NCBI RefSeq assembly: GCF_001426345.1
Contig: NZ_LMEM01000009.1
Span: 264,540-328,539 of the forward strand
Reading direction: 5' to 3'
Source: Devosia sp. Root436
GTDB taxonomy: Bacteria; Pseudomonadota; Alphaproteobacteria; Rhizobiales; Devosiaceae
Length of the DNA: 64,000 nucleotides
Positions within the stretch are counted from its first letter, which is position 1. Each line of letters starts with the position of its first letter. A program made the position numbers and the translations under genes. Positions 1 to 64,000 of this stretch are shown here, one piece after another. Below the pieces are notes generated by a model. The model worked only from the letters and a program-made list of their open reading frames with translations. It was not told where the DNA came from and did not search any database.

Positions 1-145
1 CCAGCCAGTCATGCGGCCGGGCGACAATGGGATCCTTGCCAACCGAGTAGATCAGTCTTTCGAGGATTTCAGCCTGGATAGCCTCAACAGTTCTGGCACG
101 GGGCTCCGGCGTAGGGGCGTCGTAAACGATCGGCTGTTGCGGCAT
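1..145 (-). CDS. glgP: Glycogen/maltodextrin phosphorylase, N-terminal fragment cut by window edge
   Basis: Only the first 48 codons are present; the gene continues past the left edge. The translation starts MPQQPIVYDAP and contains IYSVGKDPIVARPHDWL, which resembles the N-terminal region of bacterial glycogen phosphorylases (a conserved YxxGKDPxxAxxxDW stretch). Such enzymes release glucose-1-phosphate from alpha-1,4-glucan in the cytoplasm. The catalytic and PLP-binding parts are outside the window, so the call rests on this short match. The chosen ATG has only a weak ribosome site. It lies 97 bp downstream of the Kef antiporter stop, on the same strand. Confidence 0.65.
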   Translation of the reverse strand, partial: MPQQPIVYDAPTPEPRARTVEAIQAEILERLIYSVGKDPIVARPHDWL

Positions 146-242
146 ATCGCAATCCAGGTTTCATGACGATGTATTCCCCTCTAGAGACTTTAGTCTTGCA
201 CTTAATTTGTGCAGGCGGAAGCCCCCATGCAATGCAGCCGGC

Positions 243-2105
243 TCAGACAGGCTTTACCGGCTGCGTGCTCTTGGCCACTGCATCTTCCGCCGTTTCTTCG
301 GCCACGGTGACGCCGCTCTCACGCGCCTGATCCTGCGCATTGCTGATCAGCAGCTGGCCCAGGCTGCGCCAGTCCTCGCCGGCCAGTTGCAGGTCGAAGC
401 GCTGGCCATCGCGATTGCGCACCCCCTCGACGACCGCCGCTGCCTCCTCCTCGCTCGCCCCCAGCATCCTGATCGCCTCGCCCCCGAAGGTGAGCGCCGA
501 CTCGAATGTTTCGCGCAACTGATATTCCACGCCGGCCGTGACCAGTTCGATCGCATGCGCCCGATCGAAGGCCCGCGCCATCACCCGCACCAGCGGGAAC
601 TCGTCGCGCACCAGCTCGGCGATGCGCGTCGTCTGTTCCTTGCGGTCGGTGCAGATGAGAATGAGATCGGCCGTACCCGCCCCGGCCGCATGCAGGATAT
701 CGAGCCGCGTGCCGTCGCCGTAATAGACCTTGAAGCCGATCTGCGCCGCCGCCCTTATCATCTCGGTGTCGTTGTCGATGATCGACACCGAGTGCCGCAA
801 GGCCAGCAAAGGCTGGCTGGCGATCTGCCCGAACCGCCCGAAGCCGATGATGAGGATGCGTCCGGACAGGCCATCGGCCGCTTCCACGCCTTCCATCGAC
901 TGCTCTACCGGCTTGGGCATCACGAAGCGCAACCCGATGATGAAGAACGGCGTCAGCACCATCGAGACGATCACCGTGGCGGTAAAGATCGCATTGGTCG
1001 GCCCGTCGATGATCCCCGCCGAAACGGCGGTCGTATAGAGCACGAAGGCGAATTCGCCGCCCTGCCCCATCAGCACGGCTCGCTCCAGCGCCATGGCATG
1101 GCTCGATTTGAGCAGCCGCGCGATGACATAGATCGCCGTCGCCTTGACCAGCATATAGGCCGCGACGCTGATGGCGATGATCTGCCAGTTGGCGCCGACA
1201 ATGCCGAGGTCCAGCGACATGCCCACCGCCAGGAAGAACAGTCCCAGCAGGATGCCGCGGAATGGCTCCACATCGGCCTCAAGCTGATGCCGGAACGTCG
1301 ATGTCGATAGCAGCACCCCGGCCAGGAACGCCCCCATGGCCATGGACAGCCCGCTTGCCTGGAACAGCAGCGCCGCGCCCAGCACCACCAGCAACGCCGC
1401 CGCCGTCATCACTTCGCGCAGCTTGCTCGACGCCAACAAGGCGAAGAACGGATTCATGATGCGCTGCCCGATGAAAATCAGCAGCAGCACCGCTCCGATC
1501 GGCGCCGCGATGCCGATCAGCCGCGTCACCATATCGACCTCTTCGCCCGTTCCTGGCGCCAGGATTGCCACCACGGCCAGCAGCGGCACGATGGCCAGGT
1601 CTTCCAGCAGCAGGATCGACACCATGCGCTGCCCGCCATCGGTCGACAGCTCGCCGCGTTCGCCCAGGATTTGCATGACGATGGCCGTCGAGGTCATCAC
1701 GAACCCCGCGCCGAAAACGAAGGCCACCACCGGCGCAAAGCCCAGCAGCACGCCGACCCCGGTCAGCAATGCCGCGCAGCCGGCCACCTGGATCACGCCC
1801 AGCCCGAATATCTGCCTGCGCAGCGCCCATAGCTTGGACGGCTCCATTTCGAGCCCGATGATGAAGAGGAACATCACCACGCCCAGTTCGGCCGTGGTCA
1901 GCACCGACTCCGGATCGTTGATCAATCCGATTCCCGATGGCCCCAGCAGCAGCCCGGCAGCGAGGTACCCCAGCACCGACCCCAGCCCGATCCGCTTGAA
2001 CAGCGGCACGGCGATAACAGCCGCACCCAGCAGGGCCACCACCGGAATGAGGTCCACGCCATGCGCCGCGGCTTCCGCCGCATGTCCGATACCTTCACCC
2101 GCCAC
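243..2105 (-). CDS. Kef-type monovalent cation:proton antiporter (CPA2) with TrkA-N domain
   Basis: This 620-residue inner-membrane protein probably exchanges K+ or Na+ for protons. About 12 hydrophobic segments fill residues 20-400, including the CPA2-typical GYLAAGLLLGPSGIGLI and a glutamate-containing membrane stretch LFIIGLEMEP. A TrkA-N/RCK nucleotide-binding domain follows at about 415-540 (ILIIGFGRFGQ, then IIDND), so activity is likely gated by NAD(H) or another ligand. The length fits KefB/KefC. The start is GTG, chosen because GGAG lies about 8 nt upstream and no ATG is nearby. Whether it is glutathione-gated like E. coli KefB/C cannot be told; no KefF/KefG ancillary gene is adjacent. 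Confidence 0.88.
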   Translation of the reverse strand: MAGEGIGHAAEAAAHGVDLIPVVALLGAAVIAVPLFKRIGLGSVLGYLAAGLLLGPSGIGLINDPESVLTTAELGVVMFLFIIGLEMEPSKLWALRRQIFGLGVIQVAGCAALLTGVGVLLGFAPVVAFVFGAGFVMTSTAIVMQILGERGELSTDGGQRMVSILLLEDLAIVPLLAVVAILAPGTGEEVDMVTRLIGIAAPIGAVLLLIFIGQRIMNPFFALLASSKLREVMTAAALLVVLGAALLFQASGLSMAMGAFLAGVLLSTSTFRHQLEADVEPFRGILLGLFFLAVGMSLDLGIVGANWQIIAISVAAYMLVKATAIYVIARLLKSSHAMALERAVLMGQGGEFAFVLYTTAVSAGIIDGPTNAIFTATVIVSMVLTPFFIIGLRFVMPKPVEQSMEGVEAADGLSGRILIIGFGRFGQIASQPLLALRHSVSIIDNDTEMIRAAAQIGFKVYYGDGTRLDILHAAGAGTADLILICTDRKEQTTRIAELVRDEFPLVRVMARAFDRAHAIELVTAGVEYQLRETFESALTFGGEAIRMLGASEEEAAAVVEGVRNRDGQRFDLQLAGEDWRSLGQLLISNAQDQARESGVTVAEETAEDAVAKSTQPVKPV

Positions 2106-2182
2106 TATAGACTCCGCACCTGATCAGGGCCGGAGTCTTTCGTCCTCGCGCTATCGCGTCAAGGTCATCCTCGGCATGGCAC

Positions 2183-3439
2183 CTAAGCCGCCGGCTCCGC
2201 CCCGCTCGGCGCGGTTCCCTCGGGTGGCTGCAACCGCTCTTCCTTGCGCTTCTCGACCGGCTCCTGTTCGAGTTCGGCCTGCTCGCGGATGGCCTTGGCC
2301 GTATTGGCTAGCAACTCCTGACGCTCGGTCATCCTGGCCGTGCGGCGCACCGGCCGGCTGGGCACCATTGGCTTGCTGGGCAGCATATGCGCCAGCATCG
2401 ACGTCGCGATCAGCAGCGTCGGCACCGCCACGAGCCCCCCCATCGGCCCCCAGGCCCACAGCCAGAAGGTGATGGACAGGAAGATCAGGAACGGGTTGAG
2501 CGTCATCGTCCGCCCGATGAAGTGCGGCGTCACGATCTGGCCCTCGATGAAGTTGATGGCGATGTAGCACCCCACCGGCAGCAGAATATTCTCCAGCCCC
2601 GTCTGCGTACCCAGTCCCACCGCCAGCAGCACCAGCACCATCACGCCCTGCCCCACATAGGGGATGTAGTTGAGCACCGCCGCCATCGCGCCCCACAGGA
2701 TCGGCGAGGGCATGCCGATGGCCCACATGGCCAGCGACACGGCGCAGCCCACGCAGAAATTGATGAAGGTAATCGACAGCAGGAACCGGCTGACCTTCTG
2801 CTCCACATCGCGAAACACATGCGCCGTGCGCCAGCGCATCCGCCGGCTCACACACAGCGACAGCACCGAGATACGGATATGGTCGCGCGTCGCCACGAAG
2901 AAATAGAGGCTGGCAAGGAAGATCAGCATCTGCGCCAGAATGGCGGGGGCCAACATGGCGACGCTGATCATCTGCCCGCCATCCTCCACCGTCACCGCCA
3001 TGGCGCTGTCGCTGCCCAATATGGACGAGATTTGCTCCTGAAAGGCGCTGACCGATTGCAGCGGCCCCTGCAGGCTCGCCAATTGCTGCTGCAGCTTGGC
3101 CCAGATCATCGGCGCCCGTGCCACCCATTCCGACAGCGGCACCGCAAACAGCGTCACGCCCGCCGCGATGACTCCGATCAGCATCAGCACCACGACGCCC
3201 GCCGACAACGCCGGCGGCACACCGAACCGCTCGACCCGGTCGGCCACCGGCCCGAACATCAGCCCGATCACAATGGCCAGCGTCACCGGCGCCAGGAACA
3301 CCTGGCCCACCTGCAGCGCGAACAGCAGGGCGAGAAATCCAACGAACACGATTGCAATGCGCGCGGCATTGGCGATGACGCGCTCGAACTGACTTTCGCT
3401 CACGTCTTGTGGTGTCGCCGGCTTTGCTGCGCGTGCCAT
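2183..3439 (-). CDS. AI-2E family transporter (PF01594-type permease)
   Basis: This 418-residue membrane protein has about eight hydrophobic segments: an N-terminal pair (residues 25-70), a long soluble loop, then a C-terminal block with the family-typical NYIPYVGQG and NFIEGQIVTPHFIG. Family members move autoinducer-2, organic anions or Na+/H+, so the substrate is unknown. The ATG at 3439 was chosen because AGGA sits 7-8 nt upstream; the frame is open further upstream but that part looks non-coding. The C-terminal 60 residues are charged and rich in Glu, Arg and Pro, probably a cytoplasmic tail. It is transcribed toward the Kef gene with a 77-bp gap. Confidence 0.88.
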   Translation of the reverse strand: MARAAKPATPQDVSESQFERVIANAARIAIVFVGFLALLFALQVGQVFLAPVTLAIVIGLMFGPVADRVERFGVPPALSAGVVVLMLIGVIAAGVTLFAVPLSEWVARAPMIWAKLQQQLASLQGPLQSVSAFQEQISSILGSDSAMAVTVEDGGQMISVAMLAPAILAQMLIFLASLYFFVATRDHIRISVLSLCVSRRMRWRTAHVFRDVEQKVSRFLLSITFINFCVGCAVSLAMWAIGMPSPILWGAMAAVLNYIPYVGQGVMVLVLLAVGLGTQTGLENILLPVGCYIAINFIEGQIVTPHFIGRTMTLNPFLIFLSITFWLWAWGPMGGLVAVPTLLIATSMLAHMLPSKPMVPSRPVRRTARMTERQELLANTAKAIREQAELEQEPVEKRKEERLQPPEGTAPSGAEPAA

Positions 3440-3584
3440 GTCTTTTTTCCTGAATCCCCTCGCGGATCGGTAACGCCGCCCCGGTACAAACGTTCCGTTT
3501 GAGCAAGGCGGCGCAGACCAGTCGACCCCGGCTTCGCCAGCCGCTAGTGTGCCGCCCGATTCTCCCGCCCTGCCAAGACCCGTC

Positions 3585-4526
3585 ATGCCCCGCAAGATCA
3601 TCATCGATACCGACCCCGGCCAGGACGATGCCGTCGCCATATTGCTGGCGCTGGCTTCCCCCGAAGAGTTGGAGGTGTTGGGCATCGTCGCGGTGGCCGG
3701 CAATGTGGGCCTGCACCACAATGCCAACAATGCCCGCAAGGTAGTCGAACTCTCCGGCCGCCACGACATTCCCGTCTATGCCGGCTGCGCCCGCCCCATG
3801 CGCCGGCATCTGGTGACGGCGGAACATGTCCATGGCGATACCGGCCTCGACGGCCCCGACCTGCCCGAGCCCACTATTCCACTGCAGGCTCAGCATGGCG
3901 TCGACTACATCATCGACACGCTGATGGCGGCAGAACCCGGCACGATCACCCTCTGCACCCTCGGGCCGCTGACCAATATCGCCATGGCCCTGGTCAAGCA
4001 GCCCGCCATTGCCGAACGCATCGCCGAAATCGTCATGATGGGCGGCGCCTATTTCGAGGTTGGCAACATCACCCCGGCGGCCGAATTCAACATCTATGTC
4101 GATCCCGAAGCGGCCGATGTCGTGCTGCGTTGCGGCGCGCCGATCACCATGCTGCCGCTCGACGTGACCCACCAGATCCAGTCCACCCCCGAGCGTCTCG
4201 CCACCCTTCTCGGGCTAGGCAACAAAACCGGCAAGGCCGTCTACGATATGCTGACCTTCTCGGAAGGCTTCGACCTCAAGAAATACGGCTGGTCCGGCGC
4301 CCCCCTGCACGATCCCACCGTCATCGCGTTTCTCCTCCGCCCCGACCTCTTCGAAGGCCGCCACTGCAACGTCACCATCGAAACATCAAGCGAACTCACC
4401 GTCGGCATGACCGTCACCGACTACTGGCACGTCACCGGCAAGGTGCGGAACGTCAACTATCTCAGAAGCGGCAATGCCGAAGGCTTCTATCAGTTGCTCA
4501 CCGAGCGCCTGGCCCGGCTGCCATAG
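3585..4526 (+). CDS. Inosine/uridine-preferring nucleoside hydrolase family protein
   Basis: This 313-residue cytoplasmic enzyme should split ribonucleosides into base and ribose. It has the calcium-binding N-terminal signature DTDPGQDDA (residues about 7-15), the central TLGPLTNIA stretch, the MMGGAYFEVGN segment and a C-terminal HDPTVIAF histidine/aspartate motif, all diagnostic of the IunH fold, and a normal family length. The ATG at 3585 was preferred over a GTG 36 nt upstream because MPRKIIIDTDPG fits the family N-terminus, though the ribosome site is weak. It is a single gene, divergent from the AI-2E permease. Substrate preference (purine or pyrimidine) cannot be read from the sequence. 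Confidence 0.93.
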   Translation: MPRKIIIDTDPGQDDAVAILLALASPEELEVLGIVAVAGNVGLHHNANNARKVVELSGRHDIPVYAGCARPMRRHLVTAEHVHGDTGLDGPDLPEPTIPLQAQHGVDYIIDTLMAAEPGTITLCTLGPLTNIAMALVKQPAIAERIAEIVMMGGAYFEVGNITPAAEFNIYVDPEAADVVLRCGAPITMLPLDVTHQIQSTPERLATLLGLGNKTGKAVYDMLTFSEGFDLKKYGWSGAPLHDPTVIAFLLRPDLFEGRHCNVTIETSSELTVGMTVTDYWHVTGKVRNVNYLRSGNAEGFYQLLTERLARLP

Positions 4527-5086
4527 CCGCCCAAAAGGCCGATCCGCCCCACCCTCATTCCCTCCCCCTTGTGGCAAGGGCTATCGCCTATGGAGTGGAG
4601 CGAAGTCACCTCTCCCCTCAGGGGAGAGGTCGACCCGAAGGGGCGGGTGAGGGGTTCAGCGCCGCGTCGGGCACCGTGCTCACACAAGCACTGAACCCCT
4701 CACCCCACCCTCTCCTCTCAGGGGCGAGGGAGCCCACGCTCGGTATGCGGTAGAGGGTGGGGGTGGGCCAAAAGCACCGGCCCAAAAAAACTTATCCCCA
4801 CCCCCAAACCCTCATGGCATGATCACCCCATCCCCGCCATCACGCGGCCCCGACGCAGGGCCGGGCGGGGAGGCTGGAGACGGGGGCGCCCGTTTGGCCG
4901 GGCAGAAAGTCGGCAGCTGGGCTTGCGATATAGTCCATGTCGACAGTTCTTGGTCCAAAGGCCGCCCATCATTCGTATCCGCGACGCCTCCGGGCCGGGC
5001 GGCATTTCGTGCTGCAGGTCACCCGCCGCCTTGGCAACCGCCCGACCCAGGCGTAGTGTCCGCCTCCCAAACCGAGACCCGGCGCC
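4527..5086. other. Non-coding gap with REP-like palindromes
   Basis: These 560 bp between the nucleoside hydrolase and the LysE gene contain no convincing gene. They hold a composite palindromic repeat at 4608-4730 (separate entry), C/G-rich runs such as the one near 4753, and otherwise unremarkable sequence. No clear promoter for the LysE gene was recognised. Confidence 0.6.
4608..4730. repeat. REP-like (BIME-type) palindromic cluster
   Basis: A perfect palindrome of form ACCTCTCCCC-N2-GGGGAGAGGT at about 4609-4630 is followed by a GGGTGAGGGG tail. A perfect 13-bp inverted repeat, GTGAGGGGTTCAG at 4647-4659 against its complement at 4691-4703, joins this unit to a second unit in reverse orientation. 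Related single units occur at 5705-5752 and 54219-54271, all just after gene ends. Confidence 0.75.
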
Positions 5087-5698
5087 ATGGACCTGTTCAC
5101 CCTCACTGCCTTCACCATCGCCTATGCTATCGCCGTGCTCGTTCCCGGCCCCGGTGTCGCGGCCGTGGTCGCCCGCGCTCTGGGCGGCGGCTTCAAGGGC
5201 GCCTTCCCCATGGTGCTCGGCATCCTGGCCGGCGACCTCGTCTATTTCGTCTTCGCCGTCTTCGGCCTCGCCGCCATCGCCACGTATTTCGGCCCCATCT
5301 TCGTCATCGTCCGCTGGGCCGGCGCCGCCTACCTGCTCTATGTCGCCTATCGCTTCTGGACCGCCCGTCCCGGCTCCGAGCAGATGAAGCCGAAAAACGA
5401 GGACGGCTGGAAGACCTTCCTGGCCGGCTTCTCGCTCACCATGGGCAATCCCAAGACCATCGTCTTCTATCTCGCTATCCTGCCCACCGTGATCCCGCTC
5501 GACCAGATGAACCCCGTCGCCTTCGCCGAACTGACCGCCATCGTCGTGGTCGTCCTGCTCATCATCGGCTGCGGCTATGCCTGGCTGGCCTCGGCCGCGC
5601 GCGAAATGTTCAGGAGCCCCCGCGCCCTCGGCCGCCTCAACAAGACCGCCGGCGCCATGATGGCCACCGCCGCCGGCCTCGTCGTCTGGCAGCACTAA
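5087..5698 (+). CDS. LysE/RhtB family amino-acid exporter
   Basis: This 203-residue inner-membrane protein has about six hydrophobic segments. The N-terminal signature (YAIAVLVPGPGVAAVVARAL, then GILAGDLVYF) and the mid-protein FLAGFSLTMGNPKTIVFYLA are typical of the LysE superfamily, and the length is normal. Members export amino acids or derivatives such as lysine, homoserine, threonine or leucine; the substrate here is not determinable. It stands alone, followed 6 bp later by a REP-like palindrome. Confidence 0.9.
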   Translation: MDLFTLTAFTIAYAIAVLVPGPGVAAVVARALGGGFKGAFPMVLGILAGDLVYFVFAVFGLAAIATYFGPIFVIVRWAGAAYLLYVAYRFWTARPGSEQMKPKNEDGWKTFLAGFSLTMGNPKTIVFYLAILPTVIPLDQMNPVAFAELTAIVVVVLLIIGCGYAWLASAAREMFRSPRALGRLNKTAGAMMATAAGLVVWQH

Positions 5699-5704
5699 CC
5701 CCTT

Positions 5705-5752
5705 CACCTCTCCCTTCGGGGAGAGGTCGGCGCGCAGCGCCGGGTGAGGGGG
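5705..5752. repeat. REP-like palindrome, single unit
   Basis: CACCTCTCCC-TTC-GGGGAGAGGT followed by a second small palindrome (GGCGC-GCA-GCGCC) and the GGGTGAGGGGG tail. It has the same build as the units at 4608 and 54219 and sits in the 3' gap between convergent genes, where it could also act as a transcript end. Confidence 0.75.
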
Positions 5753-5792
5753 CCTTCCCACTCACCTTGCTGCCGCCATTTGCAGGCCGGCC

Positions 5793-6146
5793 TCAGCCGA
5801 AAATCGGCCGCACCTCGATATCGCCCTCCCATTCCGGCCAATGTTCCTTGTGCAGGTTCGCAAACCGCACCGCCCATTCCATCGCCTCTTCCATGCCCGG
5901 CACGTCATAGACCGCGTAGCCACCGACCAGTTCCTTGCTCTCGGCAAACGGCCCGTCGGTAACGATCACCTTGCCGCTGCGGATATTGATGAAGGCGCTC
6001 TGCTCCTTGCCCATCAGTCCGCCCTGCGTCACCAGCACTCCGGCAGCCTCCGCATCGGCGCCCAATTGCCCGATCGCCTGCATCAGCGCCATCGGTGGCG
6101 CGCCGGCTCCAGCCTTGGTCGTCTTGACCAGTGTCATGAATTTCAT
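5793..6146 (-). CDS. YciI-like (DGPF-domain) protein
   Basis: This 117-residue cytoplasmic protein belongs to the YCII-related family. It starts MKFMTLVK and carries the diagnostic VTDGPFAESKELVGGY motif at about residues 60-75. Family members form ferredoxin-like barrels; many are encoded beside ECF sigma factors and their reaction is unknown. No ECF sigma gene is adjacent here. The start was fixed by the strong GGAAGGAG ribosome site 6-7 nt before the ATG at 6146. Confidence 0.88.
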   Translation of the reverse strand: MKFMTLVKTTKAGAGAPPMALMQAIGQLGADAEAAGVLVTQGGLMGKEQSAFINIRSGKVIVTDGPFAESKELVGGYAVYDVPGMEEAMEWAVRFANLHKEHWPEWEGDIEVRPIFG

Positions 6147-6387
6147 CGTCGTCTCCTTCCAAAGGCCCGTTCGGCCCACCCTGGCAACGAGTGAAGGTGT
6201 CCGGATTCGACAGGGACGCAAGCTGCAGACGAAATGCGCATTTGATAATCGATAGCGCACCACTGCTTATTTATTGCGCAGTTTGACGTTGGATTGAGCG
6301 GCCTCGCTTTCCGTGATTCGCGGCGCCCTTCTCCCATGATTTCATTCAAACAGTTGAATATGAACGACAATTCAAACCAATCCGATA

Positions 6388-6404
6388 CTGGCACGCTTCG
6401 TGCT
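6388..6404 (+). promoter_or_regulatory. Sigma-54 (-24/-12) promoter of nirB
   Basis: The sequence CTGGCACG-CTTC-GTGCT matches the RpoN consensus TGGCACG-N4-TTGCW at all positions but one, with the GG and GC doublets in correct register. Transcription would start near 6414-6416, leaving a leader of about 160 nt before nirB. This predicts NtrC-type activation under nitrogen limitation. No confident NtrC site was recognised upstream. Confidence 0.75.
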
Positions 6405-6417
6405 TCATAGGAATTGC

Positions 6418-6462
6418 GGCACGTCGCGTGCCCAACGAATTCGGTGTCCAATGCCGGGCACC
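6418..6462 (+). promoter_or_regulatory. Candidate ANTAR (NasT/NasR-type) RNA target: two leader hairpins
   Basis: Hairpin 1 is GGCACG-TCG-CGTGCC (6418-6432). Hairpin 2 is GGTGTCC-AATGCC-GGGCACC (6443-6462), a 7-bp stem (one G-U) closing a six-base loop with A at position 1 and G at position 4, the hallmark of loops bound by ANTAR antiterminators. Hairpin 1 does not show a clear A1/G4 hexaloop. A terminator follows at 6472, as in nas leaders. No nasT gene lies in this window. Confidence 0.6.
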
Positions 6463-6471
6463 ACCTCAGGC

Positions 6472-6540
6472 AAAGCTGCCAACTGACAAACGCCTTCGGT
6501 CTTCGGACCCGGCGGGTCGGTTGGCGGCTTTTTTGTTTTC
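6472..6540 (+). terminator. Intrinsic terminator in the nirB leader (attenuator)
   Basis: A stem of at least 14 pairs joins AGCTGCCAACTGAC (6474-6487) to GTCGGTTGGCGGCT (6516-6529) with two G-U pairs. A smaller stem lies inside the loop, and TTTTTTGTTTT follows. It sits 36 nt before the nirB ATG, so it should stop transcription unless antitermination occurs. Confidence 0.8.
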
Positions 6541-6576
6541 ACGGCTGCCCGGCAGCAGAGTGGGAGAAAGACGTCG

Positions 6577-9024
6577 ATGGTCGAAAGACTCGTCATCATT
6601 GGTGCAGGCATGGCCTCCGGCCGCGCGCTGGAGCATATTTTCGAGGATGCCCCCGGCCGCTTTGACGTCACCCTGTTCGGCGCCGAGCCACGCGGCAACT
6701 ACAATCGCCTGATGCTCTCCCCGGTCCTGGCCGGCGAAAAGGACTACGAACAGATCATCACCCACGACGACGCCTGGTACGAGGCGCATGGCGTCCATAC
6801 CCGGTTCGGTGAAAGCGTCACCGGCATCGACCGGCAGCGCAAGATCGTCATCTCGAAAAATGGCGAGACGCCCTATGACAAGCTGATCGTCGCCACCGGC
6901 TCCGCGCCCTTCATCATTCCCCTGCCCGGCAAGGACCTGCCCGGCGTCATGGCCTTCCGCGACCTCGACGACGTCAACCGCATGGTCGAGGTCTCCCGTC
7001 GTCCCGGCGCCAGGGCCGTGGTCATCGGCGGCGGCCTGCTCGGCCTCGAAGCCGCTGCCGCCCTGCGCGCCCGCGGCATGGAAGTAGTCGTGCTCCACCT
7101 CATGGGCCATGTCATGGAGCGCCAGCTCGATCCGGCCGCCGGCTACCTGCTGCAGCGCGATCTCGAAGCGCGCGGCATCAAGGTTCATTGCAAGGCCCAG
7201 ACCAAGGCCATTCTCGGCCAGGACCGCGTCGAGGCCGCCGCCCTCGAAGACGGCACCGTCTACGGCGCCGATATCGTGGTCATGGCCGTGGGCATCCGCC
7301 CCGAAGTCCGCATCGCCACCGATGCAGGCCTGCATGTCGAGCGCGGCATCGTCGTCAACGACCAGATGGTCACTTCCGACCCCGACGTGCTGGCGCTCGG
7401 CGAATGTGTCGAGCATGAACGCATTGTCTATGGCCTCGTCGCCCCGCTCTATGACCAGGCCAAGGTGCTGGCCAAGACCCTGGCCAAGATCGACGCCGCC
7501 TTCCGCCCGGTGCAGACCGCCACTCAGCTCAAGGTGACCGGCGTCTCGGTCTATTCGGCCGGCGATTTCGCCGAGGCCGAAGACCGCAACGAGATCGTGC
7601 TGCGCGACGCCACTTCGGGCGTCTACAAGCGCCTCGTGCTCAAGCAGGACAAGGTCATCGGCGCCGTCCTCTATGGCGAAACCGGCGACGGCCCGTGGTT
7701 CTTCGACATGATCCGCAAGGGCACCGATACCAGCGAGATGCGCGATACGCTGATCTTCGGCCAGGCCTATCAGGGCGGGTCCCCGCTCGATCCCATGGCG
7801 GCGGTGGCCGCCCTGCCCGACGATGCCGAGATTTGCGGCTGCAACGGCGTCTGCAAGGGTGCCATTACCGGCGCCATCACGGCCAAGGGCCTCACCACCC
7901 TTGATGGCGTCCGCGCCCATACCAAGGCCTCGGCTTCCTGCGGCTCCTGCACCCATCTCGTCGAGCAACTGCTCCACGCCACGCTCGGCGACGCCTACAA
8001 CCCCGCCGCCATCCAGCCCATCTGCCCCTGCACCGAATATGGCCACGACGACGTGCGCCGGCTGATCATCGCCAAGAGCCTCAAGTCCATTCCCGCCGTC
8101 ATGCAGGAGCTGGAATGGAAGACCTCCTGCGGCTGCGCTAAGTGCCGCCCGGCCCTCAACTATTATCTCGTCTCCGACTGGCCAGGCGAATACGAGGATG
8201 ACGGCCAGTCCCGCTTCATCAACGAGCGCGTCCACGCCAATATCCAGAAGGACGGTACCTATTCGGTCGTGCCCCGCATGTGGGGCGGCATGACCAATCC
8301 GAAGGAACTGCGCGCCATCGCCGATGTCGCCGACAAGTTCCAGATTCCCGCCGTCAAGGTCACCGGCGGCCAGCGCATCGACCTGCTCGGCGTCAAGAAG
8401 GAAGACCTCCCGGCCGTCTGGGCCGATCTCAATGCCGCCGGCATGGTCTCGGGCGCCGCCTATGCCAAGGGCCTGCGCACCGTAAAGACCTGCGTCGGCT
8501 CCGACTGGTGCCGCTTCGGCACCCAGGATTCCACCGGCCTGGGCATCCGCCTCGAAAAGTTCATGTGGGGTGCCTGGACCCCGGCCAAGGTCAAGCTCGC
8601 CGTCTCCGGCTGCCCGCGCAACTGCGCCGAAGCCACCTGCAAGGATATCGGCGTCGTCTGTGTCGATAGTGGCTACGACATCCACTTCGCCGGTGCCGCC
8701 GGCCTCGACATCAAACCCACCGAACTCCTCTGCCACGCCGATACCGAGGACGAAGCCCTCGAGATCATCGTCGCCCTCACCCAGCTCTACCGCGAGCAGG
8801 GCCGTTATCTCGAGCGCATCTACAAATGGGCCAAGCGCGTCGGCACCCCTTCCATCCTGGCCAATGTCGTCACCGACCGCGACAAGCGCCGGCACTATTA
8901 TGAGCGCTTCGTCTTCTCGCAGACCTTCGCCCAGGTCGATCCATGGGAAGAGCGCGTCAACGGCAAGGACGCCCACGAATTCGCCGCCCTCGCCGAGTTC
9001 GGCATGCCTGTAGCAGCAGAATAG
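6577..9024 (+). CDS. nirB: Assimilatory nitrite reductase [NAD(P)H], large subunit
   Basis: This 815-residue cytoplasmic enzyme reduces nitrite to ammonium with six electrons from NAD(P)H. The N-terminal FAD/NAD domains (residues 1-400) show ERLVIIGAGMASG and VVIGGGLLGLEAA. Two BFD-like [2Fe-2S] regions follow (CGCNGVCKG with SCGSC near 415-460, then SCGCAKC near 510-520). The siroheme/[4Fe-4S] domain has the cysteine set CVGSDWC and CPRNC (about residues 635-685). Length and domain order match NirB. GGGAGAAAG lies before the ATG. It starts an operon with nirD and a nitrite channel, behind a sigma-54 promoter and attenuator. Confidence 0.97.
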   Translation: MVERLVIIGAGMASGRALEHIFEDAPGRFDVTLFGAEPRGNYNRLMLSPVLAGEKDYEQIITHDDAWYEAHGVHTRFGESVTGIDRQRKIVISKNGETPYDKLIVATGSAPFIIPLPGKDLPGVMAFRDLDDVNRMVEVSRRPGARAVVIGGGLLGLEAAAALRARGMEVVVLHLMGHVMERQLDPAAGYLLQRDLEARGIKVHCKAQTKAILGQDRVEAAALEDGTVYGADIVVMAVGIRPEVRIATDAGLHVERGIVVNDQMVTSDPDVLALGECVEHERIVYGLVAPLYDQAKVLAKTLAKIDAAFRPVQTATQLKVTGVSVYSAGDFAEAEDRNEIVLRDATSGVYKRLVLKQDKVIGAVLYGETGDGPWFFDMIRKGTDTSEMRDTLIFGQAYQGGSPLDPMAAVAALPDDAEICGCNGVCKGAITGAITAKGLTTLDGVRAHTKASASCGSCTHLVEQLLHATLGDAYNPAAIQPICPCTEYGHDDVRRLIIAKSLKSIPAVMQELEWKTSCGCAKCRPALNYYLVSDWPGEYEDDGQSRFINERVHANIQKDGTYSVVPRMWGGMTNPKELRAIADVADKFQIPAVKVTGGQRIDLLGVKKEDLPAVWADLNAAGMVSGAAYAKGLRTVKTCVGSDWCRFGTQDSTGLGIRLEKFMWGAWTPAKVKLAVSGCPRNCAEATCKDIGVVCVDSGYDIHFAGAAGLDIKPTELLCHADTEDEALEIIVALTQLYREQGRYLERIYKWAKRVGTPSILANVVTDRDKRRHYYERFVFSQTFAQVDPWEERVNGKDAHEFAALAEFGMPVAAE

Positions 9025-9035
9025 GGAGATCACCC

Positions 9036-9368
9036 ATGACCGACTGGATCGAGATCGGCACCATCGACGCCATCCCGCGCCGTGGCGCCCGTTGCGTCAA
9101 CACGCCGGCAGGCCGGATCGCTGTGTTCCGCACCCAGCAAGACCAGGTTTTCGCCATCGAAAACCGCTGCCCCCACAAGCAGGGCCCACTCAGCGAAGGC
9201 ATCGTCCACGGCGCTTCCGTCACCTGTCCTCTGCATAACTGGGTCTTCGACCTCGCCACTGGCAAGGCGCTTGGCGCCGACGAGGGCCAGGTCAGGATCT
9301 ATCCGATCGATCTCGTCGATGGCCGCATTTTCATGGCGCTCGAAAGCGCCCTGGTCGCCGCCGAATAA
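9036..9368 (+). CDS. nirD: Nitrite reductase small subunit with intact Rieske ligands
   Basis: This 110-residue Rieske-like protein is the partner of NirB. Unlike enterobacterial NirD, which lacks the ligands, this one keeps a full Rieske set: CPHKQG and, 16 residues later, CPLHNW. It may therefore hold a [2Fe-2S] cluster. The start at 9036 follows an AGGGAG site 11 nt after the nirB stop, so the two are translated together. Confidence 0.94.
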   Translation: MTDWIEIGTIDAIPRRGARCVNTPAGRIAVFRTQQDQVFAIENRCPHKQGPLSEGIVHGASVTCPLHNWVFDLATGKALGADEGQVRIYPIDLVDGRIFMALESALVAAE

Positions 9369-9408
9369 CCCCCTCCCCAACCCCAAGCCCCCTGCCCAAG
9401 GAGCCGCT

Positions 9409-10242
9409 ATGGCCTACGTGATACCAACCGAATTTGTGACCAAGATGATCGATGCCGGCGAGGCCAAGGTCTTCATGTCCACCCGCGACACGCTGATCCG
9501 CGCCTTCATGGCCGGCGCCATCCTGACCCTTGGCGCGGCCTTTGCCGTCACCATCACGGTCAATACCGGCCAGCCGCTGGCCGGCGCCATTCTGTTCCCC
9601 GTCGGCTTCTGCCTGCTCTATCTCATGGGCTTTGACCTGCTGACCGGCGTCATGACCCTGGTGCCTCTGGCGCTCATCGACAAGCGTCCCGGCGTCACCC
9701 TGCAGGGTATGCTGCGCAACTGGGGCCTGGTCTTCACCGGCAATTTCGCCGGCGCCTTCACCGTCGCGGTGCTGATGGCCATAACCTTCACCTTCGGCTT
9801 CACCCAGGAGCCCAACGCGGTCGGCCAGGCCATCGGCCATATCGGCGAAGGCCGCACCGTCGGCTATGCCGCCCACGGCGCCGCCGGCATGCTGACCCTG
9901 TTCGTCCGCGGCGTGCTCTGCAACTGGATGGTCTCGACCGGCGTCGTCGGCGCCATGATGTCTACCTCGGTTTCCGGCAAGGTGCTGGCCATGTGGATGC
10001 CCGTCATGCTGTTCTTCTACATGGGCTTCGAGCATTCCGTCGTGAACATGTATCTGTTCCCCTCGGGCATCATGCTGGGCGGCCAGTTCTCGATCATGGA
10101 CTACCTGATCTGGAACGAAATCCCCACCGTGCTCGGCAATCTCGTCGGCGGCTTCGCCTTTGTCGGCCTGGCGCTCTACGCCACCCACAGCGCAAGGGCC
10201 ACGCAGCGCGCCGCTTCCGGCAAGTTTGCTCCTGCCGAGTGA
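9409..10242 (+). CDS. nirC: Formate/nitrite transporter family channel, probably for nitrite
   Basis: This 277-residue inner-membrane protein has about six hydrophobic segments and the FNT-family features: an N-terminal KMIDAGEAK stretch, GFCLLYLMGFDLLTGVM, CNWMV (family LVCNW-like) and GFEHSVVNMY. Such channels pass formate or nitrite as pentamers. Position directly after nirBD argues for nitrite uptake or leak recovery. AAGGAG lies 5 nt before the ATG at 9409. A NarK-type nitrate transporter and a nitrate reductase are not in the window. Confidence 0.88.
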   Translation: MAYVIPTEFVTKMIDAGEAKVFMSTRDTLIRAFMAGAILTLGAAFAVTITVNTGQPLAGAILFPVGFCLLYLMGFDLLTGVMTLVPLALIDKRPGVTLQGMLRNWGLVFTGNFAGAFTVAVLMAITFTFGFTQEPNAVGQAIGHIGEGRTVGYAAHGAAGMLTLFVRGVLCNWMVSTGVVGAMMSTSVSGKVLAMWMPVMLFFYMGFEHSVVNMYLFPSGIMLGGQFSIMDYLIWNEIPTVLGNLVGGFAFVGLALYATHSARATQRAASGKFAPAE

Positions 10243-10291
10243 TACAATCGGGCGCTCCGCATCGCGGGGCGCCGTCTTCTCCGGATTATCC

Positions 10292-12016
10292 ATGAGTGCC
10301 AGCCTCGCCATTTCCCTCGGACAGCATTCCGACAAGGGCCGCAAGCCGGCCAATCAGGATTTCTATGGCGCGCTGATCCCGGCCCAGCCGGCGCTCGACC
10401 TCAAGGGCATCGCCATCGCCCTGGCCGATGGCATTTCCAGCAGCGATGTCGGCTCCATCGCCGCCCAGACGGCAATCAAGAGCTTCCTGACCGACTATTA
10501 CGGCACCTCCGACTCCTGGCCGGTCAAGACATCGGCTCATCGCGTCATTGCGGCCACCAATGCCTGGCTGCATGCCCAGACGCGCGCGCAACAATCCGAC
10601 GATGTCGATAGCGGCTATGTCTGCACGCTGAGCGTTCTCGTCCTCAAGTCCCGCGCCGCCCACATCTTCCATGTCGGGGATTCGCGGGTTTATCGCCTCG
10701 CCGGCCGTTCGCTCGAGCAATTGACCATCGATCACCGCGTTCCCGCTGCCGCCAACCGCTTTTATCTCGGCCGCGCCCTGGGCATCGGCGGCAATGTCGA
10801 GGTCGACTATCGCAGCGTGCCGGTCGGCGTCGGCGATGTCTTCGTGCTCACCACCGATGGCGTCCATGAACATGTCGATGGCGCCACCATTGCCGACGCC
10901 ATCGATGCCAGCCCCGACGATCTCGATGCCGCCGCCCGCCGCATCGTTGTCAGCGCCCTGGGCAATGGCAGCCCCGACAACCTCACCATCCAGATCGCCC
11001 GCATCGACGCCCTGCCCGGCGGCGAGGCCGCCGATTTCCTGGGTCAGTCCGCCGACCTGCCCCTGCCGCCATCCATCGCACCCGGAACCGACTTCGATGG
11101 CTACCGCATCCTGCGCCCGCTGCATGCCAATGCCCGCAGTCAGGTCTTCCTTGCCCAGGACCATACCGATGGCCGCCTTGCCGTCATCAAGGTGCCCGGA
11201 TTGGACATGCGCGACAATCCGGCCTTCCTGCGCCGCTTCATGATGGAAGAATGGATCGCCCGCCGCCTCAACACGCCGCATGCCCTCGGCGTCCACCGGC
11301 AGGACCGCAAGCGCCACTACCTCTATCTCGCCACCGAATATGTCGATGGCCAGACCCTCACCCAGTGGATGACAGACAATCCTCGACCCGATCTCAACGC
11401 AGTGCGTGACATCATCGAGCAGGTCGCCCGCGGCCTCAACGCCTTCCATCGCCAGGAGATGGTCCATCAGGATCTGCGCCCCGACAATATCATGATCGAC
11501 CGGACCGGTACGGTGAAGATCATCGACTTCGGCTCCACCAAGGTCGCTGGCGTCATCGAGGCCCAGCCCGTTGGCGATGAAGACCTGCTCGGCACCGTGC
11601 AGTATGCAGCCCCCGAATACCGTATCGGCAATGCCGGCACCGATCGCTCGGACCAGTTCTCGCTCGGCGTCATCGCCTATCAGATGCTCACCGGCCAGCT
11701 CCCCTACGGCCCCCACGCAGCTATGCTGCGCGGCGCCGCCGATCTGGCACGCCTGCGCTACCAGCCCGCCTCCACTCCCCAATTCGGCATTCCCGAATGG
11801 GTCGACCGGGCCCTCGAAAAGGCACTCCACCCCGACCCCGCCCAGCGCTACGAGGCCCTGTCGGAATTCACCTACGATCTCCGCCATCCCAACCCCGCTT
11901 TCGCCACCCTGCCCGCTCGTCCGCTGCTGGTCCGCAACCCGATGCGCTTCTGGCAATTGCTCTGCCTGGCGCTCGCCGGCGCCGTGTTCGTTCTCCTCGT
12001 TCTGCTGCTCGCCTAG
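10292..12016 (+). CDS. PP2C phosphatase-Ser/Thr protein kinase fusion with C-terminal membrane anchor
   Basis: This 574-residue protein has two signalling domains. A PP2C-type phosphatase fills about residues 1-250, with conserved acidic motifs ADGISSSDVG, HVGDSRVYRL, LTTDGVHEH and SPDNLT. A Hanks-type kinase follows at about 270-540 with VIK lysine, VHQDLRPDN catalytic loop, DFG and APE. A hydrophobic C-terminal tail (about 553-573) would anchor it in the membrane. The glycine-rich loop is degenerate (HANARS, no glycines), so ATP binding may be atypical. Such fusions recur beside nitrite/nitrate genes in proteobacteria, suggesting control of nitrogen uptake; targets are unknown. The ribosome site is weak. 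Confidence 0.9.
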   Translation: MSASLAISLGQHSDKGRKPANQDFYGALIPAQPALDLKGIAIALADGISSSDVGSIAAQTAIKSFLTDYYGTSDSWPVKTSAHRVIAATNAWLHAQTRAQQSDDVDSGYVCTLSVLVLKSRAAHIFHVGDSRVYRLAGRSLEQLTIDHRVPAAANRFYLGRALGIGGNVEVDYRSVPVGVGDVFVLTTDGVHEHVDGATIADAIDASPDDLDAAARRIVVSALGNGSPDNLTIQIARIDALPGGEAADFLGQSADLPLPPSIAPGTDFDGYRILRPLHANARSQVFLAQDHTDGRLAVIKVPGLDMRDNPAFLRRFMMEEWIARRLNTPHALGVHRQDRKRHYLYLATEYVDGQTLTQWMTDNPRPDLNAVRDIIEQVARGLNAFHRQEMVHQDLRPDNIMIDRTGTVKIIDFGSTKVAGVIEAQPVGDEDLLGTVQYAAPEYRIGNAGTDRSDQFSLGVIAYQMLTGQLPYGPHAAMLRGAADLARLRYQPASTPQFGIPEWVDRALEKALHPDPAQRYEALSEFTYDLRHPNPAFATLPARPLLVRNPMRFWQLLCLALAGAVFVLLVLLLA

Positions 12017-12123
12017 CGGGGAAACCGTGGCCAACTGCCTGGTCGGAATAAGACTTCCGGCGGGATGGTGCATCTGGGGCGGCGCATGCGACAGTGGCGA
12101 CACACACTCGCCAGAGGCCAATT

Positions 12124-12807
12124 ATGCATCCCTTCACCGCGCAACTGCAGCAAGCTCTCCAGCACGACAGGCCGGTCCCGCGCCGCGACGCTGCCGTTCC
12201 ATCGGCACAGGCCGACACAATGGCGATCCAGGCGGAACTGGTCGGTATCCTGGGCGGTACGGGCGCCTGGAAAGTGTCCCCCTGGTCCGAGGACAAACCG
12301 ATGGTGGCGGCGCCCATTCCCCAGGCGTGGATTTATCAGTCCGGCCAGGGCATTTCGCTGCTGCCGGGCCTGCGGCTCGAGGTCGAATTGGCCCTGGTCA
12401 GCGCTGCGGACGGAACATTCTCGATCGCGCCGGCCTTTGAGCTTGTCCGCTCGCGCCTGGAGCCGGGCGCCGATTGGCCGGACCTCGCCAAGAAGGCCGA
12501 CCTCATGTCGACTGCCGGCCTGGTTCTGGGGCCGGCCCAGCCGCTTCCTGCCGGCGACAATCCCGATTGCCCCGTCCGGCTGACCACCGGTGACGGCGCG
12601 ACACAAACCAGCACGACGCCGCTGCTGCGCGACCCATTGCTGCGCGCCGCCGCCTGGGCCGCCGACTATGCCGACAGGCTCGGACTGCCATTCGCCGCCG
12701 GAACGGTTATTATGACCGGCGCCCGGGTGGGCCCCATGGATATCCTCCTCGGCGAAACCGTCGCGGAACTGGGCAGCCTGGGTACGGTGCGGTTCCACAC
12801 GCTCTAG
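12124..12807 (+). CDS. FAH/2-keto-4-pentenoate hydratase-like protein
   Basis: This 227-residue protein shows a diverged match to the MhpD/fumarylacetoacetate-hydrolase fold: GAWKVSP near residue 47, LEVELALV near 83, AFELVRSRL near 100, and a C-terminal TVIMTGARVGP followed by GSLGTVRF. Members hydrate or cleave 2-keto acids with a metal ion, but the metal-binding acidic residues are not clear here, so activity is uncertain. An AGAGG site precedes the ATG at 12124; a GTG 30 nt upstream is a weaker start. It lies 107 bp after the kinase fusion, possibly as the last gene of the nir operon. Confidence 0.55.
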   Translation: MHPFTAQLQQALQHDRPVPRRDAAVPSAQADTMAIQAELVGILGGTGAWKVSPWSEDKPMVAAPIPQAWIYQSGQGISLLPGLRLEVELALVSAADGTFSIAPAFELVRSRLEPGADWPDLAKKADLMSTAGLVLGPAQPLPAGDNPDCPVRLTTGDGATQTSTTPLLRDPLLRAAAWAADYADRLGLPFAAGTVIMTGARVGPMDILLGETVAELGSLGTVRFHTL

Positions 12808-12811
12808 GTGG

Positions 12812-12833
12812 CTGATGTTCACATGAGCATCAG
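12812..12833. promoter_or_regulatory. Operator copy 1, candidate DeoR/GlpR-type site
   Basis: CTGATGTTCA-CA-TGAGCATCAG: 10-bp arms with one mismatch around a 2-bp spacer. The half-site ATGTTCA and the spacing match the site at 12937-12962. It resembles GlpR half-sites (AATGTTCG). The probable binder is the DeoR-family regulator encoded at 18062. Confidence 0.55.
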
Positions 12834-12936
12834 AGATTCAACACTTCATTCTAGGCTGTTGAAATCTCCTTGTCGGTCAAGGCATTTCTCAGAAAATTCA
12901 AACTCCTAGCCAGGCGATCCTCGCCTTCCCGAACCA

Positions 12937-12962
12937 CAAAAATGTTCAAATGAACATTTTTG
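12937..12962. promoter_or_regulatory. Operator copy 2, perfect palindrome upstream of ugpB
   Basis: Two perfect 12-bp arms (CAAAAATGTTCA and its complement) flank AA, 80 bp before the ugpB ATG. Together with the site 100 bp upstream it suggests cooperative or looped repression of the ugp operon by the DeoR-type regulator. Confidence 0.7.
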
Positions 12963-13041
12963 AGTTGCAAACACCCTGCTGGCTGATACCGTTTGGGTCA
13001 GCACGGGGCGGGGAGGCCCTGGCGAAAACAAGGGAGTGAGC

Positions 13042-14367
13042 ATGTTTAAGAACGCATTGCGTCTGTCGGTAGGGTTGGCCACCATCCTCGCGGCAACGCC
13101 GACTTTTGCACAGACCGAAATCGCCTGGTGGCACGCCATGGATGCCGAACTCGGCCAGAAGCTCGAGGCCATCGCCCAGGGTTTCAACGATAGCCAGGAC
13201 GAATTCGTCGTCGTGCCGTCCTACAAGGGCACCTATCCCGAGACGCTGACCGCCGCTATCGCCGCCTTCCGCGCCAACGAACAGCCGGCCATCGTGCAGG
13301 TCTACGAAGTGGGCACGGGCACCATGATGGCCGCCAAAGGCGCCATCAATCCCGTATACCAGTTGATGGAAGCGGCCGGCGAACCCTGGGATCCGTCGGC
13401 ATTTCTGGCCCCGGTAACCGGCTACTATTCCGACACGGACGGCAATATCCTGTCCATGCCCTTCAATTCGTCCACGCCCATCATGTACTACAACAAGGAC
13501 GTGTTCGAAAAAGCCGGCCTCGATCCGGAAACCCCGCCCAAGACCTGGGCCGAACTGGAGGCCATGAGCCGCCAGATCATGGAATCGGGCGCCGCACCAT
13601 GTGGCTTCACCAGCGGCTGGATCACCTGGATTCAGACCGAGAATCTCTCGGCCATCCACGACCAGCCCTATGGCACGCTCGAAAACGGCTTTGGCGGTCT
13701 CGGTTCCGAATTCACCTTCAACGGACCGGTCCAGGTCAAGCACTGGGGCAACCTGAAGAAGTGGGCCGATGAAGGCCTGTTCGAATATGGCGGCCCGGTC
13801 GGGGGTGGCGATGCTCCGCCCAAATTCTATGCGCAGGAATGCGCCATGTACATGAACTCCTCGGGCTCGCGCGCTGGCGTCATTGCCAACTCCAAGGAGT
13901 TTGAAGTCGGCTTCGCGCCCCTGCCTTACTATGACGACGTGATCGCCGAGCCGAAGAATTCCATCATCGGCGGCGCCACGCTATGGGCGCTCAACGGCAA
14001 GGATCCCGAAGTCTACAAGGGCGTGGCCCAGTTCTTCACCTATCTGTCGAGCCCCGAGGTCCAGGCCACCTGGCACCAGGGAACGGGCTACCTGCCGATC
14101 ACCTACGCTGCCTACGATCTGGGCAAGGAACAGGGCTATTACGACGCCAATCCAGGCGCCGATATCGCCATCAACCAGATCACTCGCGGCACGCCGACGG
14201 CCAATTCCAAGGGCGTCCGCTTCGGCAACCTGACCCAGGCCCGCACCGTGGTCGACGAGGAATTCGAAGCCATGCTCTCGGGCAGCAAGACCGCCCAGGA
14301 AGCCCTGGACTCCGCCGTCGAGCGCGGCAACCAGATCCTGCGCGACTTCGAAGCCGCCAATAGCTGA
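13042..14367 (+). CDS. ugpB: sn-glycerol-3-phosphate ABC transporter, substrate-binding protein
   Basis: This 441-residue periplasmic protein has a signal peptide (residues 1-23, cleavage after PTFAQ). The mature start, TEIAWWHAMDAELGQKLEAI, and YKGTYPETLTAAIAAFRA are typical of UgpB, as is FNSSTPIMYYNKD. It should capture glycerol-3-phosphate or glycerophosphodiesters. The ATG at 13042 follows AAGGGAG; a GTG 6 nt upstream is possible. It is first in ugpBAEC-ugpQ and lies behind two palindromic operators. Two GC-rich hairpins separate it from ugpA. Confidence 0.94.
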   Translation: MFKNALRLSVGLATILAATPTFAQTEIAWWHAMDAELGQKLEAIAQGFNDSQDEFVVVPSYKGTYPETLTAAIAAFRANEQPAIVQVYEVGTGTMMAAKGAINPVYQLMEAAGEPWDPSAFLAPVTGYYSDTDGNILSMPFNSSTPIMYYNKDVFEKAGLDPETPPKTWAELEAMSRQIMESGAAPCGFTSGWITWIQTENLSAIHDQPYGTLENGFGGLGSEFTFNGPVQVKHWGNLKKWADEGLFEYGGPVGGGDAPPKFYAQECAMYMNSSGSRAGVIANSKEFEVGFAPLPYYDDVIAEPKNSIIGGATLWALNGKDPEVYKGVAQFFTYLSSPEVQATWHQGTGYLPITYAAYDLGKEQGYYDANPGADIAINQITRGTPTANSKGVRFGNLTQARTVVDEEFEAMLSGSKTAQEALDSAVERGNQILRDFEAANS

Positions 14368-14378
14368 TCCTCCCGGCT

Positions 14379-14433
14379 CGTCCCCACCTGGTGGGTGGGG
14401 ACGACCACTCCCGGACGGCTTCGGCCGCCCGGG
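14379..14433 (+). other. Two GC-rich hairpins between ugpB and ugpA
   Basis: CGTCCCCACC-TGGTG-GGTGGGGACG (14379-14403), starting 12 nt after the ugpB stop, is followed by CCCGGACGGC-TTCG-GCCGCCCGGG (14410-14433, one mismatch). No T-tract follows, so RNA stabilisation or partial termination favouring ugpB is more likely than full termination. Confidence 0.75.
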
Positions 14434-14462
14434 ACCTGCAGTCGTGACCGTCGGGAGACCCC

Positions 14463-15347
14463 ATGCAAACCAAGCGCACAATCTTCCCCAATAAGCTGCT
14501 CCCCTACGTCCTTCTGGCGCCGCAACTCGCGGTGACGCTGATTTTCTTCATCTGGCCGGCAGCGCAGGCGGTGAAGTCCTCGTTCGAGCGGGAAGACCCC
14601 TTCGGCTTCCGCACCACCTTCATCTGGTTTGAAAACTACACAAGGCTGTTCTCCGAGCCCGGCTATGTGAATTCGCTGGGCAAGACCGCCATTTTCGCGG
14701 TTTCGGTGACGCTGCTCTCGATGAGCCTGTCGCTGCTGCTTGCCGTGGCGGTGAACCGGGTTCTCAAAACCAACCGCGTCTATACGACCCTGCTGGTCTG
14801 GCCTTATGCCGTGGCGCCGGTGGTGGTGGGTATTCTGTGGTGGTTCATGTTCAATCCCACCATCGGCATTGGCCCCTACATGCTGCGCGGCCTGGGCATC
14901 GACTGGAACCATCGCATCGATGGCACCCAGGCCATGATCCTCGTCGTTATGGCTGCGAGCTGGAAGCAGATTTCCTACAATTTCCTGTTTTTCGTGGCCG
15001 GCCTGCAATCGGTGCCGCAATCGCTCACCGAAGCGGCGGCCATCGATGGCGCCGGGCCCTTCAAGCGGTTCTGGACCATCGTCTTCCCGCTGCTGTCGCC
15101 GACCACGTTCTTCCTGCTGATCGTCAACATCAACTACGCCATGTTCGACACCTTCGGCCTGATCGACGCCACCACCAATGGCGGCCCGAACCAGGCCACC
15201 AATATCCTGGTCTACAAGGTTTATGCCGATGGCTTCCTGGGCCTCAATATCGGCTCGTCGGCCGCGCAATCGGTGGTGCTGATGCTGATCGTGATCGTGC
15301 TCACCGCCATTCAGTTCCGCTATGTCGAGCGGCGCGTTCAGTACTGA
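14463..15347 (+). CDS. ugpA: sn-glycerol-3-phosphate ABC transporter, permease
   Basis: This 294-residue inner-membrane protein has six predicted helices and the binding-protein-dependent permease motif [20 protein letters not shown] (about residues 192-211), which docks on the ATPase. The N-terminal [20 protein letters not shown] and the family length match UgpA/MalF-type subunits. It pairs with UgpE encoded 12 bp downstream. Confidence 0.95.
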
Positions 15348-15359
15348 GGAGAGCAGAGA

Positions 15360-16208
15360 ATGGTCGAAAATCGCCCCTGGCTCTCGTTCATCACCCATCT
15401 GGTGCTGATCGTCGGTGTCGTCATCGTCGTCTTTCCGGTCTATCTGGCATTCGTCGCCTCGACCCATGGCAGCGGGGACTTTCTGCGCGGCCTGGTGCCG
15501 CTGCTGCCGGGGCCCTACCTGATCGAAAACTATGGCCGCATGCTCACCGAGGGCATTTCCACCGCCGGCGCGCCGCCGCTCTGGATCATGCTGTCCAACT
15601 CGCTGATCATCGCCATCATCATCGCGGTGGGAAAGATCGTCATCTCGCTGCTCTCGGCCTATGCGATCGTGTTCTTCAAGTTCCCCCTCCGCATGGTGGC
15701 CTTCTGGATCATCTTCATCACGCTGATGCTGCCCGTCGAGGTCCGCATCATCCCCACCTTCGCCGTGGTGGCCAATCTGGGCCTGCTCAATTCCTATGTC
15801 GGGCTGACCCTGCCGCTGATCGCCTCGGCCACCGCGACCTTCCTCTTCCGCCAGTTCTTCCTCACCATTCCCGATGAGCTGATGGAAGCGGCGCGGGTGG
15901 ATGGCGCCGGGCCGATGAAGTTCTTCCGCGATATCCTGCTGCCCCTTTCGCGCACCAATATCGCGGCGCTCTTCGTCATCCTCTTCATCTACGGCTGGGT
16001 GCAGTATCTCTGGCCGCTGCTGGTGACCACTGAAAGCCGCTACTACACGGTCGTCATGGGCATCAAGCGCCTCGCAGCCACGGCCGATACCGAGCCGTTA
16101 TGGCACCTGGTCATGGCCTCGGTGATCCTGGCCATGCTGCCACCCGTCCTTGTCGTCATCTTCATGCAGCGCCTGTTCGTCAAAGGCCTCGTGGAAACGG
16201 AGAAATAA
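15360..16208 (+). CDS. ugpE: sn-glycerol-3-phosphate ABC transporter, permease
   Basis: This 282-residue inner-membrane protein has six helices and the EAA loop MEAARVDGAGPMKFFRDILL (about 178-197). The sequence near the N-terminus (VFPVYLAFVASTHGSGDFL) and LFVKGLVETEK at the C-terminus are typical of UgpE. GAGGAGAGCAGAGA precedes the ATG. Confidence 0.95.
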   Translation: MVENRPWLSFITHLVLIVGVVIVVFPVYLAFVASTHGSGDFLRGLVPLLPGPYLIENYGRMLTEGISTAGAPPLWIMLSNSLIIAIIIAVGKIVISLLSAYAIVFFKFPLRMVAFWIIFITLMLPVEVRIIPTFAVVANLGLLNSYVGLTLPLIASATATFLFRQFFLTIPDELMEAARVDGAGPMKFFRDILLPLSRTNIAALFVILFIYGWVQYLWPLLVTTESRYYTVVMGIKRLAATADTEPLWHLVMASVILAMLPPVLVVIFMQRLFVKGLVETEK

Positions 16209-16211
16209 GCC

Positions 16212-17264
16212 ATGGCCACGATCAACCTCGTCGACCTGAAAAAAAGCTACGGCAACGTGCCGGCGGTAAAGGGCGTCAACCTGTCGGTGGCAGATGGTGA
16301 ACTCATAGTCCTGGTCGGCCCCTCGGGCTGCGGCAAGTCCACCTTGCTGCGCATGGTGGCCGGCCTTGAATCGGTGACCTCGGGCCATATCGAGATCGCC
16401 GGCCGCGACGTGGTCAAGGCCGAGCCGGCCGAGCGCGATATCGCCATGGTATTCCAGAATTATGCGCTCTATCCGCATATGACGGTGCGCGGAAACCTGG
16501 AATACGGCCTCAAGAACCGTGGCACGCCACGGACCGAAATCGATCGCCGGGTGAACGAGGCCGCCGACATTCTTGAAATCGGCCAATTGCTCGATCGCAA
16601 GCCGCGCCAGCTTTCCGGCGGCCAGCGCCAGCGCGTCGCCATGGGTCGCGCCATCGTGCGCGAACCGGCCGCCTTCCTGTTCGACGAACCGCTGTCCAAC
16701 CTCGACGCCAAGCTGCGCGTGCAGATGCGGGTGGAAATCCGCAAGCTGCAGCGGCGGCTCAAGACCACCAGCCTCTATGTCACGCATGACCAGCTCGAAG
16801 CCATGACGCTGGCCGACCGGCTGGTGGTGATGAATGGCGGCCTCGTCGAACAGATCGGCACGCCGACCGAGGTCTACGATCACCCCGCGACGCTGTTCGT
16901 GGCCGGCTTCATCGGCTCGCCGCCGATGAACCTCATCCCCACATCGGCACTGGGAACCGATGGCGCCAATGGCCTGCCGGCAGGAACCGACATTGTCGGC
17001 GTCCGCCCCGACGCCCTGCTGATCCAGCGCCCGGAAGGCCCCTGCATCGCACTTGAGGCAACCGCCGATCTGCTGGAACCGATTGGCGGCGAGAGCCACC
17101 TTCACGTCAAGCTGGAAGGCTCGGGCCAGGCCATCATCCTCAGCGTTCCGGGCCGCCCCGACATTGCCGAGTCGGCGCACCTCACCATCTACGCGCGGCC
17201 GTCCGAGCTGCATCCATTCAGTTCGCAGACCGGGCGCCGCACCGACACCGTCGCAAAATCGTAG
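16212..17264 (+). CDS. ugpC: sn-glycerol-3-phosphate ABC transporter, ATPase
   Basis: This 350-residue cytoplasmic ATPase has Walker [10 protein letters not shown] (about 36-44), signature [10 protein letters not shown] (about 133-142), Walker [12 protein letters not shown] and the H-loop VTHDQ. A regulatory OB-fold domain follows from about residue 240 (VGVRPDAL), typical of the UgpC/MalK class. It energises UgpAE; the start is 3 bp after the ugpE stop. Confidence 0.96.
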
Positions 17265-17307
17265 CAAGACCGGGCTAAGGCCCACTGGACCAATTCAAAG
17301 ACGCACC

Positions 17308-18054
17308 ATGACAGCCAATCCAGCAATCGGTCCCAACCGGGATGAAGTCCAGGCCCATCGCGGCGCTTCGGCAGTGGCACCCGAAAACACCATCGCCGCC
17401 TTTCGCGCGGCAGCGGAACAGGGCGCCCGCTGGGTGGAGCTGGACGTGGCCCTGTTGGCCGACGATACGCTGGTCGTGATCCATGACGACAGTGTCGACC
17501 GGACCACGTCGGGAACCGGCAAGCTGGCCACGCTGCGTCAGGCCGATCTCCCCGCGCTCGACGCTGGCGCCTGGTTCGATGCGCGCTTTGCCGGCGAACC
17601 CCTGCCCACCTTGGCGGAGACCATTGCCGCCTTGGGCGATTTGGGCATGGGCGCCAATATCGAGATCAAACAACACCCCCATCACAAGTCGCTGGACCAG
17701 TTGATACGGGCCGTCCAGCACGATCTGCGCCAGCGCAAACCGGGCATGCCGATCATGATCTCGAGCTTCGATCCCGAGGCGTTGCGGGCCATGCACCTGC
17801 TGGAGCCGGACCTCGAAATGGCGATGCTCTGGTCGGACCTGCCTGACGACTGGGAAGCCCGGCTGGCCGCCATTCCCGCCACCACCATCCATCTCAACTA
17901 CAAGTCGCTGAGCATCGGCATGCTGGAGCGGGCGCGACAGCGCGGCATCAAGGTGCGTGCCTGGACCAGCAACGACCCGATCGAGCTCAAATCGTTCTGG
18001 CCTGCAGGGCTGACCGGTGTGATCACCGACAACCCGAAGGTCTATCTGGGGTAG
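17308..18054 (+). CDS. ugpQ: Glycerophosphodiester phosphodiesterase
   Basis: This 248-residue enzyme hydrolyses glycerophosphodiesters to glycerol-3-phosphate and an alcohol. The GDPD motifs are present: AHRGASAVAPENT (catalytic His near residue 18), ELDVALLADDTLVVIHDD with the second His, and the late segment KVRAWTSND. It has no signal peptide, so it is cytoplasmic like E. coli UgpQ, acting on diesters brought in by UgpBAEC. The ATG at 17308 has a poor ribosome site but fits the family start. Confidence 0.94.
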   Translation: MTANPAIGPNRDEVQAHRGASAVAPENTIAAFRAAAEQGARWVELDVALLADDTLVVIHDDSVDRTTSGTGKLATLRQADLPALDAGAWFDARFAGEPLPTLAETIAALGDLGMGANIEIKQHPHHKSLDQLIRAVQHDLRQRKPGMPIMISSFDPEALRAMHLLEPDLEMAMLWSDLPDDWEARLAAIPATTIHLNYKSLSIGMLERARQRGIKVRAWTSNDPIELKSFWPAGLTGVITDNPKVYLG

Positions 18055-18061
18055 CGAGGCA

Positions 18062-18847
18062 ATGGGGCAGGACAGGCTTTCGAGCCGCCAACGCGACATT
18101 CTTGCTTTGATCGAGGCCGAGGGCGCTCAATATATCGAGCACCTGGCGGCCCGCTACGGCATGACGACGCAAACCCTGCGGCGCGACATCAACGCGCTTT
18201 GCGACCTTGGCTATACGCGGCGGTTTCACGGCGGCGTCGACCTGCCGGTCGAGGGCCGCAACATCTCGGTCAACGTCCGCGCCGCCTTGAACAGCGGTGC
18301 CAAGCAACGCATCGCCCGGCGCATCGCCGCCGTCATCGAGCCGAATTCGACCGTGTTCATGGGCATAGGCAGCACGGTCCAGTTCGTGGCGGCGGCATTG
18401 CGCGAACATGAAGGACTGCGTGTCGTCACCAACAATATCGATGTGGCGCTGACACTGTCGGAGGCCCCACAGGTGGAAGTTCATATGACGGGCGGCTTGC
18501 TGCGCCATAACGACCGTGACGTGGTGGGCGCCGATGCACTGCGCTTCTTCGAGAAATTCTATGCCTCCTACGCCGTGATCGGCGCGGGCGCGCTCGACCC
18601 GACCAAGGGCGTGCTCGATTTCAGCTACAGCGAAGCGCAGACCACCACGACGCTGATCGAGAATTCGCGCACCCAGTTGCTGGCCGCCGATGTCAGCAAA
18701 TGGACGCGGGACGCTTCCGTGCGCGTCGTGCCCTTCAAAAGTATCGACACCTTCTTCACCGATCGTCTGCCCGAGGATGGCGCCGCCATGCAGGCTCTTG
18801 CGGATGCCGGAACCGAAGTCGTTCTCTGCGGCGAGGATCCGGCATGA
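18062..18847 (+). CDS. DeoR/GlpR family transcriptional regulator
   Basis: This 261-residue protein has an N-terminal DeoR helix-turn-helix (about 6-60: SSRQRDILALIEAEG, then YGMTTQTLRRDINALCDLG) and a C-terminal sugar-phosphate sensor domain (VFMGIGSTVQFVAAAL, VVTNN, MTGGLLR, then AADVSKW). These regulators usually repress and are released by a phosphorylated ligand, here probably glycerol-3-phosphate or a relative. The two ATGTTCA palindromes ahead of ugpB are its likely sites. It lies 8 bp after ugpQ and its stop overlaps the next ATG. Confidence 0.92.
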   Translation: MGQDRLSSRQRDILALIEAEGAQYIEHLAARYGMTTQTLRRDINALCDLGYTRRFHGGVDLPVEGRNISVNVRAALNSGAKQRIARRIAAVIEPNSTVFMGIGSTVQFVAAALREHEGLRVVTNNIDVALTLSEAPQVEVHMTGGLLRHNDRDVVGADALRFFEKFYASYAVIGAGALDPTKGVLDFSYSEAQTTTTLIENSRTQLLAADVSKWTRDASVRVVPFKSIDTFFTDRLPEDGAAMQALADAGTEVVLCGEDPA

Positions 18848-19629
18848 TTTTTCGTGGCCTGGCGCCCCTGCCCGAACAATTGCAGGGGGTCCGCTATCTC
18901 TTCACCGATATCGACGACACCCTGACCACCGGTGGCCGGTTGCTTCCCGAAACCTATCAGGCGCTTTGGGATCTTCATGCTGCCGGCATTGCCGTGATCC
19001 CGGTCACCGGCGGGTCGGCGGGATGGTGCGAGCACATCGTCCGCGCCTGGCCCGTTGCCGCCGCCATCGGTGAGAGCGGAGCCCTGGCAATGACCCTGGA
19101 AAACGGGCAGGTAGAAATGGACTTCTGGGACGGCGAGGCCGTGCAGGCAGAGCGACAGGCCCAGCACCTGCATATGGTCGAACCGCTGCTGCAAGATTTC
19201 GTGCTGGCGCGCGACCAGCGTTTCCGCCTCGCCGACCTGGCGATCGATATCACCGGACGGTCGCGGCACGACGTCGATGCCCTGGCCGACCGTATCCGCG
19301 CCCTGGGCGCCAGGGTCGCCATTAGCTCGATCCACATCAACTCCTGGATCGGCAACTACGACAAGCAGACCATGAGCGAGCGCCTGCTGCGCCGGCTCGA
19401 TATCGCCCAGGATGAAATCGGGGAACGGACCGCCTTTGTCGGCGACTCGCGCAATGACGCCCCCATGTTCGGCTATTTCAGGAACGCCTTCGGCGTCGCC
19501 AATATCCTTCCGGTGCTCGATGACATCGCCACCAAGCCCCGATGGATATCCAGCCGTCCCGCCGGCCTCGGTTTCGTCGATATCGCCCGCACCATGATTG
19601 CCGCCAGAGGTGCGGCGCCGACTGCCTGA
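18844..19629 (+). CDS. HAD-superfamily (IIB) phosphatase
   Basis: This 261-residue protein has HAD motif 1 FTDIDDTLT, motif 2 VIPVTGGS, a cap domain in the middle and motif 4 FVGDSRNDAPMF, arranged as in subclass IIB sugar phosphatases. The ATGA overlap with the regulator gene places it in the ugp operon. A role in removing phosphate from glycerol-phosphate or from a sugar phosphate is plausible but unproven. Confidence 0.85.
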   Translation: MIFRGLAPLPEQLQGVRYLFTDIDDTLTTGGRLLPETYQALWDLHAAGIAVIPVTGGSAGWCEHIVRAWPVAAAIGESGALAMTLENGQVEMDFWDGEAVQAERQAQHLHMVEPLLQDFVLARDQRFRLADLAIDITGRSRHDVDALADRIRALGARVAISSIHINSWIGNYDKQTMSERLLRRLDIAQDEIGERTAFVGDSRNDAPMFGYFRNAFGVANILPVLDDIATKPRWISSRPAGLGFVDIARTMIAARGAAPTA

Positions 19630-19636
19630 TCCGTCG

Positions 19637-20014
19637 CTACTGCGACTGGTCACAATCCGCGCCGGCCCATAGGCGCACAGCCTCGCCCGCCCCGGCCCCC
19701 AGGGTCAGGCACTGTCCATCCGGGGGGCAAAGCGTCCAGGGGCTGGGCGTCATGCCCGAAGCGGCGAGGTTAAGGCTGGGTACCGGCCCCAATGCCGGCC
19801 GGTAGCTCCAGCGCCCATCGGCCCAGACGGCATCGGGGGGGACAGCGATGCCCGCCCCCGACCCTTCCACGCTGGCCTCCACCACCTGCAGCCTGTCGCC
19901 CTGGACCACCCAGCTTTCGCGCCACTGGGTGTGTTCCACCGAGTGGGTCCAGCTCAGGGTGAAGCTCGAAGCCACCAGGGCCGCGACAGTGCCTGCCGTG
20001 GCGATGCACAGCAT
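19637..20014 (-). CDS. DUF1850 protein of a TAXI TRAP operon
   Basis: This 125-residue protein begins with a hydrophobic stretch (MLCIATAGTVAALVASS), likely a signal or anchor, and continues with SFTLSWTHSVEHTQWRESW, the conserved core of DUF1850. Genes of this family regularly accompany fused TAXI-type TRAP permeases; the function is unknown. The start at 20014 overlaps the permease stop (ATGA), so translation is coupled. Confidence 0.82.
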   Translation of the reverse strand: MLCIATAGTVAALVASSFTLSWTHSVEHTQWRESWVVQGDRLQVVEASVEGSGAGIAVPPDAVWADGRWSYRPALGPVPSLNLAASGMTPSPWTLCPPDGQCLTLGAGAGEAVRLWAGADCDQSQ

Positions 20015-22122
20015 CAGGCCGCCGCCCCCTGCTCGGGCCGCTTCCGCAGGCGCCACCAATGCTGGCCAATCAGCAGCACCGCCAGTGCAAAGCCGAACTC
20101 GTCGGTCAGAGGCAAAGCCAGCATCAGCAGGATCGCGGCGGCAAAGGTCGCGATCCGTTCCAGCACATTGGCCGGACCGAAGAGATAGCCGACCACCGAC
20201 ACGCCCAGCAGGCCGATCGCCAGCACGGTCTTGAACACGATATACGTCACCTCCACCGGATAGCCGAACTGGGCCGCGATCGCCCCGCCATCCTGCAACA
20301 TCAGGGACGGTGTATAGACCGCCATGAACGGCACGATGAAGCCGGCCGCCGCCAGCTTGGTGGCCTGGATCGAGATTTTGAGGCCCGAGGTCTTGGCCAT
20401 CGGCGCGGCTGCAAAGCAGGCCAGCGCCACTGGTGGCGTCAGGTCCGCCATGATGCCGAAGTAGAAGACGAACATGTGGCTGACCAGCAGCGGCACCCCC
20501 AGTTCAAGCAGAGCGGGCCCCGCCAGCGAGGAGGTGATGATGTAGTTGGGAATGGTCGGAATCCCCATGCCCAGCACCAGGCAGGTGAGCATGGTCAAGA
20601 CCAGCGAGAGGAACAGGTTGTCCTCGCCGATGGCGATGACGGCGCCGATGAAGGTCGAGGCGATGCCGGTCAGCGTCAGCGTGCCGATCACGATGCCGAC
20701 GATGGCGCAGGCGATGCCGACCGGCAGCGCGTTGCGGGCGCCCTCGGCCAGTGAATCGCGTACGATGGCCAGGGTTTCCCGCCCGCCATTGACGAAGATG
20801 CAGGCCAGCACCAACGCGCCGATGACGAGTATCAGCAGGTTGACGCCAAAGCGCAGGAAAGCCGCCGAGGCCAGTCCCAGCGCCAGCCAGAACACATAAC
20901 GGAAGACCTTGGGCCCGATGGCGGCGGCAAGCGGCGTGCCCAGGATGAGCACGACGACCAGCGCCAGGCCCATCGTCCCGGCAAAGATCGGCGTATAGCC
21001 GGCAAACAGCAGATAGACCAGCGCCGCCAGCGGCAGCACCAGCGGCCAGTTTTCCTTCACCGCCGTCCACGGATTGGGCAGGTCGGCCTTGTCCATCCCG
21101 CGCAACCCGGCCTTGCCGGCCTCCAGATGCACGACCCAGAAGCAGGTGGCGAAATAGAGAATAGCCGGAATGATCGCGGCCAGGACGATGGAGCTGTAGG
21201 GAACATCGAGCGTCTCGGCCATGATGAAGGCCACGGCCCCCATGATCGGCGGCATGATCTGTCCGCCCATGGACGAGGTCGCTTCCACCCCGCCCGCAAA
21301 GGCCGAACGGAACCCGAAGCGCTTCATCAGCGGAATGGTGAACTGGCCGCTGGCCACCACATTGGCCACGCCGGAGCCGGAAATGGTGCCCATCAAGGCC
21401 GAGGACAGGGTGCAGACCTGTGCCGGTCCGCCGCGCCAGCCGCCGACCAGCCCGAGCGCGAAATCGTTGAACAGCCGGATCATGCCGGCCCGTTCGAGAA
21501 AGGCCGCGAAGACCACGAAGATGAAGATATAGGCCGAAGACACATAGATCGGCGTGCCGTAGATGCCTTCGGTGCCGAAGCCGAAATGCTCGACGATCTG
21601 CGCGAAGTCATAGCCCCGATGCACGAAGGCGCCGGGCAGGTATTGGCCGAAGAAGCAGTAGGCGAGGAAAATGCTGGCGATGATGGCCAGCGGCAGGCCC
21701 ATCAGCCGCCGCGCCGCTTCGAATACCAGGACGATCATCACTGTACCGACCGTCATGTCGAACGGGTTGAGAAAGCTGCTGCGCTTCAGCAGGTCCGCAT
21801 AAAAGACCCAGTTGTAGACGCCGGTCAGGAAGCCGAGCACCGCCAGCGTCCAGAGGAAAATCCGCCCCGCCATGGTCTTGGCGACAAGGTTGCCGACCAG
21901 GCCGAAGCCGAGCAGCAGCAGGAAGCCGACATGCATGGCGCGCACCACCTGGCTGGGCAGCGTGCCATAGGCCGCCGTCCACAGCTGGAACAGCGCAAAG
22001 GCAATGGCGATGCCGAAGGCGATGCGGCCCATCAGGCCCGTGCCGAAGCCGGGCGGCAGGCCCTCCACCGCCTCCTCGACGCTGGTAGTTTCAGGCGTAA
22101 TCGCCGCTGATGCGGAAGTCAT
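20014..22122 (-). CDS. TRAP transporter, fused 4TM/12TM permease (TAXI type)
   Basis: This 702-residue inner-membrane protein combines the small and large TRAP subunits. About four helices (residues 20-150) are followed by the DctM-like domain with SALMGTISGSGVANVVASGQ and VEATSSMGGQIMPPIMGAVA, and later GMGIPTIPNYI. It uses ion gradients with the periplasmic protein encoded upstream. The ATG at 22122 follows GGGGAGGAAA. TAXI systems import organic acids such as glutamate or 2-oxoglutarate in known cases; the substrate here is unknown. Confidence 0.94.
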   Translation of the reverse strand: MTSASAAITPETTSVEEAVEGLPPGFGTGLMGRIAFGIAIAFALFQLWTAAYGTLPSQVVRAMHVGFLLLLGFGLVGNLVAKTMAGRIFLWTLAVLGFLTGVYNWVFYADLLKRSSFLNPFDMTVGTVMIVLVFEAARRLMGLPLAIIASIFLAYCFFGQYLPGAFVHRGYDFAQIVEHFGFGTEGIYGTPIYVSSAYIFIFVVFAAFLERAGMIRLFNDFALGLVGGWRGGPAQVCTLSSALMGTISGSGVANVVASGQFTIPLMKRFGFRSAFAGGVEATSSMGGQIMPPIMGAVAFIMAETLDVPYSSIVLAAIIPAILYFATCFWVVHLEAGKAGLRGMDKADLPNPWTAVKENWPLVLPLAALVYLLFAGYTPIFAGTMGLALVVVLILGTPLAAAIGPKVFRYVFWLALGLASAAFLRFGVNLLILVIGALVLACIFVNGGRETLAIVRDSLAEGARNALPVGIACAIVGIVIGTLTLTGIASTFIGAVIAIGEDNLFLSLVLTMLTCLVLGMGIPTIPNYIITSSLAGPALLELGVPLLVSHMFVFYFGIMADLTPPVALACFAAAPMAKTSGLKISIQATKLAAAGFIVPFMAVYTPSLMLQDGGAIAAQFGYPVEVTYIVFKTVLAIGLLGVSVVGYLFGPANVLERIATFAAAILLMLALPLTDEFGFALAVLLIGQHWWRLRKRPEQGAAA

Positions 22123-22154
22123 CGAGTTTCCTCCCCAGGACTCGCAGGAATGGA

Positions 22155-22180
22155 CGTCCGGGAGCACCCGCTCCCGGACG
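22155..22180 (-). other. GC-rich hairpin between TAXI binding-protein and permease genes
   Basis: Perfect 11-bp stem CGTCCGGGAGC with a 4-nt loop, starting 9 nt after the binding-protein stop, without a T-tract. Confidence 0.75.
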
Positions 22181-22188
22181 CGGATGGA

Positions 22189-23148
22189 TCAGAGCAGGCC
22201 CATTTCCCTGTAGTAGCGCTCGGCGCCCGGATGCAGCGGGATCGAGAGCCCCTCGGTAGCCTTGGCGGGATCGATGGCGCCGGCAGCCGAATGTGACGCC
22301 TTGAGCCGCTCGAGATTCTCGAACAGCAGTTTGGTCATCTGGTAGGCGGTCTCGTCGCTGACGCCAGCGCGCGTCACCAGGATATTGCCGATGGCGGCCG
22401 TGGGAACGTCCTCGTCCTGTCCGTCATAGGTGCCAGCCGGAATAACGGCGGGAATGTACGGCGCGCCGATTTTTTCCACGACATCGGCGGGGATGGCGAC
22501 GATGTTGATGTCCATCGTGGCCGACAGATCCTTGATGAAGGCAACGCCGAGACCGGACGATTGCAGCGTCGAGTCGAGCTGGCGATTCTTCATCAATTCG
22601 GCCGATTCCGCATAGGGCAGGTATTCGAGCTTGCCCAGGTCGTCATAGCTCATGCCCGAGGCGGCAAAGATCGCCCGGGCATTGAGTTCGGTGCCGGAGG
22701 CCGGTGCGCCGACCGACATCGATTTGCCCTTGAGGTCGGCGAAGGACGTGATGCCGCTTTCGGCGCTGGACACCACCTGCACATAATTGGGGTAGATCGC
22801 TGCGATGGCGCGCAGATCGGTCAGCGGCTGCGGGAACCCGGCTTCTTCCACGCCATCCCAGCCTGCCTTGACCGAGTCGCCCAGCGCAAAGGCGAGTTCG
22901 CCCTTGCCCTGTTGCAGCAGGTTGAGGTTTTCGACCGACGCCTTGGTGGCCTGCACCTGGGTACGGGCACCCTCGATTTCCTCGGCATAGATTTCCGAGA
23001 GGGCCACCCCGAGCGGGTAGTACACACCGGACGTACCGCCGGTGAGGATGTTGATGAATTCCTGGGCGTTGACGGCAGCGCCGCCGCTTATGGCCAGGAC
23101 GGCGCCGGCAACCAGGCCCGCTACGCGACGGACGGGAACGAAAGACAT
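22189..23148 (-). CDS. TAXI family TRAP transporter solute-binding protein
   Basis: This 319-residue periplasmic protein has a signal peptide (residues 1-29, ending VNAQE). The mature part begins FINILTGGTSGVYYPLGVAL, the TAXI-family signature, followed by VQATKASVENLNLLQQG and the LKGKSMSVGAPASGTELNAR ligand-site region. It feeds the fused permease encoded next. A sigma-54 promoter lies about 70 bp upstream, and a DctB/DctD-like pair is encoded directly behind that. Confidence 0.95.
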   Translation of the reverse strand: MSFVPVRRVAGLVAGAVLAISGGAAVNAQEFINILTGGTSGVYYPLGVALSEIYAEEIEGARTQVQATKASVENLNLLQQGKGELAFALGDSVKAGWDGVEEAGFPQPLTDLRAIAAIYPNYVQVVSSAESGITSFADLKGKSMSVGAPASGTELNARAIFAASGMSYDDLGKLEYLPYAESAELMKNRQLDSTLQSSGLGVAFIKDLSATMDINIVAIPADVVEKIGAPYIPAVIPAGTYDGQDEDVPTAAIGNILVTRAGVSDETAYQMTKLLFENLERLKASHSAAGAIDPAKATEGLSIPLHPGAERYYREMGLL

Positions 23149-23217
23149 GCGATAATCCTCCCTACATGTTTTTGTTTATGCCCCGGCACCTCTAAGCGAC
23201 GGGACCGCCCGCTTCCT

Positions 23218-23233
23218 TGCAACGGGCGTGCCA
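23218..23233 (-). promoter_or_regulatory. Sigma-54 promoter of the TAXI TRAP operon
   Basis: Read on the minus strand: TGGCACG (23233-23227), CCCG, TTGCA (23222-23218). This is a perfect match to the RpoN consensus TGGCACG-N4-TTGCW. It is 70 bp before the binding-protein ATG and next to the gene for a sigma-54 activator. Confidence 0.88.
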
Positions 23234-23293
23234 ACCACACAACGCCCATAGAACGGGCCTTTTTTGACGATGGTACAGGCCAATTCGAGCGGC

Positions 23294-23334
23294 AATCCGC
23301 CAGGCTCGCCCCCGCCTTGGCGGAAATCCGCCAG
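23294..23334 (-). promoter_or_regulatory. Candidate enhancer sites for the DctD-like activator
   Basis: Direct repeats AATCCGCCAG at 23294-23303 and 23325-23334 lie 31 bp (about three helical turns) apart. An inverted copy, TTGGCGGA, sits at 23318-23325. They lie about 60-100 bp upstream of the sigma-54 promoter, where activator sites are expected. Confidence 0.55.
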
Positions 23335-23342
23335 CTTGGACG

Positions 23343-24677
23343 CTAGCGGCTGATCTCGGCCGGCACTCTCAGGCCATAGCGGGCGATCTTTTCGTTGAGC
23401 GTGCGGCGGGCCAGGCCAAGCCGCTCGGCAGCATCGGCCGTGGAGCCGCCGGCATCGCGCAGCGCCTGTTCGATGACGACAGCCTCGAAACGCGCGACCC
23501 GGTCGGCAAGGCTTTCGCCTGCCCCGCCTTCGCCGGGAACCACGCCGCGCTGCATCACGCCCAGCACGGTCCGCTCGGCCAGCGCCTTGAGTTCGCGCAC
23601 ATTGCCCGGCCATTCCGAAGATTCGAGCCCCGGCGGCACGCGATGGGTGCCCGTCTCGGGCAGGCGGAACCGCCGTTCCGCATTGGCGGCGAACAGGTTG
23701 AACAGCAGCGGCACGTCTTCGCGGCGCTGGCGCAGCGGCGGCACCGCCAGTTCCACCGTGGCGAGCCTGAAATAGAGGTCCGGCCGGAACCGGCCCGCCG
23801 CGCTCTCGGCCCTGAGGTCGGTCTTGCTGGCGGCAATGAAGCGCACATCGATGGGCCGTGACACATTGGTCCCCAGCGGCTCGACGCTCCGCTCCTGGAT
23901 GGCGCGCAGCACCTTGGCCTGCAGCGCCAGCGGCATGGACTCGATCTCGTCGAGAAATACCGTGCCGCCCCTGGCATATTCGAGCTTGCCGACGCGCTCG
24001 CCCGCCGCCCCGGTAAAGGCCCCCCGGGCATGGCCGAACATCTCGCTCTCGAACACCGTCTCGGGAATGGCGGCGCAATTGATGGCCACGAACTGGCCCT
24101 GGGCCCGGCTGCCGAAATCGTGCAAAGCCCGGGCAATGACTTCCTTGCCGGTGCCGGTCTCTCCGGTCACCAGCACGTCCACGTCGATATCGGCCAGTTG
24201 CAGGATGGATTGGCGCAAAGTCGCCATGGCCGGCGCCAGGCCGACCAGCCGGTCCTCGAGTTCGGTGCCCCCTGCCACCCGGCGCAGCCGGGCGAGTTCG
24301 CGCCCGAGCCTCCGGCGCTCGGTAGCCCGATCGAGGATCGCCACCAGATGCTCGGCATCATAGGGCTTTTCGATGAAATCATGCGCGCCGCGACGCATCG
24401 CATCGACGGCCAGGGCCACATCGCCATGGCCGGTGAGCAGCACTACCGGCAGGTCCGGCGCCGCGGCGCGATAGTGGTTCAGCACTGCGATCCCATCCAG
24501 CCCCGGCATGCGGACATCGGTGACCACGCAGTCGACACCGGCCGGGTCCACCCGCTCCAGCGCCCGTTGCGCGGCGGTGTAGCTGGTGACGCTGAACCCC
24601 GAAACGCCCAGCCATTCCTCTGCTGCGGCACACAATTCGGCCTCGTCGTCGATGAATACGATGCTGCCCCTGCTCAT
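23343..24677 (-). CDS. DctD-like sigma-54-dependent response regulator
   Basis: This 444-residue protein has a receiver domain (1-120; VFIDDE, phospho-acceptor Asp in VVTDVRMPG, Lys in IEKPY), an AAA+ domain (about 145-370; GETGTGKE Walker A, GAFTGA sigma-54 loop, GTVFLDEIESM Walker B) and a Fis-type C-terminal helix-turn-helix (AAERLGLARRTLNEKI). It should activate the neighbouring sigma-54 promoter at 23218. It overlaps the sensor kinase gene by 4 bp. Family resemblance is to DctD, but the target here is a TAXI TRAP system. Confidence 0.95.
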   Translation of the reverse strand: MSRGSIVFIDDEAELCAAAEEWLGVSGFSVTSYTAAQRALERVDPAGVDCVVTDVRMPGLDGIAVLNHYRAAAPDLPVVLLTGHGDVALAVDAMRRGAHDFIEKPYDAEHLVAILDRATERRRLGRELARLRRVAGGTELEDRLVGLAPAMATLRQSILQLADIDVDVLVTGETGTGKEVIARALHDFGSRAQGQFVAINCAAIPETVFESEMFGHARGAFTGAAGERVGKLEYARGGTVFLDEIESMPLALQAKVLRAIQERSVEPLGTNVSRPIDVRFIAASKTDLRAESAAGRFRPDLYFRLATVELAVPPLRQRREDVPLLFNLFAANAERRFRLPETGTHRVPPGLESSEWPGNVRELKALAERTVLGVMQRGVVPGEGGAGESLADRVARFEAVVIEQALRDAGGSTADAAERLGLARRTLNEKIARYGLRVPAEISR

Positions 24678-26602
24678 GCCGATGCCAGCCTCTTATGCGC
24701 CGCTTCCGCCCGGTAGAGCGGCAGCACGACGCTGACCAGCGTGCCGCCCTCGGGCCGGACATCGAAACGCAGCGCCCCGCCGAATTCCTCGACTAGCGTG
24801 CGGGATATGGAGAGGCCCAGCCCCAGGCTTTCCCCGGTGCTCTTGGTGGTAAAGAACGGCTCGAACAGACGCTCCCGAACCGTCTGCGGAATGCCGGGCC
24901 CCGTATCGGCAATCTCCACCGACACGCCTCGTTCGTCGCTCAGGGCCGTGACCCGCACTTCCCGCTTATCGGCCTCGGCAGTCGCCTCGATGGCATTGAG
25001 CACGAGGTTGATGAACACCTGCTCCAGCCGCACCGCATTGCCCGCCACGCGCGGCAGGTCCGGCCCCACCGCCTTTTCCACGCGCACCGCCCCGTCCCGC
25101 GCCTGTGGCGCCACAATATCCAGCGCCGCGTCAAGCACCGTGGCGATATTGACCGCCTCGGGCGGCCCCGGATCGCGACGCGACGAGAAAGTGCGCAGAT
25201 GCTTGACCGTGCGCTGCATGCGGCGCAGCAGGTTGCGGGCATTGCCGAGAGTGCGGTGGACTTCATCGGGAGCGTCGCGCTGGGCATGCAGGTCCGCCGC
25301 CGCCAGCGTGTTATCGAGCGCCGAGAGCGGCTGGCTCACTTCATGCACGATGGCAGCCGACATGCGGCCGAGCGCCGCCAGCTTGGCGGCATGGATGAGA
25401 TTTTCCTGGGTCGCGCGAAGCTCGGCCTCGGTGCGCCGCCGCTCCTCCACCTCATGGGCCAGGGCCTGGGTGCGCTCGGCGACCCGCCGCTCCAGGATGA
25501 CATTCTGCTCCAGCTTCAATCGGACGATCTGCCGGCGCTGGTTGGCAAAGACCAGCGCACCCAGCCCCAGTATGGCGATCAGTGCCGCAAGCCCGCCCAT
25601 CAGCCGGGCCTCGCGCTCCACCGGCTCCAGCGGCAGTGCCGACAGCAATTGCCAGCCATCCGGCTCTATGGCGCGCCGGCCTAATAGATAAGTATCGTCG
25701 GGCAGATTGATGAGCAGGCTCCCCGCCACCGCGTCCTCAGGCGGGGCCAGCGGCGCCGCGGCAGCTATATCGACGCCGTCATAGCGCCGTTCCGCCTGCA
25801 GCAATTCGATCGTATCGCCCGTCAGCGCCTGCAATGGCCGGTAGTTCCAGCGCGGGTCGCCGGAGAGAAACACGATCCCGTCGCGATCGGCGACCGCGCT
25901 CATTTCGCCCGCGGCCGCCCAGGTCAGGGCCAGCGGTCCCATATCGACCTTGGCGACCACGACGCCAACGGGCTGCCCCTCGACATCGACCCGGCTGGAC
26001 AGGAAATATCCCGGCTTGCCCGTCGTCACGCCCACTGCATAAAAGCGCCCGCTGCCCATCGCCATGGCATCGAGAAAATACGGCCGGAACGCATAATTGT
26101 GGCCCACGAAGCTGCCCGGCTCGTTCCAGTTGCTCGCCGCAATCGTCTCGCCGGACAGGTTGAGAACGTAAAGCTCGTCGGCCCCCGACATGTCCCTGAC
26201 GGCCTGAAGATAGAGGTTGGCGGCCTCTGCCGGCGTCGTCGATCCCCGCTGCTGCAGTGTCGCCACCACGCGCCCGTCCTGTCCGATGACGCCCGGCAGG
26301 TAGCGGAAGCGTTCGATCTCGCTCTCGACCGATCGCAGGTTGATGGTCAGGCGGTCCTGCACCTGCCGTTCCACCTCGCCGAACTGCCGCAGATAGGCCA
26401 GCCGCCAGCAGCCCAGCGCGACGCCGAGGACCACGAAAACGGCCACCAGCCCCAGCCAGACGCGATGGCGTTGGATCGATTGCAATCCGGCACTTCCTCC
26501 CGGCCCGCCGGTTTGTCCGGCGATGCTCGCCCGCCAAGTTGAGCCCAGTTCTGCCCGCCATGCAATGGCAAGGGACGGTGCGGTCATATTCCTGAAAAAC
26601 AT
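24674..26602 (-). CDS. DctB-like sensor histidine kinase
   Basis: This membrane kinase of about 642 residues has an N-terminal helix (about 45-65), a periplasmic PAS/Cache-like sensor of about 270 residues, a second helix (LAALIAILGLGALVFA), a coiled coil, the H-box AAIVHEVSQPLSALDNTLA, N-box NLVLNAIEAT and G-boxes DTGPGIP and GLGLSISRTL. Layout and the HEVSQPL motif match DctB. The start is uncertain: ATG at 26602 is used, ATG at 26587 is also possible, and neither has an ideal ribosome site. The sensor probably reads the TAXI substrate. Confidence 0.92.
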   Translation of the reverse strand: MFFRNMTAPSLAIAWRAELGSTWRASIAGQTGGPGGSAGLQSIQRHRVWLGLVAVFVVLGVALGCWRLAYLRQFGEVERQVQDRLTINLRSVESEIERFRYLPGVIGQDGRVVATLQQRGSTTPAEAANLYLQAVRDMSGADELYVLNLSGETIAASNWNEPGSFVGHNYAFRPYFLDAMAMGSGRFYAVGVTTGKPGYFLSSRVDVEGQPVGVVVAKVDMGPLALTWAAAGEMSAVADRDGIVFLSGDPRWNYRPLQALTGDTIELLQAERRYDGVDIAAAAPLAPPEDAVAGSLLINLPDDTYLLGRRAIEPDGWQLLSALPLEPVEREARLMGGLAALIAILGLGALVFANQRRQIVRLKLEQNVILERRVAERTQALAHEVEERRRTEAELRATQENLIHAAKLAALGRMSAAIVHEVSQPLSALDNTLAAADLHAQRDAPDEVHRTLGNARNLLRRMQRTVKHLRTFSSRRDPGPPEAVNIATVLDAALDIVAPQARDGAVRVEKAVGPDLPRVAGNAVRLEQVFINLVLNAIEATAEADKREVRVTALSDERGVSVEIADTGPGIPQTVRERLFEPFFTTKSTGESLGLGLSISRTLVEEFGGALRFDVRPEGGTLVSVVLPLYRAEAAHKRLASA

Positions 26603-26680
26603 TTCGCGGATAGACAGACCCTCCAACGCAGTATAATTTTTTGGACAAATGCCCGATTTGTTCCAATTTTGATCCTGGTC

Positions 26681-27571
26681 ATGAACGAGACAAACGTAAG
26701 CGCTTCCGTTTCCTCTTCCTTATCCAGGCCGTTCTGGACGCGTTTCGCGGCGGCGGCGCGCGACCTGTCGCCCTTCTGCCTGGGTGTGGATCCGTCGCGC
26801 GAAGTGCTCGCCGACTGGGGTCTCGAGGCCGATATCGATGGGCTGCGCCGGTTCTGCGCCGGCGTCCTCGAATCCGCCAGTGAGCATGTTGCCGTCGTCA
26901 AGCCTCAGGTCGCCTTCTTCGAGGCGTTCGGCCCCGCCGGCATGGAAATCCTGCAGTCCTTCATGCGCGATGCGCGCGCCGCGGGCCTGCTGGTCATCGC
27001 CGATGCCAAGCGCGGCGATGTCGGCTCCACCATGGATGCCTATGGACAGGCCTGGCTCGGCGACGATGCCCCCTTTGCCTGCGACGCCGTCACCATCAGC
27101 CCCTATCTGGGCCTGGGCGCCTACAAGAACTTCCTCGAACGCGCCGCCGATACCGGCACCGGCGTCTTTGTCGTGGTGCGCTCCTCCAATCCTGAAGCGG
27201 CGGAGCTGCAGGACGCGCTGGTGAATGGCAAAACTATTGCCGACCATCTGGCCGATCAGATTTCCGCCTTCAACCAGGACCGGCTCGACCGCTTCGGCAA
27301 TGGTCCGGTCGGTGCCGTGGTGGGGGCTACGCTTGGCGCTGCTGCCGCGCAGACCATCGCCGCTCTGCCGACCTCGCTCTTCCTCGTTCCCGGTCTGGGG
27401 GCGCAGGGTGCCACTTTCGCCGATGTCGCCAACCAGTTTGGTGACGCGGTCGATCGTGCTGTTCCGTCCGCCTCCCGTTCGGTTCTGTCGTTTGGCAGGA
27501 ACCCGCAAGCCTTTCGCGGCGCACTGCAACGCCACGTCGAGGATGCACGCCGGATAATGCGGCTCGCCTGA
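26681..27571 (+). CDS. pyrF: Orotidine 5'-phosphate decarboxylase, type 2
   Basis: This 296-residue enzyme converts OMP to UMP. It shows CLGVDPS near the N-terminus, VKPQVAFFEAFG, the catalytic Lys/Asp cluster VIADAKRGDVGST (about 108-120) and VVVRSSNPEA. Length and motifs match the type 2 family, well known from actinobacteria and myxobacteria, rather than the shorter type 1 enzyme usual in proteobacteria. ATG at 26681 was chosen; an upstream TTG is possible. It is divergent from the sensor kinase and lies ahead of a TRAP transporter and other pyr genes. Confidence 0.94.
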   Translation: MNETNVSASVSSSLSRPFWTRFAAAARDLSPFCLGVDPSREVLADWGLEADIDGLRRFCAGVLESASEHVAVVKPQVAFFEAFGPAGMEILQSFMRDARAAGLLVIADAKRGDVGSTMDAYGQAWLGDDAPFACDAVTISPYLGLGAYKNFLERAADTGTGVFVVVRSSNPEAAELQDALVNGKTIADHLADQISAFNQDRLDRFGNGPVGAVVGATLGAAAAQTIAALPTSLFLVPGLGAQGATFADVANQFGDAVDRAVPSASRSVLSFGRNPQAFRGALQRHVEDARRIMRLA

Positions 27572-27757
27572 CCAGCCCGATCACACTCCGCACGCCACGG
27601 ACGCCTGTCCAAAAATTGATACGGCACCGATATGGCCGTGGAGCGTGGTAGCCCAGGCCGACGAACACCGGTCAGTAGGCCGCTGAGAACCCGTCGGCGC
27701 CGTCAGCGGCAAGTCTCGATTAATACAGGCATCACCATGATTCTTCGGCCGGTTCCG

Positions 27758-27802
27758 GCCTCAAAATGCGCTTGCCCCCCGCGACCACGCGCATTTTGAG
27801 GC
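27758..27802. other. 14-bp perfect inverted repeat upstream of dctP
   Basis: GCCTCAAAATGCGC and its exact complement are separated by 17 nt. Directly next to it begins the terminator-like hairpin at 27801. It could be RNA structure or a paired operator. Confidence 0.6.
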
Positions 27803-27838
27803 GTTCGTGCTAACGTCGTCGCAGCACGAATGCCTTTT
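27801..27838 (+). terminator. Terminator-like hairpin upstream of dctP
   Basis: GCGTTCGTGCT (27801-27811) pairs with AGCACGAATGC (27823-27833; one mismatch) and is followed by CTTTTT. It could end pyrF transcripts, end a small RNA, or attenuate dctPQM. Confidence 0.6.
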
Positions 27839-27993
27839 TCGCGGGCGAACTGCTGCCCTGTCACGCGCTCAATCGCCTAAACCTTAGCCAGTTTTGCGTT
27901 CTGTCTATTTTTTTAGATTACTTCTTGACTCCATCCCGACAGGACACGTTTACTCGGCATCGGTTCGCATGAAGGTACCCCTCGGAGGAAGAG

Positions 27994-29010
27994 ATGACTG
28001 TTAACAGACTTGCCCTGGCCATTTTTGGCGCTGCCATTGCCCTGGGCACGACGCCGCTTGCTGCCCAGGAATTTACCGCCCGCATCGGGCATCTGGAATC
28101 CGACCAGCAGCCGCGCCATGCCGGCCTCGTCATGGTCGCCGACCTGGTCAAGGAGCGCACCGGTGGGGCCGTGGAGTTCGAACTCTTCCCCGCCGGCCAG
28201 TTGGGTCAGGCCCGCGAAATGAACGAGGGCGTCCAGCTCGGCCTCATCGAAGGCACGGTCTCGCCTGCTGCATTCCTCGCCGGTTTCAACCCCGCCGTTT
28301 CCATTCTCGACGTTCCCTTCCTTTACCCATCGGATCGTGAAAAAGCCGCGGCCCTGCGCGGCGGCGCCTTTGGTGATGCCGTGTTGGCCAGCTTCGAGCC
28401 GCTCGGCTTCCACGCTGTGGCCCTCTGGCCCAACGGCCGCAAGGCCATGACCTCCAACAACGAGATCGCCAATGTCGAGGATTTCGCCGGACAGCGCTTC
28501 CGCGTCATGGACTCAGCAGTATTGATCGAGCAGTTCAACGCCGTGGGCGCCTCGGCCATTGCCCTGCCCTTCGGTGAACTCTACACCGCCCTGCAGACCG
28601 GCGTTGTCGATGGTCAGGAAAACGCCCTCGATACCATCGCCACCATGAAGTACCAGGAAGTGCAGCAGCACCTGCTCATTTCCGAGCACGGCGCCAATGA
28701 GGACGTGATCCTGTTCAACCCCGCCTGGTGGAATTCCCTGCCGGCCGAATACCAGACCATCATCGTCGACGCTTTTGCCGAGGTTCGCCCTCAGGTCGAA
28801 CAGATCAAGGAGGCCGCGCAGGCCACCGCGCTCGAAACCATCAAGCAGAGCGGCATCGACATCGTCGAACTCGACGACGCGCAGCGTGCCGCCTTCCGCG
28901 AAGTCATGTATGGTCCGGCGCGTGATGCCTACCTTGCCGGTGCCGGCGACGCAGGCAAGACCATCGTGGACGTCTACGAAGCTCAATACGCCGAAATCGT
29001 CGGCCAGTAA
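27994..29010 (+). CDS. dctP: TRAP transporter solute-binding protein (DctP family)
   Basis: This 338-residue periplasmic protein has a signal peptide (residues 1-24, ending PLAAQ). It carries the DctP features: ELFPAGQLGQAREMNEGVQ, the substrate-arginine region GQRFRVMDSAV and ALQTGVVDGQENALDTI. GGAGGAAGAG precedes the ATG. It is followed by a hairpin, then dctQ and dctM. DctP proteins bind organic acids; given pyrF on one side and pyrE/pyrC/pyrDK on the other, orotate or a pyrimidine breakdown product is an attractive but unproven ligand. Confidence 0.94.
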   Translation: MTVNRLALAIFGAAIALGTTPLAAQEFTARIGHLESDQQPRHAGLVMVADLVKERTGGAVEFELFPAGQLGQAREMNEGVQLGLIEGTVSPAAFLAGFNPAVSILDVPFLYPSDREKAAALRGGAFGDAVLASFEPLGFHAVALWPNGRKAMTSNNEIANVEDFAGQRFRVMDSAVLIEQFNAVGASAIALPFGELYTALQTGVVDGQENALDTIATMKYQEVQQHLLISEHGANEDVILFNPAWWNSLPAEYQTIIVDAFAEVRPQVEQIKEAAQATALETIKQSGIDIVELDDAQRAAFREVMYGPARDAYLAGAGDAGKTIVDVYEAQYAEIVGQ

Positions 29011-29019
29011 TCGCCTTCT

Positions 29020-29045
29020 GCCGGTGCCTTTCGCGAGGCACCGGC
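29020..29045 (+). other. GC-rich hairpin between dctP and dctQ
   Basis: Perfect 9-bp stem GCCGGTGCC with an 8-nt loop, starting 10 nt after the dctP stop, with no T-tract. Confidence 0.75.
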
Positions 29046-29064
29046 CCATCGGATTGGATTGTGA

Positions 29065-29571
29065 ATGGCTGCCTTCCTGCGCTTCCTCCGCTCGCTTGAA
29101 CATACGCTGCTGGCCAGTGTGATGTTGATCATGGTGCTGATGTATAGCGGGTCCATCGCCGTCCGCGAGCTGGTTCCGTCCTATGCGCGCTATGTCGTCT
29201 GGGTCGATGAAGCCACCCGCTATATGATGGTATGGCTGGTTTTCCTGGCCCTCGGCATAGCTCTGGAGCGCGGTCGGCAGATCGCCATGACCAGCTATCT
29301 CGAAATGATGCCACCGCGCGTCCAGTTCGCACTCCGCAAGATCATCGACCTGACAGGGCTGCTCTTCAGCCTTTACATTACCTGGGTGGGCGTCGAGATG
29401 ACCATGGTCATCGCCGGGACCGGGCAACGCAGCCCGACGCTGGGCATTTCCACCGCCTATCTCTATCTGGCGCTGCCCGCCGGCTTCGCCCTTCTGGCGC
29501 TCCGCTATGGCCTGAGCCTCGCCGGCATCATCGACCGCTGGTCCAACAGCACTCACGAAGGGGCCGTCTGA
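29065..29571 (+). CDS. dctQ: TRAP transporter small permease subunit
   Basis: This 168-residue inner-membrane protein has four predicted helices and the family-typical WVDEATRYMMVWLVFLALGI (about 50-70). It is the small partner of DctM; the two genes are 3 bp apart. No strong ribosome site precedes the ATG at 29065. Confidence 0.92.
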   Translation: MAAFLRFLRSLEHTLLASVMLIMVLMYSGSIAVRELVPSYARYVVWVDEATRYMMVWLVFLALGIALERGRQIAMTSYLEMMPPRVQFALRKIIDLTGLLFSLYITWVGVEMTMVIAGTGQRSPTLGISTAYLYLALPAGFALLALRYGLSLAGIIDRWSNSTHEGAV

Positions 29572-29574
29572 GCC

Positions 29575-30858
29575 ATGATCGTCATTGCTTTGTTTATCGG
29601 CGCTTTGGCGCTGCTCTTCCTCGGCTTCGAAATGCTGCTGGTGCTCGGCCTGCCCGGCATCCTGACCAAGGAAATCTTCTATTCGGCCGTGCCGGAAGTC
29701 CTCTACGGCCAGAAGCTGGTGGGGGGCATCAATCACTCCACGCTCATGGCCATTCCATTTTTTATCCTGGCCGCCGAGATCATGGCGCGTGGCCACATCG
29801 CCCGACAGCTGACCAATGTTGTCAGGGCCTTTCTCGGCCATCATTCCGGCGGCCTGGGCCTCAGCATGGTGGCAGCCTCCGCCGCCTTCGGCTCGGTCTC
29901 CGGCTCCGCGCCCGCCACCGTGGCCGCACTGGGCCGCATCCTCTACCCGGAGATGAAGGCGGAGGGCTACAGCGACAAGTTCTCGCTGGGCCTCCTCATC
30001 TCCTCGGCCGAAGTTGCCCTGCTCATTCCCCCATCCATCACGCTGATCATCTACGCCTGGTTGACCGGCACATCGGTAGCGGCTTTGTTCGCCGCGGGCC
30101 TAGTCATTGGGCTCTTCCTGTCGGCTGCCTTCGCCGTCTACGTGCTGATTTACGCCCGCCGCAACGGCCTCACGGGCACCGCGCCGCTGCCATTCATCGA
30201 CCGCTGGCGCGCAGTGCGCAAGGGACTGTGGGCGCTTGGCCTGCCAGTCGTGCTGCTGGGCGGCATCTATTCGGGCATTTTCACGCCCACCGAGGCGGCC
30301 GCTGCCAGCGTCGTCTACGCCCTGTTGATCGAACTGCTGGTCTATCGCCAGTTGAAATTGCCGGACGTCTCCCGCATCGCCACCAGCGCGGCGATCACCA
30401 CCGCGTCCATCTTCGTGCTGCTCGCCGTGGGGAGCCTCGTAGCCTACTTCATCACCCTGGCGCAGGTGCCCAGCATGGTGATCGGCTTCATGGAGAGCAT
30501 CGAGGCCAACTGGATCGTCTTCCTGCTGATCGTCAACCTGCTGTTCCTGGTGGCCGGTATGTTCATCGATCCCAATTCGACCCTGCTGATCCTGGTGCCG
30601 GCGCTCTATCCGGTTGCCGTCAGCTTCGGCATCGATCCGATCCACTTTGGCATCATCGTCTGCCTCAATACCTGTATCGGCATGATCACCCCGCCCTTCG
30701 GCCTCGATATCTTCGTGGCGTCCTCGACGCTGAACGAGTCCGTCGCCAAGATCATCAGTGGCGTCGGCCCATTCATCGTGGTCAATCTGCTGACCCTGGC
30801 CGTGGTGACGTATGTGCCCAACCTGTCGATGTTCCTGCCGCGCCTGCTGGCGCCATAG
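29575..30858 (+). CDS. dctM: TRAP transporter large permease subunit
   Basis: This 427-residue inner-membrane protein has about 12 helices and DctM landmarks: AIPFFILAAEIMARG, AAFGSVSGSAPATVAALGRI, LLIPPSITLIIYAW and GIFTPTEAAAASVVYAL. It forms the ion-driven channel with DctQ and DctP. The gene ends 22 bp before a strong bidirectional terminator. Confidence 0.95.
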   Translation: MIVIALFIGALALLFLGFEMLLVLGLPGILTKEIFYSAVPEVLYGQKLVGGINHSTLMAIPFFILAAEIMARGHIARQLTNVVRAFLGHHSGGLGLSMVAASAAFGSVSGSAPATVAALGRILYPEMKAEGYSDKFSLGLLISSAEVALLIPPSITLIIYAWLTGTSVAALFAAGLVIGLFLSAAFAVYVLIYARRNGLTGTAPLPFIDRWRAVRKGLWALGLPVVLLGGIYSGIFTPTEAAAASVVYALLIELLVYRQLKLPDVSRIATSAAITTASIFVLLAVGSLVAYFITLAQVPSMVIGFMESIEANWIVFLLIVNLLFLVAGMFIDPNSTLLILVPALYPVAVSFGIDPIHFGIIVCLNTCIGMITPPFGLDIFVASSTLNESVAKIISGVGPFIVVNLLTLAVVTYVPNLSMFLPRLLAP

Positions 30859-30880
30859 CCGAAACGTTACAGCCGGACAA

Positions 30881-30910
30881 AAAAGAGGCGGCCGCTTGGC
30901 CGCCTCTTTT
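30881..30910. terminator. Bidirectional intrinsic terminator
   Basis: AAAAGAGGCGGCC-GCTT-GGCCGCCTCTTTT: a perfect 13-bp stem with T-runs on both strands, between the convergent ends of dctM and pyrE. Confidence 0.93.
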
Positions 30911-30928
30911 GCTTAACTGTACCGCGTC

Positions 30929-31636
30929 TCAGGAGGCGGCCGGCGCGAATTCGGCGATCCCGCCATGCGCCGAGGACCAGGCGGCCGGGTTGTTGAGGAA
31001 GCTCTCGACTTCATCGAGCGTCGTCTTGTCGAAGTGCTGCATCTCGCGCGCCACTTCCAGCACGTCCCACCAGGTCGCCAGATAATGCAGCTCGACGCCG
31101 AGCTCCTTCATCAGCTCGGCGCTGTTGGGGAAGATGTCGTAGTAGAACACCACGAAGCAGTGATCGACCTTGGCGCCGGCCCGCCGCAACGCATCGGCAA
31201 ACATCACCTTGGAGCGGCCATCCGTCGCCAGGTCTTCCACCAGCAGCGTACGGGCATCGGCCACCACTTCGCCTTCGATCTGGGCATTGCGGCCGAAGCC
31301 CTTGGCCTTCTTGCGCACATACTGCATCGGCAGCATCAGCTTGTCGGCGATCCAGGCGGCGAAGGGAATGCCGGCCGTTTCACCGCCGGTGATCACGTCG
31401 ATCGATTCAAAGCCGATTTCCGCCGTGATGGTCTGGGCCGCCATGTCCATCAGGGCCGACCGCAGCCGGGGGTAGGAAATCAGCTTGCGGCAGTCGACAT
31501 AGACCGGGCTCGCCCAGCCGGAGGTGAAAACGAATGGCTGGCTCGCGTTGAAATGAACCGCGTTGATTTCCAGCATCATGCGGGCGGTCTGGCGCGCGAT
31601 TGCCTTCTTCTCTCCGCTCAGGCGTAATGTGCTCAC
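30929..31636 (-). CDS. pyrE: Orotate phosphoribosyltransferase
   Basis: This enzyme of about 235 residues joins orotate and PRPP to give OMP. It has [18 protein letters not shown] near the N-terminus, [16 protein letters not shown], the catalytic loop VRKKAKGFG and the PRPP-binding segment [13 protein letters not shown]. The GTG at 31636 was chosen because GAGGAAACC lies just ahead; an ATG 15 nt upstream (31651) has a poor ribosome site but is possible. It is the last gene of pyrK-pyrD-amidohydrolase-pyrC-pyrE. Confidence 0.93.
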
Positions 31637-31740
31637 TGTAGGTTTCCTCATATGGGGGCCACAACAGGTCGCGCCAAATACCAGCCGTCGGACGCAAACG
31701 CCGCGGTGCAACTGGTTCGAGTTTGAGTGCAACCGCCTCG

Positions 31741-32781
31741 CTATAGCTGCTGCTGTAAAGTCCAGTCAACGGAAGTGCCCCCGAAGAGAGGGATTATTTC
31801 GTCGTTTTCGACAGCAATGGACGCTTCGACCATATGCGGCGCCTTGCGATACGTAACGCGCGCCTCGCTCGGGGCAAAACCATAGAAGGCCGGACCGTTG
31901 AGCGACGCGAAAGCCTCGAAGCGGTCAAGCGCCCCGTCTTCGTCGAACACCTTGAGATAGGCCTCCACCGCCACCGGCGCGCTGAACACGCCGGCGCAGC
32001 CGCAATCGGCCTCCTTCAGCCGCCGCACATGCGGCGCCGTATCCGTGCCGAGGAAATAATGCGACGATCCGCTGGTCGCCGCCGCTCGCAGCGCCTCCTG
32101 GTGGCGCGCCCGCTTGAGCACAGGCAGGCAATAGAGATGCGGCCGCAGCCCACCCTCGAACAGCGCATTGCGATTGTAGAGCAGATGCTGCGGCGTGATC
32201 GTGGCGGCGACATTCGCCCCCCTGCTGGCAACGAATTCGGCGCCTTCCTGGGTCGTGATATGCTCCATCACCACCCGCAGCTTCGGAAACCGCTCCAGCA
32301 CCGGGATCAGCACCTGGTCGATGAACAGCTTCTCCCGGTCGAAGATATCCACATGCGGCCCCACAAGCTCGCCATGCGTCAGCAGCGGTATGCCATGCTC
32401 GCTCATCGCCGCGAACACCGGGTCGAGCCTGTCGATCGTGCTGACGCCATGCTGCGCATTGGTCGTGGCATGCGCCGGATAGAGCTTGGCCGCCGCGAAG
32501 ATACCGTCCCGATGGCCCGCCACAAGGTCATTGGCATCGGTATGGTCTGTCAGGTAGCAGGTCATCATCGGCGTGAAGTCGAGCCCTTCGGGCACCGCGG
32601 CCAGAACGCGCTCGCGATAGTCGGACGCCATTTTCGCGCTGGTCACCGGCGGTACCAGGTTGGGCATGACGATGGCCCTGGCGAACTGCCGCGCCGTATA
32701 GGGCACCACCCGGCGCAAGACCGCTCCGTCGCGAAAATGCACATGCAGGTCGACGGGGCGGCGAAGAGTGATCGAGGTCAT
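31741..32781 (-). CDS. pyrC: Dihydroorotase, E. coli PyrC type
   Basis: This 346-residue zinc enzyme interconverts dihydroorotate and N-carbamoyl-L-aspartate. It shows HVHFRDG, the carbamylated-lysine segment [20 protein letters not shown] and GTDTAPH, and aligns over its length with the homodimeric E. coli enzyme. Its start is 1 bp after the amidohydrolase stop (TGACATG). Placement behind an N-carbamoyl hydrolase and a PyrD/PyrK pair allows it to run in the hydrolytic direction. Confidence 0.95.
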
Positions 32782-32782
32782 G

Positions 32783-34048
32783 TCAGTTTCCAGCGGTAAC
32801 CACGCCATGCAGGATATCGACTCCCCTCAGGAAGTCGGCGATTTCCATGGCCTCGTCAGGATTATGCGATCCGTTGCGATTACGCACGAAAATCATGCCC
32901 GAGGGCACGCCGGCATTGGCGAAAACCGCTGCATCGTGGCCCGCCCCGCTGGGCAACACCTCCAGCGGCAGCCCGCAACGCTCGGTCATTTCGCTCAGCC
33001 GGGCGATGATCCCGTCATCCATGCGCGCCGGCTCGGCAACCACCCGCTCGTCAAATTCGAACCGCACGCCCCGCTGGGCCGCCACGGCGCGGCATTCGCT
33101 GCGGAACAGCTCGTAGAACGCCTCCAGCGTGTCCCGGCTCTGGCTGCGGATTTCGAAGCTAAAGCCGATCTCGCCCGGAATCCGGCTGATGGCATGGTCG
33201 GCGGCGTCGGTGCTGACCACCCCGCTGGTGACCACCAGATCCAGTCCGCGCTCCAACAGCGTGCGCCAGTGTTCGTCGAGCCGGCCGATCAGCTCGGCAA
33301 AGGCGAAGACCGGGTCCTTGCGCAGCCAGCGCGGAATGGCGCCCGAATGGCCGGCCTCGCCCCGGCATGTCACCTTGCGATGCCGTATATTGCCGCGAAT
33401 CCCGCTCACGACGCTGGTGGGCAGATCTCGCGCCACCATCACCGGCCCCTGCTCGATATGCAGTTCGAGATAGCTCAGCGCCCGGCTTGTATCGAACAGC
33501 ACGGCCCCCTCGCGGATCGGCGCCAGGTCGATGCCCGTGGCTTCCATCGCCTCGCCCAGCGTGCGTCCCTTGCCGCGCGACCGCGCCTCCAGATCCGCCG
33601 CATCGAGTATGCCGAACAGCACGCGCGAACCGATATTGGCCCGCCCGTAAAACGCGCTTTCCTCGCCGCGCAGCATGATGACGCGCACCGGATGGGTCAG
33701 TTTCCGGCCCGACTGCCGGATGCGCCCGAGGCACAGCAGCCCGGCAATGATCCCGGCCGCCCCGTCGAAATTGCCCCCCTGCGGCACCGAGTCGGCATGG
33801 CTGCCGATATAGTTTGCGGGCGCCGTGCCGTCATCCTCGGGCAGCCGCACGATCAGGTTGGCGACACTGTCCGCCTCGACCACCAGCCCCAGGGCCTCGG
33901 CCGCCTCCCGGAAGATGGCCAGCGCCGCATCCTCGCCTTCGCCATAACACTCGCGAGTGATGCCGACACCGTCGCCCGTGGCGTCCGCCAGTCGGTCGAA
34001 AAGTTGGGTAGCCAGCAATTCGCTGTCGAAAACCGGTGCCGCTGTCAT
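32783..34048 (-). CDS. M20 amidohydrolase (HyuC/AllC family), probable N-carbamoyl-L-aspartate hydrolase
   Basis: This 421-residue metalloenzyme of the N-carbamoyl-amino-acid/allantoate amidohydrolase family has metal-ligand motifs IGSHADSVPQGGNFDGAAG, LRGEESAF, LELHIEQGPV and the late SHNPDEAMEIADF. Such enzymes release CO2 and NH3 from N-carbamoyl amino acids or ureido acids. Sitting between pyrD and pyrC with 4-bp and near-abutting junctions, its most likely substrate is N-carbamoyl-L-aspartate, giving aspartate (ureidosuccinase reaction). Allantoate or beta-ureidopropionate remain alternatives. The start ATG overlaps the pyrD stop. Confidence 0.88.
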   Translation of the reverse strand: MTAAPVFDSELLATQLFDRLADATGDGVGITRECYGEGEDAALAIFREAAEALGLVVEADSVANLIVRLPEDDGTAPANYIGSHADSVPQGGNFDGAAGIIAGLLCLGRIRQSGRKLTHPVRVIMLRGEESAFYGRANIGSRVLFGILDAADLEARSRGKGRTLGEAMEATGIDLAPIREGAVLFDTSRALSYLELHIEQGPVMVARDLPTSVVSGIRGNIRHRKVTCRGEAGHSGAIPRWLRKDPVFAFAELIGRLDEHWRTLLERGLDLVVTSGVVSTDAADHAISRIPGEIGFSFEIRSQSRDTLEAFYELFRSECRAVAAQRGVRFEFDERVVAEPARMDDGIIARLSEMTERCGLPLEVLPSGAGHDAAVFANAGVPSGMIFVRNRNGSHNPDEAMEIADFLRGVDILHGVVTAGN

Positions 34049-34983
34049 GGCAGGACTTCTGTGTCGCCGAGCCGCAGCCCCGCATCGCTGACGGCGCCGG
34101 TCAGATCGGCCACCCGGCCGACGCCCTTGCGCGCGCAATAGGCTGCCAGGCCATCGATCACCTGCGTCATCGCATGCGGCTCTACGAAGGTCGCCGTGCC
34201 CACTTGCACGGCCGCCGCGCCCGCCAGCATGAATTCCACCGCGTCATTCGCGTCCGCAATCCCGCCGCAACCAATGACCGGAATCGCCACGGCGCGAGCG
34301 CATTGATAGGTCATGCGGACGATGATCGGCTTGACCGCCGGCCCCGACAATCCGCCCATGATATTGCCCAGCGTCGGGCGCCGCGTCTCGGTATCGATCG
34401 ACATGGCCAGGATCGTATTGGCCACCACCAGCGCATCGGCCCCCGCATCCTCGGCGGCGCGCGCCACCGCGACCACGTCGCCGGTATTGGGTGTCAGCTT
34501 GGCCCAGAGCGGCAGGCTGCTCGCTGCGCGCAGCTTGCGCATCACCTGGCTGGTCGAAGCGGCCGACATGGCAAAGGCATGCCCGTCTTCCTCGATATTG
34601 GGGCAGGAGATATTGGCCTCGATCGCCGCTATGCCGGGCAATTGCAGCCGGCCCGCCAGCACGGCAAAAGCGTCTGCCGTCGGCGCCGAGATCGACACCA
34701 CCAGCGGGCTGGCGAACTGCCGGTAGAAAGGCAGCGTCTCGCTGAGGAAATAGTCCAGGCCCTTGGAGGGAATGCCGATGGAATTGAGCAGCCCATTGCT
34801 GATCTCGGCGACGCGCGGCACCCTGTTGCCGCTGCGCAGTTCGGCGGTAATGGTCTTGGTGACCATCGCCCCCAGCCGATTGAAATCGACAACATCCGCC
34901 AGGCCTTCGGCAAAGGTGCCGGAGGCGGGCATGACCGGGTTGGCCAGTGCCAGCCCGCCGATCTTTACGCCCATATCTACCAT
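34045..34983 (-). CDS. pyrD: Dihydroorotate dehydrogenase, class 1B catalytic subunit
   Basis: This 312-residue cytoplasmic FMN enzyme matches the class 1B (PyrDB) type, not the membrane class 2 enzyme usual in proteobacteria. Evidence: no N-terminal membrane extension, start MVDMGVKIGGLALANPVM, PASGTFAEG, EANISCPNIEEDG with the catalytic cysteine, AKLTPNTGD and MGGLSGPAVKPI. Class 1B works with PyrK and NAD, so it can run in either direction. It overlaps pyrK by 7 bp. Confidence 0.94.
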   Translation of the reverse strand: MVDMGVKIGGLALANPVMPASGTFAEGLADVVDFNRLGAMVTKTITAELRSGNRVPRVAEISNGLLNSIGIPSKGLDYFLSETLPFYRQFASPLVVSISAPTADAFAVLAGRLQLPGIAAIEANISCPNIEEDGHAFAMSAASTSQVMRKLRAASSLPLWAKLTPNTGDVVAVARAAEDAGADALVVANTILAMSIDTETRRPTLGNIMGGLSGPAVKPIIVRMTYQCARAVAIPVIGCGGIADANDAVEFMLAGAAAVQVGTATFVEPHAMTQVIDGLAAYCARKGVGRVADLTGAVSDAGLRLGDTEVLP

Positions 34984-35834
34984 GACGTGGCCTCGGCCAG
35001 CGGGAACACCGGCCCGTCCCAGCACACGCGGCGGCTCACGGTCTCGCCCCCCACCCGGAAGTCGCGGACGCAGCAATGGCACATGCCCAGGCCGCAGGCC
35101 ATCTGCTGCTCCATCGCCACCTGCCCGGCAATGCCCAGCTCGTCGCCCAGGCGCTGCATCAGCAGCATCAGCCGGTTGGAACCGCAGGTGAAGAACGCGT
35201 CGGCATGACCCTCGGTGTGAATGCGCCGCAGCAGGCGCTCGACATGATCGACGCTGCTGCTGCCATCGCTGTCGAGCACGATCTCGATCCGGGCGCCGAT
35301 AGCCGCGAAACGCGGCACCGACAATACCTGGTCCTGGTCGCGCGCGCTGATCACGGCGGTCACGCCGATATTGCGGGCAGCCGCCATTTCGGCCAGCGGC
35401 GCCAGCGTCGCCAGGCCCACGCCGCGCCCCAGCACCACAATGTGGCGCCAGTCCGGCTCCAGCGCGAAGCCAACGCCAAGCGGCCCCAGCATCGACAGAT
35501 AATCCCCAGCCACCAGGCTGGCGAGACCACGCGTACCGGCCCCGCTGACCTTGTAGAGGAATTCCACCACGCCACTCTGCGGGTCGGCGCGATAGGTGCT
35601 CATCGGGCGGCGCAGGTAGGGCGCGTCCTCGCCCGTCGTCGGGCATTGCAGATGAAAGAATTGTCCGGCCACGGCATTGCGGGCCGGCCCAGGCGCTTCG
35701 ACCACCAGCAGGTTGTAGCTATCGTTGACCCTCTCGTTGGAGAGGACCAGCGCCCGGACATCGTCCACGCCGCTGCCGGGAAGCCTCAGGGCATTTCCGG
35801 CAGTATTGGCGGCCATTGTTCTGGCCGCAGTCAT
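34977..35834 (-). CDS. pyrK: Dihydroorotate dehydrogenase electron-transfer subunit
   Basis: This FAD/[2Fe-2S] protein of about 285 residues carries electrons between NAD(H) and PyrDB. It shows the FAD motif RRPMSTYRA, a nucleotide-binding VVLGRGVGLATLAPLAEM and the cluster cysteines CGLGMCHCC plus VCWDGPVF. The start is uncertain: ATG at 35834 is used and 35816 is possible. An ATG at 35846 lies inside the 16-bp operator, so it is unlikely. First gene of the pyr operon, directly behind a TTGACA (35880-35885) and the shared palindrome. Confidence 0.9.
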   Translation of the reverse strand: MTAARTMAANTAGNALRLPGSGVDDVRALVLSNERVNDSYNLLVVEAPGPARNAVAGQFFHLQCPTTGEDAPYLRRPMSTYRADPQSGVVEFLYKVSGAGTRGLASLVAGDYLSMLGPLGVGFALEPDWRHIVVLGRGVGLATLAPLAEMAAARNIGVTAVISARDQDQVLSVPRFAAIGARIEIVLDSDGSSSVDHVERLLRRIHTEGHADAFFTCGSNRLMLLMQRLGDELGIAGQVAMEQQMACGLGMCHCCVRDFRVGGETVSRRVCWDGPVFPLAEATSW

Positions 35835-35842
35835 CGCAATCT

Positions 35843-35858
35843 GTCTCATTTTTGAGAC
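35843..35858. promoter_or_regulatory. Operator O1, GTCTCA-N4-TGAGAC, at the pyrK promoter
   Basis: GTCTCA-TTTT-TGAGAC overlaps the probable -10/+1 region of the pyrK promoter (TTGACA at 35880-35885 on the minus strand). The half-sites and spacer length are identical to those of the site at 37328-37343. It is probably bound by the XRE regulator encoded next to it. Confidence 0.75.
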
Positions 35859-35899
35859 GATCCCAGAAGGCAAGACTTTTGTCAATAAGCCTGGCGTCG

Positions 35900-36790
35900 T
35901 CAGTCCGCTTCAACCGCGCTGTCCAGAATATTGCGCAGTATCTGCGCCCCATCCGCCCCCTTATGCGCGGTCTCCCACTGCCGCGTCAGGGTGTCCTTGA
36001 AATAGCTCACCGCCTCGGGTGCCGAGGTCACCAGCGCGATGCCCGAGGAGACATTGGGCTGGTCGCCCAGGCGATAGGGGCTGAGCGTGACCGCCGAGGT
36101 ATCCTGCCGGTCATACACCTGGAAGGTCTGCGTCGGCGGCTGCCCGTCGACAATACCCACCTGCACCCCAATGGGCTGGCGCAGCATGGTCTGGTATAGC
36201 AGTTCCAGTTCCCGCCGGGCGGCTGCCCGCCGCTCCCGCTGCACCTCCGCCGGCAGGTTGAACCGCCCGATCAGCCCGAGCCGCAGGAATCGCTCCAGGT
36301 CCTGCGACCCCACAATGCTCACCACCGGCACGCCACGGCGCGTCGCGGTGGAGCGCCGCTCTTCCAGCAGGGCGATGATCTTGCCGACGAAATCCACCTG
36401 CTTGGCCCGGTCCGGCGCCGCATCCGGGATCGCTTCCACCAGCATGGTCCGCAGGTGTGCCATATAGTCCTCGGACAGCAGAAGCGACGACATGGGCGAA
36501 AAATTGCCCAGCAGCTGCACCGAGTTTTCCTCGAGTTGGCGCATGCGCTCGAAGAAGGCGAGGGCGTTATTGTAATATTCGACGCCCACCCCCAGCAGCG
36601 ACGGCAACGACACCCCCAGCAGCGTCGACAGCGCCCCCAGGATTTGGATTTTGACAATCTCGCCCTTTTCCAGCCGGTACACCGCGGCGCGCGAAATACC
36701 CAGGCGCTCGGCCACATCCTCCGCGCTCAATTCCTTGCCCAGCCGGTAGGCCCGCAGGCGCTGACCGACCTCCTCATACTGAATGTTCAT
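35900..36790 (-). CDS. XRE-family transcriptional regulator of the pyr/ABC regulon
   Basis: This 296-residue protein has an N-terminal Cro/C1 helix-turn-helix (about residues 6-60: VGQRLRAYRLGKELSAEDVA, then ERLGISRAAVYRLEKGE) and a C-terminal domain of about 220 residues that I do not recognise, probably ligand-binding. ATG at 36790 follows AAGGGTGGCGGA. Identical palindromes stand at the pyrK promoter and at the ABC operon promoter, and a weaker copy lies 20 bp before its own gene. It is therefore the natural candidate for a local repressor of both operons. Confidence 0.85.
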   Translation of the reverse strand: MNIQYEEVGQRLRAYRLGKELSAEDVAERLGISRAAVYRLEKGEIVKIQILGALSTLLGVSLPSLLGVGVEYYNNALAFFERMRQLEENSVQLLGNFSPMSSLLLSEDYMAHLRTMLVEAIPDAAPDRAKQVDFVGKIIALLEERRSTATRRGVPVVSIVGSQDLERFLRLGLIGRFNLPAEVQRERRAAARRELELLYQTMLRQPIGVQVGIVDGQPPTQTFQVYDRQDTSAVTLSPYRLGDQPNVSSGIALVTSAPEAVSYFKDTLTRQWETAHKGADGAQILRNILDSAVEAD

Positions 36791-36810
36791 TCCGCCACCC
36801 TTGGAATTCC

Positions 36811-36826
36811 GTCTAATTTTTGATAT
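36811..36826. promoter_or_regulatory. Degenerate operator O3 upstream of the XRE gene
   Basis: GTCTAATTTTTGATAT matches O1 (GTCTCATTTTTGAGAC) at 13 of 16 positions. It lies between the divergent XRE and small hypothetical genes, which suggests weaker, autoregulatory binding. Confidence 0.5.
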
Positions 36827-36880
36827 TGTCGACCTTTGATCATCTTGCGTCCGTTGCTGACGAAGCAGGGAGAGTGGTTC

Positions 36881-37192
36881 ATGGAGCAGTTGTGTTCCTG
36901 GCTTGAAGGCCAAAGCGGTGGGGTTCGAACCTATATCGAATTTCAGAAGAAATCTGCCCATCTGGCGCAGAAAGATCAGGCCAATGGCTCGCTCTACATC
37001 CTGTTGGGCATGGTCGCGCAGCGCTTCAGCAATCGCTATGACGGCGAACCGCTTCCGGTCGATACGGCCACGGCTGCACTCAAGGAATTTGCCGCTCTGC
37101 TGCGGCGCGCCAGCGACCTGGCCGATAAGGATGCCGAACTGCAGCTGCGTTTTCTCAATGAAATCGCCACGCTCGACCTGACGACAGCCTAG
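36881..37192 (+). CDS. Small hypothetical protein beside the XRE regulator
   Basis: I do not recognise this 103-residue protein. It starts MEQLCSWLEGQ, is mostly helical in appearance, lacks membrane segments and cysteine motifs, and ends with LQLRFLNEIATLDLTTA. The ATG at 36881 was chosen because GGGAGAG lies 6-8 nt upstream; the frame stays open 45 nt further. It is divergent from the XRE gene across a 90-bp gap holding a degenerate operator, so it may be co-regulated or modulate the regulator. Confidence 0.65.
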   Translation: MEQLCSWLEGQSGGVRTYIEFQKKSAHLAQKDQANGSLYILLGMVAQRFSNRYDGEPLPVDTATAALKEFAALLRRASDLADKDAELQLRFLNEIATLDLTTA

Positions 37193-37306
37193 CCAGGCTT
37201 GCCTGGTTTTTCATGCTCGCTGCGGTCTCATGCCTGCAGCGTCGGCCAACACGTGCTCAAATTTCGAGCAGAAAACCAGCATGATTAGAAAATACACATC
37301 TAGCGC

Positions 37307-37343
37307 TTGACATTCACCCGGACGTTCGTCTCACTATTGAGAC
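37307..37343 (+). promoter_or_regulatory. Promoter and operator O2 of the ABC/nucleoside phosphorylase operon
   Basis: TTGACA at 37307-37312 is a perfect -35. GTCTCA-CTAT-TGAGAC at 37328-37343 covers the -10 region and is the same palindrome as at pyrK, extended here to 7-bp arms (C...G). Binding here would block RNA polymerase. Confidence 0.75.
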
Positions 37344-37370
37344 GGATTGTCCGCAGGAGGCGTCTGCGCC

Positions 37371-38117
37371 GTGTTGATCGAAGTTCAGGGCGTAACCAAG
37401 ACATTCGTTTCGCGTGGGGGTGAACAGGTCGTCGCCCTCGCCGAAACCACGCTGGATGTGCAGCAGGGCGAGTTCCTCACCCTGATCGGCCCATCCGGCT
37501 GCGGCAAGTCCACCTTGCTGCGCATGCTCGCCGGCCTGGTCGAGCCGACCAGCGGCCGCATCGTCTGGCAGGGCACCGCGCCGGCGCGCGGCAGCGAGGT
37601 CGGCTTCGTCTTCCAGGAGCCGGTGCTGCTGCCCTGGCTCAGCGTGCTCGACAATGTGCGTTTCCCCCTCGATACCTTCGGCGTCGATCGCCGCGCCGGC
37701 GATGAAGCCGCCCGGCAGACGCTCGAACTGGTGGGCCTCAAGGATTTTGCCCGCGCCCTGCCCAAGGAATTGTCGGGCGGCATGAAGCAGCGCGCCGCCA
37801 TCGCCCGCGCCCTGGTCTACAAGCCCCGCCTGGTGCTGATGGACGAGCCGTTCAGCGCTCTCGACCTGCTGACCCGCGACCGCATGAACGACGAATTGCT
37901 GGCCATCCGCGCCGAAGTCGGCGCCACTATCGTCTTCGTCACCCATTCCGTCGAAGAAGCGGCCTATCTGTCCGATCGAGTCGCCGTCATGTCGGCCCGG
38001 CCGGGACAAATCCGCACCATCCACACCATCGACCTGCCCGCCCCGCGCGGTGAGGCGGTCAAGGATTTGCCGGCCTTCCACGCCTGGCTGTCGCAACTGC
38101 GGCGGGACCTGCGATGA
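37371..38117 (+). CDS. ABC transporter ATPase (nitrate/taurine/riboflavin-precursor type)
   Basis: This 248-residue ATPase has Walker [10 protein letters not shown], signature LSGGMKQRAAIARAL, Walker B LVLMDEPFSALD and H-loop VTHSVEEA. It belongs to the SsuB/TauB/ThiZ-like class that serves NMT1/THI5-type binding proteins. The start is GTG at 37371, 11 nt after AGGAGG. It is first in an operon of ATPase, permease, nucleoside phosphorylase, binding protein and second permease, with operator O2 ahead of it. Confidence 0.9.
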   Translation: MLIEVQGVTKTFVSRGGEQVVALAETTLDVQQGEFLTLIGPSGCGKSTLLRMLAGLVEPTSGRIVWQGTAPARGSEVGFVFQEPVLLPWLSVLDNVRFPLDTFGVDRRAGDEAARQTLELVGLKDFARALPKELSGGMKQRAAIARALVYKPRLVLMDEPFSALDLLTRDRMNDELLAIRAEVGATIVFVTHSVEEAAYLSDRVAVMSARPGQIRTIHTIDLPAPRGEAVKDLPAFHAWLSQLRRDLR

Positions 38118-38863
38118 GCCTGCACCCCCGCGCCATCATGATGCTGGTGACCCCCGCCGTACTGATCGGGCTCTGGTGGCTCTATACGGTCGCCTTCGCC
38201 ATTCCGCCCTATCTGCTGCCGCCGCCCCAGGCCGTGGCCACCGAACTTTGGCGCCTGTTCGCCGGCGGCAGCATCTGGCCCCATCTCGGGCATACTCTGG
38301 GCATCATCGCCGCCGGCTTCGTGCTGGGCTCGGCTGGCGGGCTGGCGCTGGGCTTCGTCCTTGCCAAGCTGCCGGCGGTCGAACGGCTGGTCGCGCCCTA
38401 TCTGCTGTTCCTGCAAACGGCGCCCAAGATCGCCCTGGCGCCGCTTTTCATCCTCTGGTTCGGGCTGGGCCTGACCTCCAAGATCGTGCTGACCGTCTCG
38501 CTGGTCTTCTTTCCGGTGATGGTCGGCACCATTCTGGGCCTGCGCTCGCTGCCCCCGATGATGTCCGAGCTCTGCAGCATCCTGCGGCTCACCCCGGCCC
38601 AGCGCTTCTTCCGCGTCGAACTGCCTTCGGCCGTGCCGGAGATTTTCTCCGGTCTCAAGGTGGGAGCGGTGCAGGCCACCATCGGCGCCATCCTCTCCGA
38701 ATGGCTCTCGGGCGGCACGGGGCTTGGCTATCTCATGGTCTTTGCCGGCACCACCTACAAGGCGCCATTGCTGTTCGCCATGGTCGTGGTCACCGCGCTC
38801 CTCGGCATTGCCGTCTATCAGGTGCTGGTGCTGTCAGAGAAGTGGTTGCTGTCATGGCGCTGA
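38114..38863 (+). CDS. ABC transporter permease (first of two)
   Basis: This 249-residue inner-membrane protein has six predicted helices. It carries the SsuC/TauC-family region LLFLQTAPKIALAPLFILWF (about 96-115) and an EAA-like loop ending in ELPSAVPEIFSGLKVG. It overlaps the ATPase gene by 4 bp and the phosphorylase gene by 10 bp. It probably forms a heterodimer with the permease at 40707. Confidence 0.92.
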   Translation: MSLHPRAIMMLVTPAVLIGLWWLYTVAFAIPPYLLPPPQAVATELWRLFAGGSIWPHLGHTLGIIAAGFVLGSAGGLALGFVLAKLPAVERLVAPYLLFLQTAPKIALAPLFILWFGLGLTSKIVLTVSLVFFPVMVGTILGLRSLPPMMSELCSILRLTPAQRFFRVELPSAVPEIFSGLKVGAVQATIGAILSEWLSGGTGLGYLMVFAGTTYKAPLLFAMVVVTALLGIAVYQVLVLSEKWLLSWR

Positions 38864-39633
38864 CCGATCGCTCCGCCACCTGGCCCTGGCAGGGCGATAC
38901 GCCCCCTCACCTGCCGCGCCCCGCCACCATGCCCCAGGGTTTCCTGCTGCCCGGCGATCCGGCGCGGGTCGATCTGGCCGCCTCGGTGCTCGACGCCTTC
39001 GAGATCGTCGGCCAGAACCGCGAATTCCGCATGGGCATCGGCTACTGGCAGGGCGTCGCCATCGGCGTCTGCTCCACCGGCATTGGCGGCGCCTCCACCG
39101 AAATCACGGTAGTCGAACTCGCTGCCTCGGGCGCCACCCACCTGGTCCGCACCGGCGGCATGGGCGCCATGGCGGCCGATCTGCGCCTGGGTGATTTCGT
39201 CATCGCCGAGGCCGCCATCGCCAACAGCGCCTGCGCCCGCCCTTATGCCCCCGGCCAAGCCAATGTGGCGGCCAGCGCACCACTGACCACCCATGCCAAC
39301 GCCGCCCGCCTGGCGCTCGGCCTGCCCGGCCGGCGCGGCATCACCGCCACTGCCGATGGCTATTATCGCGCACAGGGACGCCCCGATCATCCCGAAGGTC
39401 CAGCCAATCCTGCGATCCTCGACGATTTCGCCGCCCGCGGCGCCGACGGCATGGAAATGGAAGCCGAAATCGTCTTCGCCGTCGGTGCGGCCCTCGGGCT
39501 GCATTGCGCGGCGGTATTGGCCGTCCATGCCCATCGCGGCATCGATGGCTGGCTCGAAGACTACGAAGAAACCCAGCGCAATGTCATCCGCATCGGCGCC
39601 GATGCCCTCCTGCGCGCCACTCGTTCGCCGTGA
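38854..39633 (+). CDS. Nucleoside phosphorylase (uridine phosphorylase-like)
   Basis: This 259-residue cytoplasmic protein belongs to the NP-I family. It has the phosphate-site region FLLPGDPARVDLAA, CSTGIGGASTEI, TGGMGAMAADLRLGDFV, the base-site area ADGYYRAQ and the ribose-binding GMEMEAEIVF. The usual products are a free base and ribose-1-phosphate. The fit is closest to uridine phosphorylase, so a pyrimidine nucleoside is likely. Its position inside an importer operon argues that the imported ligand is a nucleoside or is handled next to one. Confidence 0.88.
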   Translation: MALTDRSATWPWQGDTPPHLPRPATMPQGFLLPGDPARVDLAASVLDAFEIVGQNREFRMGIGYWQGVAIGVCSTGIGGASTEITVVELAASGATHLVRTGGMGAMAADLRLGDFVIAEAAIANSACARPYAPGQANVAASAPLTTHANAARLALGLPGRRGITATADGYYRAQGRPDHPEGPANPAILDDFAARGADGMEMEAEIVFAVGAALGLHCAAVLAVHAHRGIDGWLEDYEETQRNVIRIGADALLRATRSP

Positions 39634-39656
39634 CGTCAACCAAAGGAAACACACAC

Positions 39657-40661
39657 ATGTCCCTGTTGTCGAAAATCGCTACCGTAGCCGCCACGCTGGC
39701 GGCGCTCGCCCTGGGTGCCACCGGCTCGATGGCCCAGGATACCCAGAAGGTTACCATCCAGATCGATGGTGCCGCCGTACCCTATTACCTGCCGCTCTAC
39801 GTGGCCGATAAATACGGCTACTTCGCCGATGAAGGCCTCGAGGTCGAATTCCTCTACGCCAACGCCGCCGATATCCTGAACAACATCGCCGCCGGCAATG
39901 TGCAATTCGGCTTCCCCAATGGCGACGGCGTCATCGCCGCCCGCGCCAATGGCCTGCCGGTCAAGGTGGTCCACACCACCTACCAGAACGGCATCGGCGC
40001 CACCCTGTTCAAGACCGCCAGCGGCATCACCTCGCCCGCCGATCTCGTCGGCAAGAAAGTCGCCGTCACCAGCTATGGCAGCCCCAACTACATCCAGTTG
40101 CAGGTGATGATGGCCCAGGTCGGCAAGTCCGTCGACGACGTCAATGTCGAAGTGGTCGGCACCGGCGCCATTCTCGACGCGCTCAAGGCCGATCAGGTCG
40201 ACGCCATTGTCTTCTCCATGCTCCGCTATTACGCGCTGCAGGCCGAAGGCATCGATGTCGGCATGATCCGCTCCGATGACTACCTGCCCAGCAAGGGCAA
40301 TGTGCTTGTCACCTCCGAGAGCTATCTCGCCGAAAACGGCCCCGCCGTTGCCGGCTTCATCGCCGCCCTCGACAAGGCCATCGAGCATATCGCCAATGGC
40401 AGCGTCGAGACCGAGGTCGCCATGGCCGTCGCCGACTACACGCCGACCTTCGCCGGCCAGGAAGCGCTGGTCTCCGAGATCATCTCCGAGGTCTTCCTCA
40501 AGTCGCTGTGGCAGAGCCCCGACACCGCTGCCCATGAGCTAGGTTACGGCAATATCGCGTCCTGGCAGACCACGATCGATACGGCCGCCGAATACCAGAT
40601 CATCCCCCAGAGCTTCGATGCCGCCGACCTCGTGGTCGAGCTGCCGTCCTCGATCCAGTAG
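39657..40661 (+). CDS. ABC transporter substrate-binding protein, NMT1/THI5-like
   Basis: This 334-residue periplasmic protein has a signal peptide (residues 1-26, ending GSMAQ). The mature start is typical of NMT1/SsuA-like proteins: VTIQIDGAAVPYYLPLYVAD, then KYGYFADEGLEVEFLYA. Relatives bind thiamine or riboflavin precursors, sulfonates or nitrate; here a pyrimidine-type ligand is suggested by operon and regulon context. AAAGGAAAC precedes the ATG. Confidence 0.9.
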   Translation: MSLLSKIATVAATLAALALGATGSMAQDTQKVTIQIDGAAVPYYLPLYVADKYGYFADEGLEVEFLYANAADILNNIAAGNVQFGFPNGDGVIAARANGLPVKVVHTTYQNGIGATLFKTASGITSPADLVGKKVAVTSYGSPNYIQLQVMMAQVGKSVDDVNVEVVGTGAILDALKADQVDAIVFSMLRYYALQAEGIDVGMIRSDDYLPSKGNVLVTSESYLAENGPAVAGFIAALDKAIEHIANGSVETEVAMAVADYTPTFAGQEALVSEIISEVFLKSLWQSPDTAAHELGYGNIASWQTTIDTAAEYQIIPQSFDAADLVVELPSSIQ

Positions 40662-40669
40662 CGCCAACC

Positions 40670-40689
40670 GGGGCGGCTCCGGCCGCCCC
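40670..40689 (+). other. GC-rich hairpin between binding-protein and second permease genes
   Basis: GGGGCGGC-TCCG-GCCGCCCC: a perfect 8-bp stem with a stable tetraloop-like turn, 9 nt after the stop, without a T-tract. Confidence 0.75.
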
Positions 40690-40706
40690 GCCCTTGGGAG
40701 ACACCG

Positions 40707-41450
40707 ATGCGCCATATCTTCTTCCTCGCCGCCTTCCTGGTGCTGTGGTCGCTGGCTCTGGTTGTCTTCCAGGTCCCTGCCTATCTCGTCCCCTCGCCCC
40801 AGCAATTGCTGGCCAAGGCCTGGTTCCTGCTGACGCGGGCCGACCTGCTCACGCATACCGCCGTCACCCTGCTCGAAATCCTGCTCGGCTACGCCATCGG
40901 CTGTCTGGTCGGCATGGCCGCCGCCCTGCTGTTTCACCGCGCCCCTCTCGTTGAGGATATCCTCAGCCCGCTCATCGTCTTCATCCAGACCGCCCCCAAG
41001 ATCGCCATCGCGCCGCTGCTGCTGCTCTGGCTGGGCCTCGACATGACGCCCAAGGTCGTCCTCGTCGCCATCGTGACCTTCTTTCCAGTCATGTCGGCCA
41101 TGCTCAGCGCCCTGCGCTCCATGCCCGAGCATCTCGACGTTCTGGCGCGCACCCTGCGCATGTCGACGCTGCAGCGCATCTGGCGCATCGAACTGCCCCA
41201 GTCGCTGCCACTGCTGTTTTCCGGCCTCAAGGTCGGCGCTACCCTGGCGGTCACCGCCGCGGTCATCGGCGAGCTCATGGGCACCCGCGCCGGCCTCGGC
41301 TACCTGCTCGCTCTGGGCCAGGAAACGGCCGATACCCAGCTCGTGCTGGTCAGCGTCCTGGTCCTGTCGCTGCTGGGTTATCTGGTCTACCTCGCCATCC
41401 TCGCCCTGGAACGCCGCCTGCTGCGCTGGCACGACAGCGCCACGCCCTGA
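40707..41450 (+). CDS. ABC transporter permease (second of two)
   Basis: This 247-residue inner-membrane protein has six predicted helices and the same family region as its partner (IVFIQTAPKIAIAPLLLLWL, then RIELPQSLPLLFSGLKVG). Its sequence differs enough from the first permease to suggest an old duplication and a heterodimeric pore. It ends the operon; the next gene converges on it after 9 bp. Confidence 0.92.
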   Translation: MRHIFFLAAFLVLWSLALVVFQVPAYLVPSPQQLLAKAWFLLTRADLLTHTAVTLLEILLGYAIGCLVGMAAALLFHRAPLVEDILSPLIVFIQTAPKIAIAPLLLLWLGLDMTPKVVLVAIVTFFPVMSAMLSALRSMPEHLDVLARTLRMSTLQRIWRIELPQSLPLLFSGLKVGATLAVTAAVIGELMGTRAGLGYLLALGQETADTQLVLVSVLVLSLLGYLVYLAILALERRLLRWHDSATP

Positions 41451-41459
41451 CCCTCGGCG

Positions 41460-42632
41460 CTAGCCGGCCAATTGCCTGCCCAGCCGGTCCAGCATGCTCA
41501 GGCACGCATCCACCTGCGACAGCTCGATATACTCGTCCGGCTTGTGCGCGTGCGCGATGGACCCCGGACCGCAGATAACCGTCGAAATCCCGTGCTGCTG
41601 AAACAGCCCCGCCTCCGTCCCGAACGAGACGCAGGTGGCCGGATTGCGGTTACCGGTCAGGCTGCGCACCAGCGCATCGGCCTCCGATTGGCTCATCGGC
41701 TCCAGCCCCGCCACCTCGCCGATGATCTGCGTGATCACGCTGGCCTCGGGCGAGACACGCCGCATCCTGGGCAGCAGGTCAGTTTCCACATAGGCCTCGA
41801 TCTGGCTGCGGGCATAGGCAAAGTCACTGGCCGAGACGGGGCGCAGTTCCCAATCCACCGAGCAGGCGCCGGCAATGACATTGCGCGCGATGCCGCCCGC
41901 CATCCGCCCGACCTGGATGGTCGACCAGGGCGGATCGAACCGCGACTGCGCCGGGGCGCGCGTCTTCAGCACCTCCCCGATCTCGAGCAGCCGGGTCACG
42001 AAGCGCACGGCATATTCGACGGCGTTGACGCCGAGGTCGGGCTGCGAGGCATGCCCTTCGGCGCCGGTAAAGCTGGTCGTATATTCGCAACACCCCTTGT
42101 GCCCCTCGATGATCTGCATGTCGGTGGGCTCCCCGACAATGCAGACCGCAGGCTTCCGCCCGGCGCTGGCCAACTGGTCGAGCATCACCTGCGCCCCCAG
42201 GCACCCCACCTCTTCGTCATAGGTGAAGGCCATGTGGATGGGCCGTTGCAGCCCGGCCTCGGCAAATAGCGGCCCAAAGGCCAGGGCGCAGGCCAGGAAC
42301 CCCTTCATGTCGCAGGTGCCGCGGCCATAGATGCGGTCGCCGCGCCGGTCGGCCAGGAAGGGATCGCTGGTCCAGTCCTGCCCCTCGATAGGCACCACAT
42401 CGGTATGTCCAGACAGCACGATGCCACCATCCATGTCGGGCGGGCCGAGCGTCGCGAACAGGTTGGCCTTGGTGCCGTCAGGGTCGAGCGTCAGCGTGGT
42501 GCGCGCGCCGATCTGGTCCAGCCGCTGGTTGATATAGGCAATCAGGTCGAGATTGCTGTCTTGCGACACGCTGCGAAAGGCGATCAGATTCGCCATGATC
42601 GCCAGCGTGTCGTCGAGCAGGGCATGGGCCAA
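41460..42632 (-). CDS. ArgE/DapE-like M20 deacetylase, candidate N-acetyl-diaminobutyrate deacetylase
   Basis: This 390-residue metallohydrolase has the M20 motifs SGHTDVVP, YGRGTCDMKGF, YDEEVGCLGA with the catalytic Glu, and the late HAHKPDEYIELSQVD. It is annotated in general terms as acetylornithine deacetylase. It lies 15 bp after the ectoine hydrolase gene on the same strand, where many ectoine clusters carry the unrelated AstE-like DoeB/EutE. It is therefore likely to remove acetyl from N-acetyl-2,4-diaminobutyrate. An arginine-biosynthesis role is the alternative. Confidence 0.85.
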   Translation of the reverse strand: MAHALLDDTLAIMANLIAFRSVSQDSNLDLIAYINQRLDQIGARTTLTLDPDGTKANLFATLGPPDMDGGIVLSGHTDVVPIEGQDWTSDPFLADRRGDRIYGRGTCDMKGFLACALAFGPLFAEAGLQRPIHMAFTYDEEVGCLGAQVMLDQLASAGRKPAVCIVGEPTDMQIIEGHKGCCEYTTSFTGAEGHASQPDLGVNAVEYAVRFVTRLLEIGEVLKTRAPAQSRFDPPWSTIQVGRMAGGIARNVIAGACSVDWELRPVSASDFAYARSQIEAYVETDLLPRMRRVSPEASVITQIIGEVAGLEPMSQSEADALVRSLTGNRNPATCVSFGTEAGLFQQHGISTVICGPGSIAHAHKPDEYIELSQVDACLSMLDRLGRQLAG

Positions 42633-42647
42633 GGCCGGACCTCCCGG

Positions 42648-43832
42648 TCAGCGTTTGATGACGAGTTCGCGCGAAACGTCGGCAAGGCATTCCGCATCTG
42701 CACCGGCGCGAATGCGGATCGTCTCCGAGGTCTCGAAGCCCCAGTCGTCGGTCCAGATGGCGGGCATGAAATGGAACGTCATATTCTCCTCGAGCACCGA
42801 GGGGTCGCCGGCCCGGATGGACATGGTCCGCTCGCCCCAATCGGGCGGATAGGAAATACCCACCGCGTAGCCGGCGCGCGAGGTCTTTTCCACGCCGTGC
42901 CGGCGCAGCACGCCAAAAAAGGCATCGGCAACCTGGCCGCAAGTATTGCCCGGCCGCGCGGCCGCCAGGCCCGCCGCCAGCCCTTCGAGCACCGCGTCCT
43001 GTGCCTTGCGCATCGCTGCCGGTGGCTCGCCCAGATAGAGCGTCCGCGACAGCGGCGCGTGATAGCGCCGGTAGCAGCCGGCAATCTCGAAATAGGTGCC
43101 CTCGCCGGTTTTCAGCACCCGGTCGTCCCAGGTCAGGTGCGCCGCCGCCGCATCCTTGCCCGAAGGCGTCAGCGGCACGATGGCGGCATAGTCGCCGCCG
43201 AATTCGGGGGTTCCGCGCAAACCGGCATCATAGATTTCCGCGATCAGGTCACATTTGCGCACGCCCGGCTCGGCGACGGCGCGAATGCGCTCATGCATGA
43301 TTTCGACCAGCCGCGCCGCCCGGCGCATATAGCCCAGTTCGGCCTCCGACTTGACGGCGCGCTGCCAGTTCACCAGCGCGGTTGCGTCGCCGATTTTCGC
43401 ATCGGGCAATTCGGCGCGCAGCGTTTCGAGGCATTTCGCCGAGAAATAGTAATTGTCCATCTCGACGCCCAGCCGCGCGGCGCCGTGCCCCTTGTCGCGC
43501 AGCACGCCGGCAAGCACCTGATAGGGGTGGATATCGGGATTTTGCACATAATGGTCGGGGTAGGAAAACATCGACCCCTTGTCGAGGAATGTCGTCAGGC
43601 GGGCTCCGGCCTGGTCCTGCGGCCGCCCGAACCATAGCGGCTCCCCCTCAGGCAGCACGATCACCGCCTGGTGCACATAAAACGACCAGCCGTCATAGCC
43701 GGTCAGCCAACCCATATTGGATGGGTCGGTGACGACAAGCACGTCGATGGCCGCTGCATCCATCGCGCGGCGCACCTTGGCGAGGCGCTGCGCATATTCC
43801 GTCGCGGCGAAGGCAGGCGAGGTCTCGGTCAA
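42648..43832 (-). CDS. doeA: Ectoine hydrolase (DoeA/EutD)
   Basis: This 394-residue protein has the creatinase/aminopeptidase-P fold and opens the ectoine ring to N-acetyl-2,4-diaminobutyrate. It aligns strongly with known DoeA: VTDPSNMGWLTGYDGWSFYV, YPDHYVQNPDIHPY, EMDNYYFSAKCLETL, RYHAPLSRTLYLG and ISYPPDWGERTMS. The start is TTG at 43832, with GGAG 7 nt upstream and an in-frame stop immediately before it. It is third of four in eutB-eutC-doeA-deacetylase. Confidence 0.93.
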   Translation of the reverse strand: MTETSPAFAATEYAQRLAKVRRAMDAAAIDVLVVTDPSNMGWLTGYDGWSFYVHQAVIVLPEGEPLWFGRPQDQAGARLTTFLDKGSMFSYPDHYVQNPDIHPYQVLAGVLRDKGHGAARLGVEMDNYYFSAKCLETLRAELPDAKIGDATALVNWQRAVKSEAELGYMRRAARLVEIMHERIRAVAEPGVRKCDLIAEIYDAGLRGTPEFGGDYAAIVPLTPSGKDAAAAHLTWDDRVLKTGEGTYFEIAGCYRRYHAPLSRTLYLGEPPAAMRKAQDAVLEGLAAGLAAARPGNTCGQVADAFFGVLRRHGVEKTSRAGYAVGISYPPDWGERTMSIRAGDPSVLEENMTFHFMPAIWTDDWGFETSETIRIRAGADAECLADVSRELVIKR

Positions 43833-43855
43833 TCACGATCTCCGAAAGCTGAAAG

Positions 43856-44848
43856 TCAGGTTGAAAATATCTGTCCGGCGCCGCTGGCCAGGGCCCGCTG
43901 GCGCGCCAGGGTGGCGATCGCGGTGTCCTGCACACCCATCCCGGTGAGGTCCGCCAGGGTGATCTCGTCCGCCCGCATCCGCCCGGGCGCCTGCCCCGCG
44001 ACAACGGCGCCGAGTTCGGCAAACACCGCGGTTTCCGCCACCAGCCCGGCCGCGATCGCATGGCGCAATTCGCCCAGCACGCGGGTTTGCGCCAGCCGGT
44101 CGGGCACATAGCGGTCGACGCGCGCCAGCACAGCGGGGGCAATCTCGTTCTTGTGCTCGGCATCCGAGCCCATGGCGGTCAGGTGCTGGCCGGGCTCCAG
44201 CCACCCCGCTTCGATGATCGGGCTGGCCGATGGCGTGGTGGTAACGACGATATCGGCCCCCGCAATCGCGACTCGCGGGTCGGCCATCGCGGTCACCGCA
44301 AAGCCGAGTTCGGCCGAAAGGGTAGCGGCAAGCGCGCTGGCCTTGGCGCCGTCGCGCGCCCATATCCGCGCCTCGGCCATCGGCCGCACCAGCGCCAGCG
44401 CCCGCAATTGCAGCCGCGCCTGCACGCCCGCGCCGAAAATGGCGGCGCAGGATGCGTCCCGGCGCGCCAGGTGGTTTGCCGCCACAGCTCCGGCCGCCGC
44501 CGTGCGGATATCGGTCAGGTAGCCATTATCGAACAGGGCCGCTTCGAGCAGGCCGGTCCGCGCACTGAGCAGCACCATGAGCCCGTTGACCGAGGGCAGG
44601 CCGAGCATCGGATTGTTGAAGAATCCCGGACTGATCTTGATGGCGAAGCTGTCGAGGCCCGGAATATAGGCCGTCTTGATATCGACTTCGCCATTGGCCT
44701 CCACCATGTCCAGCCGCAGGATCGGCGGCATGACGACCGCCTTGGTGGCGAGCGCCATGAAGGCGTCCTCGATGCAGGCAACGGCCGCCGCGTCGAGCGG
44801 CACCAGCTTGCGCAGGTCGGCCTCGGTCAGGATGGTAACGTCAGCCAT
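43856..44848 (-). CDS. eutC: Ornithine cyclodeaminase/mu-crystallin family protein of ectoine catabolism
   Basis: This 330-residue NAD-dependent protein has IKISPGFFNNPMLGLPSVNG, FDNGYLTDIRTAAAGAVAA and the nucleotide-binding FGAGVQARLQLRAL. EutC proteins accompany EutB in hydroxyectoine-using bacteria and are thought to help convert hydroxyectoine-derived intermediates. It overlaps eutB by 8 bp. Confidence 0.88.
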   Translation of the reverse strand: MADVTILTEADLRKLVPLDAAAVACIEDAFMALATKAVVMPPILRLDMVEANGEVDIKTAYIPGLDSFAIKISPGFFNNPMLGLPSVNGLMVLLSARTGLLEAALFDNGYLTDIRTAAAGAVAANHLARRDASCAAIFGAGVQARLQLRALALVRPMAEARIWARDGAKASALAATLSAELGFAVTAMADPRVAIAGADIVVTTTPSASPIIEAGWLEPGQHLTAMGSDAEHKNEIAPAVLARVDRYVPDRLAQTRVLGELRHAIAAGLVAETAVFAELGAVVAGQAPGRMRADEITLADLTGMGVQDTAIATLARQRALASGAGQIFST

Positions 44849-45857
44849 GGCCGGCTCCCAGATCCGGATTTTCGCCCATGACGATCCGCCGATGCAGGGC
44901 CATGTCGATATTCCTGCCGCTCAGCACGATCCCGACCGGGCCGCGCAGCGCGATCTTGCCGGCCGCCAATGCGGCAATGCCGACGGCCGCCGCCCCCTCG
45001 ATGACCTCGCCAAGCTCCATATAGGCCGAGCGGATCGCCTCGGCGATGTCGCCCTCGCTGACCAGCACGACATCGTCGACCAGCCGCTGCACCATGGAGA
45101 AGGTGAACCGGTTGTCGAGACCGATGCCGCCACCCAGCGAGTCGGCCAGGCTGGGAACTTCCCGCACCTCCACCGGCCTGCCACTGGCGAGGCTCGCATG
45201 CATCGCCGCCCCCCGCTCCATCGTTACCCCGATCACCCGCACCGCCGGATTGAGCGCCTTGGCGGCCAACGCCACCCCGGCAAGCAGGCCCCCGCCCGAT
45301 AGCGGCACCAGCAGGGTTTCGGTGTCCGGCGCGTCCTCGATCATTTCGAGCCCCAGCGTACCCTGCCCGGCAATGGTCCCGGCCATGTCGAATGGCGCGA
45401 CATTGACCATGCCCTCCTCGCGCACCAGCCGATCGACCTCCACCTGGGCATCGTCCTGGCTCACGCCCACGATCCGCACATCGGCGCCAAGCGCCCTGAC
45501 GGCATCGACCTTGTTGGCCGGCACGAGACTGGACATGCAGATGACCGCGTCTATGCCGGCTGCCTTGGCGGCATAGGCCAGCGCCCTGCCATGATTGCCC
45601 GTCGAGGCCGCAACCACCCCGGCCTCGCGCTGCTCCCCCGAAAGGCTCAGCACGGTATTGGTCGCACCCCGCGCCTTGAAACTGCCGGTGATCTGCTGAT
45701 GTTCGCATTTGAGGCGCACCACAACGCCATGGCGGGCGCTCAGCGGCAGCGCCTCCATCATGGACGTGCGGCGCACATGGCCGGCAAGGCGCTGCCGCGC
45801 CGCCACCACGTCGACAATCCCGATATCAGTGTCTCGCGCGGCGTTTCGATCCGGCAT
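44841..45857 (-). CDS. eutB: Threonine dehydratase-like enzyme of hydroxyectoine catabolism
   Basis: This 338-residue PLP enzyme (fold type II) shows the lysine motif TGSFKARGATN (about 65-75), the asparagine loop ASTGNHGRALAYAAK and the phosphate-binding SGGGLLAGVA. Within a eut cluster its likely job is to dehydrate/deaminate a hydroxyectoine-derived intermediate. ATG at 45857 follows AAGGGGCGG. It is the first gene of the leftward operon, divergent from ehuB. Confidence 0.88.
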   Translation of the reverse strand: MPDRNAARDTDIGIVDVVAARQRLAGHVRRTSMMEALPLSARHGVVVRLKCEHQQITGSFKARGATNTVLSLSGEQREAGVVAASTGNHGRALAYAAKAAGIDAVICMSSLVPANKVDAVRALGADVRIVGVSQDDAQVEVDRLVREEGMVNVAPFDMAGTIAGQGTLGLEMIEDAPDTETLLVPLSGGGLLAGVALAAKALNPAVRVIGVTMERGAAMHASLASGRPVEVREVPSLADSLGGGIGLDNRFTFSMVQRLVDDVVLVSEGDIAEAIRSAYMELGEVIEGAAAVGIAALAAGKIALRGPVGIVLSGRNIDMALHRRIVMGENPDLGAGHG

Positions 45858-46215
45858 GTCCGCCCCTTGCCGATTGTGCCGCTGATGCCGCCCAAATCGC
45901 TCAAATACTATGCCTACGTCCGAGATAGTCGATCCTTCCAATCTGATGGAGGCGTGCAGCCGATCCGACTGCAAACTTCCATCACAAATAGATGTATCCT
46001 CCCTCGACTCGGCCCCCCCTCTCCGCAACCCTGAATACCGCGATGCGACGTCTTGAGGGGGACACCAGCAAACTGCAGTTTTCGGGCCATTCATCGCTTC
46101 CGGTCCAGGTCCGACCGCCGCTAAAACCCACCCGGCCAACTGCCCCGCAATACCCCCGGCGACATCGAATGGGTTGCTTTCAGCATACCGACCACAGGGA
46201 CACAGGAGTCACGAT
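45858..46215. promoter_or_regulatory. Divergent control region eutB / ehuB
   Basis: These 358 bp separate the two ectoine operons and must hold both promoters. A nested palindrome at 45945-45983 pairs GATGGA with TCCATC on the outside and TGCAG with CTGCA inside. It is the best candidate for an operator, perhaps for the AsnC-type regulator encoded at 49470. No clear -35/-10 pairs were identified, and no EnuR (MocR-type) gene is in the cluster. Confidence 0.45.
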
Positions 46216-47085
46216 ATGCGCAGTACTTTCAGCAAACACGCTACGCCGATCTTCGCCGCCATCACTGCCCTCGCACTGGCATCCACCGCGGCCAGCGCCG
46301 TCACGCTCGAGGAAATCAAGGAACGCGGCTATATCCGCATCGCCGTCGCCAACGAAATTCCCTACGGCTATCTCGATCCCAACGGCGACCCCAAGGGTGC
46401 GGGGCCCGACGTGGCCGTGCAGGTGGTCAAGGCCCTCGGCATGGAAGCCGAGGACATCCAGTGGGTGGTGACCAATTTCAGCTCGCTCATTCCGGGCCTG
46501 CAGGCCAACCGGTTCGATCTGACCGCCTCGGAAATGGCCATCCGCCCCGAACGCTGCCAGCAGGTCATCTATTCGGAGCCGAACACCTCCTATGGCGAAG
46601 GGCTGCTGGTCATGGCCGGTGACCCCAAGGGCATCAAGGAATATGCCGACTTCGTCGATTCCGACCTGAAGGTCGCGGTCATGGCTGGTGCCGACCAGCT
46701 CAATATGATGCAGGCGCTCGGCGTTCCCGAGGAAAACATCGTCATTATCGCGGCCAATGCCGATGCGATTTCGACCGTCGCCAATGGCCGAGCCGACGCC
46801 TATGCGGCCACCGGCCTCACCGCCAGCGATCTCGCCAGCAAGAGCGACAAGGTGGAACTGGCCCCCGATTTCATCGATCCGGTGATCGATGGCAATGTCG
46901 CCCGCAGCTGGGGCGGCTTCAACTTCAACAGTGACTCGGTGGCTCTGCGCGACGCGTTCAACGCCGAACTGGCCACCTTCAAGCAAACCGATGCCTGGGC
47001 GGAAATCCTCGCCAGCTACGGCTTTACCCCGGAAGATATTGCCGGCTCGACGGCAACCACCACCGAGGCCCTTTGCGCCGAATAG
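46216..47085 (+). CDS. ehuB: Ectoine/hydroxyectoine ABC transporter, substrate-binding protein
   Basis: This 289-residue periplasmic protein has a signal peptide (residues 1-27, ending ASAVT) and the polar-amino-acid binding fold: GYIRIAVANEIPYGYLDPNG, FSSLIPGLQANRFDLTASEM and IRPERCQQVIYSEP. The ANEIPYGY stretch and genomic context match EhuB. AGGAG precedes the ATG. A hairpin and a small mobile element lie between it and ehuC. Confidence 0.9.
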   Translation: MRSTFSKHATPIFAAITALALASTAASAVTLEEIKERGYIRIAVANEIPYGYLDPNGDPKGAGPDVAVQVVKALGMEAEDIQWVVTNFSSLIPGLQANRFDLTASEMAIRPERCQQVIYSEPNTSYGEGLLVMAGDPKGIKEYADFVDSDLKVAVMAGADQLNMMQALGVPEENIVIIAANADAISTVANGRADAYAATGLTASDLASKSDKVELAPDFIDPVIDGNVARSWGGFNFNSDSVALRDAFNAELATFKQTDAWAEILASYGFTPEDIAGSTATTTEALCAE

Positions 47086-47094
47086 GCTCGTGAC

Positions 47095-47121
47095 GCCATG
47101 GCCGGATGATCCGGCCATGGC
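47095..47121 (+). other. Palindromic hairpin after ehuB
   Basis: GCCATGGCCGGAT and its exact complement around a single G form a 13-bp inverted repeat, 10 nt after the ehuB stop. Only a short TCCTTT follows, so strong termination is not expected. Confidence 0.75.
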
Positions 47122-47131
47122 TCCTTTCTGA

Positions 47132-47273
47132 GAGACTGTTTGAAAATTCGCTCTGGCGAGTCAGCTGGCGTGGTTTTCGAGAACCGGAGCGCAGCGTAGA
47201 TAGGGTGCGTGAGCACCGGAAGCGCAGAAAGCCCCGCCAGATAACCGCCAGAGTAGAGTTTTCAAACAGTCTC
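47132..47273. mobile_element. 142-bp MITE between ehuB and ehuC
   Basis: Terminal inverted repeats start GAGACTGTTTGAAAA on each end (CAGTCTC at the right end) and continue imperfectly to about 30 bp (CTCTGGCG-like inner part). A 3-bp direct repeat, TGA, flanks the element at 47129-47131 and 47274-47276, as expected for a TNA target of the IS5/IS1031 group. No transposase is encoded, so it depends on one elsewhere. Confidence 0.78.
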
Positions 47274-47296
47274 TGAGCGCGAGAGGACCACCCGCC

Positions 47297-47968
47297 ATGC
47301 CCTGGTTTGACTATCTCAAACCGCTTGCCGACGGCGCCTGGATCACCGTGCAGCTCACGGTGTTCTCGACTATTCTGGGCGCCCTGCTGTCCTTCATCTT
47401 CGGCATCGGAAAGCTCAGTGACAACTGGGCCATTCGCGCCATCTCGATTGCCTATATCGAGGTCTTCCGCGGCACCTCATTGCTGGTGCAGCTGTTCTGG
47501 CTCTACTTCGCCCTGCCCATTGCCGGCGACGCCATCGGGCTCGATCTGCGCCTGCCGCCCGTCGTGGCGGGCGTAGCGGCGCTGGGGCTCAATATCGGCG
47601 CCTACGGGGCCGAAGTCGTGCGAGGGGCCATCCAGGCCGTCACCCCGAGCCAGTATGAGGCGGCGACCGCCCTCAACTTCACCTCCCGCCAGACCCTGTG
47701 GAAGATCAGCCTGCCCCAGGCGATCCCCGAAATGATGCCGTCCTTCGGCAACCTGGCGGTGCAAAATCTCAAGGACACTGCCCTGGCCTCGCTGATCAGC
47801 CTCGGCGACCTGGCATTCCGGGCCGAGCAGCTGCGCAACTACACCCAGGACAGCACCACCATCTATACCATCGTCCTGCTGATGTATTTCGGCATGGCAC
47901 TGGTGCTGACCGCCATGATGCGCGTGCTGGAGGCCTCGGTCGGCCGCTGGCGCGGGGCGAGGAGCTAG
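47297..47968 (+). CDS. ehuC: Ectoine/hydroxyectoine ABC transporter, permease
   Basis: This 223-residue inner-membrane protein of the HisM/GlnP family has [30 protein letters not shown] and the docking loop [20 protein letters not shown]. It pairs with EhuD, encoded immediately downstream. Confidence 0.9.
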
Positions 47969-47970
47969 CC

Positions 47971-48666
47971 ATGCTGTTCGGAATCACCTGGGATACCAGC
48001 AACGGCGACCTGGCCTTCGCACTGTCGATCCTGCCCATCCTGCTGCGCGGCATGCTGGTCACCATCCAGGCCACCATCGCCGGCTTTGCCATCGCCATGG
48101 TCCTCGGCCTGGTCTTCGCGGTGCTCAAGAGCGTGCCGCTCAAGATCGTCTCCTGGCCGGCAATCGTCATCACCGAATTCTTCCGCGATACGCCGCTCCT
48201 GGTGCAGCTGTTCTTCCTCTACTACGTGCTGGCCGACTACAATATCATCCTGCCCGCCTTCGCCACCGGCGCCCTGGCGCTGGGCGTCCAGTACAGCGCC
48301 TATATGGCCGAGGTCTATCGCGCCGGCATCGAGGCCGTCGCCAGGGGCCAGCGCGAGGCGGCCAGGGCGCTCGACCTGTCGGCCTCGCGCACCTTCACCC
48401 ACATCATCCTGCCCCAGGCGGTGCCGCGGGTGGTCCCGGCGCTCGGCAATTACCTGGTGTCGATCATGAAGGACGTGCCGGTGCTTTCTGTGGTCACCGT
48501 GCTCGAAATGCTGGGTGTCGCCCGCATCATCGGCGACCAGACGTTCAACTACCTGGTGCCATTGTCCATGGTGGGCGGGCTCTACCTGATCATGACCCTT
48601 GTCGCCTCGGCGCTGGTGCGCTTCGTCGATGCCAAACTCCCCAAGAGAGGGCTGCCCTTCAAATGA
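47971..48666 (+). CDS. ehuD: Ectoine/hydroxyectoine ABC transporter, permease
   Basis: This 231-residue inner-membrane protein of the same family has [20 protein letters not shown] and the docking loop [23 protein letters not shown] at 47971 follows GAGGAG, 2 bp after the ehuC stop; its end overlaps ehuA by 4 bp. Confidence 0.9.
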
Positions 48667-49436
48667 GCGAGCCAATCATCAAGTTCGAGAAGGTCGTCAA
48701 GAGCTACGGCAATTACCGCGTGCTCAACGACCTCGATTTCGAGGTGGCGCGGGGTGAGAAAGTCACCATCATCGGCCCCTCCGGCTCAGGCAAGTCCACG
48801 GTGCTGCGCATCCTGATGACGCTGGAGAAGATCAATGGCGGCGTGGTGTCGGTCGGCAACGAGCCGCTGTGGCACGAAAAGGGGCCGAACGGCCTGATCC
48901 CGGCACGCGAAGCCCATCTGCGCAAGATGCGCAAGCAGCTCGGCATGGTGTTCCAGCAGTTCAACCTGTTCCCGCACATGACCGTGCTGCGCAATCTCAC
49001 CGAAGCGCCGATGTCGGTGCTGGGCCTGTCGAAACAGGACGCCCGCGAGCGCGCCGAAGAACTGCTGCAGTTGGTCGGATTGTCCGATCAGGCGCAGAAA
49101 TTTCCCAACCAGCTCTCGGGCGGCCAGCAGCAGCGCGTCGGCATCGCCCGCGCCCTGGCCATGCGCCCCAAGGTGATGCTGTTCGATGAGCCGACCTCGG
49201 CTCTCGATCCCGAACTGGTGGGCGAGGTGCTCAATGTCATCGCCAAGCTGGCCGAGGAGCATGACCTGACCATGCTGCTGGTCACCCATGAAATGCGTTT
49301 CGCCCGCGAAGTGTCCGACCGGGTATGCTTCTTCGACCAGGGCAATATCAAGGAACAGGGCACGCCCGACGAGCTGTTCACCAACCCCAGGGAAGAGCGC
49401 ACGCGGGCCTTCCTCAAGGCCGTGCTCGAAGGATGA
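48663..49436 (+). CDS. ehuA: Ectoine/hydroxyectoine ABC transporter, ATPase
   Basis: This 257-residue ATPase has Walker [10 protein letters not shown], signature [15 protein letters not shown], Walker [21 protein letters not shown] and H-loop VTHEM, all typical of the polar-amino-acid (GlnQ/HisP) class. It powers EhuCD. Confidence 0.92.
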
Positions 49437-49469
49437 TCCTGCCTGGCGCAATTCACGCAAGCGGTTGAT

Positions 49470-50048
49470 ATGACAGGAGCCATCTGGACGCCAACCACGG
49501 AACGGCATTATGCTTCGGCGGCATCAAATGGATACCGGCCTGGCGTGAACCCATCCAAGTCCGAAACACCGAGGCTGGATGACCGGGATATAAAAATCCT
49601 GAGCATTCTGCAGCGCGAAGGCAGAATTCCCAAGGCGGCCCTGGCCGAGCGCGTCAACCTGTCGGCAACGCCGTGCTGGGAACGCCTGCGCCGCCTCGAG
49701 GAAGCCGGCATTATCGAGAGCTATGGCGCCCGCGTGTCGCTCAAGGCTTTCGGCCCCACCACCATGGTCTTCGTCCAGGTCGAGCTCGAGAGCCACCGCG
49801 CCGAGGATTTCGCCCGCTTCGAGGCCAGGATCAAGACCCTGCCCGAGGTCATCGAATGCTGGGCGGTCGGCGGCGGCGTCGACTATTTCTGCAAGATCGT
49901 GGTTCGCCTGCTGAGCGACTATCAGGCCCTGATCGACAGCCTGCTGGCCCAGCAGATCGGCATCAAGCGCTACTACACCTATGTCGTCACCATGCCGGTC
50001 AAGAATGAGCCGGTTCCCGTCGAACTGCTGGCGCAACCGTCCCAATAG
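49470..50048 (+). CDS. AsnC/Lrp-family regulator of ectoine use (DoeX-like)
   Basis: A 191-residue protein as annotated, or 166 residues if it starts at GTG 49545. The helix-turn-helix spans [20 protein letters not shown] to [18 protein letters not shown], followed by an Lrp ligand domain ([27 protein letters not shown]). It lies between ehuA and the aldehyde dehydrogenase gene, the usual place of asnC/doeX in ectoine clusters. It probably senses a diaminobutyrate-type intermediate. Neither start has a strong ribosome site. Confidence 0.87.
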
Positions 50049-50163
50049 ACGAAATGCCTCGCCGCCTCGCGGCAAACAGGTCAACCATCCTTTTTCCTCC
50101 TCCAGTTTGGCGAACGCCTCTGGCCCCGTCCCGATAGTGTCAGCGGGCAGGAGGCAATTGGCC

Positions 50164-51651
50164 ATGTCCGTTATTTCACCCGTGAACACCGCCGACGGCC
50201 TTGCCGGCCTGGCCGATGCGGCCCTGTTCTGCCGCGCGGCCTATATCGATGGGCAAAGCGTCAGCACCGGCGCCAGTGGCCAGATCGCCGTGCTCAACCC
50301 GGCGGACGGCAGCGAGGTCGGCCGCGTTCCGGCGCTCGATTCGGCCCAGGCGCGGCAGGCCGTCGATGCCGCCAGCGCCGCCTTTCCCCTGTGGTCCGGC
50401 CTGCTGCCGCAGGAGCGCGCCGCTATCCTGCGCGCCTGGTTCGAAGCCATCAGGGGCGCCCGCGACGATTTGGCGCTGCTGATGACCCTGGAACAGGGCA
50501 AGCCGCTCTCCGAAGCCCGTGGGGAAATCGACTACGCCGCCTCCTTCGTCGAATTCTACGCCGAAGAGACCAAGCGTCCCAATATCGAGAGCGTCACCTC
50601 CCACCTCCCCGATGCCGAGGTCGAGGTATGGCGCGAGCCCGCCGGGGTCGCCGCCCTGATCACGCCGTGGAATTTCCCCAGCGCCATGCTGACGCGCAAG
50701 GCGGCGGCGGCTTTGGCCGCTGGCTGCACCTGTGTCGCCCATCCCTCATCGGAAACGCCGTTTTCGGCACTGGCGCTGGCGGTCCTGGCGGAACGCGCCG
50801 GCATGCCGCCGGGTGTCTTCAACATCGTCACCGGTCATGCCGCCGAAATCGTCGGCGCTTGGACGTCCGACAAGCGCATCCGCGTGCTGAGCTTCACCGG
50901 CTCCACCGAAATAGGACGCCTGCTGTTCCGCCAGAGCGCCGATACCATCAAGCATCTGGTTCTCGAACTGGGCGGCCATGCGCCTTTCATCGTCTTTGCC
51001 GATGCCGATCTCGACCAGGCGGTCGAGGAGGCCATCAAGGCCAAGTTCGCCACGTCGGGGCAGGATTGCCTGGGCGCCAACCGCTTCTTCATCGAGCGCC
51101 CGGTCTATGCCGAGTTCTGCAAGCGCTTCGCCGCCGCCACCGCTGCTTTGTCGATCGGCCCCGGCCTTGCCGATTGCGATCTGGGTCCGCTCGCCAACCA
51201 GAAGGCCATCGACAAGCAGGTCAGCCATGTCGGCGATGCCCTCGCCCGTGGCGCCCGCTGCCTCACCGGCGGCAAGATCCACCCCGCCGGCCCGCTCTTC
51301 TACGAGCCGACCGTCTTGGTCGACGTGCCGCCCGATGCCCTGATCATGCACGAGGAGACGTTCGGGCCGGTGGCCGCCATTGCGCCATTCGATGACGAGG
51401 CCACCGTGCTCGCTCTCGCCAACGACACCGATTACGGCCTGATCGCCTATCTCCACACCAACGATCCGCGCCGCATCTACCGCGCCAGCCGGGCCCTGCA
51501 GTTCGGCATGGTCGCCGTGAACCGCACCAAGGTCACCGGCGCGCCCATCCCCTTCGGCGGCATGAAGCAATCCGGCCTCGGCCGCGAGGGCGCACGCCTC
51601 GGCCTCGAGGTCTTCACCGAAGTCAAATACGTCTGCCGCGACTGGCGCTGA
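50164..51651 (+). CDS. doeC: NAD(P)-dependent aldehyde dehydrogenase, aspartate-semialdehyde oxidising (DoeC-like)
   Basis: This 495-residue enzyme has [31 protein letters not shown], the catalytic Glu in LELGGHAP and the catalytic Cys in [12 protein letters not shown]. In ectoine pathways this step turns aspartate semialdehyde into aspartate. General resemblance is to succinate-semialdehyde dehydrogenases, so the specificity rests on context. AGGAGG lies 10 nt before the ATG at 50164. Confidence 0.87.
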
Positions 51652-51676
51652 TATAACCACCCGAAAGGACCCACCC

Positions 51677-53047
51677 ATGCTCACCAATGACCAACTCGGC
51701 CAGTGGGATCGCGAAAGCTTCTTCCACCCCTCCACCCATCTGGGTCAGCATGCCCGCGGCGAAGCGCCGACGCGGATCGTCACCGGCGGCTCGGGGGTCT
51801 ATATCGAGGATCGCGACGGCAACCGGCTGCTCGACGCCTTTGCCGGCCTCTACTGCGTCAATGTCGGCTACGGCCGCCAGGAAGTGGCCGACGCCATCGC
51901 CGAGCAGGCGCGCCAGCTCTCCTACTACCACGCCTATGTCGGGCACGGCACCGAGGCCTCGATTACGCTGGCCAAGATGGTGCTCGACCGGGCACCCAGG
52001 AACATGTCCAAGGTCTATTTCGGCCTGGGCGGCTCCGACGCCAACGAGACCAACATCAAGATGGTCTGGTACTACAACAACATCCTGGGCCGCCCGCAGA
52101 AAAAGAAGATCATCTCGCGCTGGCGCGGCTATCACGGCTCGGGCCTGATGACCGGCTCGCTGACCGGGCTGAGCGGCTTCCACAACAAGTTCGACCTTCC
52201 CCTGTCGCCGGTTCTGCACACCGAGGCGCCCTACTATTACCGCCGCGCCGACCTGGCCATGAACGAAGCTCAGTTCGTCGCCCATTGCGTCAGCGAGCTC
52301 GAAGCCATGATCGAGCGGGAAGGCGCCGATACCATCGCCGCTTTCATCGGCGAACCGGCGCTCGGCACCGGCGGACTGGTCCCGCCGCCCGAAGGCTACT
52401 GGCCGGCCATCCAGGCCGTGCTCGACAAGCACGATATCCTGTTGATCGTCGACGAGGTGGTGACCGCCTTCGGCCGGCTCGGCAGCATGTTCGGCTCCGA
52501 CAAATATGGCCTCAAGCCCGACATCATCACCATCGCCAAGGGGTTGACCTCGGCCTATGCGCCGCTATCGGGCTCCATCTTCTCGCAGCGCATGTGGGAT
52601 GTGCTGGTGCGCGGCACCGATGAAAACGGCGCCATCGGCCACGGCTGGACCTACTCGGCCCATCCCATCGGCGCTGCCGCCGGCGTTGCCAATCTCAAAC
52701 TGGTGGATTCCCTGGGCCTGGTCGAAAATGCCGGCACGGTCGGCGCCTATTTCAAGGCGGCGATGATCGATGCGCTCGCCGCTCACCCCAATGTCGGTGA
52801 TATCCGCGGCGTCGGCCTGCTCTGCGCCGTCGAATTCGTCAAGGACCGCGACAGCCGCACCTTCTTCGATGCCGGCGAGAAAGTGGGCCCGCGCCTGGCC
52901 GCGGCCCTGCTGGCCCGCGGCGTCATCGCCCGCGCCATGCCGCAGGGCGACATTATCGGCTTCGCCCCGCCACTTTGCCTGACCCGCGATGAAGCCGGCA
53001 TCATCGTCGGCACCTTCGCCCAGGCCGTCAAGGACGTGCTCGGCTAA
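51677..53047 (+). CDS. doeD: Class III aminotransferase, probable diaminobutyrate transaminase (DoeD-like)
   Basis: This 456-residue PLP enzyme has [34 protein letters not shown], the aspartate of [11 protein letters not shown] and the PLP lysine in [15 protein letters not shown]. Family members use omega-amino donors and pyruvate or 2-oxoglutarate. Next to doeC its role is probably 2,4-diaminobutyrate to aspartate semialdehyde. It ends the rightward ectoine operon. Confidence 0.87.
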
Positions 53048-53066
53048 AGGCCTGCTCTTCCACCGG

Positions 53067-53094
53067 GTCATTCCCGCGAAAGCGGGAATCTCCC
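53067..53094. repeat. REP2 palindrome (single unit)
   Basis: GTCATTCCCGCGAAAGCGGG followed by AATCTCCC; the core CCCGC-GAAA-GCGGG forms a hairpin. It matches both arms of the inverted pair at 60878-60944 and lies just after doeD. Confidence 0.8.
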
Positions 53095-53223
53095 TTCTAG
53101 GCAGGCGGGATCAGCCCGACCCGCATATCCGGCTCAAAAGACTGTCAAGCCGGTGGAATCCCGGCTCGTAACCGTTTCAGGCCACCCGGAAGAATAGCCC
53201 CGGGCTGCACAGTGCAAGGGGTG

Positions 53224-53299
53224 TGGTGGGCCCACCAGGACTCGAACCTGGAACCAGACCGTTATGAGCGGTCGGCTCTAACCATTGAGCTATAGGCCC
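53224..53299 (-). tRNA. tRNA with CAU anticodon, probably tRNA-Ile2 (lysidine-modified)
   Basis: All 76 nt are accounted for: acceptor GGGCCTA/TGGGCCC, D-arm GCTC-AATGGTTA-GAGC, anticodon arm GACCG-CTCATAA-CGGTC, T-arm CCAGG-TTCGAGT-CCTGG and an encoded CCA. The short D-loop and overall sequence resemble Ile(CAU) species rather than elongator Met, but CAU alone cannot decide between them. Confidence 0.93.
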
Positions 53300-53451
53300 A
53301 CGCCTGCCTCTTAGCATTGTCCTGCCTGCTGGCAAGGGGAAACCTGAAACCGCGCCCTTCGCGAGCGCCACCCTCCTTCGTGCGCCCAGCGATATTTGTT
53401 CGTTGCGCGCCCATCTGCTATCACCGGCTGTCACGGCATTGCGGAGCTTCC

Positions 53452-54207
53452 ATGCGCGAAGGCGATATCATCAATGGCCTGGTCAAGGGCCTCTCGGTCA
53501 TCGAGTGCTTCGACGAGGAGCATGCCAGCCAGTCGATCACCGATGTCGCCAATCGCACCGGCCTCGAACGCGCCACCGCGCGCCGGTGCCTGCTGACGCT
53601 CGTCCATCTCGGCTATGCCAGCTATGACGGCAAGTTCTTCCGGCTGACCCCGCGCGTGCTCAATCTGGGCCATTCCTATCTCGCCGCCACCCCGCTCCCC
53701 CGGCTGATCCAGCCTTTCCTCGAAGAACTGTCCGGCCAGATCAACGAAAGCTCCTCGGCCGCCGTGCTCGACAATACCGAAATCCTCTACATCGCCCGCG
53801 CCTCCTATCGCCGGGTCATGTCGATCAATCTCGGCGCCGGTGCGAGATTGCCTGCCTATTGCACGTCGATGGGCCGCATCCTGCTCGCCTCTCTCCCGCC
53901 TGCTGCCGCGCGCGAAGTGCTCAACCGCTCCGAACTCATCGCCTATACCGAAAAAACCAAGGCCGATCTGCCCTCGATCACCACCGAACTGGCTGTCATT
54001 GCCGCGCAGGGCTTTGCCGTCATCGACGAGGAACTGGAACTGGGCCTCTGCTCCATCGCCGTGCCCCTGTTCAATGCCCAGGGCCACACCGTCGCCGCCC
54101 TCAATATCGGCGCCCAGTCCGCCCGTGCCTCCACCTCGCATATGATCGCCAATTTCCTGCCCCTGATGCGGAAAGTCCAATCCGAAGTCCGCCCCCTGCT
54201 GCGCTGA
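53452..54207 (+). CDS. IclR-family transcriptional regulator (PcaR/PobR-like)
   Basis: This 251-residue protein has an N-terminal winged helix (about 10-65: LVKGLSVIECFDEEHASQSI, then TGLERATARRCLLTLVHLGY) and a C-terminal effector domain (SAAVLDNTEILYIARASYRR, LPAYCTSMGRILLA and GFAVIDEELELGLCSIAVP). It resembles regulators of aromatic-acid catabolism, but no such pathway is nearby, so the target is unknown. ATG at 53452 follows GCGGAGC. Confidence 0.9.
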   Translation: MREGDIINGLVKGLSVIECFDEEHASQSITDVANRTGLERATARRCLLTLVHLGYASYDGKFFRLTPRVLNLGHSYLAATPLPRLIQPFLEELSGQINESSSAAVLDNTEILYIARASYRRVMSINLGAGARLPAYCTSMGRILLASLPPAAAREVLNRSELIAYTEKTKADLPSITTELAVIAAQGFAVIDEELELGLCSIAVPLFNAQGHTVAALNIGAQSARASTSHMIANFLPLMRKVQSEVRPLLR

Positions 54208-54218
54208 TCCCTTTTATT

Positions 54219-54271
54219 CCTCTCCAGTCGGGGAGAGGTGGCTCGCGCAAAGCGCGAATCGGTGAGGGGGT
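54219..54271. repeat. REP-like palindrome, single unit
   Basis: CCTCTCC-AGTC-GGGGAGAGG, then GCGC-AAA-GCGC and a GGTGAGGGGG tail: the same design as at 4608 and 5705. It begins 12 bp after the IclR gene. Confidence 0.72.
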
Positions 54272-54328
54272 ACCCTTGCCATTCATATTAACGCTAACCT
54301 ACGATCACGCCGACTCGCGGAGAATCCA

Positions 54329-55144
54329 ATGCAGAAGAACAACTACGGCATGCCATTGATGGGCCTGGGCACCTATGGCCGCCGCGGCGCCGAAGGCGTC
54401 GCCGCCATGCTGGCCGCCATCGAGATCGGCTATCGTCACCTCGATACCGCCCAGAGCTACGACACCGAGCGCGAATGCGGCGAGGCCTTGCGCCAATCCG
54501 GCCTGGCGCGGGCCGACATGTTCATCACCACCAAGATCGACATGCCCAATTTCGGCTCCGGAAAGCTCATCCCCTCGCTGCGCCGGAGTCTGGATACCAT
54601 TGGCATCGACCAGGTCGACCTGACGCTGATCCACTGGCCGTCCCCCCATAACCAGGTGCCGCTCCCCGTCTATATCGAACAGCTCGCCGAGGCCCAGGCG
54701 CTCGGCCTCACCAAAACCATCGGCGTGTCAAATTTCACCATCGCGCTGCTGCAGCAGACGCAGGCGATCCTCGGCGCCGTCCCCATCGCCAACAACCAGG
54801 TCGAGTGCCACCCCTACCTGCAGAATCGCAAGCTGGTGGATTTCTGCGCCGCCGCCGGCATTCCGGTCACCGCCTACCAGCCCATCGCCAAGGGCACCCT
54901 TGTCGGCGATCCGGTGCTGGAGCCGCTGGCCGCCGGCAAGGGCTGCACCGTCGCCCAGCTCGCCATCGCCTATGCCTTTGCCCGCGGCCTCGCCGCCATC
55001 CCCACCTCCGGCAAGCGCGAACGCCTGGCCAGCAACTTCGCCGCCCAGGAGCTGTCGCTGACCCCGGCCGACATGGCCACCATCGCCTCCCTCGACCGCG
55101 GCACCCGCCGCATCAACCCTGCCAGTGCGCCCGCCTGGGATTGA
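54329..55144 (+). CDS. Aldo/keto reductase
   Basis: This 271-residue NADPH-dependent oxidoreductase has the AKR tetrad: Asp and Tyr in LDTAQSYDTE, Lys in ITTKID and His in LIHWPSP. GVSNF, the VECHPYLQ strand and the C-terminal IPTSGKRERLASN cofactor site also match. It resembles 2,5-diketo-gluconate-reductase-type members; the substrate is unknown. It stands between an IclR gene and the pst operon. Confidence 0.92.
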   Translation: MQKNNYGMPLMGLGTYGRRGAEGVAAMLAAIEIGYRHLDTAQSYDTERECGEALRQSGLARADMFITTKIDMPNFGSGKLIPSLRRSLDTIGIDQVDLTLIHWPSPHNQVPLPVYIEQLAEAQALGLTKTIGVSNFTIALLQQTQAILGAVPIANNQVECHPYLQNRKLVDFCAAAGIPVTAYQPIAKGTLVGDPVLEPLAAGKGCTVAQLAIAYAFARGLAAIPTSGKRERLASNFAAQELSLTPADMATIASLDRGTRRINPASAPAWD

Positions 55145-55438
55145 TACGACTGTCACATTGACGGCCTAGTTATTGCGTCATCGGCTTCAGGCCACCCCCG
55201 CCCACCGGAATCTCTGGCCACTGTCACATTCGGCCGTCACGGATTCCGCACAGCCGCGCAATGCTACAAAAATTCCATCGCATATTCATATACATAACCT
55301 GTCACAAACGCGTCACGCGACTGCAATAAAACCGTCGTGTGCCACCCATATGGTCCCCCTCGTCAAAGGGCGGCACCGGGAATGAACTGCCGGATCGGCC
55401 AGCCAGGTTTTGAACTGAATTCTGAAAGGGAACTCCCC
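55145..55438 (+). promoter_or_regulatory. Control region of pstS with PHO box
   Basis: The best PHO box is CTGTCAC-AAAC-GCGTCAC at 55299-55316: two 7-bp PhoB half-sites with the correct 4-bp spacing, followed after 8 bp by an AATAAAA -10-like segment. Two more CTGTCACATT half-boxes lie at 55150-55159 and 55221-55230, 71 bp apart. PhoB, encoded at the end of the cluster, should activate here under phosphate starvation. Confidence 0.78.
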
Positions 55439-56449
55439 ATGAGAAACGCACTCTATGCCAGCGCTGCCGTGCTTGCGCTTGCCGCCTTCGGCACCCCAGC
55501 CGCTTTCGCCCAGTCGCGCGACACCATCCAGGTTGCCGGCTCCTCGACCGTCCTGCCCTTCGCCTCGATCGTGGCCGAGGAATTCGGCGCCGCCTTCCCC
55601 GAATTCAACACCCCCGTCGTCGGCTCGGGCGGCACCGGTGGCGGCTTCAGCCAGTTCTGCGCTGGCGTTGGCGACAACACCATCGACATCGCCAATGCCT
55701 CCCGCCCGATCAAGGACGGCGAGCGCGAAGCCTGCACCACTGCCGGCGTCACCGATATCCGTGAAGTCCAGTTCGGCTATGACGGCATCGTCTTCGCCTC
55801 TGCCGCTTCGGGCCCCGACTTCGCCCTGACCCCACTCCAGGTCTACAAGGCCATTGCCGCCAACGTCGTTGTCGATGGCGCCCTGGTTCCGAACCCCTAC
55901 ACCACCTGGGCCCAGGTTGACGCCGCCCTGCCTGATCAGCCGATCGCGCTGGCCGTCCCGGCCTCCAACCACGGCACTCGTGAAGTCTTCCAGGAACGTG
56001 TCGTGACCGCTGGTTGCGAAGAAGCCGGCCTGCCCGACGGCGCTCCGGAAGATGCCTGCACCGCCTTCCGTCAGGATGTCGTGGTCGAGATTTCGGGCGA
56101 CTACACCGAAACCCTGGCCCGCCTCAATTCCGATCCCAACACGGTCGGCGTGTTCGGCCTCTCCTTCTACGAGCAGAACACCGACACCCTCAAGGTCGCG
56201 ACCGTCAATGGCGTCGTCCCCTCCAAGGAATCGGTCGTTGCCGGTGAGTACCCGGTCAGCCGCCCGCTGTTCTTCTACGTCAAGGGCCAGCATATCGGCA
56301 CCATCCCCGGCATCGAGGAATATGTTCAGTTCTTCCTCTCCGAGCAGATGGCCGGCGACGGTGGCATCCTCGAAGCTGCCGGCCTGATCCCGCAGACCCC
56401 CGAAAAGACCGCTGAAGTGCTCGCCGCTTTCGAAGCCGGCGCTCAGTAA
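55439..56449 (+). CDS. pstS: Phosphate ABC transporter, substrate-binding protein
   Basis: This 336-residue periplasmic protein has a signal peptide (residues 1-23, ending AAFAQ). It has IQVAGSSTVLPFASIVAEEF, VVGSGGTGGGFSQFCAG, DIANASRPIKDGE and the phosphate-contact strand VPASNHGTREVF. AAAGGGAA precedes the ATG at 55439. First gene of pstSCAB-phoU-phoB, behind a PHO box. Confidence 0.95.
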   Translation: MRNALYASAAVLALAAFGTPAAFAQSRDTIQVAGSSTVLPFASIVAEEFGAAFPEFNTPVVGSGGTGGGFSQFCAGVGDNTIDIANASRPIKDGEREACTTAGVTDIREVQFGYDGIVFASAASGPDFALTPLQVYKAIAANVVVDGALVPNPYTTWAQVDAALPDQPIALAVPASNHGTREVFQERVVTAGCEEAGLPDGAPEDACTAFRQDVVVEISGDYTETLARLNSDPNTVGVFGLSFYEQNTDTLKVATVNGVVPSKESVVAGEYPVSRPLFFYVKGQHIGTIPGIEEYVQFFLSEQMAGDGGILEAAGLIPQTPEKTAEVLAAFEAGAQ

Positions 56450-56457
56450 TCGATCCA

Positions 56458-56482
56458 GGGCCGCGCCACCAAGGCGCGGCCC
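56458..56482 (+). other. GC-rich hairpin between pstS and pstC
   Basis: GGGCCGCGCC-ACCAA-GGCGCGGCCC: a perfect 10-bp stem, 9 nt after the pstS stop, without a T-tract. Confidence 0.78.
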
Positions 56483-56509
56483 ACTTCATTCCGTCCGGGG
56501 AGCCGTCCC

Positions 56510-57886
56510 ATGAATGCCTTGATCGTCGCCGGCCTGCTGCTGGTCCTGTTGGGCGTGGCCTACCAGTCCGGCTGGTCCCGCAGCCGGGGCCTCGTCACCG
56601 CAGATGGCGTCAAGATCCATTCCCGCCCGCAATATCACGGCTCTTTCGTCGCCATCTGGGCCATGGTGCCCACTCTCGTCATTCTCGGCCTCTGGGCCTG
56701 GTTCGGCGGCGGCATTACCCGCGACTACACCGTTTCGCTGATCCCGACCGACATCATGACGTCGCTCGATCAGGTCGGCCTCAATGCCGCCATCGCCCGC
56801 ATCGGTGCCCTGGCCTCGGGCTACGGCGTCACCGGCGACAGCCCCGCCTGGGAACAGGCGGCCGGCGATGCCCTGCGCTCCTTCCAGATGCTGACCTTTG
56901 TCGGCGTGCTGGTCCTGGCCCTGGTGGCCGGCGGCGCGGCCCTCGTCTATGCCCGCAGCCGCATCGATGCCCGCCTGCGGGCCCGCAACGCCGTCGAGCG
57001 CGTCATCAATCTCGCACTGCTCGCCTGCTCCGCCGTTGCCATCCTGACCACATTGGGCATCGTCGCCTCGCTGATATCGGAAGCCTTCCGCTTCTTCACC
57101 TTCATCCACCCGTTCGATTTCTTCTTCGGCACGGTGTGGAACCCCAACAATGCCGGCTCCGCGGGCAATTGGGGCAGCTATGGCCTGCTGCCTTTGCTGT
57201 CGGGCACCCTGATGATCACCGCCATCGCCATGCTGGTGGCCGTGCCGGTCGGCCTCATGGCCGCGATCTATCTCAGCCAGTATGCCGCGCCCCGGCTACG
57301 CGCCGTCGCCAAGCCGATGATCGAAATTCTCGCCGGTATTCCCACCATCGTCTTCGGCTTCTTTGCTTTGGTCACCGTCGGCCCCTTCCTGCGCGACATG
57401 GGCAATCTGGTCGGCCTCACCATCAATGCCACCAGCGCCCTCACCGCCGGCATCGTCATGGGCATCATGATCATTCCTTTCGTGTCGTCCCTGTCAGACG
57501 ACATTCTCAACCAGGTCCCGCGCACCCTGCGCGATGGCGCCTATGGCCTGGGCGCCACCCAGTCCGAAACCATCCGCAATGTGCTGCTGCCCGCTGCCCT
57601 GCCCGGCATTGTCGGCGCGTTCCTCCTCGCCGTCAGCCGCGCCATCGGCGAAACCATGATTGTGGTGCTCGCGGCCGGCAATGCGCCGGTCCTGCGCGGC
57701 AGTCCTTTCGAGTCGGTCGCCACCATTACCGTTTCCATCGTCAACCAGCTTACCGGCGATACCGATTTCACCGGGCCCCAATCGCTGGTCGGCTTCGCGC
57801 TGGGCCTCACGCTCTTCGTCATCACCCTCGGCCTCAATGTCGTCGCCCTCTACATCGTCCGCCGCTTCCGGGAGCAGTACGAATAA
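56510..57886 (+). CDS. pstC: Phosphate ABC transporter, permease
   Basis: This 458-residue inner-membrane protein is larger than E. coli PstC because of an N-terminal extension with about three extra helices and a periplasmic loop (residues 1-150), as in Rhizobiales. The core has PLLSGTLMITAIAMLVAVPV, EILAGIPTIVFGFFALV and the docking loop GAYGLGATQSETIRNVLLPA. Confidence 0.95.
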   Translation: MNALIVAGLLLVLLGVAYQSGWSRSRGLVTADGVKIHSRPQYHGSFVAIWAMVPTLVILGLWAWFGGGITRDYTVSLIPTDIMTSLDQVGLNAAIARIGALASGYGVTGDSPAWEQAAGDALRSFQMLTFVGVLVLALVAGGAALVYARSRIDARLRARNAVERVINLALLACSAVAILTTLGIVASLISEAFRFFTFIHPFDFFFGTVWNPNNAGSAGNWGSYGLLPLLSGTLMITAIAMLVAVPVGLMAAIYLSQYAAPRLRAVAKPMIEILAGIPTIVFGFFALVTVGPFLRDMGNLVGLTINATSALTAGIVMGIMIIPFVSSLSDDILNQVPRTLRDGAYGLGATQSETIRNVLLPAALPGIVGAFLLAVSRAIGETMIVVLAAGNAPVLRGSPFESVATITVSIVNQLTGDTDFTGPQSLVGFALGLTLFVITLGLNVVALYIVRRFREQYE

Positions 57887-57888
57887 TC

Positions 57889-59253
57889 ATGACCGATACG
57901 CTCTCCACCACCCGCCAGGCTTCCATCGAACGTACGCAGCGCATCCGCTCCGGCCTGCGCCGCCGTCACATGGGCGAGGCCATTTTCCGCGGCCTCGGCC
58001 TTGCGGCTATCGTGCTGGCGCTCGGCTTCGTCGCCCTGCTCTTTGTCGATGTGGTGCGCAAGGGCGTGCCCGCCTTCACCCAGTCCAACCTGCATCTGGT
58101 GGTCAATTTCGACCCCGAACTGCTCAAGGTCGATCCGGCCCCGGCCCCTACCGCCTTCGCCTCGCAGGCCGAATACAATGCCGCCAGCCTCAAGTGGCAG
58201 CGCGACGTCGCCATGCTCAACTGGAACAAGGTGGTCGAGGCCAGCCTCCGTGCGGCGGCGCCTGCAGGCTTCGATATCGACAGCAAGCAGATCCTCACCA
58301 TCGCCGAAACCGACGCCCGCCACGATATCCGCGAACTGTTCGTCGCCGATCCGTCCCTGCTTGGCCAGACGGTCGACGTCGATGTGCTTGCCTCGGCCAA
58401 TGCCGCCAACTGGATCAAGGGCAATATCGACCGCTCGCTTGGGGATGCCCAGCAGCAGCTTTCGGCCCCGGCCCGCGCCCTCATTGACACCTTCGTTGAA
58501 AACGGCACCATTTCCAACGGCTTCGCCTGGTCCATCTTCACCAATGTCGATAGCCGCGCCGCGCCCGCTTCCGCGGGCCTGCTCGGCGCCTTTGTCGGTA
58601 CGCTCTGGATGATGCTGATCGTCATCGTGCTGGCCGTGCCGATCGGGGTTGCGGCCGCCGTCTATCTCGAGGAATTCGCCCCCAAGTCGCGCTGGACCGA
58701 TCTCATCGAGGTCAACATCAACAACCTCGCCGCGGTGCCCTCGATCGTTTTCGGCCTGCTCGGCGCCGCCGTATTCATCAACTACATGCACCTGCCGATT
58801 TCCGCCCCCATCGTCGGCGGCCTGGTGCTGACCCTGATGACCCTGCCCACCATCATCATCGCCACCCGTGGCGCCCTGCTCGGCGTCTCGCCGGCTCTGC
58901 GCCAGGCGGCGCTCGGCATGGGCGCCTCACGCACCCAGATGGTGTTCCACCATGTGCTGCCGGTCACCTTTCCCTCCATCCTCACCGCCACCATTCTTGG
59001 CATCGCCCATGCTTTGGGCGAAACCGCGCCGCTGCTGCTCATCGGCATGAAGGCCTTCGTCGCCTCGGTCCCCTTGACCCCGATCGATCAGGCCACTGCC
59101 CTGCCTGTCCAGATCTATCTCTGGCAGGGCAATGAAAACCGCAATTTCTTCGAACCGCGCACCGCTGCCGCCATCCTGGTCCTGCTCGCCGTGATGATCG
59201 TGCTCAACGGCGTCGCCATCTACCTGCGCTCGCGCCTCGAAAAGCGCGCTTAA
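57889..59253 (+). CDS. pstA: Phosphate ABC transporter, permease
   Basis: This 454-residue inner-membrane protein has a roughly 170-residue soluble insertion between the first and second helices (about residues 60-230), also typical of Rhizobiales PstA. The core has [38 protein letters not shown] and [20 protein letters not shown]. It starts 2 bp after the pstC stop. Confidence 0.95.
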
Positions 59254-59267
59254 GGAGTTTCAGCAAA

Positions 59268-60104
59268 ATGGATATGGTCGCCGGCAAGGTTAAGATGACC
59301 CAGCAATCAGTGAAATCAGCCATGAACCCGACCGACATGCTCGAACGCCCGATCCGGCTCACCGCCCGCGACGTCACCGTCCACTACGGCGCCAAGCAGG
59401 CCCTGTACGGCATTTCGATCGACATTCCCGACCGCGCCGTCACCTCCTTCATCGGCCCCTCGGGCTGCGGCAAGTCCACCTTCCTGCGCTGCATCAACCG
59501 CATGAACGACACGATCGAGGGCGCCAAGGTCGGCGGCACGATTCTGCTCGACGGCGAGGATATCTACGATCCCGCCCTCGACGTGGTCGAGCTGCGCGCC
59601 CGTATCGGCATGGTATTCCAGAAGCCCAATCCGTTCCCCAAGTCGATCTACGAGAATGTCGCCTATGGCCCGCGCATCCATGGCCTGGCCCGCAACAAGA
59701 CCGACATGGACGAGATCGTCATCTCCTCGCTGCGCAAGGCGGGCCTGTTCGAGGAGGTCAAGGACCGCCTCAACGAGCCCGGCACCGGCCTCTCCGGCGG
59801 CCAGCAGCAGCGCCTCTGCATCGCCCGCGCCATCGCCGTCGGCCCCGAAGTGATCCTGATGGACGAGCCCTGCTCGGCGCTGGACCCCATCGCCACCGCC
59901 ATCATCGAGGAACTGATCGACGAGCTGCGCGAGAACTACACCATCGTCATCGTCACCCACTCGATGCAGCAGGCCGCCCGCGTCAGCCAGAAGACGGCCT
60001 TCTTCCACCTGGGCAACCTGATCGAGGAAGGCGTCACCGAAGACATCTTCACCAACCCGGTCAACAAGCAGACCCAGGACTACATCATGGGCCGCATCGG
60101 TTAG
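59268..60104 (+). CDS. pstB: Phosphate ABC transporter, ATPase
   Basis: This 278-residue ATPase has Walker [10 protein letters not shown], the PstB-typical [37 protein letters not shown], signature [14 protein letters not shown] and [16 protein letters not shown]. An AAGGAG site precedes the ATG at 59268; in-frame ATGs at about codons 10 and 19 are possible later starts. Confidence 0.97.
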
Positions 60105-60115
60105 GAGCGCATATC

Positions 60116-60826
60116 ATGGCCAATATTGGCAAAGACCACATCGTTTCCTCCTACAATGACGAGCTTGTCGCCCTCGCCCAGACCATTGCCGAAATGGGTG
60201 GCCAGGTCGAAGTCGCCATCGAGAACGGCACCAAGGCCCTGCTCAAGCTTGACCGCGAGCTGGCCGACCTCACCATCATCGCCGACCAGCGCATCGACGA
60301 CATGCAGCGCAAGATCGACGACATGGCCGTCTCCATGATCGCCCGCCGCCAGCCCATGGCCTCCGATCTGCGCGCCATCATCACCGCCATCCATGTCGCC
60401 TCGGATCTGGAGCGCGTCGGCGACATGGCCAAGCAGCTGGCCCGCCGCTCGCTCAAGCTCGAAGGCATGAGCCTGCAGCCCACTTTCTACAACGGCGTCA
60501 AGAACATGACCGCGCTGGTGCTGCGCCAGATCAAGGACGCGCTGGATGCCTATTCAAGCCGCGACTCCGCCCGCGCCATCGCCGTCTGCAACCGCGACGA
60601 CGAGGTCGATGCCATGCACACCTCGCTGTTCCGCGAACTCCTCACCTACATGATGGAAGACCCGCGCAACATCACCACCTGCACCCACCTGCTGTTCTGC
60701 TCCAAGAATCTCGAGCGCATCGGCGATCACGCCACCAACATCGCCGAGCGCGCCTATTACCTGCAGACCGGCAAGCAGCTCACCAGCGAAGTCCAGGAAC
60801 TCCAGCGCACCCAGATCAAGGCCTGA
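60116..60826 (+). CDS. phoU: Phosphate signalling regulator PhoU
   Basis: This 236-residue cytoplasmic protein is made of two helical repeats, each with the PhoU metal-site acidic pattern (HVASDLERVGDMAKQLARR near 105 and CSKNLERIGDHATNIAER near 200). It links the Pst transporter to PhoR/PhoB signalling. It lies 11 bp after pstB. Confidence 0.96.
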   Translation: MANIGKDHIVSSYNDELVALAQTIAEMGGQVEVAIENGTKALLKLDRELADLTIIADQRIDDMQRKIDDMAVSMIARRQPMASDLRAIITAIHVASDLERVGDMAKQLARRSLKLEGMSLQPTFYNGVKNMTALVLRQIKDALDAYSSRDSARAIAVCNRDDEVDAMHTSLFRELLTYMMEDPRNITTCTHLLFCSKNLERIGDHATNIAERAYYLQTGKQLTSEVQELQRTQIKA

Positions 60827-60877
60827 ATTCTGCTCGGGAGCGTCACCCGACCGAGCACGCGACATCCACACCACAGC

Positions 60878-60944
60878 GTCATTCCCGCGAAAGCGGGAAT
60901 CTCCCTGCCGCGCAAAGGTAGATTCCCGCTTTCGCGGGAATGAC
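60878..60944. repeat. REP2 inverted pair between phoU and phoB
   Basis: GTCATTCCCGCGAAAGCGGG+AATC at 60878-60901 and its exact 24-bp complement at 60921-60944, separated by 19 bp. Each arm also contains its own small hairpin. It lies 30 bp before the phoB ATG and shares its unit with 53067-53094. Confidence 0.88.
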
Positions 60945-60974
60945 GCCGGAACAAAACCAATGGGAGCCACCCCC

Positions 60975-61676
60975 ATGCCTGCCACCATTCTCGTGGTCGA
61001 AGACGAAGGCGATATCGCCATCCTGCTGCGCTACAATCTCGAGGCCGAAGGCTTCCGCGTCGTCACCGCGGAATCCGGCGACGAGGCCCAGCATGCCATC
61101 CAGGACAAGCTGCCCGATCTGATCCTGCTCGATTGGATGCTGCCCGAAATATCAGGCATCGAACTCTGCCGTCGCCTGCGCGCCCGCGAGGAAACCGCCC
61201 GCGTCCCGATCATCATGCTCACCGCCCGCGGCGAGGAAGAGGAGCGCGTTCGGGGCCTCGCCACCGGCGCCGACGATTATGTCGTCAAGCCCTTCTCCGT
61301 CCCCGAACTGGTCGCCCGCATCCACGCTCTGCTGCGCCGCGCCAATCCCAATCTGGTCACCTCAGCCCTCAAGGTCGGTGACCTCGAACTCGACCGCACC
61401 ACCCACCGCGTCCGCCGCGCCGCCCGCGACGTGCATCTCGGCCCCACCGAATATCGCCTGCTCGAATACCTGATGCGCCATCCCGGCCGCGTCTATTCCC
61501 GCGAACAACTGCTCGACGGTGTCTGGGGCAATGACGTCTATGTCGACGAGCGCACCGTCGATGTCCATATCGGCCGCCTCCGCCGCGCCATCAACCGCGG
61601 CCGCGAAACCGACCCCATCCGCACCGTCCGCGGCGCCGGCTATGCGTTTGACGAGAGATTCGCCCAGGTCGCTTAG
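60975..61676 (+). CDS. phoB: Phosphate regulon response regulator
   Basis: This 233-residue OmpR-class regulator has a receiver domain (ILVVEDEGDIAILLRYNLEA, phospho-Asp in LILLDWMLPE, Lys in VVKPFSVPEL) and a winged-helix DNA-binding domain (VHLGPTEYRLLEYLMRHPGR, VDVHIGRLRRAIN, RTVRGAGYAF). ATG at 60975 was preferred over 60960 because GGGAG lies 8 nt upstream. The partner kinase gene phoR is not in the window. Confidence 0.96.
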   Translation: MPATILVVEDEGDIAILLRYNLEAEGFRVVTAESGDEAQHAIQDKLPDLILLDWMLPEISGIELCRRLRAREETARVPIIMLTARGEEEERVRGLATGADDYVVKPFSVPELVARIHALLRRANPNLVTSALKVGDLELDRTTHRVRRAARDVHLGPTEYRLLEYLMRHPGRVYSREQLLDGVWGNDVYVDERTVDVHIGRLRRAINRGRETDPIRTVRGAGYAFDERFAQVA

Positions 61677-61697
61677 GCACCCGCGCCTCACGGGTGC
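61677..61697 (+). terminator. Hairpin after phoB
   Basis: GCACCCG-CGCCTCA-CGGGTGC directly after the phoB stop; no T-tract, so it may end or stabilise the pst-pho transcript. The rest of the gap to 61870 shows nothing recognisable. Confidence 0.45.
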
Positions 61698-61870
61698 AAT
61701 GGGCGGAAAGCCGCCTTGGTGATGGTCGCTGGACAATGTCAGCTCAGCGCCACCAGGTGCCATTGGGCGGGACCTTCCACCAGCGCGGCATGACGCAATG
61801 GCCTTCCTCCTCGCCGTCTGCTTATGGGATTCGTGCAGCCACCGAGACGACGAGCGCAGGGGGAGATGGG

Positions 61871-62266
61871 TCAGGCCACGTTGCGATTGTGGTCGTTGAC
61901 CTCAACCCAATAGCCATCAGGGTCAGCAAGGTAGATCTGATGAAATCCGTCGGGTCGCCCCGTAACTTCGCCGATGCTTTCGGACCAGCTCCAGAACTTT
62001 ACCCCCTTGGCCCGCAACTCGGCGATGAAGCCGTCGAAGTCGTCGACACAGATGGCAAAGTGCGTCTGCTTCTTGAGGCGCGTGTCACCGAAATCGTCCT
62101 CGGTGATGTGGAGTGCAGTGACGTCGCCTATTCCGAACCAGCGGATATTGGGCCTCTCGGTACCGTTATGGATCGGCACGAAGCCCAGCACCTCGGTATA
62201 GAATTTCGAGCTGGCTTCAAGGTTACGAACCAGCAGAGAGACGTGGTCGAGTGTCATGTTCGGCAT
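61871..62266 (-). CDS. Glyoxalase/VOC-fold protein
   Basis: This 131-residue protein has the vicinal-oxygen-chelate pattern: MTLDHVSLLVRNLEASSKFY at the start with a metal-type His, HFAICVDDFDGFIAELRAKG in the middle and YLADPDGYWVEVND with the C-terminal Glu. It resembles lactoylglutathione lyase-like proteins; the substrate is unknown. ATG at 62266 was fixed by CGGAGGACTGC just upstream. The 141-bp gap to the MFS gene shows no feature. Confidence 0.85.
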   Translation of the reverse strand: MPNMTLDHVSLLVRNLEASSKFYTEVLGFVPIHNGTERPNIRWFGIGDVTALHITEDDFGDTRLKKQTHFAICVDDFDGFIAELRAKGVKFWSWSESIGEVTGRPDGFHQIYLADPDGYWVEVNDHNRNVA

Positions 62267-62407
62267 GCAGTCCTCCGTTGCCAGAACGTGGCACGAATTT
62301 GCTGGGCGTGGAAGCAGTGGTCGCTTGGGCCAAAATTGGACATAACTTACTGGCCGCTGCGATGACTGCAATAGGGTCGGGCACCTGCCATTGAGTACTG
62401 CTCCCTC

Positions 62408-64000
62408 TTACACCTCCGGCCCCTCCCGCAGCGGCGTATCATCCCGCAGCGGCACGGTTTGCCGTTCGATCATCCGCCGCACCTTCGGCAGTCCCTCGCC
62501 CCGATGCAGCGCCCGGATCAGGTCGGTATTCTGCGAGTCCGCCTTGGTCCGCCGCAGATTGTGCCGCAGATAATCGATCCAGGTCGGCACATGGTAGCTC
62601 TCCGTCCAGGTCTGGGGATGTTCCAGATCCCGCAGTACCGCCCATTGCCGCGCCCCGTCGCGGATGCGGATATGGCGCCGTTCCGCCATCAGCGCCAGGA
62701 AGCGCGGAATGTCCTCCTGGTCGATCTGGTAGTCGATCATCACCATGATCGGCCCGCTGCGCGGCCGGAGATCGAGCCGCAGGATCGGTTCGTTGAACGT
62801 ATCGAGTGGGTTGAGGTCGAGCGCATTGAATTGCGGCAGCGGCAGCCGGAACCCCATCAGCCCGCAGGCCAGCAACACCCAGCCGGCAATGGCCAGCGTC
62901 CAGTCCGGCCCCACCGCATCGGCCGAAAGACCCCAGATCCAGCTGCCCGCGGCCATGCCGCCGAAAGTCGCCGTCTGGTAGAGCGACAGCGCCCGTCCCA
63001 CCACCCAGCGCGGCGACGACAGCTGGATCGATACATTGAACAGCGACAGCGCCAGCACCCAGCAGGCCCCGGCCGGCAAGAGCGCGAAATGGCTCAGCAC
63101 CGGGTCGCGGCTGAACCCCAGCACCGCGCAGCTTACCGCAAAGCCCACGCAAGCCGCCCGCACGATCACCTCATTGCTGAGCCGCTCGCGCACCCGTCCA
63201 TTGAGGAAGCCCCCGCCAATGGCGCCCAGCCCGAAACTGCCCAGCAGCGTGCCATAGACCAGCGCCCCGCCGCCCACATATTCGCTCGCCACCGATGGCA
63301 GCAGCGCCAGCACGGAAATGGCGCCGAACCCGAACAGGAAGCCCCGCGCCAGCACCGTGGTCAGGTTGGGCGACAGCGACACATAGCGGATGCCGGCCCA
63401 CATGGCGCTGGCGAAATTCTCGCGCGGCAGCCGGTTGGCCACCCGCTCCGGCTTCCACCGCCCCAGCGCCACCAGCAGCGGCACATAGGACACCGCATTG
63501 ACCATGAAGGCCGCCGCCGCCCCGGCCAGCGCCACGATCAGCCCGCCCACGGCCGGGCCGACGCTGCGCATCATGTTGAAGCCCATGGAATTTAGCGTCA
63601 CCGCCGCGGCCAGGTCCTGCCGCGGTACGATATCGCCCATCGAGGCCTGCCAGGACGGATTGAACAAAGCCGTGCCGCAGCCGATGAGAAAGGTGAAACC
63701 GAGCAGCAGCCATGGGCTGAGCATGCCCATAAAGGCCAGCACCGCCAGCGCCACCGACACCACCATCATCCCGCCCTGCGCGATCAGCATGATGGTGCGC
63801 CGGTCGAAATTGTCGGCCAGCGCGCCCGAGGCCAGCGAGAACACCATGATGGGCAGCGTCGTCGACGCCTGCACCAGCGCGATCATGTTATGCGAGTCCG
63901 TCAGCGTGGTCATCATCCAGCCGGCGCCCACCGACTGCACCAGCCCGCCCAGGTTGGACACCAGCGTTGCCAGCCACAGCAGCCGGAAGGTCTCATACCG
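62408..64000 (-). CDS. MFS exporter (EntS/MFS_3 type), 5' end outside window
   Basis: At least 530 residues; the frame remains open to the right edge (FRLLWLATLVSNLGGLVQSV), so the start lies beyond it and a GTG at 63961 is internal. About 12 helices show SLASGALADNFDRRTIML (MFS motif A-like), GTALFNPSWQASMGDIVPR and a long RSVGPAVGGLIVALAGA stretch. The soluble C-terminal domain of about 130 residues (VMIDYQIDQEDIPRFLALMA) resembles a ferredoxin-like dimeric domain found at the end of many such transporters. The substrate is unknown. Confidence 0.9.
   Translation of the reverse strand, partial: RYETFRLLWLATLVSNLGGLVQSVGAGWMMTTLTDSHNMIALVQASTTLPIMVFSLASGALADNFDRRTIMLIAQGGMMVVSVALAVLAFMGMLSPWLLLGFTFLIGCGTALFNPSWQASMGDIVPRQDLAAAVTLNSMGFNMMRSVGPAVGGLIVALAGAAAAFMVNAVSYVPLLVALGRWKPERVANRLPRENFASAMWAGIRYVSLSPNLTTVLARGFLFGFGAISVLALLPSVASEYVGGGALVYGTLLGSFGLGAIGGGFLNGRVRERLSNEVIVRAACVGFAVSCAVLGFSRDPVLSHFALLPAGACWVLALSLFNVSIQLSSPRWVVGRALSLYQTATFGGMAAGSWIWGLSADAVGPDWTLAIAGWVLLACGLMGFRLPLPQFNALDLNPLDTFNEPILRLDLRPRSGPIMVMIDYQIDQEDIPRFLALMAERRHIRIRDGARQWAVLRDLEHPQTWTESYHVPTWIDYLRHNLRRTKADSQNTDLIRALHRGEGLPKVRRMIERQTVPLRDDTPLREGPEV

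What the first reader, a model, noticed from the sequence alone, without database searches (positions are those of the whole stretch)
26681..36790. Possible inducible orotate degradation/salvage regulon (pyrF, TRAP, pyrK-pyrD1B-amidohydrolase-pyrC-pyrE)
Seen: type 2 pyrF, a DctPQM importer, and a tight minus-strand operon pyrK, class 1B pyrD, HyuC/AllC-type amidohydrolase, E. coli-type pyrC and pyrE, with 4-8 bp overlaps or near-abutting junctions. Known: NAD-linked PyrDB/PyrK plus dihydroorotase plus N-carbamoyl-L-aspartate hydrolase is the route by which orotate fermenters turn orotate into aspartate, CO2 and NH3. Inference: this bacterium imports orotate (or a relative) and either breaks it down for nitrogen or salvages it through PyrE/PyrF. 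The amidohydrolase inside a pyr operon would defeat biosynthesis, which points to catabolism.
Basis: partly seen in the sequence, partly recalled or inferred. Interest (0 to 1): 0.88.

Follow-up and report, generated by a model that had tools for sequence, protein, structure and literature searches.

The report
Orotate-eating regulon with nucleoside arm
A Devosia-like bacterium carries a set of genes, shared with many other bacteria and with Klebsiella plasmids (beside the lactose genes in six of seven inspected), that is predicted to import orotate, a pyrimidine precursor also present in milk, and would break it down to aspartate and ammonia, which points to a likely gene for ureidosuccinase, an enzyme activity known from older biochemistry.

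Summary
Comparison favours its orotate-catabolism reading and corrects parts of it. (1) DctP's closest solved relative, 4NN3, was crystallised with orotic acid. (2) pyrK, class 1B pyrD and an M20 amidohydrolase are linked in 70 of 79 loci (alpha-, beta-, gammaproteobacteria, Bacillota), with TRAP, MFS or ABC importers. (3) The palindrome TCTCA-N4-TGAGA occurs 40 times in these loci against 0-2 in shuffles, at cluster promoters; the window holds the genome's only two perfect long-form copies, beside an XRE regulator with a predicted PLD-fold domain. (4) Klebsiella plasmids carry MFS-pyrK-pyrD-M20-pyrC, mostly beside lacZY where inspected. (5) M20 residue 240, Met in solved relatives, is Arg or Lys in 62 of 68 cluster copies. 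(6) pyrB, class 2 pyrD and type 1 pyrF exist elsewhere, but the window has the genome's only OPRTase found and only dihydroorotase keeping its metal motif; the family's native versions are missing here, so cluster genes appear to have replaced them. pyrF is not shown to belong. The second operator fronts an ABC transporter plus a uridine-phosphorylase-like enzyme, perhaps an orotidine arm. All enzyme activities are predicted.

The parts
26681..27571 (+). pyrF, type 2 OMP decarboxylase; membership in the regulon not shown
   Evidence: TIGR02127 276.8 bits, cut-off 110.6; a type 1 pyrF exists at C10
27994..29010 (+). dctP, TRAP binding protein, predicted to bind orotate
   Evidence: nearest solved chain 4NN3, E 1.6e-126, bound to orotic acid (PMC11668362 passages)
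29065..29571 (+). dctQ, small TRAP permease
   Evidence: weak NCBIfam match; position between dctP and dctM, repeated in 16 of 26 loci
29575..30858 (+). dctM, large TRAP permease
   Evidence: TIGR00786 389.5 bits, cut-off 268.45
30881..30910 (.). terminator-like hairpin between convergent dctM and pyrE
   Evidence: read from the sequence
30929..31651 (-). pyrE, orotate phosphoribosyltransferase; only one found in the genome
   Evidence: NF001729 387.6 bits, cut-off 245
31741..32781 (-). pyrC, dimeric-type dihydroorotase
   Evidence: TIGR00856 410.2 bits, cut-off 292.95; DLHVHF motif present
32783..34048 (-). M20 amidohydrolase, predicted N-carbamoyl-L-aspartate hydrolase (ureidosuccinase)
   Evidence: TIGR01879 267.1 bits, cut-off 204; Arg240
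34045..34983 (-). pyrD, class 1B dihydroorotate dehydrogenase
   Evidence: NF005574 345.9 bits, cut-off 269
34977..35816 (-). pyrK, Fe-S/flavin electron-transfer subunit (start could be upstream)
   Evidence: PF10418 41.4 bits, cut-off 23.9; Cys 241, 246, 249, 265 invariant in 16 rows
35843..35858 (.). perfect operator GTCTCATTTTTGAGAC at the pyrK promoter
35900..36790 (-). XRE regulator with a predicted PLD-fold C-terminal domain
   Evidence: HTH_31/HTH_3; model pLDDT 93.3
36811..36826 (.). degenerate palindrome (3 mismatches) before the regulator gene; unproven
   Evidence: where 3-mismatch sites are no more than chance
36881..37192 (+). small protein of unknown function whose relatives sit beside the same cluster elsewhere
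   Evidence: no Pfam or NCBIfam match
37328..37343 (.). perfect operator GTCTCACTATTGAGAC at the ABC/phosphorylase promoter
37371..38117 (+). ABC transporter ATPase
   Evidence: PF00005
38114..38863 (+). ABC permease 1
   Evidence: PF00528
38854..39633 (+). PNP/uridine-phosphorylase-like enzyme, possibly acting on orotidine
   Evidence: PF01048 98.1 bits; TIGR01718 124.7 bits, below its cut-off 280.3
39657..40661 (+). NMT1/THI5-type binding protein
   Evidence: PF09084 139.2 bits; nearest solved chain 3IX1, a pyrimidine binder
40707..41450 (+). ABC permease 2
   Evidence: PF00528

Best explanation
This region is a conserved gene cluster, with a shared promoter palindrome that its XRE regulator likely binds, that is predicted to import orotate and would break it down through dihydroorotate and N-carbamoyl-L-aspartate to aspartate, CO2 and ammonia, while its pyrC and pyrE likely also serve normal pyrimidine synthesis in this genome. 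Predicted steps: DctPQM takes up orotate; NADH-linked PyrK-PyrD runs in the reducing direction; PyrC opens dihydroorotate; the M20 enzyme removes the carbamoyl group; PyrE can divert orotate to nucleotides. Shown by sequence: gene content, operators, conservation, copy numbers. Inferred: every substrate, the direction of PyrKD, repression by the XRE protein and its relief by orotate or a product.
For: DctP's nearest solved relative binds orotic acid and shares a Lys that the paper singles out in 4NN3. pyrD is linked to pyrK in 79 of 79 and M20 in 70 of 79 loci; all 70 M20-linked PyrDs fall in one clade of 79 rows, 100/94. TCTCA-N4-TGAGA: 40 sites in 79 loci against 0-2 in ten shuffles, 34 of them just upstream of cluster genes; two perfect copies in 3.9 Mb, both here. 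M20 residue 240 is Arg in 60 and Lys in 2 of 68 cluster copies, Met in the five solved chains aligned and in the genome's other M20 enzyme of this type looked at. The genome has pyrB, class 2 pyrD and type 1 pyrF elsewhere. Klebsiella and P. putida plasmids carry the same set with a dihydroorotase of either family.
Against: No activity was measured. Nine of 79 loci lack M20, and pyrC (27) or a class I dihydroorotase-like gene (3) lies nearby in only 29 of 69 M20 loci outside the window. 51 of 79 loci have no exact operator, among them 15 of 17 named MFS loci. The window's dctP has no good operator (sequence). PyrK scores below the curated PyrK cut-offs. If pyrC is also the biosynthetic enzyme, the M20 enzyme would waste its intermediate unless regulated.
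Confidence: 0.82

Rival explanations
1. Orotate salvage only: orotate is imported and made into UMP by PyrE and PyrF; PyrKD and PyrC are ordinary biosynthetic duplicates, and the amidohydrolase is a bystander or overflow valve.
For: pyrE is linked in 47 of 79 loci and is the only OPRTase found here.
Against: M20 is linked more often (70 of 79) than pyrE (47) or pyrC (29); 9 loci with the ABC/phosphorylase set and no TRAP have no pyrE nearby; the Klebsiella plasmid clusters viewed have pyrK, pyrD, M20 and pyrC but no annotated pyrE.
Confidence: 0.07
2. Uracil or thymine catabolism: PyrKD acts as a dihydropyrimidine dehydrogenase feeding the reductive pathway, and the M20 enzyme is a beta-ureidopropionase.
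For: The genome has a dihydropyrimidinase with an M20 gene at C10 but only two DHO_dh-domain genes, so no PreA was found.
Against: PyrD passes class 1B models and fails PreA (142.8 vs 335), keeps the NISCPN motif; 4NN3 ligand is orotic acid; pyrC and pyrE are neighbours, not dihydropyrimidinase, in the clusters where such genes occur (exceptions L219, L261, L262 have class I amidohydrolases of uncertain specificity).
Confidence: 0.06
3. Ordinary housekeeping pyrimidine operon with an unrelated amidohydrolase and transporter.
For: pyrC and pyrE are the only motif-intact dihydroorotase and only OPRTase found; both native types are missing here and in G242.
Against: Class 2 pyrD, type 1 pyrF and pyrB lie elsewhere; the M20 linkage repeats across phyla; 19 of 19 other genomes of the family show no PyrK at E 1e-10.
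Confidence: 0.03

Closest known systems
Orotate fermentation of Clostridium (Zymobacterium) oroticum (recalled, nothing read)
   Same: Orotate to dihydroorotate to carbamoyl-aspartate to aspartate, with an NAD-linked dehydrogenase and ureidosuccinase
   Different: Here a regulated cluster with named genes, importers, operator and regulator, mostly in Proteobacteria; activities only predicted
Orotic-acid-binding TRAP protein 4NN3 of Maridesulfovibrio salexigens (PMC11668362, passages)
   Same: Window DctP matches it over 322 residues at E 1.6e-126 and shares its Lys at the Arg152 column
   Different: Binding not measured here; the gene neighbourhood of 4NN3 was not looked at
L. lactis PyrDB/PyrK (1EP1-1EP3)
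   Same: Class 1B fold family and NISCPN motif
   Different: Loop reads IPSKG where biosynthetic rows read LENPG or LQNPG; separate clade
AllC, N-carbamoyl-L-amino acid hydrolase and beta-ureidopropionase (1Z2L, 3N5F, 8C46)
   Same: M20 hydantoinase/carbamoylase family; carboxylate-binding Arg kept
   Different: Arg240 in place of Met; fails the AllC equivalog
Reaction modules of pyrimidine and purine metabolism (PMC4016543, passages)
   Same: Dehydrogenase, cyclic amidohydrolase, ureido-hydrolase logic
   Different: That paper treats orotate chemistry as biosynthetic in the passages seen

Membership tests
Class 1B dihydroorotate dehydrogenase (PyrD) | Curated model score | tested here: met
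   NF005574 345.9 vs 269; TIGR01037 294 vs 270
PyrK electron-transfer subunit | Fe-S domain with four Cys | tested here: met
   PF10418 above cut-off; four Cys invariant in 16 rows
PyrK electron-transfer subunit | NCBIfam PyrK equivalog cut-offs | tested here: not met
   best 119.2 vs 270
PreA dihydropyrimidine dehydrogenase | Equivalog cut-off | tested here: not met
   NF006183 142.8 vs 335
Orotate-specific TRAP binding protein | Binds orotate | not testable with these tools
   only homology to orotate-bound 4NN3
M20 hydantoinase/carbamoylase family | Curated model score | tested here: met
   TIGR01879 267.1 vs 204
AllC allantoate deiminase | Equivalog cut-off | tested here: not met
   TIGR03176 187.6 vs 597.75
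Ureidosuccinase (EC 3.5.1.7) | Hydrolysis of N-carbamoyl-L-aspartate | not testable with these tools
   inferred from context and Arg240
Dimeric dihydroorotase PyrC | Curated model score | tested here: met
   TIGR00856 410.2 vs 292.95
Orotate phosphoribosyltransferase PyrE | Curated model score | tested here: met
   NF001729 387.6 vs 245
Uridine phosphorylase | Equivalog cut-off | tested here: not met
   TIGR01718 124.7 vs 280.3
Phospholipase D fold (regulator C-terminal domain) | Fold match beyond the HTH domain | tested here: inconclusive

The most novel reading that the evidence does not exclude
The second operon is an orotidine pathway: the NMT1-type ABC transporter imports orotidine, the uridine-phosphorylase-like enzyme is an orotidine phosphorylase, phosphopentomutase (next to it in several clusters) recovers the sugar, and the freed orotate enters PyrKD, PyrC and the M20 enzyme. 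One XRE repressor with a PLD-fold sensor would control both arms. No description of such a pathway was found here's searches.
Probability: 0.4. Interest if true: 0.85.

Novelty: new variant of a known kind. Interest (0 to 1): 0.72.

Why it matters
Orotate breakdown is old biochemistry (recalled); the ten library searches made here found no description of its genes as a regulated system. This gives a testable gene for ureidosuccinase, a diagnostic operator and a residue to mutate. Its place beside lac genes on Klebsiella plasmids, 9 of 53 from milk, suggests a dairy-niche trait, since milk contains orotic acid. It also shows a catabolic cluster taking over housekeeping steps: in the two family members that carry it, the family's usual dihydroorotase and OPRTase are missing and cluster-type enzymes remain.

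Tried and rejected
Single-sequence model of DctP: pLDDT 38, not used. An extra Arg near the base site of the window's phosphorylase was considered as a carboxylate binder and dropped: it is not conserved in the 8 rows aligned. Control of the window's dctP by the operator is not claimed: the palindrome before it has 4 mismatches, and 3-mismatch sites in the window are no more than in shuffles (11 found, 17.9 expected). The genome also has a site matching the short core at C3:7283; one search showed no recognisable cluster gene there. Loss of both motif histidines in the pyrB-linked PyrC is read as inactivity, but it still passes the broad dihydroorotase model (338.1 vs 279.05), and a P. putida class I dihydroorotase reads Q-x-H, so motif loss is not proof. 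The orphan-enzyme survey PMC1940265 (passages) does not mention 3.5.1.7, so orphan status is not documented here. Papers: ten searches of an open-licence library listed no orotate catabolic operon and no orotidine phosphorylase in the rows shown; long lists were seen only in part; the EFI screen behind 4NN3 is not held.
Full report
Observation. The window lies in a 3.92-Mb genome (G000, contig C9, 16 contigs). Its M20 enzyme is 95% identical to one of Devosia sp. Root635. pyrK, pyrD, the amidohydrolase and pyrC are packed with overlaps or a 1-bp gap; pyrE follows after 89 bp.

Is there another pyrimidine set? pyrB with a pyrC-like partner (C1:334096-336299), a class 2 pyrD (C13:179555; TIGR01036 349.1 vs 200) and a type 1 pyrF (C10:246246; TIGR01740 179.3 vs 92.3) exist. 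The pyrB-linked PyrC passes the broad dihydroorotase model (338.1 vs 279.05) but lacks both histidines of the metal motif, as do all 21 rows of the family, so it is probably a non-catalytic partner (inference). The other TIGR00857 hits are a dihydropyrimidinase (C10; TIGR02033 596.4 vs 393.25), an ErtD hydantoin-5-propionate amidohydrolase (C2; NF058538 780.3 vs 600), a guanine-deaminase-like protein by eye, and the window's PyrC. TIGR00336 finds the window's PyrE, an adenine phosphoribosyltransferase, and prs- and comF-like proteins by eye.

Displacement. The other 19 genomes of the family in the sample (11 same genus, 8 other genera) all have a short PyrE (E 4.1e-92 or better; the query passes TIGR01367) and a PRK09060 dihydroorotase over its cut-off (771.9 bits or more). 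G000 and G242, the two family members with PyrK, have neither. Both have the long PyrE in the cluster and a dimeric PyrC, in the cluster in G000 and elsewhere in G242. So cluster-type PyrC and PyrE appear to have replaced the native enzymes. Told against: G222 has a dimeric PyrC besides PRK09060 and no PyrK; G122, a 94%-complete genome of another family with the cluster, shows no PyrE or PyrC of either kind over threshold.

Conservation. Of 397 genomes of the order 46 match PyrK at E 1e-10 or better, 26 of them (window included) at 2.4e-78 or better. Counting the window, the 25 relatives and the 53 named loci L216-L268, pyrD is linked in 79 of 79, M20 in 70, pyrE in 47, pyrC in 29, the regulator in 50 (some contigs are short). 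Without M20: L064, L225, L228, L238, L239, L246, L248, L267, L268. The 27 named loci left out (L269-L295, PyrK 39% identical or less) show no M20 hit. A PyrD tree puts all 70 M20-linked rows in one clade of 79 (100/94), with 25 rows of the biosynthetic kind and L269 outside; 3 label changes against a shuffled mean of 29.6, near-copies included. Carriers include Pelagibacterium, Pseudolabrys, Roseomonas, Roseibium, Celeribacter, Variovorax, Cupriavidus, Symbiopectobacterium, Lysinibacillus and Paenibacillus. In the Bacillota and Symbiopectobacterium loci the M20 is only 30-35% identical, and the four scored have Met at residue 240: perhaps a separate recruitment to the same slot.

Importers. 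TRAP genes are linked in 30 of 79; an MFS gene in 17 of the 53 named loci and in L057-L059 (one search did not query MFS in the unnamed loci); an NMT1-type ABC set in 14 of 79. The MFS protein tested is nearest the aromatic acid:H+ symporters but below their cut-off (328.8 vs 418.55). DctP's nearest solved chain is 4NN3. PMC11668362 (two passages) says that 4NN3 was bound to orotic acid and has a Lys where relatives have Arg152; by the alignment the window DctP has Lys there and keeps the Arg173 column. A review (PMC5812351, one passage) lists orotic acid among TRAP ligands found.

The amidohydrolase. It passes the broad carbamoylase model and fails AllC. Against 3N5F, 1Z2L, 4PXD, 5TP4 and 8C46 it keeps the Arg that binds the substrate carboxylate in 8C46 (Arg291; PMC10952681 passages; the numbering offset is mine) and has Arg240 where all five, and the C10 enzyme of this genome, have Met. 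Of 68 cluster copies scored (of 70 linked) 60 have Arg, 2 Lys, 2 Leu, 4 Met. This fits a substrate with a second carboxylate, N-carbamoyl-aspartate (inference). 4307 proteins match at E 1e-90 or better; names in the 120 listed are generic.

Plasmids. 74 plasmid records match the M20 protein at E 1e-80 or better, 53 of them Klebsiella. A 4.1-kb query from one of them finds 53 Klebsiella plasmids, all at 99% or more, and nothing in the E. coli collection at that sensitivity. Of seven Klebsiella records viewed, six have lacY and lacZ about 1.4 kb past the cluster and one (L302) has none in the stretch seen. Nine of the 53 give milk, raw milk or mastitis milk as source; many others are human samples. 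Orotic acid is measured in cow and ewe milk (PMC8614319, listing and abstract start). A P. putida plasmid has the same set with a class I dihydroorotase. The milk link is a suggestion.

The nucleoside arm. The operon behind the second operator has a binding protein nearest 3IX1, a pyrimidine binder, and a PNP/UP-family enzyme below the uridine phosphorylase cut-off that keeps the Gln/Arg pair and arginines of uridine phosphorylase (residue roles recalled). The enzyme is linked in 12 of 79 loci, 9 of them without TRAP. Phosphopentomutase is linked in three of those by search and adjacent in four more (the L070 protein confirmed, 473.2 vs 256). Since the other enzymes there act on orotate, orotidine is the most economical nucleoside (inference). 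Orotidine occurs in blood of uremic patients (PMC8745165, passages), so it is a real metabolite.

Verdict. A widespread, partly plasmid-borne orotate-catabolism regulon, here also the source of the cell's only OPRTase found and only motif-intact dihydroorotase. The chemistry is that of clostridial orotate fermentation (recalled); the genetic system, its regulator and operator, the likely ureidosuccinase and the nucleoside arm are the new parts.

Noticed in passing
window 36881-37192 (+); relatives in L216, L218, L229, L237, L244, L296, L297, L304: A conserved protein of about 103-109 aa with no Pfam or NCBIfam match sits beside the cluster in many loci, including the Klebsiella and P. putida plasmids; a search by the window copy alone found one relative.
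   Followed up: partly
L064:7242-8453 (-) and L246 at about 10040: pyrK-pyrD followed by an asparaginase-like gene (below the type II cut-off) instead of M20: perhaps a different pathway.
   Followed up: no
window 20014-26626 (-): A TAXI-type TRAP transporter and a dctB/dctD-like two-component pair, divergent from pyrF (by eye).
   Followed up: no
window 41460-43832 (-): An acetylornithine-deacetylase-like gene and an ectoine hydrolase DoeA-like gene (610.8 bits, cut-off 613), probably ectoine breakdown, not part of this system.
   Followed up: no
G000:C10:66000-85900 (L081): Dihydropyrimidinase, M20 and ABC genes of a reductive pyrimidine pathway, yet only two DHO_dh-domain genes in the genome and so no PreA found.
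   Followed up: partly
L304:11082-14122 (P. putida plasmid): A malic-enzyme-like gene and a chemotaxis receptor gene directly downstream of the cluster; the receptor could sense orotate.
   Followed up: no
G122 (L080): A genome with the cluster in which no PyrE or PyrC of either kind passed the thresholds used; unexplained, 94% complete.
   Followed up: no
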